Below are positions 1-64,000 of a stretch of 64,000 nt of DNA, piece by piece; the first letter of the stretch is position 1, and every line of letters begins with the position of its first letter. The stretch comes from Tetradesmus obliquus (Eukaryota > Chlorophyta > Chlorophyceae > Sphaeropleales > Scenedesmaceae), in contig CP126198.1 of the NCBI GenBank assembly GCA_030272155.1, positions 806,001-870,000 on the forward strand, written 5' to 3'. Position numbers and translations under genes: made by a program. The notes under the pieces are model-generated. The model ran no database searches. It saw only the letters and a list, made by a program, of their open reading frames with translations, and had not been told where the DNA came from.

Positions 1-1
1 A

Positions 2-8870
<8,869 letters not shown>

Positions 8871-10600
8871 GGTGGTTCAGGCATCCTCCATGCAGATGCT
8901 GTAAGGCATGTGCTAGGCTGTGGGTTGCAGCTAGCTGCAGGTACAGTGATGTGCCTGCCAGCACAGCCGTGCTGCACAGCCTGTTGGGTAGTGGAGGTGG
9001 GATGCAGTTCTTTTTAGGAGTTTGTGCCAAAGTGCACAAGTCGTGATGATGGTTTCTGCAGCCTGGTGTAGTGCTGCTACTGGAGCAGCAGCTGCTCCCG
9101 CTTGTGCATGATGTTTAGCACATAGGTGCATCTGCAATCATGCATGCATTTGAGCTGCATGGATTGCTCATTCATTTGGTGTCGGTTGCACATCCATGCT
9201 GTAGCTTCTCCTGCTGTATACGCATACACACATGCCATGTGCATAGCCTATACCAGTAGGTGCACCCCTTTTGGGTGATGCATGCAGCTTGTTGCAATAG
9301 TTTGCTGGCTTGATGTAGAGTTTTGTTGCCAGGAACAGAATAATTGCATGGGTATAACTATGCATAAGCACATTGTTTGGGTGTGGGTAGACTAGAAGAA
9401 CTTGCAGAGTAGTGACATCTTGCTGGTGTTGGCCTTTGCTGCTGATCAAACGATTGCAGGAAATAACGCTAGCGCGTACTTTTAGACTAGTGTGTGTGCA
9501 TGAAAGTGTGTGGACAGCTCGCGCTGTTGCGCGCAGGAGATGTGATGGGATGGCGACATACAATTCAACCACATGCTGAGTAAGCATGGCCCAACCTTTT
9601 TTGTATCAGAGCATCGGTTGTACCTTGTAGCAGTAGCGGTGAGCACGCTTGTATCGCCAGTGAAGTGCATGTGTGTGCATGTGCATGCATTATTGCCTCA
9701 GTCGCTGTCCATCCGGCAGTGTAGTTGTGTCTGGCTGCTGCTGTTGCACGAAAGTGCCACATACAGCAGCACGGCAAGCATGGATTTCTTCCTGGTTAGC
9801 CAGCCACCAGTTTTACCTTTTGGTGGCTTAGCTATGCAGCAAACAAGCAAAAACAGGAGCTGCTGAAGCCTGCTTTGTGCTAGGATTCAATGCAGACCTT
9901 TGTGCTAGGATTCAATGCAGAGCAGGGCAGTGTGATGCTGATGTCAGGGCAGCCCTTCTGTGGTTGCAGCGTATTAGTGGATGCTTGGATAGAGGGAGGT
10001 GCCTTCCAGGTGGCCTGTAGAGTTGTAGATTTGCCCGGGAAGTGGTCTTCTGCGGCTATTGTTGTGGCAAGAGGAATAGTGTGCTGTTCAGTGGTGTGCA
10101 TTCAGTCTGTTGCTTGCAAGCGCAGTAGCAATCAAGTTTCGGTGCCTGGTTGTGCACAGCATCAGGCCGGAGCTCAGGCCGTACAATATCATGTAACATC
10201 ACGCATGTAATGTATTGAGCCATAAATTCTTCGACCTAAAGTTTATGGCCAGCGTCAGCTAGTTACAAATTGCAGTTCCCAACCCCATGGCCAGGCTACA
10301 GCAATCACCACGAGGCTTCCCTGTGCCGTGTTCACGGTGTTTGCAGTAGCATTAACACTATTGAGACGCCATGTAATCTATTTATGCAAACCCAGCTCAG
10401 AAGGCTAGTTGCCACATGCTGATGCATCTGTGGTTGTACCGTGCGGTACATGCTAGCATGCCATCATGGCATTGCTGTCATCAAACCTGCTTTGCCCTTT
10501 GTCCGCAGTAGCACGCACGATTCAAGTTCAAATAAGGTTTTATTTCATTGCTTTTCTATCCATCCCAACAGATATAGAAGCCTGCTCTAGCAAATACAGG
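8871..10600. other. Intergenic stretch, no gene seen
   Basis: About 1.7 kb between the cellulase stop and the prolyl 4-hydroxylase start. The short open frames here have no recognisable motif and no consistent splice sites. It should hold the cellulase 3' UTR and the promoter of the next gene. Confidence 0.5.
8900..8904 (+). terminator. TGTAA poly(A) signal candidate for the cellulase
   Basis: TGTAA, the usual green-algal polyadenylation signal, lies 30 bases after the cellulase stop. Other TGTAA copies occur further on (for example near 10206), so the functional one is not settled. Confidence 0.3.
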
Positions 10601-13600
10601 ATGCGCGCCATCACCGTACTTGTGCTGCTGTCTGCTTCACTCGTTATAGCAGCTGCAAACGATGTAGACACAAATGTTGTAGAAGATTCAGGTCGGCGGC
10701 TCCTGCGTATCCCTGCTACGCTGGAGATTGCGCACTTTTACCGCGCAGCATCTGCAGTGGTAGTGCCTCGCGATGCCCATTCGAGAAGCACGAAGTAAAC
10801 CAGACTTAATTTCATCTTGCAGACGCCGCAACATCCACGCCCGCAGCACGCCTAGCGCTCAGCATGCAGCACTTGCAGGTGGGTACTGTCAAGCAGTAGC
10901 TGCAGGGCACAAGTGTGCTATTGCAGGACACTTGAAAGAACCTATGTGCAGTGTTCGGCACAACACAGAACTGATGAAATCACACAACTGGGTACTTTGA
11001 TTTACAGTGATCCTGGTAGCTAGTCATGAGGGGCAAGGCGTCAGGGCTCCTGCAAAGTCCGGCATGCCCTTGCCAGTCACTGCAGTGCTCAGCAGCAGCT
11101 GCGGCTCCTTGCCTGCAGGTGCTGGATGAAAAGGCACGCATCTTCCTGATCCCTGAGTTTGTTTCAGAGGGTGAGGACTAGCAACGGTGCCAAACCTGCA
11201 TGTCTGCTAGCGACAGGGCGGCCAGCAGTACAAACAGCTCCAGCAGCACCACCAGGACCAGCAGCATTTGGGAGCATGCACATATATCGTGCTACATCTC
11301 AGCCCAACTCTCATGATACTAGGCTCACCCAACTGCCTAGTTGCCACCGCATTTGGCGAGTGCATCATAATTCACAAGGGGCAAGTAGTAGGCAATGTTT
11401 TGATTTCAATATTGACATGTTATAACGCCGTAAAAACATGCCTGATGACGCCCTGTTTTGCAGCCGAGGCGGATCACCTGGCGCAGCTGGCTGAGCCCAA
11501 CCTTCAGCGCAGCGGCGTGGTCAAGACAGCAGAGGGCGGCGCAGCAGCGGCAGCGCTGCACAGCATACGGACAAGCTCGGGAGCATTCCTGGAGCGCGGG
11601 CAGGATGCAGTGGTGCGGGGTGAGTGTGGCTGCCTGCAGGAAAGGCTCCTAGAGCAGCAGGGTGTTCTCAGGTTGCAGTGGTGCGGGGTGAGTGTGGCTG
11701 CCTGCAGGAAAGGCTCCTAGAGCAGCAGGGTGTTCTCAGGTTGCAGTGGTGCAGGGTGAGTGTGCTTGCAGGACAGTGTGGCTGGCCAGCAGGGCTGCAG
11801 CAGTGGTGCATGGTCAGGGTATGGTCGGGATGCAGTGGTGGTGGGTGAGTGTACTTGCAGGACACTGTCCCACAAGCAGCCAGTGCGAAGCAGCTGAATG
11901 ATGCATTGTCTTGCAGTGAGTGTGCTAGCAGGGTGTCCTGCCTGGGCAGAGCAGCTTGGGCGAAGCGGACTGAGTACGCAAGAGCGTGAGCAGGGTGTGG
12001 TTTGGGTGCGGTGGTTTGCGGTAAGTGTGCTTGCAGGGCAAGGGCCTGGACAGCCACGGGGCAACCACCTTTGGTTAGTGCGGCTTGGCACGTCATCAGC
12101 TGCGTGGCAAGATGCATAGTGCCTCGCCATATTCCTGCTGCAACGGTGCTGTGTTTGAAGCTCTGGCCTCGCTGCTGCTACGTCTGCTGTTGCTGCTGCT
12201 TGTGTGCTGCAGACATTGAGCAGCGCATTGCTCTGTGGAGCATGATGCCTGTGGACAACGGCGAGAGCATGCACGTGAGCGCAGGGCTAGCACAATGCTG
12301 TTGCCCAGGTGGCTGCTGCAGCACACTAGCCTCAACCTTGGCAGCCGCAAGCATCGCTGATAACGATACATACAGAGCAAGCTACTCCACGGCACCTGCT
12401 GGTGGTGCTGCTGCAGAGACAGTCACTGTTGATACGTGTGCTCCCTGTACTGCTGCAGTTGGACGATATGTTTTGTTCTTGCATAGCTATCAGTTTAATC
12501 CACTGCTTGTTCGACTGTGTTTGACTGTGTTTGACTGTGTTTGACCGCAGGTGATGCGCTACAATGACGGCGAGAAGTACGATGCGCACTTTGACTGGTT
12601 CTTCGACAACAGCAGCATCGCCAACGGCGGCAACCGTCATGCCACTGTGCTGCTGTACCTGTCTGACGTGGAGGAGGGAGGAGAGACGGTGAGGCGCTCC
12701 CCCTGTAGTGAAGGTTATCAGCATCTGTGCGGTGCATATCCAAGTAAACATTCAGCATCAACAAGGTAGCCTACCTTATTATTGGATAATGCACAGGGTG
12801 TGTCATTCAAATATTGAGGAGGAGGAGAGACGGTGCTGCGACCCCACTGCATAAGTCAAGAATGTAGGTGCTGCAGTGCACATGCACGTCACATGCAGCG
12901 GGTGCCACCGTGCTGGTGATGTGGAGGAGGTGAGAAGCTGAAGCAGCAGTGCTGCAGTGGCGCTTGTGTCACTTATAATGTGCGCAATTGTACCAGGAAG
13001 TCTTCGAATGCCGTAACCTGCAACCGCTCTCTTCAGCAGCACCGCCAACCACATGATTGCAGCTTTGTGCTCTACTGTTTCCTGCTGCTGCCGCCAGGTG
13101 CTCCCATGAACCCCAGTGACGCCGGCGCCAGCACTGAGCTGTCAGCAACACCGTCACCCACATGCTTTCTTGTTGTGTTATTGTTGCCTGCTGCTGCCGC
13201 CAGGTGTTCCCCATGATCCCCAGTGAGGCTGATGCCAGCGCTGAGGTGTCAGAGTGTGCACAGGGCAAGCTGGCCGTGAAGCCGAGGAAGGGATCAGGTG
13301 AACATCTCATTGATCAGACACATGTCTTTGCATCTAGGGTTTTGCACATCAAACACGCGCACATTGCAGCAACCCTGCAGCTCGTAGGGCAATATTATTA
13401 TAGGGTGCGGCTGCTAGTACAACTCCGGACGCCAACACCAACACCATGCATTGCAGCTTCGCTTGCTCCGCGCTGCCATTTCATTGTGATACCTATCAAG
13501 CATTTGTGCTCTTGCCGCCCCCGCTGCATTGTTTCTGCTGCTGTGCTGTGCAGCGCTGCTGTTCCACTCCCAGGACGCCACTGGCGCCTTGGAGCGCCGC

Positions 13601-13762
13601 TCGCTGCATGCCTCATGCCCGGTGCTGCGCGGAACAAAGTGGGCCGCCAGCAAATGGATCCGCACAGGGCGCTACATGACTAAAAGCGAGCTACTGGGCA
13701 TGGTGCAGCAGCTGCAGCGCATGCAGGCGGTGCTGTCAACAGCCGGCAGGATCAAGCAGTGA
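10601..13762 (+). CDS. Prolyl 4-hydroxylase, alpha-subunit-like
   Basis: 2-oxoglutarate/Fe(II) dioxygenase that hydroxylates peptidyl proline in the secretory pathway, as needed for algal wall glycoproteins. Phase-consistent exons: 10601-10691, 10823-10878, 11119-11170, 11464-11619, 12213-12274, 12551-12688, 13204-13297, 13554-13762; 285 residues, normal for the plant/algal family. The start [19 protein letters not shown] is a signal peptide. The core is clear: [42 protein letters not shown] with the HxD iron ligands, [19 protein letters not shown], then [20 protein letters not shown] with the third iron His and the 2-oxoglutarate Lys. The first two exons are the least certain because the donor at 10692 is weak. 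The neighbour upstream is a Pro-rich wall-type cellulase on the same strand. Several introns contain junction-spanning repeats. Confidence 0.9.
11600..11850 (+). repeat. Donor-side copies of a prolyl 4-hydroxylase exon end
   Basis: The end of the exon finishing at 11619 (CAGTGGTGCGGG followed by GTGAGTGTGG) is repeated in tandem downstream at about 11675-11695 and 11743-11765, with a period near 68 bases, and in weaker form after that. Each copy carries its own donor and no acceptor. The first donor gives the correct phase into the exon at 12213. Confidence 0.75.
12810..13161 (+). repeat. Donor- and acceptor-side copies flanking one P4H intron
   Basis: Within the intron 12689-13203, two degenerate copies of the preceding exon end (GAGGAGGAGAGACGGTG at about 12820 and GTGGAGGAGGTGAG near 12915) lie downstream of the true donor. 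A copy of the next exon head after a CAG (about 13099-13155, reading VLP rather than VFP) lies upstream of the true acceptor at 13203. Confidence 0.65.
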
Positions 13763-13781
13763 TGCGCTTGCTGAAATGATG

Positions 13782-13786
13782 TGTAA
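13782..13786 (+). terminator. TGTAA poly(A) signal candidate for prolyl 4-hydroxylase
   Basis: TGTAA about 20 bases after the first stop codon at 13760-13762. A second TGTAA at 14583-14587 follows the duplicated last exon, so two alternative 3' ends are possible. Confidence 0.3.
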
Positions 13787-13845
13787 TCTGTTGTGATCGG
13801 CTGGGCTCAGTCGGCAAGGGCTTTCCAATGCCGTGAATTAGAGAA

Positions 13846-14016
13846 GAGCGCCGCTCGCTGCATGCCTCATGCCCCGTGCTGCGCGGTACAAAGTGGGCTG
13901 CCAGCAAATGGATCCGCACGGGGCGCTACATAACCAAGAGTGAACTGCTGGGCATGGTGCAGCAGCTGCAGCGCATGCAGGCGGTGCTATCAACAGCCGG
14001 CAGGATCAAGCAGTGA
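13846..14016 (+). repeat. Duplicated terminal exon of prolyl 4-hydroxylase
   Basis: The last 171 bases of the gene, from [11 protein letters not shown] to the stop, are repeated with a constant offset of 254 bases and very few changes (for example GRYMTKSE becomes GRYITKSE). The copy keeps the third iron-ligand His, the Lys and the stop codon, but starts inside the exon and has no clear acceptor of its own. It could be an inert duplication or, if an acceptor is used, an alternative last exon. Confidence 0.85.
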
Positions 14017-14639
14017 AAGGCATTGTATTTTGAAAGTCAGATCCATTCGGGGTGCTTCATGACAGATGATGGGCTTTTGGGCATGTTTGAGACCTGGGGT
14101 TTGATGTTGAAAGTTGCCACCCCGTCGAGGTGCTGGTCAACACTGTGACCCTGACAGTCACTGTTGTGGCGATTACATGGTGTCCAGCACAATTTTAAAC
14201 CCAGTGCTCTTGCAAGCATCGCAGATAATGCGGAGTGTGGTCGTTTATGGTTGCCTTCATGAGTATGTACAGGCTATGTGGTGAAATGGTGATGCTGACG
14301 TGGTAATGCTGGCTGCTGCATGTATAAGCTGCTGCTGGTGGCTGTCATGCATACGCTGAACGTTATTGGCTGGCAGCTGGCAGCTGGCTGCACGTCTGGC
14401 TGCACGTCAGACTGAGTTTAAAATCTGCGGAATTACGGCCCATCAGATTTAGCGGTGCAGAACACCAGCTGGCAGCCAGACAGGCACTTTTGGGGACCAA
14501 CACTAGGGTTGTGCTCGCCAGACCCGCTGCCCAAAAGCTGCCGGCTTCTGTGTGACCACCCCAGCTATACAACACGATTAGCTGTAATTGTCACATTCCT
14601 CCATCTGTCGTAACAATCACGTACAATGCTGTCTAGCCG

Positions 14640-15139
14640 GTGTCGCATGTGCCGGTCTACAGTCCCGACAGCAGCACCGAGAGGCTGCTTTCCTGCGCGA
14701 TGCAGATACAAAAACAAAAGGTGATTGCTGAAGCTTCTGCTGTAATTGACTTACGTTCACACGGTGGTGTCAGCAGCAGTGACTTTCAGCAGCATCTCTC
14801 TGCTGCTCATGCTGCCTTGCTGTCATTATCTCTTCGCAGCAGCAAAACGACCGCAGAACATCGCACAGACAACGCCACAAAAACCAGCAACGCCAGCAGC
14901 AGCTCTGCCTATCAGCAGCTGCTGCAGTGGGCAACTGGGCAGCCCCTGGAGCAGCTGCCAGTGGCTGTGCAGCAGCACCCGCAGCACGGCCGCTGCCTGG
15001 TTTCTGTCAGGCCCATTGCAATAAATGAAGTTATTCTGGCTGTTAAAGCTGACAAGGCCTTCAGCAGTCAGGTGAGGGGGCCAGCGGCGCAGCCGGAGAA
15101 CGATAAACTATTATATCACATTACCACACCACAGCAGCC

Positions 15140-15180
<41 letters not shown>

Positions 15181-15913
15181 CCATTGCATGTTACTAATCA
15201 GCCTGCTAGCACATCCTGTGCACAAGAGAGACCAGCATTGACTTCGATCTGCCCTCCGCTGTTTGCTGCTGCTGCAGCCAGGTGACCAGCAGACGATGCA
15301 TTGGGCAGCTGACATGGCGCTGCGGCTGCTGCGGGAGCGCCACGCATCCCGACAGCACAACAGCAGCAGCAGCAGCAGCAGCAGCGGCGGCACCAGCAGC
15401 AGCAGTTTTTGGCAGCCTTGGCTAGCCAGCCTGCCGCAGCATGTGCCAACGCCGCTGGAGTTTACAGCAGCAGAGGTGCAGCAGCTGGTCCTGCCAAGCA
15501 CAATACAGGTGTGTGTCTTGGCTGTCCTGGCTGCCTGCACTGTAGGAAGCCGTGGTCTGGGCACGATTGCTGCCCACAGCAGACTGCTGCACTTGCTAAC
15601 GCTGCTGCTGCCGGTGCTTCTCAGTACATGACAGGCGCGTGTCACCTGCTCCAGCAGCCGTGTGCTTGAGCATTTTTGTTGCTGCTTGTGCACAAACGCC
15701 TCTTGCTTGAACTTGCATGCTAGACATACAGTGTGTTCTTATGCCAATTGCCGCCATTGGAAAAGGTGAATTTCACATTCAGCAGCACGATGATGATCAT
15801 TCACCAGCATGCCTATGCTCAGGTCGCGCATGCCATTGGCATAGCGATGTCTGCACGCTATGCAGTTGACCTGCTGCTGTGAGTGGCGCAGTGACACGGC
15901 ATATGTGCGGTGC

Positions 15914-15961
<48 letters not shown>

Positions 15962-18345
15962 AGGCAGTGCACAGGCTGCAGTCTTCCGTAGAGCTCTGCT
16001 TTGCTGAGCAGCAGCAGCAACTTGCAGCAATTGGGTGCAACTGGCAGGACTTCCTGTGGGCGGTGCAGGTGGGGCCTGGCACGGCTCAAAGCACCTCATG
16101 TGTGCGCGTACATTGCATGCTTGTTTCAAAACCTGCGTGCTCAACCTCTGGTGATTGGCCCATATTAATGGTTGCAAGTGGGATTGTGGAATCTGCTGGA
16201 GAGGCCGGGCCGGGGCGGCAAGCACACTCAGATTCGTGTGTGCTTGGCTGTGGGGTCTCTGTGTGGATGGGAAAAAACCCCAGAGCCGCTGACCTGCTGA
16301 TGCATCAGCATCAGCCATTATGACATTGTCTTTGCACTGGCTTCTTTGTGTCCCTTATGTAGGATACGGTGCGTATCCTGTTGCTGATCCAAACTGCCCA
16401 TGGCTTTATTGGCATAAATTGTGTGCTACTGCAGGTGCTGCACAGCAGGTGCACAAGTGTGTTCATCAATTCGTACTGGCCATGGCCACAATGGCTTGGC
16501 ATTCGACATCAATTCTTTTGCTTGCTGCTGCAGGTGCTGCACAGCAGGTGCTTCCTTGATGCTGCCTCATCAATACTGGCCATGGTTCCAATGGCTTGGC
16601 ATCTGACTTTATCTCTGTGCTTGCTGCTGCAGGTGCTGCACAGCAGGTGCTTCCTGGATGCTTCCTCAGGCTGCCATGTGGCTTGCACTGGCTGGCTTCG
16701 ATCCCTTGTGTAGTCAGTGCACATCCTGTTGCTGACCAGCAATGTCCATGTGCATAATCTGTGTGCTGCCGCAGGTGCTGCACAGCAGGTGCTTCCTGGA
16801 TGCTGCCTCAGGCTGCCATGTGGCAGTGCCTGGCATAGACATGGCCAACCACAGCAGCAGCGCAGCGAATGCAGCTGTGCAACTGCACCAGCAGCACTGC
16901 CCAGGCGCGGAGGAAGAGATTGGTGCGGCCACAGACAAAGCCGCAGCAACATCTGGACTAGGAAGCAGTAAGAGCAGCAGCGGCAACAGCAGCTGCTTTC
17001 AGCTTGTTGCAGGTGGGTTGGCTCTTGACTGGCTGATGCACTGCAGCGGCCAGCTTAGAGTGAGCTGATATGATATATAAGCATTGATGTCAGGGTACGG
17101 CTGCTGAAACAGAGTGCCTGGCATAGACATGGCTAACCACAGCAGCACTGCAGGCAACGCGGCCGTGTGGCTGCACCAGCAGAGCAAGGAGGCTAGCGCG
17201 GCGCTTGAGGTGGTAAGGGATGACGCAGCAGCAGCTGCAGGGCTAGGAGGCAGCAGCAGCAGCAGCAGCTGCTTTCAGCTAGTTGCAGGTGGGTTTGCTG
17301 CCTAATGGTTGGAGTTGCCCAAAGCAGAGTTGCAAACTTACGTCAAGTATGATGCTGTACAAGTAAAGGCTACACACATCAGCCAACTTTAGGGCATGCA
17401 GCACCCACCTTTGTGCCCTGCGCTGTGCTGCTGTCCTTGCCTTATTGAACCTTGCAACACTCATCGCCGTTTCCGACGCTAGGGTTTTATGTGCCTGCTG
17501 CTTCTGCTGCTGCTGTTTAATGTGCTGCCTCAGGGCCTGAAGGAGTTTCTGCTGGGGAGCAGGTCTGCATCAGCTATGGCAGCTGGCCAGCAGAGCCCTT
17601 CCTGCTGCTGTGGGGTTTTACCCCTTCCCCAAACCCTGCTGATGCAGTGGTTGTCTTCAGCAGCTTGCAGGACATGGCGGCGTGTTACTTTGACTATTTA
17701 AAAAGCAAGCTGACAGCTGGGGGCGATGGGCAGCAGCTGCTGCAGTGCGAGCAGCTGGGTGAGGCAGTGCAGCAGCAGCTGATTGCAGCAGGTAGCAGTA
17801 GTGGTAGTAGCAATGGGTTTGCAAACATGTCCGTTGATGCTGCTGGTGTTGATGGGCGGCTGAAAGTGGCCCTGAATGTGCTGCATGACGCCGCTGCATC
17901 TGCAGCAGCAGGCATGCTGCAGCGGCAAGCCAACAACAACAGCAGCAGCAGCAGCACACAGCAGCCGCAAGCAGATGCAGTAGGCCAATCGCAGCATGCC
18001 TGTCTGGCATCATTGGTTCGACAGGTGCAGCAGTTGAGGCTTGGTGAGCTTCTGGTGTACAGGCTGGGTGAGCTGGCTGACAACCTACAGCAATCTGCCA
18101 ATGCATGTGCAGCAACAATAGAGCGTTCGCAGGCGCAGCAGCAGCAAGCCGGTGTCAGCAGCAGAAACGGCAAAAGCAGCAGCAGCAGCAACACCAGCAG
18201 CAGCAGCAGCAGCAACAGCAGCAGGTACCAGCCATCTGCAGAGCACCTGCAGCTCATCCAGGCCTACTGCGCCAGCAAAGCAGCGCTGGCGCGGCAGCTG
18301 GCTGCAGGGTACCCGATCAGGATGTCTGGTGTGTTCTTGGTCTGA
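14640..18345 (+). CDS. SET-domain lysine methyltransferase, Rubisco LSMT/SETD-like
   Basis: Protein lysine methyltransferase of the class with a split SET domain (Rubisco large subunit methyltransferase, SETD3, SETD6). Phase-consistent exons: 14640-15071, 15278-15508, 15964-16068, 16775-17012, 17534-18345; 605 residues. Family marks in order: GRCLVSVRPIAINEVILAV (SET start), PWLASLPQHVPTPLEFTAAE, NWQDFLWAVQVLHSRCF, VPGIDMANHSS (the DxxNH motif), GEQVCISYGSWPAEPFLLLW and GFTPFPNPADAV, then a substrate-binding C-terminal part with Ser/Gln-rich inserts. The substrate cannot be told from sequence; a plastid target is possible. The start Met is the first in the open frame and is not certain. The intron before 16775 and the one after 17012 carry partial exon copies. 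Confidence 0.85.
15141..15179. repeat. (CAG)13 microsatellite
   Basis: Thirteen perfect CAG units in the first intron of the SET gene, about 100 bases upstream of the acceptor at 15277. Confidence 0.95.
15916..15960 (+). repeat. (CTG)15 tract forming an intron 3' end
   Basis: Fifteen CTG units run directly into the CAG acceptor of the SET-gene exon at 15964. No ordinary pyrimidine tract is present between the repeat and the splice site. Confidence 0.95.
16433..16774 (+). repeat. Three acceptor-side copies of the SET exon head
   Basis: Before the intact exon at 16775, the segment GCAGGTGCTGCACAGCAGGT (intron end plus exon start, QVLHSRC) occurs at about 16433, 16531 and 16630, spaced about 100 bases. 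The second and third copies extend through CFLDAAS/CFLDASS before losing similarity. Only the last copy continues into VPGIDMANHSS. Confidence 0.85.
17112..17288 (+). repeat. Second copy of the SET DMANHSS exon segment
   Basis: A diverged copy of the 3' part of exon 16775-17012: VPGIDMANHSS to CFQLVAG, ending in the same GCAG/GTGGGTT donor. Both copies leave the frame in phase 1, so either donor joins in frame to the exon at 17534. The copy lacks the SRCF part, so it would have to be added to or swapped for the 3' half of the first copy. Confidence 0.8.
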
Positions 18346-19338
18346 TGCAGGAGCGTGTGGTGCATCAGCATATGCCATTGCCATACAACTCACTGAGTGA
18401 CTGACTTAGTCAGTGAGTCAGTGAGTTCTAAGGTCCAGGCCACACATCTGAGGGCACAAGCCAAGTGTCGCAGCGTTGTGCGTTTGGCAAATACCACGGC
18501 TAGGTCTTTACTGATAGCGTGCTTGCTGCCTGGAGGCTGGACCGGTTGGTAACCAAAGTCAGCAGTGTCAGCTGCTGCCTGTCGCACTTGGCGGCCAGAA
18601 CTGCACTCATACAACTGCTGCGCAGTAGTTCAGCTGTGGAGGAGTACAGGGCTTCACTCAAGCGTCAATAAACGTTTTTAGGTACTATCTAACTTCTCAT
18701 TGGAGAATAGCAGTGTCAGGCAGATCGGCCTAGCACTCACAGGCAGATTTGGCACTGCTGGAGCAAGGTCTAGCCAAGTACTTCACATACCTGCCCCTGT
18801 CAGTCACCAAAACAGACCAAAAGGTAAATCAAAAGGTTATCGATTGGTTAACCATCGGTATAATCCACTCACAAGTCTCTCAAATGCAAAACTTGACTGT
18901 GCCATCCAGGGCGGGAGCAGCTGCCAGCTGTCACATCCACTTTCAGTCCCTGCCATGCACAGCAGTGGCTGCACAATGCAAAATGTGACACTATCTGCAC
19001 AATGCACTCAGATAGGGCCCATCCACAGGCTGTAGCAGAGGGTAAGGACTATCCAAAGGACTACTTGCCCAAAAGTGCCCAAAAGTATGCATGGGCATCC
19101 AGTATTACATGAATTTATATGCAAAGTTGATCTGTACTGTTGATTGACTGGCAGTTGACAAAAGCACAGTGGCAAGCCCAAAAGTGCCCAAAAGTGTTGG
19201 GCAAGTGTCTTGCCGTTCAGGCATAATAATTTTAGTCTTCTTGTAAGCCATACCTTATCGGCATCGGCAACCGCGCCCCGTAACGGAGCGGAAACTACGA
19301 CTATTATTGCCTCTCTATTGGTGAGGGGTAGACGCCGT
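18346..19338. other. Gene-poor stretch after the SET gene
   Basis: No convincing gene. An imperfect inverted repeat lies at about 18389-18427 (arms built of CTCACTGA/TCAGTGAG units). The sequence GCCCAAAAGTGCCCAAAAGT occurs at 19067 and again at about 19178, and GCCGTTCAGGCAT at 19213 and 19333. These look like small local duplications. Confidence 0.5.
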
Positions 19339-19686
19339 TCAGGCATGAGCTAAGGCGCCGCTTTTGTACAACAGCAGCACAACCATGCCACCCACGAGAA
19401 CAAATATTATCATCAAAATCACCAACTCCTTAGGCTTTTCTGTGCCCCAACTGAGAACTTGGGCCAGCAGCTGAACGAGCCACAACCAGGGCTGTTTCAG
19501 CTCCAGAGCTGTCACCGCAGCTCCCCAGGCACCACAAAACCCCAACCAGCCCCAAAAGGGGGTGGGTGTCAGAGCTGCCCAACCATGCTTCAGCACGGCA
19601 GTGATGAGCAGCACCAAGGTCACCAACACCACCAGCAAAGGTGGGACCCAGCGAAGTACAGGGAAGTCCCCTGCGCAACATGACAA
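19339..19686 (-). CDS. Small hydrophobic membrane protein, hypothetical
   Basis: An open frame of 115 residues with three or four likely membrane segments: about residues 14-33 (VPPLLVVLVTLVLLITAVL), 44-62 (FWGWLGFCGAWGAAVTAL), possibly 66-80, and 88-109 (LVILMIIFVLVGGMVVLLLY). The loops contain few charges. I recognise no family. The hydrophobic periodicity argues for real coding, but no neighbouring exon or strong start context supports it, and it might be one exon of a longer gene. Confidence 0.4.
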   Translation of the reverse strand: MSCCAGDFPVLRWVPPLLVVLVTLVLLITAVLKHGWAALTPTPFWGWLGFCGAWGAAVTALELKQPWLWLVQLLAQVLSWGTEKPKELVILMIIFVLVGGMVVLLLYKSGALAHA

Positions 19687-19699
19687 ACTGATTCTTCAT

Positions 19700-22390
19700 A
19701 ACTCACATGGGCTCATGCAACTGTCGTGTGCAAGATACTGAATAGCGGTGGCAGCAGTGGCAACTTTACGGCAACAACAACCACACCAAACAACCTGCTG
19801 GCTATGTTGTTACAAGCAACACCCACACCACAGCAACACACCACAGCAACACAGAATGCACGTGGGGCCTGCATGTAACGGTATGCCTAATGACTGGGCA
19901 GTGGGTGTGGCCTTAATGAGCCTTGACATGCTCATGGTCACTGCCAAGAGCTCCTTTGGTCAACACACGCACTGCCGCACAGTACACGGCCATGATATCA
20001 TCCATGGCAGTGCGCATCTTGGGCCCACCTGCAGGCAAGGCAGCAGGGGCATGCGAGAACACAGACGATTGCGGGAACAGGGGTGCATGTTGCAGGCACA
20101 ACCGCATGACATGCAGGAGGGAGTCATGAAAAGTTCATGCACAGGGGCGGGAAACGCAGCACGAGGCACGCAGTGTGCTGCAGAGCTTCACACAGGAGCC
20201 GCCACACTGCAGCAGCGCAGCAAAAGCAAAGCACCGATGCAGAATGCACAGGGCATGCTGCATGCTGCCTATGTGGTACTCTTGCTACTGGAGCATGTTG
20301 TACAATCGCTGCTCCACATGCAGTGGCTGCTCATGGCCGAAAGCCTTGCAAGAAGCACCATCGCAAGCACAGCCGCAACCCACCTGCTGCTGCTGCCGCT
20401 CCTGCTGCTGCGCCTATTTAGGCAAATTGTTGAAATGGCGGCCATACATGACAGCCATGCACCACCAAAGAAGAACAGCAGTCACAGCACCAGGTGGAGT
20501 GTCAGCAGATCAATGGTGATAAGTGTGTGGTTTGGGGCGGTAGTGCAGGGCTGCCAGGTACTTGGGCAGTGTTCAAGCATGCCTCGTGACACTGCTCCAT
20601 GAGAGTGCTGTTATGAAGAATGTCCTGGCAAAGCACTGCTCACTCTAGACTGCGGAAGAATCATCGCTGAAGGAATTACGCCCTAGCAAAGCGCTGCTTG
20701 GTGGGCACGCGCAGTGTGATAACCCAGCTTGCATAATCAATAGGTTTATACTCCATGCTGCTGTGGCAGCTCGGGCTGCAGAAAACCTTCCCATGGGACC
20801 AGCACATAGTCTTGCAGAAGAGTTGGCAGCAACTGCTGGCATGCGCCACAGGCGGCCGCTGCATGCTGACATACCACCAATGCTCAACTCCAACGCTCAC
20901 CTGGTGCTGTTGTAGTGAAGCAGGGCCGCCAAGGAATGGCAGTTGATGGCGCATGCACAGGAGCAAGGCAGGGCAGAGCAGGGCAGCACAGGTCAACATC
21001 AGTGGCGTATGCAATCAGCATTATGCATGCAGCATTCAGGAGTGCAGGACTGTAATGTGGCACTCTTGTGTTGTCTTTTGACAGCGCAGAGTGCACACAA
21101 AGATTGACCTGTGCAGAGTGTGTGTGGCACTGGTGCATGCTATGATTGGGAGTGCAGAGTGTTGTGGTTTTATGTTGCTGCAACATAGCTGGCTGCAGCA
21201 AAAGCCTTCACATGGATCTGAAATGCAGTTGCCTCGCTGATTCTAATCGGTTACTGATAGCATGAGGGTAGCTACCATGCGCCAGGTGGTGCTGCATGTA
21301 GTGCTCTTAATAAACAGGACTGCTGGGGCATGGGCTTTAGCAGCTGCTTTACAAGCAACTGCAAGCAACGCTGGTTTGGCAGCCTTGCAAGTACATGCAT
21401 GACTCACCTCCTCCTCCTGCTGCTGCTGCTGCTGCTGCGGGACCAGAGAAGAAGCCAGGTGGTAGCCATGAACAGCACATGCAAGGACACGTGGGCAGGA
21501 GATCAGCAAATGGTCAAACAAAGAAGCTTGCAGCATGACAACACAGTGGCTAGCAGCGCACAGGAGCATGCAGGAGGGTGTTGCAGAGGTGGACAACAAC
21601 ACAAGATGTGCAATGTCGGTCAAGAAAGGGTGGGGTGGGAAAGCAAAGCGTGGAGGGGGCATACATTCCACACCGCAGCATGCATCATCAACATGGACAC
21701 AAGCAGGCATCGTGTGCATTGAAGGGCTTGCAGGCATGCAGCAAAGCACTTGCTACAGCACCATAGGAAAAACATAGCAACACCGGGTTGTCCACCAGGG
21801 GCCATGCAGGGTGCTGCTGCACACCCTTGAGTGAGCACCAAAGTTGAGCAACCGTGGCTGGCATGTTGCATGTGGTGATGCATGCAGCACTTGTCATGGC
21901 TAAGACTGCTTCTGCTTGGTTTCACAGCTGCTTCAAATGCAGCAGCAATCCTCTTGCACTGGCAAGCATGCCTGTTGTGAGCAAGGTGTGAAACCCCAGG
22001 ATTGCTTGCATCTCCAAGATCCAACCATCTGCTGAGCTGTTGCCAAATTCTATGGTTCTGGTGGCAAACAATAGACATTTCCACCCACGCTGCACGCAGC
22101 GCATAATGACAGCCTGATGGACACCCTGATTGAGTCAGCGCATCTGCAGCTAGTTTCAGTGACGCCTTTGAAGGCTTGTCTAATGCTACAGCTTCCCAGT
22201 CATCCGACTGATTTTGAACAGTGGAAACGCCTTGTCGGTCAGCGTGCATTGGCTTCAAGAGCGCCCAGCATAATCAGCAAGGCTCCGTGTCACTGTGTAC
22301 CGACATGCAGAGCTGCCAGCAACAACACTGCCTGCACCAACCAAACTGGGGTTCCTGCTGCTGTACAGAGGGTCTCCCTGAGATTCTCAT
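19700..22390. other. Gene-poor stretch
   Basis: About 2.7 kb with several short open frames on both strands, none with a recognisable motif or paired splice sites. The frames are rich in Cys, His, Met and Thr from TGCATG-type composition, which is typical of non-coding sequence in this window. I see no RNA gene. Confidence 0.45.
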
Positions 22391-22397
22391 GACTCAC

Positions 22398-22658
22398 CAG
22401 ACTGGCTGCTCAGCCTGTTCTCCTTGGCTTGCAACTCTCTGATGACCCCCAGCAACTCGACATTCTCCTGCTGCAGCTGCTGCCACTCCTCACGGTTATT
22501 GGACGCTTTCGCATAGTGAATGCCAGCTCTGCCTGCTCTAACCGAGCCTCATGGCGTTCCAGCTTAGCTTGAATGCTTTCCAGCTCCTGCTGCATGGCGG
22601 ACACCCCTGCCAACTCGGCTCCTGCTGTATGGCCGAAGCACGGCGCATTAACATCCAT
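22398..22658 (-). CDS. Coiled-coil exon(s), hypothetical
   Basis: On the minus strand a Met-initiated frame gives MQQELESIQAKLERHEARLE, and an overlapping frame just downstream gives REEWQQLQQENVELLGVIRE ending in a clean GTGAGT donor at about 22397. Both are heptad-like coiled-coil sequence. They lie in different frames, so either a very short intron, a frameshift or chance separates them. No further exons could be linked with confidence. Function unknown. Confidence 0.3.
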
Positions 22659-23279
22659 GAATGGATGTTGGGACGTGTTGATGTGTTAATACTCCGTGGA
22701 ATCAAGGAGCAATGGTAGAAGCCTCGTCGCACCTCCTGAACTCCTTGGACTGAAGCTGCGGATGCGCAAGCACAGCACTGAGTGTCTCCCAATCACTTTT
22801 ATACAAGAACTTCGCGGAGGCGTGAATACATGCAATCTAATGATGGACTGCTGCTGTCGATATGTGCTAGCAACGAGGCAACGCTTGATGGATAGCTGCT
22901 GTCGATGTGCTAGCAACGAGGCGACGCTTAGCAGAGAGCGATTCAACCACGCAGTACACACCAGCTGCCAAGTCTGTTGTTCCGTGTCGTCATGCATTGT
23001 AACACTCGTAGGGTTTGGCTGCTGTTTCTTATTAGGCCCTTCCCTCAGCGTGTAGGTACAATGGTGCCGCCACTAGTGATTTTCATCTCATCTCCGTCTG
23101 CAACGCCAGAGCCGTCACTCCCGTTGCCACTGTGATGACTGCCCTGTAAGCTCGCCAGCGGGCAGGTGCACCGATCGGACACAAGCACAGCACAGTACAA
23201 CCCCTTGTGAGGAGGAGGAGGAGAGGAGGAGGAGTCAAGCTCTTCAAGAACGGCATTCGTCAGCCAACCAAGGCTCAGC

Positions 23280-23537
23280 TTGCAGATGCTCCCAGCTGAT
23301 GTCCGCAACGCGCTATGCGGGAAGTTGGTTCATGGTTCAATCTGCAAGGCGTGCAGGCAGCCACACAAGACAGGGTGCTGTGAGCACTATGGCTCAAAGA
23401 ACAAGACCACCACGCAGCTGTGGCTGAATTTGAAGCTGGTGGCTGTGGAGCCAGCAGGCAGAAACCACGTGGATGACTGGTATGACGCAGATTGCGGGGC
23501 TGGTGCTCCGGCCACTTTGCACTCAGTGGCATGGTGA
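23280..23537 (+). CDS. Small Cys/His-rich ORF, hypothetical
   Basis: An 85-residue frame containing ICKACRQPHKTGCCEHYGSK, a C-x2-C-x7-CC-x-H arrangement that could bind zinc. I do not recognise the family. It lies about 2 kb from the fossil resolvase at 25510-26449, so a shared origin is conceivable but not shown. Confidence 0.3.
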   Translation: MQMLPADVRNALCGKLVHGSICKACRQPHKTGCCEHYGSKNKTTTQLWLNLKLVAVEPAGRNHVDDWYDADCGAGAPATLHSVAW

Positions 23538-24354
23538 ATTCGTTGTGTATGTCGCTGCACTGGACACACCACCATCGCCAACAGCCACAGTGAGCGTTGC
23601 AGTTGCGCTTTGCGACTTGAACCATCCAAGCTCTCTTAACACATGCCTGGGCCCAATGCACCCCGGGGTGCATTTCTCTGTCCACATTACAGTTTGATTG
23701 AGCGACAGGAGCAGCTGTCACCCCGCTGATTCGTCTACCAATAAACACATGTTTATTGGTCACTGTGAAAGTCAGTCCCTGCGGTTGTCATGACATACGT
23801 TTGGCCCCTATTTTAGTCTGCAAGGCGGCAAAAGGTATCGAATGATCATACTTGTATCTTCAAGCAAATTACAAACGTTCAGAACTGCGAATAGCGTGAA
23901 GTCCCAACAACTCTTGTGCGGGCAACTACTCGCAGCGTGGGGTAGGAGGAGCACGCACGTGAGCCGCTGAGACGCAGGTTAGTCTTTGCGGGATCATGTG
24001 AAGACGCCGTTTGAAAGGCGTTGCTTGATGTTGCTCTGTCCCAGGCCGGGCTGACTGGAAGGCAGCCACAGTAGCACGCAATAGCATGAAACAAGCACTG
24101 TTCTTATCAACTGTGCACTGCTGTCCGCTCTCAATCACAAGCCAACAAAAGGCACTCAAAAAGGATGTGGCGTAGTGTTACAGTCACACAGGGCCTGCAT
24201 TGAATGCCCCTAACTGGGTTGGGTGCTGCTGTGCCGCACAGCCAAGTACCCTCCAAAATGTCATGCCACGGCTCACTGCACAGCTAGCTGCAGTCACAAG
24301 ATACACATGCATAAAGCCCACACTCATCCCACACTACTGCTCAACACTCCTGTC

Positions 24355-25458
24355 TCAGCTAAGTCTCAGCTGCACTTCCTGCAGCCACTCCGCCTCCACT
24401 CTAGTCAGTGTCTCCAGCGCCTTACTGCTGCTAGTCTCAGAGGGCTGCAGAACATGCAGAATGCTGCTGATCTTGTCACTGCAGAGCTCCTGCAATTTGC
24501 GCTGCAACTGCAGGGGCTGGGCAAGGTCACGCACAGCATTCTGGTAGAAACGGCCCTTGATGAAGTTGCCTTCAAAACGCTCCACGCGGAACAGCCGAAT
24601 CAGGTGCGTGCTGCTGCTGCTGCTGCTGCTGTGCTTGTTGCGGCTGCTCTTGCTGTTGCGCTTGTTGCTGCTACTGCTCTTGTTGGTGTTGCGCTTGCAG
24701 CTGCTGCCAGCGGCACCACCTGCATCTTCAGCAGTAGTAGCAGCAGCTGCTGCTGCCACCTTGAAGCTGGCTGGGTCGCGCATGAAGGTGTCTGCATCAA
24801 CCTCCATGAACACGTGATCGCCCAGCTGCACCCAGCACGCATCATCCCCGGCCTCATCCTCATCAAGCCACACGCCAGGCCGGCCATCAGATACTGCAGG
24901 AGGAGGCTTCTGCACCTTTTGCTTCTTGCTGTTGTCCGCCTCTGCTGCTGCTGCTGCTGCTGCCAATGATGGCAGTGCCATGCCTGCGCTTCTTGCCTGT
25001 GCTAGTAGGTGCTGCTGCTGCTGCTGGTGCTGCTGTAGGGATCGCAGCAGTGGTGCCACACGCTGGCACGGCAAGCCCTCTGAGGCTGCCTGTGATTGCC
25101 TGCAGGACAGCCTCAGGCACTGAAGCACCCTCGCGCACTGCTGCGTACAACTGCTTCAGCCCCTGCTTAATGGCTGCTTCCACAGCTGGGTCTGCTGCAA
25201 CCCTCAGCAAAGGCACCACGGCAGCTACTGCAGCAGCATGCGCAGCATCTGCCTCGCTGCTCAAAGCCATTGAGAGGTCTGACACTGAGTCCAGGGCTGC
25301 AGTCATGCTGATGGGGGGCTGTGCTGTCCTTGCTGCCTCTAGCAGCACTGGCGCTGGCGCTGCTGGCTGCTGCGGCTGCTGCACTGCAGTGACTGCTGCT
25401 GCAGCTGTGTTTGCGGCAGCACGCTGCTGCGGCCTCGCGCCATCCAGCTGCAGGGCGC
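24355..25458 (-). CDS. Probable 3' exons of the unrecognised minus-strand gene
   Basis: The exon from 25458 downward starts after a CTGCAG acceptor and reads GALQLDGARPQQRAAAN; its phase matches the donor at 26570 of the gene upstream, with an 1.1-kb intron between. It continues as Ala/Gln-rich sequence with a basic KKRRHG stretch. An overlapping frame further on encodes KKQKVQKPPPAVSDGRPGVW, DACWVQLGDHVFMEVDADTF and HLIRLFRVERFEGNFIKGRF, ending at 24355. The latter resembles a BAH-type fold (GDHVFMEV start, RVERFE middle), but that is a weak match. The step between the two frames is unresolved. Confidence 0.4.
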
Positions 25459-25509
25459 CTGCAGGCAATGCAAAGGTGCAGGTGCCAGAAGAGGCATTAT
25501 TAACATCGG

Positions 25510-26449
25510 CTTCACACAACATACACACATGCTACGCAGCAACCCCAAACCTCCTGGGAAGTATTGCCTAAGCATAGACCCGGGGATCCAGAATGCAGGC
25601 GTGTGCGCCTTTGACAGCACATCGCAAACCATTGTCTACTGGAATTGACACAAACTGCTGGACGTGCACGAGCAGGTAATACGCAGCACAGATCAGGTGA
25701 AGCTCTATCTGGACACAATCACAGACAACGTAGAGGCAGCACTGAAATGCAATGACTACTGGATCCTGGTTGAAGAGCAGCCCTGGGACACTGACGCCAA
25801 GAAGGGCATTGTTTTCAATCTCCAGTTGCAGCAGGCAATAGTGATGTACTTTTTATGCAGAGGCAAGACTGTTCGGGTGTTGAATGCCAGCGAGCGTTAC
25901 AAGTTCCTGGGAATCCCAAATTGGCAGCAGATGACCCGATGCTTCCGCAAAGTGAGCACAGCAAATGCTGTGCGACAGCTGCTGGAGCCAAGAGAAGACA
26001 ATGCCTTTGCAGCGCGCAAACATGATGTAAGGGTATGGCAGGCAGCGCGAGAGTCCCAGCATGACATGGCCGATGCCCTGGGGCAGGTGCTCTGCTACTT
26101 CTACAGGAACAGAGATGCAGTAACGGATGGCAGGGTGGTAGAAGCAGAGCTTACCAACAGGCTGCTGGTGGCCCCTGAGCAGCAATTCGCAACCAGCAGT
26201 GCACAGCAACAACAGCAGCAGCAGCCTAGCCTGAGATATGACCGCAGCAGCAGCGGTAGCGGCGGCGCAGGGCCTTCGTCTACTTCCCAGAAGAAGGCAA
26301 AGCATGACAGCGCAGCCCGGCACATCCAAGCCAAGGCACTGCTGCAGAAGACACTCACGCAGCTGCAGGCAGAACACTCAGAGCTGTTGCCACGCGCGCA
26401 AGGCTCAGCGCAGCAGCAGCAGAGCAGCAACGCACAGAAGCTGTATTAA
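25510..26449 (+). pseudogene. Fossil RuvC-fold Holliday-junction resolvase, A22/Cce1 type
   Basis: An intron-free frame of roughly 310 codons with the marks of the poxvirus A22-like / fungal Cce1-Ydc2 branch of RuvC-fold resolvases: CLSIDPGIQNAGVCAFD (first acidic motif), DYWILVEEQPW (second acidic motif), then QLQQAIVMYFLCRGKTVRVL and ASERYKFLGI. In the known family these enzymes cut four-way DNA junctions, in large DNA viruses during genome resolution. The C-terminal part is Gln/Ser-rich like host proteins here. It appears broken, with about one break, so I treat it as an old virus-derived copy of the nucleocytoplasmic large DNA virus kind; a host mitochondrial origin is the alternative. 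It lies on the opposite strand inside a probable intron of the surrounding gene. Confidence 0.5.
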
Positions 26450-26569
26450 GTATATCAGACCCACAGAAACAGCAGAACCCTGCATGAGTTCTTGAAATAT
26501 CTCAGCGACTACAATCAGAAAGGAACCTATCTGTGCAACTTAGCCAACCTCAATGCCAGGCTGTCTCAC

Positions 26570-29500
26570 CTATTGCAGCCGCCACGCGCTCCTCTGTGAA
26601 GGTGCTGTACAGAGCAGGGTAGGCATAGCTGGCAGCATCGCCCCAAAACTTGGCCCCCAGCTTGTGGCTAGGCTGCTGCCAAAGCAGCAGTGTCTCGCCA
26701 GGCCAGACATACACATCGCACGGCTGCTTGGCCCAGTTGCCGCTCAGCGGCCTGCCGCCAGCAACAAACTCAGCAGCCACGCGCACTTGCACGCGCTGCT
26801 GCTGCCCAGCTTGCATGTGCAGCCCTTCCTTGGTCATCAGCTGAGCAACAGTGTAGCGGCTGTAGGTGGTGCTGCGGACGCTGCAGCTGCCACCTAGAGC
26901 ACACAGCGGCTTGGACAGCTGGCGCCACAGCTTGCTGTTTGGTACCAGCAGCAGCAAGCCAGCACCATGCCGCAGCGTGCTGGCGCCAGCAGGGCCTGGC
27001 GATGCTGTTGGTGTCTGTGCCAGCGCGCCTGCTGTTGACTCGAGTGATGCTGCTGCTGCTGGCTCTGCCGCCGCGGCTGCAGTGCCTGCAGTGCGTGCTG
27101 GCTCTGCTGCAGTTCTTGCTGGCTGTGCAGGCCCCGTTGCTGGACCACCCACCATCTGTGTTGGTGGCACTGCTGCTGCCTCCTGCGCAAGCGCAAGCGC
27201 AAGGCGGGTGTTGTTGCGCGCAGCAGCTGCTGCACTGTCTGCCATAGCTGCACTGGCATCTGCAGCAGCTGCGTTGCCGGCTGCCACGTGCCTCGCTGTG
27301 TCTGCAGCTGCCTGCACAGCAGATGCAGCAGCTGCTGCGGCTGTCGCTAGCACCGCATCGCTGTGCGCTGCTGGGTTTGCAAAGCTGCTTTTGATGGCAT
27401 CCCAATCGGCAGCCAGCAAGCACACCACGCTCTGCAGCAGCACTGGGCAGGCAGGCTTGGAGGGCAGCCTGTCTGCGCCGTACAGCTCTGCATTGCTGGC
27501 ATGAATGCTCTCACGCAGCTGCTGCAGGTGCGCGTCTGCTTCTGCTGCTGACATGTGCTGGTACTGCCAGTCGCAGGCATCCCTGCATGATGCCAGCTGA
27601 TAGCCGCTGTGCATGAGCGGCACAGTCAGCTTGCGCAGCATCCCGCTCAGGCTGCCCTCTGCCTCCACGCAGTCGATGATGGACTGCCAGAGGTCTGGCG
27701 TGCACTTGTTGAGGCCGTAAAGCTGCGCCAGCTCTGTGGCCTGCTGCAGCTGCGCCCTGCCTGCCTCATCCAAGCCGGCCACCACGCCGCTGTTGGCCAG
27801 GGTGGGGCACCTGTTGCAGCATGCGGAGCAGCAAAGCAGGTCAGGTCAGGGGCAGTGCTGGTCAACTATTGTCTCCATCTAAACAGACTGGCAGCATGCT
27901 GGAGCAGAAGTTGTTCCCAGCTGACCACTGCACAAGCCGCACAGGCAAGTCGCTCATGCCCAGTGCACAATCTCAGGCAGGCTGCTTACCAGCCCAGCAG
28001 TAACAGCTTGAAGGTAACAGTCTGCACATCTCTGCCAGCATGTTGCGCATAGGGCAGCCGGTGCCCAAAGCCAAACAAGTAGTTCTCTACGTAGGTGCGC
28101 CAGGATTGGGCTGCTGCAGAGCGCCCAGCGCGCGCGATGTACCTGCAGGAGCAACCCCATGCACATGCATCAATACAGAAAGGATGGATGAGGCATCGTA
28201 GTGGCAGCAGCATCATAGCAGCTCCTTTGGGACAGGCAGGTCAGCATTAGCCTGTCACAGCCTGCAGTGCCCCATCATTTCCCTGGCAGAGCACCCAGCT
28301 GCAGGTCACTGCAGACTCACAATGACACAGGCAGGAGAACTCACCATTCCCAGAAGTCGCTGGGAAGGCTGGCCTTGAGCAGCTGCCTCATAATCAGGAA
28401 CACCTCGCCAGCATGCATGGAGCGGAAGCCGTACAAACTCGGGCGGTTGTGCTGCTGCATCAGGTCTGCTGGAGGAGCACTGGTGCCTGCGAGCAGAGTG
28501 CAAGCAAGCATTGCCTGATTTACCAAGCCACTCCTGGAACAGCTGCACACATGCACAAACTGGGTGCAGCAACCATCTGGTCTGCTTTGAACTTTTAAAT
28601 ATTTGGGGCCAGAGGCAAAAATTCAAGGATTCGTGCGGATTAATTGGAAAAGTGCTTTGCAATTTCATCTTGAATGTTTGAATTCTTGAATTTCCATATA
28701 TAAGGGTGTGTGGAGAGAGGCTGATTAAGAGTTGTGTCAGCACAACACTGATGTGGGTTTGGCAGGGGCTGAAAAGGCGGTTATTCAGCATTCAAAAATG
28801 CAAGGCGCGGCACAGCTACACAAGCTCTTGGCGTTGTTGTATGCAGTGAGTGGCTATTGTCATCGATAGTCATGTTCAAACTGCTACTTCAGGACTTGGC
28901 TTTTTCAGTGAACAGACATTCACAAGACCCAGAAGCACATCTCACCCTTGGACTTGTCAAAGCTGTTGCCCAGGAATTTGGCTCCTGCCAGAGCAGAGTT
29001 GACCATGCTTGGGGTGACCTCGTCAAAGCTGGCAACATGCTGGAGCCCCCCATACGGCAGGGTGAAGCCCATGGCATTGTTCAGAGTGTGCTGAGTGCCA
29101 GTGATGTTACCCTCACCACCGCTGCTGCTGCTGCTGCTGCTGTTGCCGCTGCTCCTCCTTCTGCTGCTGCTTTCACCGCCACTGCTGCTGGCTGCACTTG
29201 CACAGCTGCTGCTGGAGGGACTGCCGGCCCCCCGCTGCTGTTTGATAATGGGCTCTGCTGGTGATACTGGCTGCAGGTACATGAGCACAGCAAAGGCCAG
29301 GGCAGTGATGCTGGCCAGGCACAGGCCGCTGCAGGCTGCCGGCAGGATGTCATGGTACTCTGGCGTGCCAAAGTCCATGTAGCCTTTGCAGTGGTAGTAC
29401 ACTGCAGCAAACCCTGTGCCTAGAGTGGCCTGGAACTGCTTCAGCAGCCCGCTGAGACCTAGAGCCCACACTGGTGGCTCAGCTGACAGCCCTGGAACAG

Positions 29501-30656
29501 AACTGTGATCCCAGGTGCCCCGCGCTGTCTCAGCCTGGCGCGAGCCCATGTACAGGTGCTGAGCTGTGGCCAGCAGGGCCTGTGCAGCCTGCCGCGCCCG
29601 GAACGCTGCGCTGGTTGTGGCGAACTGCCGCTGGTCAACCTGCTGGGATGAAACCACATGGGGTTGCCGCGCTCCTTGAGGGCGAGCTGCTGAGCACTGC
29701 AGGCAGGGCATGAGTACACAGTAAGGCAACGCACGGTCAGCAGCAAGAGGGCAAGTAAACTTGGCTGGACTGCCGCTGGTATAGGAGAGATACAATGCCA
29801 GCTGGCAGTCAAGCATCCTTCACCACACATGGGCACATGCAGCATCAGCGAAAAGCTGGCGTAGTTTGGGATGGTGCTCACTTGACCTCCTTGAGCGCTG
29901 ACAGCAGCTCAGCTTCAAGGTACATGACCTTCTCCACTGCGTTGTTGAAGCTGACTGGCATGGCCTTGAACCGCGGCTTTGAGGTGCCTGCAAGTGCTGC
30001 TGCTGCTCTCTTGCTGCTGCCAGGAGGGCGCCCACCCTGCGACGGGCAGGTGAGAATGCTTCAGGTTCTGGACTTGGAGGTGGTTGCCATCTGAAAGCAA
30101 AAACCTGAAGCATTTTCACCAAGGTACAGCATATGCTTTCTGCAGGCATCTGCCAGCTCTTTTGCATCTTCAGTAAGTTTGTGCATTTTGAAGAGCTTCA
30201 GGCTGTCCTAGCACACAAAGTGAGCAGGCAAGTACTGAAGTTCACCTTGCAGCCCCATCACGCCTCCATAAGGCGGGTGATGGTCCTAGAGTTTGCAGGC
30301 AAAGCCAGGTCAACCTGCACAGGAGCATCAACGGTTAGAGAGATGGCGCCACACCCAGCTGCTGAGAGAAGCTAAGTACCGCCTGTTAATTCACCTGCAG
30401 CTGCTGGATCCTGCCATCAGCATCCTTGTACTCAATGTGGCGCTTGCAAGTAGCCTGCTCCTCTGAAGACAGGGCGAGAGTGCGGCCAAGCCACAGTGGT
30501 AGCCGCAGTTCCTGCACAGGGGGAGTTAGCAGCCAGTACATTCAACAGGCTAGGAGCTGATGCCAGCAACACCTGACATACCTGGTCCTGCACGGTGCTG
30601 GGAAGCAGCTTAGCGACATGCCCGCAGCCAAGCTTGCGCAAATCATGGACTCCCAT
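26570..30656 (-). CDS. Unrecognised multi-exon protein with membrane segment
   Basis: Nine exons on the minus strand join in consistent phase: 30656-30582, 30511-30395, 30314-30262, 30202-30120, 29987-29887, 29639-28946, 28486-28345, 28142-27990, 27810-26570 (about 890 residues so far, probably continuing at 25458). Visible pieces: ELRLPLWLGRTLALSSEEQA; KLTEDAKELADACRKHM; AVEKVMYLEAELLSALKE; a probable membrane helix SGLCLASITALAFAVLMYL after FAAVYYHCKGYMDFG; a Ser-rich insert; RTYVENYLFGFGHRLPY; YGLNKCTPDLWQSIIDCVEA; and a long Ala-rich region. The start Met at 30656 follows an in-frame stop. I do not recognise the family and assign no function. Unlike its neighbours, this gene shows no obvious exon-edge duplications. 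The donors at 29886 and 30261 are weak. Confidence 0.55.
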
Positions 30657-32074
30657 TGCTGCAGGTCACCGTTCACAATTATATCAAAGGCATGCACTCC
30701 AGCGTGTTGAGCCCTCTGCTGTAGGCGCTGCAAAGCAGCACGCTGGGATGCACTGCTGATGTTGATGCTGTCAGGCAAATGCTGCAGAGGCTGCATTTGC
30801 CTGCCCAAGAGCCCTGCCACAGAAAAAAAACTCTTGCAGAAACTTTGCTTTGTGCAACAGCCACATCTTGAGAATCTGTTGCTGAGGTGAGGTAAAGTCA
30901 TGTACTTATCTTTTCCATTCAAAATGTCCACCACCCCGTCCTCAGACGTGGAAACCATTCATGTCCATGTTCATGTTACCAATCAAGCCAGAGCTCACGT
31001 TCAAACATGTGGGGTGCATGCCACCAGGCATGACACCACAGGCCCCAGCCCACTGGATATTAGGCAAGGCACATGTGCCTGGTGATGCACCATTGCACTG
31101 TGTGTTATTGCCTACTGCATTGCCATCAGCTTGCAAGCAAAAATCTGGCTACAGCGTAGATCAGTGCAAGGGAGTACAGTACAAGCTCAAACACCACGAG
31201 ACAACAAATGAGCATACAAGCCAACAACAAAGGTGCAAAAAAATGATGCACAGCGGCACAACACCACCCTCGCTACTGCATGCTTGCTTGCTTGCTTGCT
31301 TGAATGCTGGCACACAAGGCATGCCAACAGCCGCACACTAAGCAGCAGCAGTGGATTGTGCTTGCAACCCTCAAGACATGTACAAGTTCAAAACTGAGAG
31401 CAATGCTTACTACAAATGCTGCTAAAGCAGTAGCTACTGCTCGAAGAAAAGCTAGTGGCTGCGCGCCCCTAGATGCTCACTGCACGGTAGACTGTGCAAA
31501 ACCCTCCGCAAACCCTGCCAAAAACGCACACCTTCCACCAGTACAGGTCACTACAGCACCCAAAAACTCCGTGTACAACATTAGAACACTGAACAGCATA
31601 TGATGTGATGCAAAACCGAAAACAAAAAAGCGCCTGTGGCATGCTGTTGCCACAGCGATCGGTGGGCCCTGGGCAATGCATAGGGTGCTGTGTGAAATGC
31701 ATAGCCTGTCTGTGTAATTGCAGGCCCACTTTGATGATGTGCAACTTTACTACTGGCCAAGCAGTCACGGCGGCCCAAAAACTCTTGCTAAGCTAGCCAA
31801 CCTACCACCCGTCTTTTTCATTGTAGTGTACAGCAGCCACGCCTCAACAGCCGCACTAGCAAAGAGCTCAAGCACATCCACATAAAACCGTGCAACACAA
31901 GCCAACACATGCGTGCCACGACGCACAACCACACAGAAAAGAGCGTGGTGTAGCCATGTCTGTTTGCCACTCTTTCAGGAACTGCAGCAAGGGTACGCAT
32001 ACACAGTTGTGCAGCACATGCTACCACAAGGCCCCAGCTGCAACATGTATCACTGCATGCACACCGCTTGGCTC

Positions 32075-32500
32075 TGGCGAGTGGCCTCGGCTGTCAGCTG
32101 TGCACAGTATGATCTTGATTGAAAGGCATACACACCCCGGCATCACGCTGCTGCAATGCAGTAACCACGCAGCAAGTGCATGCTCACACATCACACCTGC
32201 ACATCACTGCAGACCACAGTGTAACCCCGGCTGTGCACAGTGTGACCGCAACTGAGAGGCACACACAAGGCATCACACAGCAATACCGAATGCAGCAACC
32301 ACGCAGCAGGTGCATGGCTCGCACATAACACCTGCACATCACTGCAGACCACAGGTGTAACCCCGGCTGTCCACAGTGTGACCTCCACTGAGAGTCGCAA
32401 CAACCAAAGTGCATCACGCTGCTGTCATGCAGCGATCACACAGCAAGTGCATGCGCGCGCATCACACCGGCACATCCTGAAGACAAGGAAGTGCAGCGAT
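32075..32500. repeat. Tandem repeat, period about 130-135 bases
   Basis: Three to four diverged units share GCAGACCACAGTGTAACCCC (32209 and, with one insertion, 32344), CTGTGCACAGTGTGACC and a CACGCAGCAAGTGCATG block. No open frame is maintained through the units, so this looks like a non-coding minisatellite. Confidence 0.7.
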
Positions 32501-33422
32501 CACACACCAGCCAGCTGCACAAGCATGCAGCTTCGAGGCAGCAGCAGCAGCAGCTGCAGCTGCTGGCAGCAGTTGCAAGCCACTGCAGTTGCAGGTGCTT
32601 CCAGCCAGGTCAGTGCAGCCGCCACAACATGAGTTGGGAGGCAGAAAATGCAGCATTCGCTGAGCACCGGTCAAGCAACACAGGACACCACTCGGATACC
32701 AGCTGCTGCTCAGTTGTTCTCAGTTTTCCTGAACTCAGGCGCCAGACAGACCTTCCTGCAGCACACAACCATACAGACAAAACAGCAGCACAATGAAACA
32801 TACAGCCCCTCTCTCAGCCAACCCTACTGGCTTCACACAGGCAGCACGATGAAAACCTGGACAGCTCACCTGTGAGGCACGGTTGTGGCTACAAACAAGG
32901 TACTGCAGCTGCCTCTAGCACTGCCTCACCACTCTGATGTTTGTAAGGTACGAACAACGCTTCAGAGGCTCTAAACTGACCAAGGAAGGGCTCTTACTGT
33001 CTGCACCCTCATCGACACACTCCGACAGCTGCAAATGACAAACTTTCAAAAATGTGACCAGCATTGGCCAACACTTGTACCAGCTGACAGCTGGCAGGCG
33101 AACACGCCCTCCTCTGAAAAAGCACTGTTGCTCCATCAAAAACTCTACTGCCAGCACTCACGGCAGTGCTGTGCAGCGCAGCCGCCAACTCCTCCTGATC
33201 TCTCGCTTCACACAAGAAATGCTCGACCTCTTCTCTGCAACAGCTCCATTCAGCAGGAACAGCAGCCCCAAAGTACGCACTCGCACAGACAACACCACCC
33301 CAGCAGCAGCACAAGGCTCATGGGCACAGTACCACACCAGCTGCAGCACAACCCGCATACAGACAGCACCACGTCAGCACATCGCGCAAACAACCTTGCC
33401 ATTGCTGAGTGTGCGAACCCTA

Positions 33423-33508
33423 ACGGCAGCCTGGCTGGAACTCCACCGCACAGTAGCCATTTAGCGCACTCTCCTCATCACTGAAGCTCTGGTCAGCAGC
33501 ACATCGCT
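33423..33508 (-). repeat. Copy of the OPR gene 3' end
   Basis: The segment around the stop codon (GYCAVEFQPGCR, intact at about 33551-33625) is repeated about 130 bases further downstream on the minus strand with small changes. It sits after the stop and adds no coding sequence to the model. Confidence 0.7.
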
Positions 33509-33547
33509 TGCACAGCTGACAACCCCAAGTGCAGCACAAACAACCCT

Positions 33548-36500
33548 CTACCGGCAGCCTGGCTGGAACTCCACCGCGCAGTAGCCATTCAGTGCACTCT
33601 CCTCATCGCTGAAACTCTGGTCAGCAGCAGCAGCACCCTCAGCAAGCCCTCCCACACCCAGCTCAGCAAGCACCTGCGCCAGCGCCCCACAAGTCAACTC
33701 CACACCGCTGCACCTGCAGCGCAGCCGCACTTCTCTCAAACACGCCGCCTGCCATGCTGCGCTTGGAGCCTCCTGCCGCCGCAGCTGTTGCATGCCTTTC
33801 GCAATGCTGATCAGCTGCGGCAGGCCAGCCCGCGGCAGCAGCAGCAGCGAGACCTCTTCAACTTCCTGCAGCCAGGCTGCATCTGGTGCTGCTGTCAGCT
33901 GCCCCAATGCACACACCAGGTTTGCAGTCGCCTCTGTGAGCTCTGCGAATTCTCGGCGTGAAGTTGGCGTGGGTGTGAAGTTCCTGGCGTGAAGAAGGCG
34001 GCCGTGAACTTCACGCAGCAGTGTGAGGGACTGCTGAGTTAGCTCGCCCAGCAGGTCTGCCGGCGGCTGCAGGGGCAGGCGTGCGATAGCCCAAAGCAGA
34101 GTGGAGAGGTCATGCAGCGTAAGACTGCTGCACCTGCAGCAAATGGCAAACGCGGCGAGAGGGCAGCAGCAGCAGCATGGCGTTCAGCTTGACTTGGGGT
34201 GATCTGAGCGACCTGCTCCTCAAAACCCTCGTGCAGGGTTCCTGCGCTAGCATACACAATGTCTTCCAAATGGCATGGCATCGAGACACCCTTCCATTTG
34301 AGAGGGCTGCAAGGCCGACAACAGCAACATTATTCCCATCATGCCGAGCATCAAGCACGCCAAAACCCAAAACTTGCTGCACCCACCTGGCATGCAGCCC
34401 CTCCCACAAAGCCTCCTTGAAAGACACGCGAGGCTGCAGGGTTGTTCATATCATGCTGATAACGAGCCCCAAGCCCGCCAAACCCTAACTTGTCAAACCC
34501 TAAACCATCGAACCCACCTGGCATGCAGCTCCTCCCACAAAGCCTCCTTGAACGCCACGCCAGGCTGCAGCCGCAGCTTGGCCAGCGCCCACATCACATT
34601 TGCTAAACCCCCATCAGCAAAGCCCTGAACCTGCGCCTGAACCTCCAGCAGCAGCGCCTCCGCAAAACCCTCCGGCAGTGGGTGCTGCAGCTTCGCTAAA
34701 CCCCAGCACAGGCTCGCCAGCTGGCCGGGGTTTAGGCGCGGCAGCTGCCCCTGGATCGCGGCGAGAAGTGCGTCCTGAACTTCGCAGTCCGGGACATACT
34801 TCCCGGCGAAGTTCAGGCTACCGAGTGACCAGAGGATCGTGGTGAGTTCACCTGGCTGCATAACTGCCAGCTGGCAATCCACCTCGACTAATAACAGATC
34901 AACGAGCCGCTGAACATCACGCATGTGGATGCCTCCTGGCTCTGCCCAGAGTGCAACCGAGTGGATGAGTGATGCCAGTTGACCGTGGCTGAAGGCTTTT
35001 TCAATGCCGGCTGTAGCGTTGACCAGGGAGCGCCACCAGAGGTAGCTCGGCTGTAGCTGCAGCCGCGAGAGGGACCAGGCCAGGTGGGTAAGCAGCTCCG
35101 GTGACACGTCATCCAGGCGGGACGCTGTAGAGGAGAAGAACACAGCTTGAAAGGTCCTGCAGGCAGCCACAAACCCAGCAGCAGCAGAGGCAAGAAGAGC
35201 CAGAAGTTCAGGATGGCGAATCTTAATGCTTGGCAATGCCGAGTTGGTAGCAACTAAGCCTTGTCAAACCAACCAGCAGTCTGCTGCAGGCGACCTGATC
35301 GCAACTGCAACACAGGCACATGCTCACCTGCCAGGCGCGTGCTTCAGCCACACCAGCGCCCACAGCGCGTTGACCCAGCTGCTGTCCGCATGCACGCTGC
35401 ACCACCATGCTGCTGCATGTGCCGTCCTAAATATACGGGTAGATATACTACCATCAACAAGCCGCACCTGCCAGGAGCATGCTTCAGCCGCACCAGCGCC
35501 CACAGCGCGTTGACCCAGCTGCTGACAGTCAGCCGCTCCGGCTGTGCTGTCATCGCCTCCAGGCAGGCCCCACACCAGCTGCTGCTGCAGGCCCCTGGTA
35601 GCTTGCTGCGAGCCAGCAGCAGCCGAGAGAGCAGGCGGGGGCTGCCGCCAGGCATCACAGCCATGGAGTGCCTGCAAGCAGCAACATAGCATGACGAAAT
35701 GTCAGCAGAATCAAGGGGAGCAGACATCAAGTCAGTGTGCAGCCGGGACAGCAGGCGGGGGCTGCTGCCGGGCATCACTGCCATGGAGTGCCTGCAAGCA
35801 GCAGCAGCATAGAATGTATAGAGGTCAGCAGATGAAACAGAGAAGACCTCATGGCAGCTTGCTGCGAGCCAGCAGCAGCCGAGAGAGCAGGCAGGGGCTG
35901 CCGCCCGGCATCACAGCCATGGAGTGCCTGCAGCAGCATTACATATTGTACAGTCAGATCAAGGGGAGCAGACATCAAGTCAGTGTGCAGCCGCGACAGC
36001 AGGCGGGGGCTGCCGCGCGGCATTACTGCCATGGAGTGCCTGCAAGCAGCAATAGCAACAGAGAACATTGAGAAGCAAGCGGATCAAAGGGAGTTGAAGT
36101 TAGTGTGCAGGTGTGCATATGCGCAGCAAGCGGGGGCTGCCGCCCGGCATCACAGCCATGGAGTGCCTGCAGCAATGGTGCAGAGTGTGGAAATGCGGGC
36201 GGATGCATTGAAAATGAAGAGGAGCATACTTGACAACAGTATGTAGTTGGGTACACGTGCAGCATCAGACCAGTCACTGCTGCAACAATTTGAAAATCAA
36301 CACTGTTGTAACGTAACTTTCAAATGACGCCAGCCAGTCGTCATGCGCGCTCGTAACCCAGCTGCAGCGCCACCTCCTGAAAATTGCTGCAGCCCAAAAC
36401 CATAATATGACACGTGACATACGTCACAACGCACCTCTCAAATGACACCAGCCACTCGTCATCTGGCTCGTACCCCAGCTGCCCCAGCTGCAGCGCAACC

Positions 36501-37967
36501 TCCTGAAAGTGCTGCAGCCCAAAACTATATCATAACTCTCAACACGTGTCGATGACGCACCTTTCGAATGACGCCAGCCACTCATCATCGGGCTCATAGC
36601 CCAGCTGCCCCAGCTGCAGCGCCACCTCTTCCAAAGTGATGCTTAATTCAGAGTATTAACACGTTACTTCTGCCATAACACACCTTTCAAACAATGCCAG
36701 CCACTCGTCATCCGGCTCGTAGCCCAGCTGCCCCAGCTGCAGCGCCACCTCTTCAAAACGCTGCAGCCCCGAACAATTCAACGTGTTACTATTTGTCAGA
36801 ACGCACCTTTCAAACAATGCCAGCCACTCGTCATCCGGCTCGTAGCCCAGCTGCCCCAGCTGCAGCGCCACCTCTTTAAAACGCTGCGAACAATATAACA
36901 TGTTACTATTTGTCAGAACGCACCTTTCGAATGACGCCAGCCACTCGTCATCCGGCTCGTACCCCAGCTGCCCCAGCTGCAAAGCCACCTCCTCAAAGTG
37001 ATGCAGCCCCAAACCACTGTAACACGTTACTTCTGCCATGACGCACCTTTCGAATGACGCCAGCCACTCGTCATGCGGCTCGTACCCCAGCTGCCCCAGC
37101 TGCAAAGCCACCTCCTCAAAGTGCTGCAGCCCCTAACCACTGTAACACGTTACTTTTGCCATGACGCACCTTTCGAATGGCGCCAGCCACTCGTCATCCG
37201 GCTCGTACCCCAGCTGCCCCAGCTGCAAAGCCACCTCCTCAAAGTGCTGCAGCCCCGAACCACTGTAACACGTTACTTCTGCCATGACGCACCTTTCGAA
37301 TGACGCCAGCCACTCGTCATCCGGCTCGTACCCCAGCTGCCCCAGCTGCAAAGCCACCTCCTCAAAGTGCTGCAGCCCAAAACTGGCAAATCTTGCCCGC
37401 ACAGACTCTAATAAGCCGGCAAGCCCCTCTGGTCCCTCCACTGCTGCTGCTGCTGCTGCAGCCGCCGCTGCAGCAGCAGCAGCACTGCTGCTGCCGCCAG
37501 TCGCACGCAGGCTGGCCAGGCGCTTCAAGCTGTTTGTTAGAACTGCATTCGAATGCACCGACAGCTTGCTGGTGGAGACAGACAGCACAGCAGTCAGCCA
37601 GTCTGCGTCATCTGCACCTGCAGGTGATGATCGGCCACTACTAACATAAGCAGTTGAGTTGCTGCTTCTGTAGGGTGAGCTGCCTGCCAGCCTCGTGCTG
37701 CTGCTGCTGCCAGGCAAGCCAGCAGGACTGCTGTTTTCTTCAATGCTGCTCAGCGGGCTTTCAATGGTATCCAGGCTGAGTGTGGCAGTGCTGCTGCTGC
37801 TCACAGCATCCATGCTGCTGCTGTTTGACACTTTCAGCCACGACTGGCTGCTAGCACGGCGGACCTGGTAGCTGGGCCTGCTGCTGCTGCTGCTGCTGCT
37901 GCTATAGTAGCTCCAGCTACTGTTGCTGCTGCTGGAGTAGCGCTGCTGCTGCAGACCGCCTGCAGCA

Positions 37968-38005
<38 letters not shown>

Positions 38006-38955
38006 CAGTGTGGTGCTACTGCCATCAGTGTCTGCGCTGGTCAGCTCTGTTGCTGCATCAGCACCAGCAGCAACAGCTGCTGCCACCACCATGTGATGCG
38101 ATGCCCCAGCACTGCTGCTGCTGCTGCTGCTGCCAGTGCTCCTAGATGGGCCGTTCAGAGGCCACAGCCTGCGAATCCAGCCTTCACCAGAACCTCCAGC
38201 ACCGCTGCTGCTGCTGCTGCTGCTGGCTGAGCCCCTGGTTGCAGCAAGTCTGCTGCTGCGCCTCTGCTGCTGCTGCTGCTGTGAAGTCCGGCCGCCAGAA
38301 TGCTGCAGCGCATTGCTACTTGCAGCCGCCGCTGCTGTGGCTGCAGGTGTGGGTAGCAGTGACTGTGCCCAAGCTGTGAAACCAGCACTGCCATTGCTGT
38401 CGCTGCTGCTGTTGCTGCTGTGCTGCTGCCAGCCACCGTCCTGGTGCTGGTGCACAAACTCTCGGGACTGCAGCAACGCAAAAGCGGGCAGCAGCAGCAA
38501 CGTCAACTACACATGAAGCACATAGATAGTGCTGCAGCATCTTTCTGGTTCTGGTGCTGTCAAGCTGTGCTGAGGAAGCAGAACATTACTGTAGCAGCTG
38601 CCACTGCCGTTGTTCTGCTGCATCAAAAGCTTGGAGATCGTTGCAGTAACCTAAACACTGCTGAAGCTGCCAAGCAAGTTGCATACAACATGGCTATTAC
38701 GATCTATTGTTGTTGCACTGTCGTCACCACTGCAAGCTCATGTGCGCTGCCAAACTTGCTGACGTGTCCCCGGCTCACCTTAGCAGTCAGGGACTGAGCC
38801 AGCAGGAGAGGGTCATTGGGGTAGCTGCCATACTCGCGGGAGAACGCAACCTGCGACAAGTCCAATACATTGAAGCTGTGAGCAGGCTGCTGTGTGTCCT
38901 GCAAGGCAGACACTTCTGGAGGTGGGGGCTGCCCAGCAGCAGCAGTGTGGGGCAT
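33548..38955 (-). CDS. Octatricopeptide-repeat (OPR) organelle RNA-binding protein
   Basis: Likely plastid or mitochondrial RNA maturation/translation factor. Phase-consistent exons on the minus strand: 38955-38779, 38467-37293, 35671-35468, 35156-34518, 34127-33548; about 924 residues. OPR-type repeats with the LWALAxL..P pattern are plain: SSWVNALWALVRLKHAPG, LLTHLAWSLSRLQLQPSYLW, GELTTILWSLGSLNF, GQLASLCWGLAKLQHPLPEG, GGLANVMWALAKLRLQPG and LHDLSTLLWAIARLPLQPP; FEEVALQLGQLGYEPDDEW is a further one. The N-terminal 450 residues are Ser/Gln-rich low complexity. No RAP domain was found at the C-terminus. Start at 38955 is the first Met in frame; a further upstream exon with a transit peptide is possible. 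Four of its junctions carry tandem partial copies. The gene is divergent from the helicase at 40336. Confidence 0.75.
34380..34447 (-). repeat. Donor-side copy of an OPR exon end
   Basis: On the minus strand, the exon end AFKEALWEELHARW (donor at 34517) is repeated once downstream as SFKEALWEGLHARW with its own GTGGGT donor. The first donor gives the correct phase into the exon at 34127. Confidence 0.75.
35330..35395 (-). repeat. Donor-side copy of the NALWALV exon end
   Basis: The exon end encoding SSWVNALWALVRLKHAPGR (intact at 35468-35530) is repeated downstream on the minus strand as NALWALVWLKHAPGR with a donor. Spacing is about 138 bases. Confidence 0.75.
35740..36185 (-). repeat. Four acceptor-side copies of an OPR exon head
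   Basis: Upstream (minus strand) of the intact exon head HSMAVMPGGSPRLLSRL at 35671, the junction segment is repeated at about 35795, 35932, 36048 and 36172, with spacings of about 115-140 bases. Each copy keeps a CAG acceptor and reads HSMAVMP or HGCDAG in other frames. Only the last copy continues into the full exon. Confidence 0.8.
36319..37292 (-). repeat. Eight donor-side copies of an OPR-repeat exon end
   Basis: The intact exon ends at 37293 with FEEVALQLGQLGYEPDDEW and ASFER before a GTGCGTC donor. Downstream on the minus strand this segment is repeated eight times at about 120-base spacing (near 37255, 37130, 37010, 36885, 36765, 36630, 36520 and 36395). Many copies keep the YEPDDEWLA core and a donor. 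Several adjacent copies are open in one frame, separated by about ten residues derived from intron sequence. Confidence 0.85.
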
Positions 38956-40335
38956 TGCTGTGCCAGCAAGCGCTACCTGCTCAAAATTCGACGCCGAAAC
39001 GTACCTTACACTTCTGTGATTGCTTTGCAGCCCTCGAGCTCAGCCTGCAAGCACGAAAGCAAGCGAACATGGTTGGCAGGCGCTGCTGACACCAAGGCGC
39101 AGCACGGCGATGGTTGGTGGCTTGATCCATTACCTGGAACATACTGAGTTGCGTTCGACGAGTCCAGAGGCACTCAGCGAGTGCATTGCAGGCTGGACGA
39201 TAGCCACGACAGTAAGAAGCCCAGGCAGTGACCCTGTTGTTTACGAGTTGAAAGAATTCCAGCAAGAGACGCAAATTGTCTTGTTAGCCTTGGCTGCGTG
39301 CAGCTGTTGGCCAGCTCGAGGTGTTCAAGGTGCTGAGTGACACCAGGTCGCCACAAGTGCTGTTCCGCAAAGAGCTTCTTTGCACAAATTCCTGCCTGCA
39401 TTCGTCCGAGCTCGTAAGCTGAACTGCATGCGTCAAACGCAGCTGTTGTAGACTTGCAGCGTTATGTAGAGCTGACCTGGCATGGCCGTAAAATGTTGAC
39501 GCCTGTCATGCAAGGAAGAATTGTTTCGCAGTTCTTCCGCATATCAGCACGTTGTTGCTTGCAGTCGCTGCAGTGTCTGTTGTACAGCCAACCCTCCCAG
39601 CAGTACCTGCCTCAGCAACTGCCTGTCCTGCTTGACCATGCTGCTGGGCTGCAACCAGACACGCATTGGTACCGCACCGCCTCTGTCGTGCAGAAATTTC
39701 ATTACTAATACTTCTTACAGCAAGTACAGCTTCCGTGCTGTAGACGCTGTCTGTTGCAAAGGCACAGACTGTATGGTAAGTGTCATGCCCAGGGTGCCCG
39801 AGGTGTATGTGTTCCTCCATTAAGCCGGCGACTTCGTGTAGGTATATGCAGCTGATGGATCAGATCAAAATTTAGACCGGTGTGTGGTTGCACATCCAGG
39901 GCACTGAGTGTTTGGTCTTCATGCCCTGCTTGCAGTCACTGCAGGCGTGTTTGGTCAGCATCAGCCAGGCGAAAGTAGCAAGCATAAAGGAACTTCAAGG
40001 TCGTGAAGTCCTGATTCCACTAGAGTTCTACAAGCCAGCCCACCGGCAGCGCAGTGCCGATTGTGTTGCTGCCAGACCATTGTGTCTATTTATCTGCCGA
40101 TTACACGACGACACTTTCAACCCCTCTCGCGCATTTTTTTAACCGACAGCATGTTTAGTACATGTGACGCGCACACGAATCTATCAGACGCGCACGGACA
40201 CAGCAAGGAGGCACCATGTGTGCACTAGCCTTGTAGCATTGTGCTGAACTTGAACTGATCGAAATCAGCGGGTGTTTCATTCCTCCCAACTCGCGTAGCA
40301 CATCTAAGTTGTGTTGAACTCACCAAAAGAAGCCG
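38956..40335. promoter_or_regulatory. Spacer between divergent OPR and helicase genes
   Basis: A 1.4-kb stretch between two genes that run away from each other, so it should contain both promoters. Short frames on both strands lack motifs. I cannot point to a specific TATA box or regulatory site. Confidence 0.4.
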
Positions 40336-41174
40336 ATGGACCGGGCAGCAGCAGCAGCAGCAGCGGCAGCAACAGCAGCAGCAGGTTCACAGGCTGATGA
40401 TGAAGAGGTACCCAATTGTTGAGCATTCACTGGCATGTATCTGAGGTTCCCAGATACATGTACACGTGTTCTATCATCCACCTCGCTCTGCATCAGAAAC
40501 TCAAACGATGCTGCTGCTGAGCACAGCAGGCACGCAAACTGAGCTCAGCATGCAGTGCATAAGCAGCGCACCATCTCGCTGCACCGCGCTGCTGCTACCA
40601 TGTGTCTTGGCACTACACAAGCACACGGGGTGACAATCTGCCAACAAAACCATGTCATAACCTAGCAATGCACCTGAGCAATGCACACTACGCCAGACAG
40701 TGCTACAGTGCCTGCCTTGGCGTGTGCTGGTGCCTGCTTAGACAGGGGCTCTTGCACATATGCAATATGACGATACTGCATGCTGCTGTGTGCCTGACGC
40801 TACACTGCTGCTGTTCATGCAGCAGCAGCCCGAGGCTGAGCTGGAGTTCATTGGCTGCTCCGTAACCTTCACTTCTCCTGCTCCCGCTCCTGCACATGTG
40901 TGCTGTTGTGTGCCTGCCGCTACACTGCTGCTGTGCCTGTAGCAGCAGCCCGAGGCAGAGCTGGAGTTCATTGGCTGCTTCAAGACTGTTATCGTGGGCA
41001 TACGCTATTACACGGGGCGCGTGGGCGTGAACGAGGTGCGAAAAACGCAAGCAGTGGCGCATTTGAGAATCCTGCAACAGCTTGGGTGGCAGCAGCAGCA
41101 GCGGCACTAGCAGTCACACTGCGCTTTCAACATGCGGCCATGCACAGCCTTCTGTTTATGCACAGCAACGTGTG

Positions 41175-41250
<76 letters not shown>

Positions 41251-42916
41251 CAGATGGTTAAGTTTGTACGGGAGCCGCGCAACCCATACGACGCAAAGTG
41301 AGCAAGCCAACTACCACAGGCTGTGCACAGTTGGCATGTGGGGCAGCTGGCTCGGGGCACAGTGCAGCGCACACAGCAATGCCCTGTTGAGTGGCTGGCT
41401 TGTGCCTGCCAGGGAGTTCCGTTGACACTGGCGATTGGTTTCCTTCTGCTGCTTTCTTTCCGCTGCTGCTGCTGCTGCTGTCAGTGCTGTCAAGGTTGAA
41501 AACACCAATGGGGAGCAAGTGGGGCACCTGAAGAGGGAGCTGGTGTATGAGGTGGGTGGTGCAGCAGGCGGCAGCTGTCTGCTGTTTGGTGCTGACACAG
41601 AAACACATGGGGCTGCCTGCTGGCATTGTGCCAAGTGCACAGCATTGGAGCTCTCTCCTGCAAGGCACATGCCAGCTGGCTCAGCGTAACTACAGTTACG
41701 TAACCCTTCAAATACACGTGTTTGCAGCAACAGCAACCAAGAGCAACCAAAGGAAGCCGCTTGGCAGTCCCAAACGCAACCCTTGCTCTAAGAATATCAA
41801 ACGTTCTTACGCAGATTGCGTCCATGCTTGATGCTGACCAGCTGCGCATTGAAGGTGTGATGCCCGGCGGCAGCCGCTCCACCTTTACAATGCCGGTCAC
41901 AAGTGAGTGAGGCTTGCAGGAACGTGAGTCTGGCTTGCAGGAAAGAGACAGGTACCTGGGCAGGCCTGCAGAGAACATCTGGCCACACCAGCCAAATTGC
42001 AGGAACTAGCACTGCAAAACAGCCTGCAGATCTTGTAGAGACAGAACACCTGTGTGTTCACCAGCGCGACAACTGTTGCACTGCAATATACACTTGCCGT
42101 GCGCCTTAGGGGTTGCATGACCATTCCGTGCAACACTTGTTGGCCGAACACAGCGTGCAATCACACGTGTGCGTCATACTTGATGCTGCACGCACTCACT
42201 CCTGTGTACCTGCAATTCACAGATCCAACGTGTCTTTCCCTGCTTGCCCTGCAGTCTACTGCTTCGTCAGCAGCACTGACGTGGGAGTGGCATTGCGCCG
42301 CAAGGTGGCCTCCCTAGGCCTCCAGTTCACTGCGATGAGCCTGCAGGAAGCTGCAGCAGCAGCAGCAGCAGGCCACGGCAGCGGCGGCCGCGGCGGCCGC
42401 GGCAGCAGCAGCGGTGGCAGGGGTGGTGGTGCTGCGGCGGCTGGTCCTCAGGTGTACTTGGCGCCAGCTCAGCTTGAGAACAGCCTCAACCGGCTGTTTG
42501 AAGGTGCGCACGCATGCGCTGCTGTTTCACCTGTTCACCCGCATGCGCTGCTGTTTCACCTGCTGGTAGTGTGGGCCAGCTGTGCGACCTGTTTTGTGTT
42601 AGTGGTTGGAGCGTCTCCAGCTCCTTACGTACCGCTGCCTGGGTCGCTGACAACCACTTGCTTGTTTACAACAACCAGATCATATGTTTAGTGAAGATGT
42701 ACTGGCACTCTAAGAACGCCTGGGGGTGGCAGTACCACTGATGCAGTACTGATGCAGCACTGATGACATTGCTCCATCAGCAAATCAGTACTGTATACGT
42801 ATCAGTAATACTGATATAGCACGTATGCACCACTAATCGAGGCCTAGTGTCCGTGGTGCATCAGTACTGCATACGCGTCATCCGCGTGAAACTAGCTATG
42901 CGCTGCTTCAATGAGG

Positions 42917-42952
<36 letters not shown>

Positions 42953-43657
42953 CTGCACACGCAGCGGCCACTGCTAGACCCACGTGTCACGTCCACCCAC
43001 CATTACCTCTGCTGCTTCCCCCACAGATCTGTACGGCAGCGCTGCAGCCCCGTCCTGCATGGACCCCAGCAATGCCGCGCTGTCGCAGCTGTTATAACGC
43101 CAACTAACACCTCACCAACACACACCTTGCCTTTCTGTGTGCGTGTGTCCGTACAGATCTGTACAGCAGCGCTGCATCGCGGCCCCGCATGGGTGCAAGC
43201 GATGAGGTGCTGTCGCAGCTCTTTCCCCACCAGCAGGAGGCACTGGCTTGGATGGTCAACAGAGAGAACAGCAATGCCCTGCCGCCATTCTGGAGCGCAG
43301 CAGCGCCAGCAGGGCGTGGGGCTGCTGCTGCTGGTGGTGGCGTGGTGTACACAAACACACTCACCAACTTTGAGACTTCAACGCGCCCAGAACCGCTCAG
43401 GTGAGGATGATGCTGCCTTTCTTGTTGCTTCTTCTGCTGATAGCGTGTTGATTGCAAGCATAACTATAGGCTGCCTGCAACGCACACATACATGCTGGCT
43501 GATGCCATGGTGCCGGGCGAATCTTGCAAACATCTGTCTGCATGCAAAGCAGTTTGTTTGCTGCTGCTGCTGCTGCTGCAGGGGTGGCATCCTGGCTGAC
43601 GACATGGGCTTGGGCAAGACACTGATGTTCATCGCCCTGCCAAACAAACCTGCGACG

Positions 43658-43689
<32 letters not shown>

Positions 43690-46600
43690 ACCATTGCTGC
43701 TGCTGCTGCTGCTTTGCCACTTTTTCTTTGAATGTAGGGGTGGCATCCTGGCTGACGACATGGGCCTGGGCAAGACGCTGATGGTCATCGCCCTCATTGC
43801 CACCAACGCACCAGGGGCACAGGTGCGGCATGGTTATGCACCTGCCTGTATGCACAACTGCTTGATATGTAAAACACATTGTACATGATGCCAACCATTG
43901 TAAAAGGGTGGCAGTGGGCATGCAAGTCTCCAGGCAAGATTACAATGCAAACAATATGATAAACAACTGCAATAGGATGCGGTTTCCAAGTGTAGCCTTG
44001 CCGTGCTGCTGCTTGTTGTTTGGTTTGCAGCTGCCGCCGCTGGTGCAGGTGGCGGTTGAAGCTGCTGCTGCAGAGGCACCGGAGGAGCCTGAGAAAGGCA
44101 GGCCCAAAAAGCGACAGAAAAAGGTGACACATGTTACCTACATTGTAATGTTTCAATACAGGTGACGCGCAACATATCTCAAAAGCACAAAGCGCATTTG
44201 AGGATTTGGTGCTTGTATGCAGTGTTGATGCAACGTACCTCAGGTTCTGCTGTCTGCAGTGTGCCTGCTAGATCTGTCACCTTTGCACCATTCGGCTGAT
44301 GTGGGCTGACTATCAATCGCCTGCAAGCACTTGCGCATCGCTTTACACCAAGACGTGTCACCCAGCTGGCTGATTAGCAGCAGCAGCGTTTCATCTGCAG
44401 CTGCGACTCGCCTGAAGCCTCCCTCAAACCTACCCACATGCTAAACATACTCGTATGCCCCAACCCATACCTTCTGCTGCAGACACCTAACACCAGCAGT
44501 GCCAGCCAGCTGCAGGCAGCAGCCAAGCGCAAGTCAGATGCTGATGTGGCTGCAGCAGCAGCAGCTGCTGGTGCTGCTGGCTCCAGCCCTCCTGCAGCAG
44601 ATGGGCCCCGTGGCACGCTGATTGTGTGCCCGCTGAGTGTGCTGAGCAACTGGCAGATGCAGCTGGAAGAGCATACTGCTGGCAACCTGCAGGTAGATTG
44701 ATGAGTTGGAAACCTCCGCTAGCATTGCAGCGTGTATCTGATAAAACCTTAGTCTATAGCTAGGGCTGTCTCAATCAATAATGCACGTTACCCGCTGTCC
44801 TGGACTTGTGGGAGTAGCTCTCTGCGTTGAACTTAATCAAACTTGAGAACCTGCAGGTGCTTGTGTCAGGTTGAGAGAGTATCAAATATACTACCTTACT
44901 GCTTAACCAAGCTGATTTGAAAGCAGGCGCTGGCTGCGCTACAAGATGCATAACGGTGCAGCATGGAAGTCTTTGAGGTGCTGGTCAAGGCCTCACAAGA
45001 CTGCAGGGTGTTGCGGTCAACACACCCGGCCGTTTTGCAACATTTTGTTATGTTCAGATCCTTTGTTCTGTCATGCTGCAACCAGGTGGCGGTCTACCAC
45101 GGCCCGGAGCGCAACCGCAGCAGGGCCTGGCTGGCGCAGCAGGACGTTGTCATAACAACATATGCCACACTGGCGGGCGATGTGGGCCTGCGTGGCGGCG
45201 GCGGCTTGTTTGGCCAGCAGTGGCTGCGGGTGGTGCTGGATGAGGCACACACCATACGCAACGCAGACACGCAGCAAGCCAAGGTAAGTGAGGCTTTCTT
45301 TGGCTTTACTGCTTGGAGGTTTGGGGTTCTGAGTGAGCAAGCTGCTTGCACTCCAGGTGTGTGTCAGGGCCAGGTTGTGCCGTCTTTACACCAACTTATG
45401 CAACCATGGCAGTGGGAATGGCCCTGTTATAGCGGCAGTGGTGGTGGCGGCAGCCTGTTTGGTCAGCAGTGGCTGCGGGTGGTGCTGGTTGAGGCACACA
45501 CCATACGCAACGCAGACACACAGCAGGCCAAGGTAGGGCTTTCAATGGTGTCTTGGTTGAATGGGTTGTTGGTTGGGGTCCTGCCCGTGAGCTGCTTGCA
45601 CTTAAATTGCGTGTAAGGGCCTGATTGTGCATTCATGTTTATCATGCTGGCGGGCGATGTGGGCCTGAGGGGCGGCGGCGGGCTGCTTGGCCGGGCGTGG
45701 CTGCGGGTGGTGCTGAGGCGCACACCATACGCAACGCTGAGACGCAGCAAGCCAAGGTAGGGCTTTGGTCACCGTATTGCTTGGTATTTACTGCACCCAC
45801 CCCCGGAGCGGTTCAGGGTCGAATCTAGTGTGGTTGTAAGGACTTTTGCCACGCTGGCGGGCGATGTGGGCCTGAGGGGTGGCGGCGGCTTGTTTGGCCA
45901 GCAGTGGCTGCGGGTGGTGCTGCATGAGGCGCACACCATACGCAACGCTGAGACGCAGCAAGCCAAGGTAGGGCTTTGGTCACCGTATTGCTTGGTATTT
46001 ACTGCACCCACCCCCGGAGCGGTTCAGGGTCGAATCTAGTGTGGTTGTAAGGACTTTTGCCACGCTGGCGGGCGATGTGGGCCTGAGGGGTGGCGGCGGC
46101 TTGTTTGGCCAGCAGTGGCTGCGGGTGGTGCTGCATGAGGCGCACACCATACGCAACGCTGAGACGCAGCAAGCCAAGGTAGGGCTTTGGTCACCGTATT
46201 GCTTGGTATTTACTGCACCCACCCCCGGAGCGGTTCAGGGTCGAATCTAGGGTCGTTGTAAGGACTTTTGCCACGCTGGCGGGCGATGTGGGCCTGAGGG
46301 GTGGCGGCGGCTTGTTTGGCCAGCAGTGGCTGCGGGTGGTGCTGCATGAGGCGCACACCATACGCAACGCTGAGACGCAGCAGGCCAAGGTATGTGAGAC
46401 TTCATTGGGTGTTCTTTTTGTGTATTGGTTGGGGTTTGAGGCTCTGAGCGCAAGCTGCTTGCACTTCAAGTGTGTTTCAGGGACTGCTTGTGCAGTCATT
46501 ATGCCATGGCCAACTCATGCCACGCTGGTAGGCCATGTAGTCCTGTTACAGCAGCAGTGGTGGCAGCGGCTTGTTACGACAGGTGTGGCTGCGGGTGGTG

Positions 46601-49600
46601 CTGGATGAGGCGCACACCATACGCAACGCAGACACACAACAAGCCAAGGTAAGGCTGGTCTAGTACAACACGCTGCGCTGGTGTAGACTTTGCAAAAAGT
46701 GCATGTGTGAGTGATCTGTGAGGATTTCAGGCCACCGGCAGGCGGCACGGAGTCTTTAAAGAGGGCTGAACATGCAGGCTCTTTTCTCGCTAACCCTCCC
46801 ATCCATGGGTCTCAAGCATCTTTGTGTATCGCTGCACACACATTGCAGGAGTGCAGCGCGCTGAAGGCGCAGCGGCGCTGGGCGGTCACCGGCACGCCGC
46901 TGCAGAACCGCATCGGGGACGTGTTTGGGCTGCTGGCGTTTCTGGCGCTGCAGCCGCTGGATGACCCTACCTTTTTGCGCCAACCAAACCAGACTGCCGG
47001 CAACTCACTCGTTCTCTTCCGACTTTGCATTTTTTCGTTGTGTGGCTGTATGTGTCACTTCTCAACAGGCCTGCCGGGCGCTCAAGGCGCAGCGCCGCTG
47101 GGCAGTCACAGGCACTCCGCTGCAGAACCGCATCGGGGACATGTTCGGGCTGCTGGCCTTCCTTGGCTTGAAGCCGCTGGATGACAAGGCCTTCTGGCGG
47201 CGCTGTGTGGAGCGGCCACTGCGGCAGCGGGACAGCCGCACGCTGCTGACACTCAAGGTGGGAGGTTTTGCTTTTAGGGTTTTGCTGCAGGGTTTGAGGG
47301 TAGTACAGCAGCAGCAGTTGCCGCAGGCTTTCAGGGCTTTGGGGGTTTAGTGTGCTGTGTGAGGGGTTCAAGCCACTGACCTTCCTGAGGATTAAGCCGC
47401 TGGATGACAAGGCGTTCTGGAGGCGCTGCGTGGAGCGGCCGCTGCGTCAGCGCGACAGCAGGTCCCTGCTGACATTGAAGGTGGGAGGCTTTGCTTTGGG
47501 GTTTTGCTGTAGGGTTTGAGGGTGGCCCTGCTGCGGCAGTTGCCGCAGGCTTTCAAGGCTTTGGGGATGTCAAGGGTGGTGTTTGGGTGTTTTGGGCTGC
47601 TGCCGTTGCTGGGGTGGAAGCCGCTGGACTTCACAGGCGTTTTGGCGGCGCTGCGTGGAGCGGCTGCTGCGACAGAGGGACAGCCGGGCACTGCTGACAC
47701 TCAAGGTGTGGTGCGTGCCACACAGTAGTGCTTTCAGACAAGATGGGACAAAATGCAGGAATTTGCATGCCTGCATGGTTTTGGCTGGATGCTGACGCGT
47801 AGCCTTGCCACTTTTTCGCGATGGTGTACACAATTTCCCTTTGTTTCCTTCCTGGTGTCGCTGCCGCCCAAGACGGTCACGTCCTCAGCAACCCCCGCCC
47901 ACCACCCCTCCCCTTCACCCTTGATTTGGCTAATCTCATGTTGTCTCCTTGTGCATTCACTTCGATTGCAGGTGGGGATGATGGGCAGCCTGGCGCTGCG
48001 CCGCACAAAAGCTTCTTCGGGGCCTGACGGCCAGCCGCTGGTGGCTGCTGATATGCACCCAGATGGTCATGTTACGAGCACCCCTGCCCAGAATCCCTTC
48101 CCTCTACAACTACTTGGTATTTCATGACTGGTTTATCCATTTCACTTGCAGGTGCTCATGGGCAGTCTAGCGCTGCGCCGCACCAAGGACAGCCCAGGGC
48201 CTGATGGCCAGCCGCTGGTGGCGCTGCCGCCCATGGGGTCATGCCTCAGCAGCCCCTGCCCACCACCCCTTTCCCTCACCATTGCTTTGGCTATGTCACG
48301 TTCTTCCCTTGTGCATTCACTTCCATTGCAGGTGTTGATGGGCAGCCTGGCGCTGCGCCGCACAAAAGATTCTCCAGGCCCTGATGGGCAGCCGCTAGTG
48401 GCGCTGCCGCCCAAGACGGTGACGGTGGTGCGGCTAGAGCTGGGGGCGGAAGACGCGCTCAACTACGCGCGCCTTGAAAGTGAAACGAAAAGCCTGGTGA
48501 GCGTGCTGCATGCTTGAATCAGCTGTGCAGGGAAGAGTGGTCATCACATCTGTGGCGGCGTGCGTTTGTGTCGAACCCACCCTTGGGACGCGCAAATTTG
48601 CACACCGTGCGCCTGCTTTGTGACGATGACGGGTCGGTGACAGTGACGGTGACAGTCACGGTGGTGCGGCTGGAGCTGGGGGCAGCAGATGCTCTGAACT
48701 ATGTTCGCCATGAAAGCGAGACGGAAAGCCTGGTGAGAAGATTTGAAACATACATGCACTGCTTGCCACACAGACAGTGCATATGGCACGCGCCGCACTG
48801 CAGTGTGTTGATCTTTGGCTGCTGCTGTTGCTGCTGCTGCTGCCGCTGCTGTTGCTGCTGGCGCTGCATCAGGTGGCACACCACCTGTCCCGGGGCACGC
48901 TTGTTGCGAATTACACCAACGTGCTCACCATCATCATGCGCCTGCGCCAGGTGCGCGCCCGCAGCTGTTGACTTCTCCATTTGTTGCTGAAGAGCTGCAT
49001 GTTCTGCATGTTGTGCGCTTTTGTGCGGTGTCGTACGGCAGCCATGAAACAGACACATAAGCATGCATCTGCCGTCGTCACAGCTGGGTCACTTGGATAA
49101 CGAGCGGCTTCAACAAACCTATGTGGCTGTGGTGCAAACATGTGCTGTGTTATAACACATAATTATGCAGGGGTTGCAGGCCAAATCAGCTGTCGTCTGC
49201 TGCTGTGGTCACATCAGTTGCATATCTTGGTGCTGCAGCTGCTCCTCCAATCATCCTTTACGTGCGTGCTCACTATGTCACTTTGCAGGTGTGTGACAGC
49301 AGCCAGCTGTGCCCTCAGGCGCTAGAGGCACTGCGTGCAGCAACAGCAGCAGCCAAGGCAGGCGCAGCAGGCAAGGCTGCGCCACCCCCACCGGAACTGC
49401 TGGCCAAGCTGCTGGCTGCAGTGGCGGGTGAGGGCGGCTGTGAGGGTGCGAACTTTGTTGCTTGCTTGACCAACTTAAAAAGAGGCAGTGTTGTGCTGGC
49501 AGCTGCCGGCTGCAGTGGCAGGTGCGGCTGGAGTAGCATGCAGTGTAAAGATGGACAGTCTAGCATGAAAAATGCAAAGCTGCGCACCTTCAAGATTGCT

Positions 49601-52600
49601 TGCCCAGGAGACCTCCCGCCCAAGGTCCCCCGGCGCTCCAAGTGGGCTGTCCACGCAAGCACTGCTGTCCAGCATCATGGCATCATAGCATCATGCGAAG
49701 TTCTCACCTGTAGGCACAGAGAAGGTTACAGGGCAGGGTCGTTAGGGGTCCATGGGCGGGACCACCTGTGACCCCTGCCCCCGGCCTTCAAGTAGTCTTG
49801 GGTAGACTGCGGTGCAGGTCCCAGTCATGACACTCGCAGATCAGCCACAACAGCAGGAGAAACAACATATTCGTAAAAATTTAACACAAATAATGTGCAT
49901 GGGAGTCACTGCATGCAAGTAGCAGTGACCGGACCTAGATTGCAATCACAGTAGATGGTCACCATGTCCCTGCAAGGTACACAGACACTGGTGCTCCCCA
50001 TGACAGACACGTCATATGCACATTTGAACCATTGCGCACGTATATCCATGTCAGAAGACCGTGTAGGGTGCAGTGGCACCAGCACAGCAGTGGGAATCGC
50101 TGTTGACAACAATATGCATAGCAAGATGGTGTAGTACCTCGCCATGTGTTTCCAGGCGCTTCTCAGCGCAGTGCAGAGATGCCGAAAAATACGCAATACA
50201 GCGGTAGGAAATGACCACAAGCAACACCTTGCACAAAGACGTTGGCCGTGGGCTGCCTGCTGCTGCTGCTGCTGCTGCTGCTGCCATCTGCATAGTGTGT
50301 TGAGTTTCCAGGCTTGACATCTTCTGCACTTCATTGATTGTGCTGGTTAAACTGCTGTCTGCAGTGATAGGTAAGGCCGACTATGCTGCGTGTCTGATAG
50401 TGAACCTGGCTACCTTTGTACAGCAAATGCTATGTGATACCATGCATCTTGTAGTCTGTCATTGAAGGACTGGTCAGCAACTTGACAACTGCAGGCAACA
50501 AACGCAGCTGCTGCAGTTGTTACCGCCACTGCTGCGCTCACTGCTGCAACTGCTGCTGCCCCCGCTGCAGGTGATGACAGCGAGGAGTGTGCCATCTGCC
50601 TCAGCCCACTGGAGCTGCCATGCATCACATCATGCAGCCACGTGTACTGCAGGAGGTGCGGTGTATGGTTGCGTTTGGGCAGAGCACTGCAGCTAATGCC
50701 CTGCATGATGATGGTAACGCACGGGTGCTGTGCATGCACGTTCCCTGCCAGGCAACATGTGCTGCTTGCCGCCGCCTGTTATGCGTGATGACTCTTTCGC
50801 TTACTGACAGATGCTGGGATGATTGCTGCTTTGTATCACCAGGTGCATTGAGAGCGTCATCGTGCGCGACAAGCCGGCCTGCCCGCTGTGCCGCAAGCCC
50901 ATCTCAGCTGACAGCCTCATCGACCCACCGCCAGCAGCAGCAGCAGGAGAGGGCAAAGAGTCTGCTGCAGATGAGCAGGTAAAAACACGGCTACATGCTC
51001 TGCAAGCTTCCGTGCGGCAGCAGCAGCTGCTGATGGCAACGAGGCTGCAGCAGATGAGCAGGTACCGCAGCGGCTTCTTGCTCTGCGTGCGTGCATGCTG
51101 TCTCCATATGCAATGCAAGGTAGAAGCAGCAGATGAAGACAGGCTGCTGCAGATGAGCAGGTGATAAAGTGCAGCCATGAAGTCAACATCACCTGCCATG
51201 CCTTGATGCCTTTCACGCCGCATAACTCTGGACTTGCACTTCCTGTGCCTGCACAGGCACCTCATTCGTCCTCCCAGGGCACGGCAGCAGCAGCAGCAGC
51301 AGCAGTAGCAGCAGCGGGCAGCAGCAAGATCCAGGCGCTGCTGGCTAAGCCGCGGGAGGTGCAGCAGGAGGAGCAGCAGGTGGGGGCTGGCGGCTACAAA
51401 GCAGCAAACTGCCTTGCATTCTCGATATGAACGTGGCTGTGTGCAGCAGGAGGAGCAGCAGGTGGGGTTGGCGGCTGTCTGGGACACACAAACATCAAAT
51501 AATGTGACAGCAGGGTTCGTTGGCATGTATGCGGGAGGTGCAGCAGGAGGAGCAGCAGGTGCGTGGTAGCAGCACATCTATGGACAGCGTCAAGACTATT
51601 TTTTTATGTTTGTTGCGGTGCATGGTGCCTTGTGCCTTCGCTCACATATTAACAGCTGCGGCTGCTGCTGACGCTTATGCTTTTTGTCCTATCTATGCCC
51701 CAGCTCTTTTTATACAAACAGGCATAGCGGTGTGGATCAACCTGCTCCTTACGCAGTCACTGCTGCACGATCTTGCCTTTATCCAAACAAAGCGAACGCT
51801 ATTGCTGCTTGACAGTGAGAGAACCAACACTTAAAGTATCTTGCGTGCCCCTGGTGCAGGCTGCTGCAGCTGCAGCAGTGTCTGCCGCAGCCGCCCCTGC
51901 TGCCATCAAGTCAGTCGTGTTCAGCCAGTTCACAGGTGCGCAGCAGGTAGTTGTTTTCACTGTGCAGAATTCAGAGTCCGCACTTCACAGTTGTGTTCAG
52001 CCGTTGCACAGGTGCACGCTCATCTTACCCTCCAAAAAGTACAACACGGATGGCGTCTCTATGCTTCCCTCAATCATCATGCTGCTTGGCTTGCGTCCAG
52101 CGTCCTCAAACAACATGTCACAGCACTCGATGCCCAAAGTGCTACCCAGCTGTGTCACCTTCCTGATATGGATTCTGTCTGCTGCTGCTGCTGCTGCTGC
52201 TGTGCCAGGCATGCTGGACCTGATTGCTGGCGCCCTTGCGGCTGAGAACATCCCTTTTGTGCGCGTTGACGGCAAGAGCAGCGCCAAGGCGCGCAAGGAA
52301 GCCATTCAGGCCTTCGCAGGTATGCCATAAGTGTAAGCACAACTCATGTAGGTGTGCAGTTGCCTTTGGCCCTTTGATGGCAACAGCAGCGCCAAAGCGC
52401 GCAAGGAAGCCATTCAGGCCTTTGCAGGTATGACATACGTTGTGAGCACCAATCATTCAGGTGCACAGTTGCCTTTGGCTGTCTGTGCGCGTTGATGGCA
52501 AGAGCAGCGCCAAGGCGCGCAAGGAAGCCATTCAGGCCTGCGCAGGTATGCCATAAGTGTAAGCACATTCCATTTTCGTGCATAGTTGCCTTTGGCCTTT

Positions 52601-54247
52601 TGATGGCAAGAGCAGCGCCAACGCGCGCAAGGAAGCCATTCAGGCATCTGCAGGTATGACATGAGTTGTTAGCACAATCCATATGAGGCGCAGAGTTGCC
52701 TTTGGCTGTCTGTGCGTGTTGATGGCGAGAGCAGCGCCAAGGCGCGCAAGGAAGCTATTCCAGCCTTCGCAGGAGGGTCAGATCAGCAGGATCAGCGGGC
52801 ACAGGTAGTGCTATGCGCCGGCCACCATCAAAGCGCACCGACATGCCGATAAGTTACCACTGCGATCTGGGTCAAACCAGCTGCACACTGAAACTTCGGT
52901 CTACCGCTGCTTGCTGCTTGCTGCTGCCCCGGCTGCTTTTTGCCGCTGCTGCTGCTGCCGCAGGAGGTGGGCAGGCTGTCCCCGGGTGTTCCTGGCCAGC
53001 TGCAAAGCTGCCAGGCAGGGCACCAACCTGACTGCTGCTTGCTGCTGCTGCTGCTGCCGCTGCTGCCCCTGCAGGCAATGCTGAGGGCTGCCCGCGTGTG
53101 TATCTGGCCAGCTTGAAAGCAGCGGGCCAGGGCATCAACCTAACTGCTGCTTGCTGCTGTCACTTGCTGTCACTTGCTGCGGCTTGCTGCTGCTGCTGCT
53201 GCTGCAGGCAGCGGTGAGGGGTCTCCACGCGTGTTTCTGGCCAGCCTGAAAGCAGCTGGCCAGGGCACCAACCTGACTGCAGGCAGCCATGTGCACATGA
53301 TGGACCCCTGGTGGAACCCTGCGGTTGAAGACCAGGCCATGGTGAGAATGCAGTGTGAGGTTTGGGTTGCCGCTGTGCACAGCATATCTTGGTGCAGCGG
53401 GTGTTGTGCTTCACATGATGGACCTATGGAAGAACCCTGCGGTTGAAGACCAGGCCATGGTGAGGGTTAAGAATTTACGTTTCAGATCAAGCATTGACAT
53501 AGGCAGGGATCATCTTGTAGGGGATGAGGAGGTGCACATGATAACCCCTGGTGGAACCCTGCGCCTTAAGAGCACGCCATGGTGAGGGCTTCTTGTGTTG
53601 CTTTTGTGTTAGGCAGGGTTGATGTGCGTGGCTAGGGTGGAGGCAGCCCTATGCACATGATGGACCCTTGGTAGAACCCCGCGGTTGAAGGTGAGGCCAT
53701 GGTGAGGGTGGGTTGAATGTTGGACCCGCACCCAGTGGTGACGTTATTTCTGGGTGTGTGTGTGTGTGTGGCGAGGCCGCGAGGCGCGGCGCTGTGAGGC
53801 ACATGACGGACCCCTGGCGGCACCTCGCAGTGCAAGACCAGGCCATGGTGAGGGCGGATGCATTGATTTCAGCCCGTTGCCGGAATCATTGAAAGCATTG
53901 AAGACAATCATTTCAGGATGACGTTGCCTGGCGCATGATGGGCCCATCCCCTTTTACAAGCCTGTTGTGAACGACCAGGCCATGGCGAAGGATTTCTGCC
54001 GGCACCCATAATGTGATCATTGCATACTGGTCATTGCTTGCGCCGTAGAGTGCTATGTTGAGGGTACGCCTGTTTCTGCGGGCGATCAGGCTGGTGCAGC
54101 CTGATCAGGTGCAGCCTGATCAGGTGCAGCCTGATCAGGTGCAGCCTGATCAGGTGCAGCCTGATCAGGTGCAGCCTGATCAGGTGCCGCCAGCCTCTGT
54201 GCTTGTCTATGATTGATGCCTTTACAGGGTGTTCACTTCCATTGCCA

Positions 54248-54311
<64 letters not shown>

Positions 54312-55578
54312 CCGTGTGCACCGGCTGGGCCAGACACGTGCCGTGCAGGTGTGGCGCTACGTGGCGCTGGGCACCATCGAGGAGCGCATGCTGGAGCTGC
54401 AGGTATGATGGACTGTACGGGTTGAGCTGGAACAATAGGTTTGTTGGTTTTCTGGTGTACTAAGGTTTTGTACTTCTTCAGTATGTAGGCTTACATCAGT
54501 GGTTCAGCTTAGTGTTTTGGCGTTCACGTGTTTGGGGCTGTACGGGTTGAGCTGGAACAGGGGCTACGTGGCGCTGGGCACCATCGAGGAGCGCATGCTG
54601 GAGCTGCAGGTGTGATGGGGTTGTGGCTTGCTTGTGTGCTGGGGTGTAGGGGTTTGGCAGTCACGGGTGTGGCGCTACGTGGCGCTGGGCACCATCGCGG
54701 AGCGCATGCTGGAGCTGCAGGTGCGGGGTTTGAAAGGTGGAGGTTTTGGGTTTGCCAGTGCACTGGTGTAGATGCGTTGGCAGCACACTGGGGTTCAGTG
54801 GTAATGCCTCCAGATGTGTGGGGCTACGTGGCGCTTGGCACCATCGAGGAGCGCATGCTGGAGCTGCAGGTGCACTGGTTTGCCAGTACACTCAGGTGCA
54901 TTGCCTGTCCTGAGTACTGGCGTTTCAACCTCTTGCCAGTGCACTGGGGTTACATATATGGGTTGCACGGGTGTGGCGCTACGTGGCACTCGGCACCATT
55001 GAGGAGCGCATGCTGGAGCTGCAGGTGTGAGGTTGAAGTGGAAGTGCTGGGTTTGCCAGTGCACTGTGTGAATGCTTTGGTGGCTATGCTCTCAAGTGTG
55101 TGGCGCGACGTGGCGCTGGGCACCATCGAGGAGCGCATGCTGGAGCTGCAGGTGTGATGGGGTTGTGGCTTGCCAGTGTGCTGGGGTGTAGGGGTTTGGC
55201 AGTCACGGGTGTGGCGCCAGGTGGCTCTGGGCACCATCGAAGAGCGCATGCTGGAGCTGCAGGTGTGGGTTGTACAGACAGAAGTTCTGGGATTGCTACA
55301 GCACTGGTGTCACCCGTGCGTTGGCAGCGCACTGGGGTGCAGTGGTAATGCCTCCAAAATTGTGTGGCGCTACGTGGGCACCATTGAAAAGCGCAGGCGT
55401 CACCATGCGTCACTGGGGGAGACTGCTGCTGTAGCGTATCAGCCAACCCAATGTATCAGGTACATAAATGTGGGAGGCTGCTTGTTCAACTCACTTGAGA
55501 ATGCCAGCAATGCAACAAATTGACTCAATCACCATGTTTGCCAAGTGCTCACAGCAGCGGCCGTCCCTCACTGTCGCG

Positions 55579-55631
<53 letters not shown>

Positions 55632-55819
55632 AGGACGCAAAAGCCCAGCTGGCCAAGGCAGCCTGGATGGAGCAGCAGCAGCCAGCAGGCAGTGCAGGTG
55701 CAGGCAGCAGCGCAGCAGCAGCAGCGGCAGCAGGCGGTCACAGAGCAGCAGGAGCAGCTGGTGGCAGCGGCGGGTTGGGCATCCGTGCAGATGACCTGCG
55801 AAGGCTGATGGAGCTGTGA
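40336..55819 (+). CDS. HLTF: HLTF/RAD5-like SNF2 helicase with HIRAN and RING domains
   Basis: DNA-dependent ATPase and probable E3 ubiquitin ligase acting on PCNA and stalled forks in the nucleus. Exons: 40336-40407, 40943-41035, 41254-41297, 41485-41551, 41728-41902, 42255-42503, 43157-43400, 43738-43822, 44031-44123, 44483-44692, 45086-45283, 47069-47257, 48332-48496, 48873-48950, 49289-49427, 50571-50655, 50843-50978, 51257-51379, 51860-51935, 52209-52319, 53208-53341, 54310-54402, 55634-55819. All phases agree; 1014 residues, close to the animal protein. Domains in order: HIRAN ([32 protein letters not shown]), Walker [21 protein letters not shown] nuclear signal, [17 protein letters not shown] box [31 protein letters not shown] ([26 protein letters not shown]), [42 protein letters not shown]. 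Nearly every large intron contains partial copies of adjacent exon edges. Confidence 0.9.
40815..40862 (+). repeat. Acceptor-side copy of the HIRAN exon head
   Basis: A copy of the exon start at 40943 ([12 protein letters not shown]), preceded by CAG, ends in sequence that loses the frame. A shared TGTGCCTGCCGCTACACTGC block lies before both copies, so intron and exon were duplicated together. Confidence 0.75.
41176..41247 (+). repeat. (CTG)24 tract at an intron 3' end
   Basis: Twenty-four perfect CTG units end six bases before the acceptor at 41253 of the second HIRAN exon. It is the longest trinucleotide run in the window. Confidence 0.95.
42741..42872. mobile_element. Short foldback element candidate
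   Basis: A perfect 16-base inverted repeat, ATGCAGTACTGATGCA at 42741-42756 and its complement at 42857-42872, encloses about 100 bases with further CAGTACTG and CAGTAATACTG motifs. It lies in a helicase intron. Size and ends fit a MITE-like or simple foldback sequence; target-site duplications are not clear. Confidence 0.4.
42919..42951. repeat. (CAG)11 microsatellite
   Basis: Eleven perfect CAG units in the helicase intron before the exon at 43157, just after the foldback candidate. Confidence 0.9.
43027..43105 (+). repeat. Acceptor-side copy of exon 43157 head
   Basis: After a CACAG acceptor the exon head DLYGSAA is followed by a diverged copy reaching a stop after LSQLL. The intact copy ([20 protein letters not shown]) follows at 43157 after a GTACAG acceptor, with the phase needed by the preceding exon. 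Confidence 0.75.
43582..43690 (+). repeat. Acceptor-side copy of the Walker A exon
   Basis: A near-perfect copy of [15 protein letters not shown] follows a (CTG)n-CAG acceptor, but it then reads [13 protein letters not shown] and runs into a CTG tract without the normal ending. The intact exon is the second copy at 43738-43822. Confidence 0.85.
45420..46650 (+). repeat. Six donor-side copies of the DEAH-box exon
   Basis: Downstream of the intact exon 45086-45283, its 3' half ([20 protein letters not shown] through TQQAK and donor) recurs ending at about 45533, 45757, 45968, 46179, 46390 and 46650. The third to fifth of these belong to a nearly identical array with a 211-base period. The aspartate of the DEAH box is kept only in the last copy; copy one has Val, copy two is out of frame, copies three to five have His. 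None has an obvious acceptor. Confidence 0.9.
46849..46975 (+). repeat. Acceptor-side copy of the TGTPLQN exon
   Basis: [20 protein letters not shown] to [11 protein letters not shown], after a TTGCAG acceptor, is a well-preserved first copy of the exon at 47069 ([20 protein letters not shown]). It lacks the [15 protein letters not shown] end and a donor, so the second copy is taken as the real exon. Confidence 0.8.
47380..47710 (+). repeat. Two donor-side copies of the exon ending at 47257
   Basis: [20 protein letters not shown] through the LTLK-GTGGGAGG donor is repeated at about 47395-47480. A second, frame-shifted copy lies at about 47615-47705. Both are downstream of the intact donor at 47258. 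Confidence 0.8.
47972..48240 (+). repeat. Two acceptor-side copies of the LRRTK exon head
   Basis: [20 protein letters not shown] at about 47972 and [20 protein letters not shown] at about 48152 precede the intact exon at 48332. Each follows an intron end resembling CATTCACTTCCATTGCAG. Spacing is about 180 bases. Confidence 0.85.
48640..48735 (+). repeat. Donor-side copy of exon 48332-48496
   Basis: [20 protein letters not shown] through ESLGTGAG repeats the exon end ([18 protein letters not shown]) downstream of the true donor. A short GTGACGGTGACAGTCACGG stutter lies at its left edge. Confidence 0.8.
51440..51562 (+). repeat. Donor-side copies of the QQEEQQ exon end
   Basis: GCAGCAGGAGGAGCAGCAGG followed by TG occurs at the true exon end (51379) and again near 51445 and 51538. 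This is the same donor-side pattern in a low-complexity setting. Confidence 0.6.
52372..52772 (+). repeat. Four donor-side copies of the [12 protein letters not shown] exon end
   Basis: The end of exon 52209-52319 ([17 protein letters not shown] and a GTATGC donor) is repeated four times with ends at about 52427, 52545, 52652 and 52770, period about 110 bases. Most copies keep CAGGTATG donors; the last loses the donor. Confidence 0.85.
52958..53145 (+). repeat. Two acceptor-side copies of the motif V exon head
   Basis: Copies of the exon head at 53208 ([18 protein letters not shown] type) occur at about 52960-53030 and 53068-53145, each after a (CTG)n/GCAG intron end. Only the third copy runs on to [11 protein letters not shown]. 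Confidence 0.8.
53405..53990 (+). repeat. Donor-side copies of the MMDPWWNP exon end
   Basis: The end of exon 53208-53341 (CACATGATGGACCCCTGGTG to GCCATG and GTGAG donor) recurs with increasing decay, ending at about 53460, 53582, 53701, 53848 and 53985. The first copy reads [17 protein letters not shown]; later ones lose the frame. Confidence 0.8.
54096..54185. repeat. 15-base minisatellite, six units
   Basis: Six perfect units of GCAGCCTGATCAGGT, each with the palindrome TGATCA, in the helicase intron before the exon at 54310. Confidence 0.95.
54249..54305 (+). repeat. (CTG)19 tract at an intron 3' end
   Basis: Nineteen CTG units end just before the CCAG acceptor at 54309 of the motif VI exon. 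Confidence 0.95.
54555..55400 (+). repeat. Seven donor-side copies of the motif VI exon end
   Basis: The end of exon 54310-54402 ([17 protein letters not shown] and a GTATG/GTGTG donor) recurs ending at about 54609, 54720, 54870, 55024, 55152, 55260 and, degraded, 55395. Most copies encode [15 protein letters not shown] or [16 protein letters not shown] without change. Interspersed intron pieces such as TTTGCCAGTGCACTG are repeated too. Confidence 0.9.
55580..55630 (+). repeat. (CTG)17 tract at an intron 3' end
   Basis: Seventeen CTG units run directly into the CAG acceptor of the last helicase exon at 55634. Confidence 0.95.
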
Positions 55820-56657
55820 CGGAAGTATGAGGGTGGTGTGGGGTGTGATGCAGCGCAGAACTTGAGCTGCCAAATCGCATGTGTTTGTTTAACATCTGAA
55901 CTTCTTGGTTCTCTCTGTGCTCCCAGTGGGCGTGTCATTTAGGGCTGTGAATAGATGACGTCATGACTTGTTACTAGGTCATGACTCATGACTCATGACC
56001 AGTAACTAGTGACTAGTTACTGGTCAGTTGTAGTACAACTGAGCATGTGTGAGTCACTTCCTCCACGTGTGAGGCCCTGCCAGGCTGGCACAGTGTGAAC
56101 CCTGGCAGCTGACTCAGTCAGGATCCGCCATCCCTTTTTGTGACCATACAGCTGACGTGAACGCCACGCATTTCTGGCGGCACTTTGCATCACTGTGACA
56201 TGATTGTTCTTGGTGTTTAAATAGCTTTGGCTGTTGATCAGTATATCCTGCGATCCTGCAATGCAGCGCACAACGCTGCAGGCCTTAAATTGGCTGAGGT
56301 GACAGGCATCACCATTACACACCACCGGGGCACGGTGCCCTCTGCACCTGGGTCTAGGGTTTGGGCTTGCAGGAAGAGCACGCCTTCGGTCAAGGTGTTC
56401 AAGTACGTAACATATTTCTTTACTCCAACAAATTTCAGTATCAGAACAGCACACACTTGATCGTGCCACATCTCATACCTACGAACGTCTGCAAACATCA
56501 GGTGCTGCCCGTAGCCCACCCGGCAGACCGACGTATCCATTTAAGTGCACAACTGCATCAAACACAGCGTTTTCATCGTGTCGGGCGAGGAGCAGCGGTG
56601 CTCTATCCAGGTCAGCCGAGGCGTCTGTGCTGCCCCGGTAAGGTTGCTACTGCTGCA

Positions 56658-56694
<37 letters not shown>

Positions 56695-56843
56695 CTGCTG
56701 TATCCTAGATGCATCTTGGGGGTAATGCTTCAGTGCAGCATGCCCTGCTGTTAGCTGCTAAGCGCACATCTGCTCAGTGCTGCTATTCCACACAGCAACT
56801 GACGGTCTGCTTTATGCTGTACATGTAGCACTCTGCAGCCTGA
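55820..56843. other. Spacer between helicase and OPR-RAP genes
   Basis: About 1 kb with the palindrome described separately and a (CTG)n run near 56662-56692. Short plus-strand frames (for example 56227-56460) have no motif. The OPR-RAP promoter should lie here, and an upstream non-coding exon is possible. Confidence 0.4.
55996..56026. other. Perfect 15-base palindrome after the helicase gene
   Basis: TGACCAGTAACTAGT, one spacer base, then its exact complement ACTAGTTACTGGTCA, about 180 bases after the helicase stop. It is flanked by CATGACTCATGAC repeats. It could form a hairpin in the 3' UTR or a small cruciform. Confidence 0.8.
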
Positions 56844-59800
56844 GTGCTGCTAGGCCAGATCTGTGGCCTGAGCATCAAGCGACAGCAATTTCAGCAGCGC
56901 CAAGGCATCAGGCGCTCACACATGCTTCCACACAGCAGCAACCAGCGCCAGCATCTGCAGCATTGCCGCAGCAGGGCTGTGCCAGTGCTGCCAATCTTGC
57001 AGCCTATCCGCAGCACCAGCCACTGCTCGGCACAGCGGCTGCATGCTCCCAGCTGCCTGCTGGCGGCACTGCCACCAGCATGCAGAGCAGCAGCCTGCAG
57101 CGCCATCAGCAGCAGCAGCAGCAGCAAGGGCAGCCATGGCCTCCATTCAGTTTCTCTGAACAAGTGGTCAAGGCAGCATCTGCTGTGGCCGGCTGCTGCC
57201 ACCGCAGACAGCAGCAGTGCTGGGGACTCTGATGATGACAGCAGCAGCAGCAGCAGAGGCCGTGGCGAGGGCAGTAGCAGAGGGAGCGGCAGGGGCAGGG
57301 GCTCAGGGACAGAGCGCAGCCAGCAGAGTGGTAGCAGCAGCAGTGACAGTGCTGCTGCTGCCAGCAGCAGCAGTGGTCGAGGCGTAGGTAGCAGAGGCAG
57401 CGGCAGAGGCAGGGGCAGCGTTCCAGACGTCGACCGCAGCCACCGGAGTGCCAGAAACAACAGCAGCAGCAGTGACACTGAGGCTGCCGCTGCCAGCAGC
57501 AGCAGCAGAGGCCATGGCGTGGGCAGGAGCAGGGGATCGGGGGCAGAGGGCAGGTGGCGGAGTGGTAGCAGCAGCAGCAGTGACAGTGAGGCTGCCGCTG
57601 CCAGCAGCAGCAGAGGCCGTGGCGTGGGCAGAAGCAGTAGCGGAGTTCAAGACGGGCAGCGCAGCTGGCAGAATGGTAGCAGCAGCAGCAGAGATAGGTT
57701 TGCCGCTGGCAGCAGCAGCAGCAGCCCACATGGCCAAACGCAGCGGGGCGGCAAGGTGAGGCCTCAGGGCAGTGCTGGCGGCAGCAGCCTAGTGGGTAGT
57801 GGGGCCTGAACCTGCAAGTGTGTTGGCTGCTGATGAGTTTGAGCGCGTGCTTACACGTGTTCAGTCACAATCTTTAAGCACCGTTCCAGTACGTACGTGG
57901 GTTCTGTTATATGTCTAGGGTGTTTAGCGTGTCAACAAGGGCAGCACAGGGCACTGCCGCCAGCAGATCGTTACGGCGGCCAGCGGGTGCTGCTGCTTGC
58001 AGTTGCTTGTGTGCGTGTCTTTCAGTGATCTGCATGCACATAGTGCATCTGCCTTCATGCGTAATCTCTGATGCTTCTCAAAATACACTGCTGCTTAAAC
58101 CAGGATGCATGTTGCTGCTATGTGCACTGCAGGGCCTGAGCCCGAAAGCCATCACTGACGCAGTGACAGCCTGCACGACAGTGCCGCAGCTGGTGCAGGT
58201 GATAGAGCAGAACATCGACAACATGACAGCCTACAACCTGCCAGCAGCCATATGGAAGCTGTCCAAGCTGAAATGCAGGGACCCTTGGCCATATGCAGCA
58301 TGCATGCAGCGGTACATGCGGTATTACCAGGGTGACTCAGCACGCAACCTGGGTAATGCAATCTATGGCCTGTGCACAGCACCAACGGTCATCACACGGC
58401 AGCACCAGACAGCGCTGCAGCAGCAGCTGGTGCCGGCATTTGTGGGCAAGCGATCAGCGGCCAATGCCCAGGCCATTAGCAACGTGCTGTATGGTATGGC
58501 AGACAGTGGTCGGCGTCTATCGGAGGAGGTTGTACAGCAGCTGTTGACGGCCTTAGCATGTCAGCTGCAGCGGGCCAAGCCACAGGAGGTCTCAAACACG
58601 CTGTGCACAGTGGCAAAAATGGAACGAACAGTTCCAGCTAAGCAGCTGCAGCAGCTGCTGGGTGCATTCATCAGCATGCTGCAGCAGGCCAACACACAGA
58701 ACATTGCCAATACTCTGTGGGCAGTGGCAAACATGGGGCAGCAAGTGCCAGCTGGGCAGCTGCAGCAGCTGCTGGGTGCATTTGTCGGCATGCTGCAGCA
58801 TGCCAAGCCACAGAACATTGCCAATACTCTGTGGGCAGTGGCAGCCATGGGGCAGCAATTGCCAGCTGGGCAGCTGCAGCAGCTGCTGGGTGCGCTCATA
58901 GGCATCATGCAGCACGCCAATCCACAAAATGTGTCTAACACGCTGTTGGCTGTGGCAAAGATGGGTCAAACAGTGCCGGCTGGCCAGCAGCAGCTCCTGG
59001 GTGCATTCATCAGCATGCTGCAGCAGGCCAACCCACAGGACGTTTCAAACACGCTGTGGGCAGTGGCAACTCTGGAGCAAACAGTGCCAGCAGCTGCAGA
59101 AGCTGCTGGATGAGCTTGTCGGCATGCTGCAGCAGGCCACACCACAGGCAGTGTCCAACACGCTGTTGGCATGCGCCAAGCTGCGCTATTTTCCTCGGCA
59201 GCTGCTGGCAGCACCAGGGACGACAGCGCTGCTGCAAGCAGGCACCCCTCAGGGTCTGGCCAATGCAGCCTGGGCTTGTGGCCAGCTGGGCCACAGGGAT
59301 GGGCAGCTTGTGGGGACACTGCTTGCCAGGACACAGCAGCGGCTGGATGGTGCAAACAATGCCAGCAGCAGCCATAGCAGCGGCTGTAACAGCCAAGTGC
59401 TCTGCAACATGTGCTGGGCTGTTGCCGTGTTGGACCTGCAGCAGCATGCTCAGCAGGTGCTGCAGTTGGCACAGGCGTGCAACAGCATGTGGAGCAGCAC
59501 AGAGGAGGAAGGGCAACGGCAGCTGTGGCAGGTGCACACCTGGCTGCTGGACTTCCAGCTGGCAGGGGGCAAGGGCCTGCAGGGCAGCCTGACAGAGCAG
59601 CAGCTGCAGCAGTGCAAGGCAGCATGGCAGCAGCAAATGCACCAAACATCAGAGCAGCAGCACACACAGTTTCAGCAAGCAGTGTTTGCAGCAGCGAAGC
59701 AGCTGCCAATCGCCTGGCAGCAGCAGCCGCAGATGGAGCAGCTGAGTGTGGGCAGGGATGGTGCGACCCCTGATGGCGCCCTGCTGCTGGACATTGCTGG

Positions 59801-60218
59801 CAGGACAGCAGATGGTTTCATGGTGGCAGTAGAGGCGGATGGCCCCACCCACTTCAGGCAGCCTGATGGGGGTCTGATGGGCCCAACACAGTACAGGAAC
59901 AAGGCCCTGTCAGAGCGGGGCTACAGACTGGTCAGTGTGTTCTATCAGGAGTGGGACAAGGTGCAAGGGGATGGGCAGCGCCGGCATCAGTACATGATGC
60001 GGCTGTTCATGGAGGCTGGAGTGATCATTGGTGAAGCAGCAGCACAGCCAGGCACGACTCAAGTAACAGGCTTGCAGCAGCAGCAGCAGCAGCAGCAGCC
60101 AGCAGCCGCCAGGGCGACTGCTAGGGCATTGCTGCAGAAGGCAGGGCTTCCTGTGCAGGGCACCCCACAACAGGTGCGTGTCATGACATTGATTGCAGTT
60201 GCCGGCCATGTTTTGTAG
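56844..60218 (+). CDS. OPR protein with C-terminal RAP domain
   Basis: Probable organelle RNA-binding factor. Exon 56844-57755 encodes an N-terminus poor in acidic and rich in Ser, Arg, Ala and His residues, like a plastid transit peptide (start at 56844 or the Met at 56922), followed by a long Ser/Gly/Arg (RGRG, RGSGRGRG) region. A GTGAGG donor joins in phase 0 to an exon at 58133. That exon starts GLSPKAITDAVTACTTVPQL and runs through at least six 37-38-residue OPR units of the form QNIANTLWAVANMGQQVPA. The end is a RAP domain: GFMVAVEADGPTHFRQ, GPTQYRNKALSERGYRLVSV and FYQEWDKV. Near 59090 the frame changes: the sixth repeat lacks five bases relative to its sister units, and the downstream repeats and RAP domain are in another frame. 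The last intron may start at 60175, with a short final exon at about 60494-60530. Confidence 0.75.
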
Positions 60219-61426
60219 CAGCTCGCAAACTACCCGCATCAGGGATGCAGGGTTTGCTTGTAGTGAACACCTCTGAAACGCCGTGTGGTGCAACACCAGC
60301 TCCCGGCAATGCCACAGTCCCAGTTCAATGCACCATGCTGTGACGTAAACAGTTGTAGCGGCTGTGGATGCACCTGCGCTTGGCCCTGCACATGCACCAA
60401 TGCCGAATTGGGTGGCACCCAACTGACACATGCACTCTCTGTCGACATGCACTCACGCGCCCGGCCTTGCGGCACTGTGCTGTTTTGCATGCAGCAGCCG
60501 CCCCGCCAACGGCCGCACGTCTCAGCCTGACAGCTGAGGCTGCTGCAGCAGGGCCGCCTGGGCAGGGCCGCCTCTGGTTGCTTCACCCATCAGCACCGAG
60601 GCCACCACCGCCGCACAATGTGTCCAGCTGCGCACTTCAGGCTCCCCTGCGTGCTCCAAAGGGCGCTTACGGCCGCAGGCAGGGCCTTCCCTAAGGCAAC
60701 TGCTGCTGCTGCCGCAAAGCCGTCCCAGAGGCGCATGTGCCAGGCAGGCAGGGCCATCTCAGCCGGGCGTGTGCCAGTCAGCTGACCCAGCCTGCAGCTG
60801 CTGCTTTTCTCTGCCGCGCCATCACTGCGGGAAAGCGCCAACACCGCAGCACAGTGGGTCCCGCTGCACAAGTTGCTCAATTGCATGCCACCTGAGGGCG
60901 CTTGTGGCTGCAGGCAAGGCCCTCCCAGCAGCGTGTGCCAGGCAGCTGATTCAGCCTGCAGTTGGTGCTGATCTCATATCGTGACAATGCTGTGTGGGTG
61001 AATGTGTCCTAGAGGCAGCAGCTTTGGCGGTGGGCAGGTGCTACTGCTGCACCTCACATCAGCATGTACATTTGACTCTTTGCTCACGAGCACGCGCGTC
61101 TACGCACAAAACTGTTAAAAAGCAAAATCAGTTTCATTCAACGCAACTTTTTTTGCTGTTCAGTGCATGGGCTCTGTGCTTCTCGCCAGCGAACGCTCGA
61201 TCCAAGGTAACACGAACTCATCACGCATTAGATGCTCGCCACGCAAAGTGTCGCAGCATACGCTTCTGCATTGCACTTTACCGAAATTCGCCGTGTATAC
61301 TGCTGTTTTTAACTCTACTGACTTTCAACTACAGCCTGAAGCTCGCACTGCTGTCTTGAGGAACCTCACCACAGCAGTAGCAAACGTTTCAGTCGCATTT
61401 TGCTTTCCGCCTTTGCAGCTGCAACT
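60219..61426. other. Spacer with a small direct duplication
   Basis: No gene seen apart from a possible short last exon of the OPR-RAP gene near 60494-60530 (QPPRQRPHVSA). A segment containing GTGTGCCAG..CAGCTGA and CAGCCTGCAG occurs at about 60655-60800 and again, shortened, at 60895-60965. The promoter of the next gene should lie towards the right end. Confidence 0.4.
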
Positions 61427-63682
61427 ATGGCTGCCACAGGCCCCATCAACGATCTGATAGCGCCCAAAGCCTCAGCAACAGAGAAGGCATATGATGCAGG
61501 GCACAACCTGCCATCCAGCTCTGCGCGCTACAGCCCTGACAACCTGCCAGCTGGAGTGGCACGCATTGTCACTGGAGCACGCAGGCTGTGTGAGGTGGGC
61601 ATGAATCAGCATACTATAACAAGAGCGTGAAAAGCACACAGCACTGGTTGAGGTGTGCAATTCAGCAGTGATGCGTGCGTTGGGTCCCTGCCACATGCAT
61701 TGATACAGCCACAACAACAGCCACATATCGGTGCCTGCGCTGCAGCCTGCAGCAAACGACTCTACTGCTCCTGATCACCGCACTTGATGCTTGACACAAA
61801 GTAAGGCATCAAGTCAGCTTGACTGTGAACGTTTTCATGTCCACTCTATGTGGATTGAACAGGCATGTACACTGTTTGGTCAACAGCCGCTGCTGCTGCT
61901 GCTGCTGCCGCTGCTGCAAGTGCGCACCATGCAGGAGCACGTGCACCTCATGAACTTACTGGCGCATTCATGACCCGTACCATGCCGTTGCTGTTGCCTC
62001 CACTGCTGCTGCTGCTGCCACTGCAGGTGCGCACCATGCAGGAGCACGTTGAATTGATGAACAACCTGCTGGCGCGTGACGTGACCTGTAACATGCCTTT
62101 GATGCTGGCTTCACTGCTGCTGCTGCTGCTGCCGCAGGTTCGCACCATGCAGGAGCACGTCCATCTCATGAACAGCCTGCTGGCGCGTGAAGTGACCCGC
62201 ACCATGCCGCTGCTGCTGCTGCTGCTGCTGCTGCTGCAGGTGCGCACCATGCAGGAGCACGTTGACTTGATGAACAACCTGCTGGCGCGTGATGTGACCT
62301 GCACCATGCCGCTGCTGCTGCCTCTACTCCGCTGCCGCTGCTGCCACACTGCAGGTTCGTACCAAGCAGGAGCAGGTCGACTTGATGAGCAGCCTGCTGA
62401 TGCGTGCATGACCCACATCATGCCGCTGCTGCTGCTGTTGCTACTGCCGCTGCTGCTGCTGCTGCTGCCGCAGGTTCGCACCATGCAGGAGCATGTGGAC
62501 CTAATGAACAGCCTGCTGGCGCGGGACGTGACTTGGGATGCGCCGCCCATCCTGATCAGCAGCAGGGAGGACATGCGTGTGGCGGTGTACCTGGCAAAAT
62601 CCATTGCAATGCTTACCCTGGAGCCAGCGCTGGTTTCTGTAAGTAGCTGTCACTGTTGTATATACTTCTGGTGTGTTTGTTTGGATATGCGAATGGCTGT
62701 GTACCTGGCAAAGTCAATCGCAACACTCACGCTGGAGTCGGCGCTGGTCTCAGTGAGTAACATGATCAAGTGACATTTGCGCACCGCAGTAAGACGTCTC
62801 TGGATATAACATGAGAGATTTGGTGCTCAAGGGTGTGCAGTGTGTTTTACGGTGCTCACTCTCCTTTTCTGGTCTCAGGCCTGTGTTCAACCCGTTGTGG
62901 CTGGTGCCAGGACCCACATGTAACTATCCTCTCTCATAATGGTTGCTGTTGCGTGTGTTGATGCATGCGTGCGGCTGTGTACCTGCCCAAGGCGATTGCA
63001 ACACTCACGCTGGAGCCGGCGCTGGTATCGGTGAGTAACCTGTCACTTCATGTTGTGTTCCTTGTGGTTGGATGTGGTTGGATGTGTGTGTGGCTGTGTA
63101 CCTGACAATATCATAATTAGTCGCAACACTTACGCTGGAGCTGGCGCCGGCCTCCATTTTACTGTGGCAATTGTTGTGTATAGTTCTGTTCGGTGTGTTT
63201 GGATATGCGTGCGGCTGTGTACCTGGCCAGGTTCATCACAACACTTACACTGGAGGCGGCGCTGGTGTCTGTGAGTGACTGTTCCATGACTGTTATGCAG
63301 TGCTTGAATATGCGTGCGGCTGTGTACCTGGCCAAGTCGATTGCAACACTTACGCTGCCGCCGGGCAGGTGTCCTTGACTAACATGTTGTAACTGTTACA
63401 TGACTGTTATGCAGTGCTTGGGCAGGCAAGTGGCTGTGTACCTGACAGAGGCGACTGCAACACTCAAACTGGATTATGCCCCACTATCTGTTGTATATGG
63501 TGACTTTTGCCTTGCAGGTTCAGCCGCTGGGCAACAGCCGCACCATCATCGACATCGAAGGCACTGCCTATGTGGCCCCCAAGCGCAGCTGGCTGGTGCC
63601 GCTGAGCCTGCTGCTGCCGGTCAGCATCGGCATCCGCGCCACCATCCGGCTGGGAGTGAGGGGGCCCTTGGACACGGGCAGG
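61427..63682 (+). CDS. Unrecognised protein, 3' partial
   Basis: Three exons join in phase 0: 61427-61594 (MAATGPINDLIAPKASATEK to GARRLCE), 62474-62638 (VRTMQEHVDLMNSLLARDVT to TLEPALVS) and 63518-63682 (VQPLGNSRTIIDIEGTAYVA to RLGVRGPLDTGR). That is 166 residues, and the last donor at 63683 implies more exons beyond the window. The start Met is preceded by GCAACT and begins a frame with good local codon use. There is no signal peptide; the third exon has a hydrophobic stretch (WLVPLSLLLPVSIGI). I recognise no family. The exon at 62474 is flanked by acceptor-side copies of its first half and donor-side copies of its second half. Confidence 0.55.
61890..62472 (+). repeat. Five acceptor-side copies of the RTMQEHV exon head
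   Basis: Upstream of the intact exon at 62474 the segment (CTG)n-CAG plus VRTMQEHVDLMNSLLAR recurs at about 61918, 62029, 62139, 62240 and 62355, period about 100-120 bases. Each copy carries its own CTG-rich intron end; the first and fifth are damaged (for example CAAG instead of CAGG). Coding similarity stops at the same point near MTRTMP/DVTCTMP. Confidence 0.9.
62670..63480 (+). repeat. Six donor-side copies of the YLAKSIATLTLEPA exon end
   Basis: Downstream of the donor at 62639 the exon end (DMRVAVYLAKSIAMLTLEPA to LVS and a GTRAGT donor) recurs ending at about 62753, 63030, 63155, 63270, 63368 and 63480. Copies one to four keep the GGCGCTGGT end, several with GTGAGT donors. None has an acceptor. 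Confidence 0.85.
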
Positions 63683-63774
63683 GTGAGTGAGGCAAACAGC
63701 CGCAGTTTTGCCACAGCAGATTTGAGAATCAGATGGCGGGAGGGGCACTTTTGTGTGGTTTATAGCATGGATGG

Positions 63775-63938
63775 GGGCAGCATCGGCATCCGGGGCACCA
63801 CCCGGCTGGGAGTTAGGGGGCCCCTGGACACCGGCAGGGTGAGTGGGACACTGTTGTTGCTGTTGTGCAGCCAAAGTAGAGGAATATCCATGTGTCTAAC
63901 AGAGCAGCTGTGTAAGGGGGCAGCTGGACACTGGTAGG
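63775..63938 (+). repeat. Donor-side copies of the exon ending at 63682
   Basis: SIGIRGTTRLGVRGPLDTGR with a GTGAGT donor (about 63779-63838) repeats the end of the third exon (SIGIRATIRLGVRGPLDTGR). A shorter remnant lies at about 63915-63938. Confidence 0.8.
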
Positions 63939-64000
63939 TACGTGCCAGACTGCAGTTCTAAGGTGTCTGTAGCAGCACAGTTAGGAGGGGTAGCATCTAG

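What the first reader, a model, noticed from the sequence alone, without database searches (positions are those of the whole stretch)
40336..55819. Exon-edge stutter: junction-spanning tandem copies throughout one helicase gene
Seen directly: the HLTF-like gene has partial copies of at least eleven of its exon edges. Copies that contain an acceptor always lie upstream of the intact exon; copies that contain a donor always lie downstream. One copy of each exon, with phases agreeing at every junction, gives 1014 residues, close to the known family length. The same rule holds in the cellulase, prolyl 4-hydroxylase, SET, OPR and 61427 genes. Inference: tandem duplication of units that span a splice junction is frequent in this genome and is tolerated because the extra exon edge becomes intron. 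I know of the AGGT-duplication model for intron gain, but not of a genome where exon edges stutter at this density.
Basis: partly seen in the sequence, partly recalled or inferred. Interest (0 to 1): 0.92.

Follow-up and report, generated by a model that had tools for sequence, protein, structure and literature searches.

The report
Half-exon copies stuttered inside introns
In this green alga, many introns of some genes carry extra copies of the neighbouring exon's edge, complete with a good-looking splice site; they look like repeated local duplications that lengthen introns without changing the protein, and half of them resemble the live exon only up to the splice site, which simple duplication does not explain.

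Summary
The window is Tetradesmus obliquus (or nearly so): GenBank protein OEZ86_014100 maps exactly onto the gene as 23 exons, 985 residues (not 1014). Sixteen of its 44 splice junctions have intronic copies. In four modelled genes (three identical to a GenBank protein) I count 52 copies in 24 families; all 40 donor-bearing copies lie downstream, all 12 acceptor-bearing copies upstream. That rule largely follows from tandem-duplication geometry. Density varies: 16/44, 7/16, 1/34, 0/8 junctions. Introns with copies average 710 nt, others 279.

Plain duplication and neutral decay do not fit everything. In 31 of 52 copies alignable similarity to the live locus stops within 10 nt past the junction, though exonic parts are about 89% identical; simulated decay gives about 1%. 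Divergence follows codons (positions .080/.063/.193; omega 0.26, family bootstrap 0.18-0.39). GT matches at 79/80 positions, AG at 24/24. One family (exon 11) shows recombination.

Best reading: recurrent tandem duplication of half exons, passed over in splicing because a half exon is not recognised as an exon, then sequence exchange. The last two steps are inferred; no RNA data. New variant of a known kind.

The parts
40336..55816 (+). HLTF/RAD5-like gene (SNF2, RING, helicase C domains), 23 exons, 985 aa, identical to GenBank OEZ86_014100
   Evidence: spliced alignment exact; Pfam PF00176, PF00271, PF00097 on a 712-aa part; HIRAN PF08797 precomputed for P0001
40781..40859 (+). upstream copy of exon 2 acceptor edge (live exon 40943-41035)
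   Evidence: 92% over 79 nt
43023..43093 (+). upstream copy of exon 7 acceptor edge (live 43157-43400), flank not similar
   Evidence: 79%, extends 4 nt into the intron
43577..43638 (+). upstream copy of exon 8 acceptor edge (live 43738-43822)
   Evidence: 94%, extends 5 nt
45441..46653 (+). six downstream copies of exon 11 donor edge (live 45086-45283), incl. a 211-nt array; site patterns show recombination
   Evidence: four-gamete tests
46846..46965 (+). upstream copy of exon 12 acceptor edge (live 47069-47257); pS .46, pN .05
   Evidence: 85% over 120 nt
47376..47708 (+). two downstream copies of exon 12 donor edge
47912..48233 (+). two upstream copies of exon 13 acceptor edge (live 48332-48496); flank similar, plain tandem units of about 180 nt
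48651..48737 (+). downstream copy of exon 13 donor edge; pS .51, pN .07
49494..49527 (+). downstream copy of exon 15 donor edge (weaker second hit at 50341-50385)
51017..51162 (+). two downstream copies of exon 17 donor edge (live 50843-50978)
51441..51561 (+). two downstream copies of exon 18 donor edge (live 51257-51379); the second failed the complexity filter and is not among the 52
51988..52015 (+). short downstream copy of exon 19 donor edge (weak)
   Evidence: 86% over 28 nt
52365..52773 (+). four downstream copies of exon 20 donor edge (live 52209-52319); the last has GA in place of GT
52908..53147 (+). two upstream copies of exon 21 acceptor edge (live 53208-53341)
53412..53852 (+). 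four downstream copies of exon 21 donor edge, alignment ends at +5 in each
54560..55267 (+). six downstream copies of exon 22 donor edge (live 54310-54402), aligned part 92-98% identical, alignment ends at +2 to +9; a seventh, truncated, at 55362-55398 is not among the 52
   Evidence: in the own genome found only here apart from one 35-nt match on C7
3538..3695 (+). upstream copies of sequence at a cellulase exon acceptor edge (live 3787-3973 by homologue P0129; start 3746 by P0131)
61880..62445 (+). about five upstream acceptor-edge copies in the 61427 gene, last unit runs on into the exon
   Evidence: sequence read by eye

Best explanation
Segments of about 75-250 nt that cross one splice junction are duplicated in tandem again and again in some genes of this alga. 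A donor-crossing duplication leaves the live exon first and the spare half exon downstream; an acceptor-crossing one leaves the live exon last. The spare edge has a good splice site but is only half an exon (no partner site at exon distance), so a spliceosome that recognises exons as units passes over it, and it ends up inside a longer intron. Duplications that add a whole exon would be spliced in and are mostly lost. Afterwards the exonic part of the spare copies recombines (gene conversion or unequal exchange) with other copies and with the live edge; this keeps exonic part and splice site alike while the intron flanks, which lack an anchor, drift apart, and it exposes copies with bad codons or lost splice sites to selection. 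Shown: positions, exactness of the gene model, splice-site retention, exon-limited similarity, codon-periodic divergence, recombination within one family (exon 11), association with long introns. Inferred: exon definition, exchange with the live edge in particular, exposure by exchange as the cause of the codon pattern, and that mRNA skips the copies.
For: Exact 23-exon model with one copy of each edge. 52 of 52 copies on the predicted side; inverted matches to exon-touching sequence only 3, all at E 7e-4. Two tested pieces are local, not dispersed. Copy splice sites score near live ones: donor median 8.6 versus 9.6 (slightly weaker, P .03), acceptor 10.1 versus 9.0; other intronic GT -1.1, AG 1.3. 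No alignment with both junctions in the four genes, where the placement null expects 15% of junction-touching units (about P = 0.02 for 24 families, my arithmetic). Alignment ends within 10 nt of the junction in 31 of 52; simulated decay at 25% intron divergence gives about 1%. Omega 0.26, 95% interval 0.18-0.39 over 24 families, below the about 0.5 expected for one live and one dead copy in one genome. Exon 11: 23 of 36 informative site pairs incompatible with a single tree, reached in 0 of 2000 and 1 of 4000 simulations without recombination; without the most divergent copy 7 of 21, reached in 34 of 4000. Introns with copies longer, P about 1e-6, Spearman 0.72.
Against: No RNA data: that mRNA skips every copy rests on gene models. 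Recombination is shown for only 1 of the 6 families with at least three copies; the other five have 0-2 informative sites each (one incompatible pair of one in exon 21 donor). In exon 11 the copies alone already show it (14 of 21 pairs; 5 of 15 without the divergent copy), so exchange with the live exon is not shown separately. At 4 sites where the live exon carries a residue differing from both other strains, 5 of 6 copy readings carry the other strains' residue and none the live one's, so the live exon has not refreshed those copies since the strains split. In exon 11, copies c1 and c3-c5 have lost the DEAH-box aspartate and c2 has a deletion there (sequences); 10 of 52 copies have frame-breaking indels and 3 stop codons occur, so any selection is weak. 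Changes seen in a single copy (48 synonymous, 74 non-synonymous) imply only partial constraint. 5 of the 31 junction-limited copies do have significant flank similarity in a gapped test. The lack of separate intron-only repeats (0 found) could partly be detection bias. A whole-exon array with both sites exists at 36.3-37.4 kb on the - strand, outside the modelled genes.
Confidence: 0.4

Rival explanations
1. Plain tandem duplication across a junction followed by neutral decay of the spare copy; nothing else.
For: Fits side rule, direct orientation, spacing and the 12 of 52 copies with at least 50 nt of intron similarity, e.g. exon 13 acceptor units where exonic and intronic identity are about equal.
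Against: 31 of 52 copies end at the junction against about 1% simulated; codon-periodic divergence with omega 0.26; GT matches at 79 of 80 positions.
Confidence: 0.2
2. The copies are used: alternative donors or acceptors, regulated retention or part-time exons, so selection keeps codons and splice sites.
For: Low omega in some copies (exon 12 acceptor 14 synonymous to 4 non-synonymous; exon 13 donor 11 to 4); splice-site scores near those of live sites.
Against: Distances to the live donor are not consistently multiples of three (my arithmetic on coordinates); frame-breaking indels in 10 of 52; catalytic aspartate lost in most exon 11 copies; the HLTF proteins of three strains contain no such copies, though the UTEX 393 model repeats a stretch matching exons 9-10 (only P0001 was aligned to DNA).
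Confidence: 0.14
3. Unequal crossover between strongly diverged alleles or strains brought in edges that had been live in another genome, so they arrive already diverged at synonymous and intron sites but not at protein and splice sites.
For: Would explain junction-limited similarity, low omega and kept GT together. Copies carry residues of other strains at 5 of 6 such readings; the UTEX 393 protein has NAEG at the exon 21 start, as in the copy at 53075, against SGEG in the live exon here (for the strains; sequence for the copy).
Against: Needs synonymous divergence around 0.15 or more between recombining alleles (my estimate); not measured here. Arrays with six copies need many such events. 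The residue pattern is equally expected if copies are simply older than the strain split.
Confidence: 0.16
4. Exon pieces with their splice site were inserted into introns by templated repair or from RNA copies.
For: Similarity restricted to exon plus splice site in 31 of 52.
Against: Random insertion would not put 52 of 52 on the tandem side nor nearly always in direct orientation; GT plus up to 10 intron bases are included, so spliced mRNA is not the template; spacers of the exon 22 array are partly related to each other.
Confidence: 0.05
5. Assembly artefact.
For: None found.
Against: Most copies differ from the live exon, by up to about 25%; the Scenedesmus NREL 46B-D3 protein P0004 holds what looks like a read-through exon 14 edge copy ([10 protein letters not shown] twice) in another assembly.
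Confidence: 0.02

Closest known systems
Intron gain by tandem genomic duplication (AGGT / proto-splice-site model); PMC3443670 and PMC2891723 passages seen, PMC4974935 listing and abstract start only
   Same: Tandem duplication of coding sequence with a splice-like site; one copy becomes intron; the coding sequence is kept
   Different: Here the duplicated segment already crosses an existing junction; existing introns grow instead of new ones appearing; several copies per junction; no live donor and acceptor pair was seen to lie in two copies of one segment
Tandem exon duplication / mutually exclusive exons (recalled)
   Same: Local exon copies, synonymous-biased divergence
   Different: Copies here hold one junction only (0 of 52 both), so they cannot act as replacement exons
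Introners (PMC9860276, search listing and abstract start only)
   Same: Intronic sequence with splice sites in repeated copies
   Different: The two pieces searched are local to one gene and derive from its own exon
Intronic minisatellites / tandem repeats
   Same: Head-to-tail units, variable copy number
   Different: In half of the copies only the exonic half of the unit is recognisable against the live locus; it ends at the splice site
Pseudogene-templated gene conversion / concerted evolution (recalled)
   Same: Dead copies exchange sequence with the live gene
   Different: Here the dead copies are half exons in the live gene's own introns, and exchange with the live edge is inferred

Membership tests
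Intron gain by tandem genomic duplication | duplicated exonic segment | tested here: met
   52 copies include 21-138 nt of exon
Intron gain by tandem genomic duplication | acting donor and acceptor lie in two copies of the same segment (AGGT) | tested here: not met
   in the listed hits no copy of an upstream exon end coincides with a live acceptor, nor a copy of a downstream exon start with a live donor (read from the lists, older faded cases would be missed)
Intron gain by tandem genomic duplication | intron position new relative to relatives | not testable with these tools
   only proteins of relatives were available
Mutually exclusive exons | whole exon with both splice sites duplicated | tested here: not met
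   no alignment spans both junctions in the four modelled genes; one unmodelled - strand array does hold both sites
Introners | near-identical copies dispersed over many genes | tested here: not met
   a 601-nt exon 11 array piece and the exon 22 edge match only their own gene, apart from one 35-nt match (counts are lower bounds; the other families were not searched genome-wide)
Ordinary tandem repeat array | whole unit, exon part and spacer, similar between copies | tested here: inconclusive
   met in 12 of 52 (at least 50 nt of flank), not in 26 of 52 with no detectable flank similarity to the live locus
Gene conversion with a live copy | mosaic sites incompatible with one tree, live copy involved | tested here: inconclusive
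   exon 11 family recombinant (23 of 36 pairs), also without the live exon (14 of 21); five other families lack informative sites

The most novel reading that the evidence does not exclude
Spare half exons inside introns are not dead: through continued exchange with the live exon edge (or part-time use) they evolve under protein-level and splice-site constraint, so the introns of this alga carry a standing reserve of interchangeable exon edges, and intron growth is driven by splice junctions themselves.
Probability: 0.28. Interest if true: 0.85.

Novelty: new variant of a known kind. Interest (0 to 1): 0.62.

Why it matters
[quoted passage not shown] T. obliquus introns average 462 bp against 230-302 in four comparison algae (PMC5966456, passages seen). 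Junction-crossing duplication is a concrete candidate: 19 of 51 introns, those with copies, hold 13.5 of 22.4 kb of intron. The arrays are also natural splicing experiments: up to seven donors of similar strength must resolve to the outermost pair, which tests exon definition in a genome with short exons. If the copies really exchange with live exons, they would be an unusual case of selection acting on intronic half exons. They may also mislead gene predictors: the NREL 46B-D3 model looks as if it had read through one.

Tried and rejected
Mini-exon idea: exon 22 copies begin near an internal CAG|GT, but most other donor copies show no acceptor at their 5' start, so the copies are not complete exons. 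Frame-preserving alternative donors: distances are not consistently multiples of three. Annotation-free test by AG|GT at repeat ends: clear in the window (20 right, 3 left of 108), weak in C5 (12 right, 8 left of 74), absent in C1 (3 and 1 of 78), and the reverse-strand counterpart is not enriched (12 right, 11 left of 260); used only as support. Comparison of exonic and intronic divergence between spare copies (.104 versus .280) was down-weighted because permissive scoring can force unrelated spacers together; for a clear in-array duplication the contrast is smaller (.07 versus .14 for 54560/55102). Retention of GT is only partly independent, because an alignment must reach the junction to be classified; the one extra junction checked by extrapolation (P0125 exon 8) also keeps GT. 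Splitting families by pS to find 'old' and 'young' copies was dropped as circular. Splice scores for live sites were computed on the sites that trained the matrix, which favours them slightly.

Rows dropped before counting the 52: exon 9 and exon 19 acceptor hits (CTG runs), hits failing the low-complexity filter (including 51531-51561), one P0125 exon 5 hit under 25 nt, hits not reaching a junction (47852-47881, 55362-55398, one at P0125 exon 8), and hits further than 2500 nt.

Literature: nine searches of the open library listed no title that describes junction-limited half-exon arrays; I saw titles, abstract starts and passages of four papers only. Subscription papers, e.g. the internal gene duplication work of Gao and Lynch (recalled), could not be read.
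Full report
WHAT IT IS. The window lies in a 104.7-Mb genome of 17 contigs. The best protein match to the gene at 40.3-55.8 kb is GenBank OEZ86_014100 of Tetradesmus obliquus (P0001); it maps to the + strand as 23 GT-AG exons and the spliced translation is identical over all 985 residues. Domains are SNF2, RING and helicase C (Pfam on a 712-aa part), with HIRAN listed for P0001: an HLTF/RAD5-like helicase. The organism name rests on this identity.

CHECKING THE OBSERVATION. Every exon with 60-80 nt of flank was compared with its gene. After the filters told under Tried and rejected, four modelled genes give 52 intronic copies in 24 junction families: HLTF, P0122 and P0125 (both on C5), each identical to a GenBank protein, and a kinase on C1 modelled with another strain's protein, P0121, with five gap operations. 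Junctions with at least one copy: HLTF 16 of 44, P0125 7 of 16, P0121 1 of 34, P0122 0 of 8. All 40 donor copies lie downstream, all 12 acceptor copies upstream. The three extra genes came out of a chimeric query, so this is a convenience sample.

HOW MUCH OF THE RULE IS GEOMETRY. A tandem duplication crossing one junction must leave the live edge first (donor) or last (acceptor). Placing units of the observed lengths (76-249 nt) at random on these genes, with introns drawn from the copy-free ones, gives 12% exon-only, 32% intron-only, 48% one junction, 8.5% more than one. So junction-crossing itself is expected; what needs selection is the scarcity of exon-only and whole-exon copies. No alignment in the four genes spans both junctions of an exon. 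The side rule does argue against random insertion, as do the near absence of inverted copies (3 weak matches) and the local confinement of the two pieces searched genome-wide.

WHAT DOES NOT FIT PLAIN DUPLICATION. (a) Extent: alignment to the live locus ends within 10 nt of the junction in 31 of 52 copies, at 50 nt or more in 12 (flank window 80 nt). In a simulation with 10% exonic and 25% intronic divergence plus indels about 1% end within 10 nt and 89-96% run at least 50; even 40% intron divergence gives only 26-32% within 10 nt. Yet exonic synonymous divergence is .236 in the junction-limited and .272 in the long class, and 26 of 52 copies in 15 of 24 families have no detectable flank similarity; 5 of the 31 junction-limited ones do have some. 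(b) Codons: divergence by codon position is .080.063.193; the non-synonymous to synonymous ratio, calibrated on the intron substitution spectrum, is 0.26 (0.18-0.39 by bootstrap over families; 0.1% of replicates reach 0.5). If one lineage is live and the other dead at all times, about 0.5 is the floor (argument, not a tool result). Changes seen in one copy only are 48 synonymous and 74 non-synonymous, those seen in the live exon only 14 and 4. (c) Splice sites: GT matches at 79 of 80 positions, AG at 24 of 24; copy sites score near live sites (donors slightly lower, P .03) and far above other intronic GT or AG. (d) Recombination: among seven exon 11 sequences 23 of 36 informative site pairs are incompatible with one tree, reached in 0 of 2000 and 1 of 4000 simulations without recombination. 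Without the divergent copy c2 it is 7 of 21 (34 of 4000), and among the copies alone 14 of 21 (2 of 4000), so the live exon's part in the exchange is not separately shown.

AGE. At the four residues where the live exon differs from both other strains, five of six copy readings carry the strains' residue, so these copies are older than the strain split or came from another allele. UTEX 393 (P0002) begins exon 21 with NAEG like the copy at 53075, while the live exon here has SGEG. P0004 of Scenedesmus NREL 46B-D3 contains [10 protein letters not shown] twice around a short insert at exon 14, which looks like an edge copy read through in another species; exon 14 has no copy here.

CONSEQUENCE. 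Introns with copies average 710 nt against 279 without (19 and 32 introns; P about 1e-6; Spearman 0.72) and hold 13.5 of 22.4 kb. T. obliquus introns average 462 bp versus 230-302 in R. subcapitata, M. neglectum, C. zofingiensis and C. reinhardtii (PMC5966456 table).

MECHANISM. Correct splicing here needs the outermost pair, first donor and last acceptor, among sites of similar strength. A machine that pairs the nearest sites would fail; one that recognises exons as acceptor-exon-donor units would pass over half exons and include whole-exon copies. The UTEX 393 protein, which repeats about 100 residues corresponding to exons 9-10, would agree with inclusion of whole exons, though an assembly duplication is possible there. 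I infer exon definition as the filter. For the exon-limited similarity and codon pattern I favour exchange between spare and live edges; allelic crossover and part-time use remain open, and none is proved. Against exchange with the live exon: none of its strain-specific residues is found in the copies read, and copies c1-c5 of exon 11 have lost the DEAH-box aspartate or carry a deletion there.

LIMITS. Four genes, 24 families, one genome, no RNA, no second-strain DNA. Copies within an array are related, so family-level figures should be preferred. Density is uneven: local direct repeats per 10 kb were 3.9 in 200 kb of C1, 14.8 in 50 kb of C5 and 16.9 in the window.

VERDICT. A real habit of half-exon duplication inside introns, uneven between genes and probably shared with a related alga; a new variant of tandem-duplication intron evolution, with an unexplained exon-limited similarity that makes it worth a genome-wide and RNA-level study.

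Noticed in passing
window 36290-37400 (- strand): Array of about eight 123-nt units, each a whole exon of about 77 nt with both acceptor (GGGCTGCAG) and donor (AAAG|GTGCG) and an intron of about 46 nt, as read by eye: a both-junction array, unlike the half-exon copies.
   Followed up: partly
window 1-8900: Two tandem GH9 cellulase genes (about 80% identical DNA in aligned parts), the second followed by a long alanine/proline-rich open frame.
   Followed up: partly
   Followed up: no
   Followed up: no
window 41176-41248, 54249-54306, 55580-55631: Long CTG runs directly before live acceptors (HLTF exons 3, 22, 23), perhaps serving as the pyrimidine-containing tract.
   Followed up: no
P0002 (UTEX 393 protein): A stretch of about 100 residues matching exons 9-10 is repeated: whole-exon duplication in that strain or an assembly duplication; its C-terminus differs from the other strains, perhaps a fusion with a neighbouring gene.
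   Followed up: no
L005-L024 versus L025-L029 and window: Local repeat density differs about fourfold between stretches of the same genome (3.9, 14.8 and 16.9 per 10 kb).
   Followed up: partly
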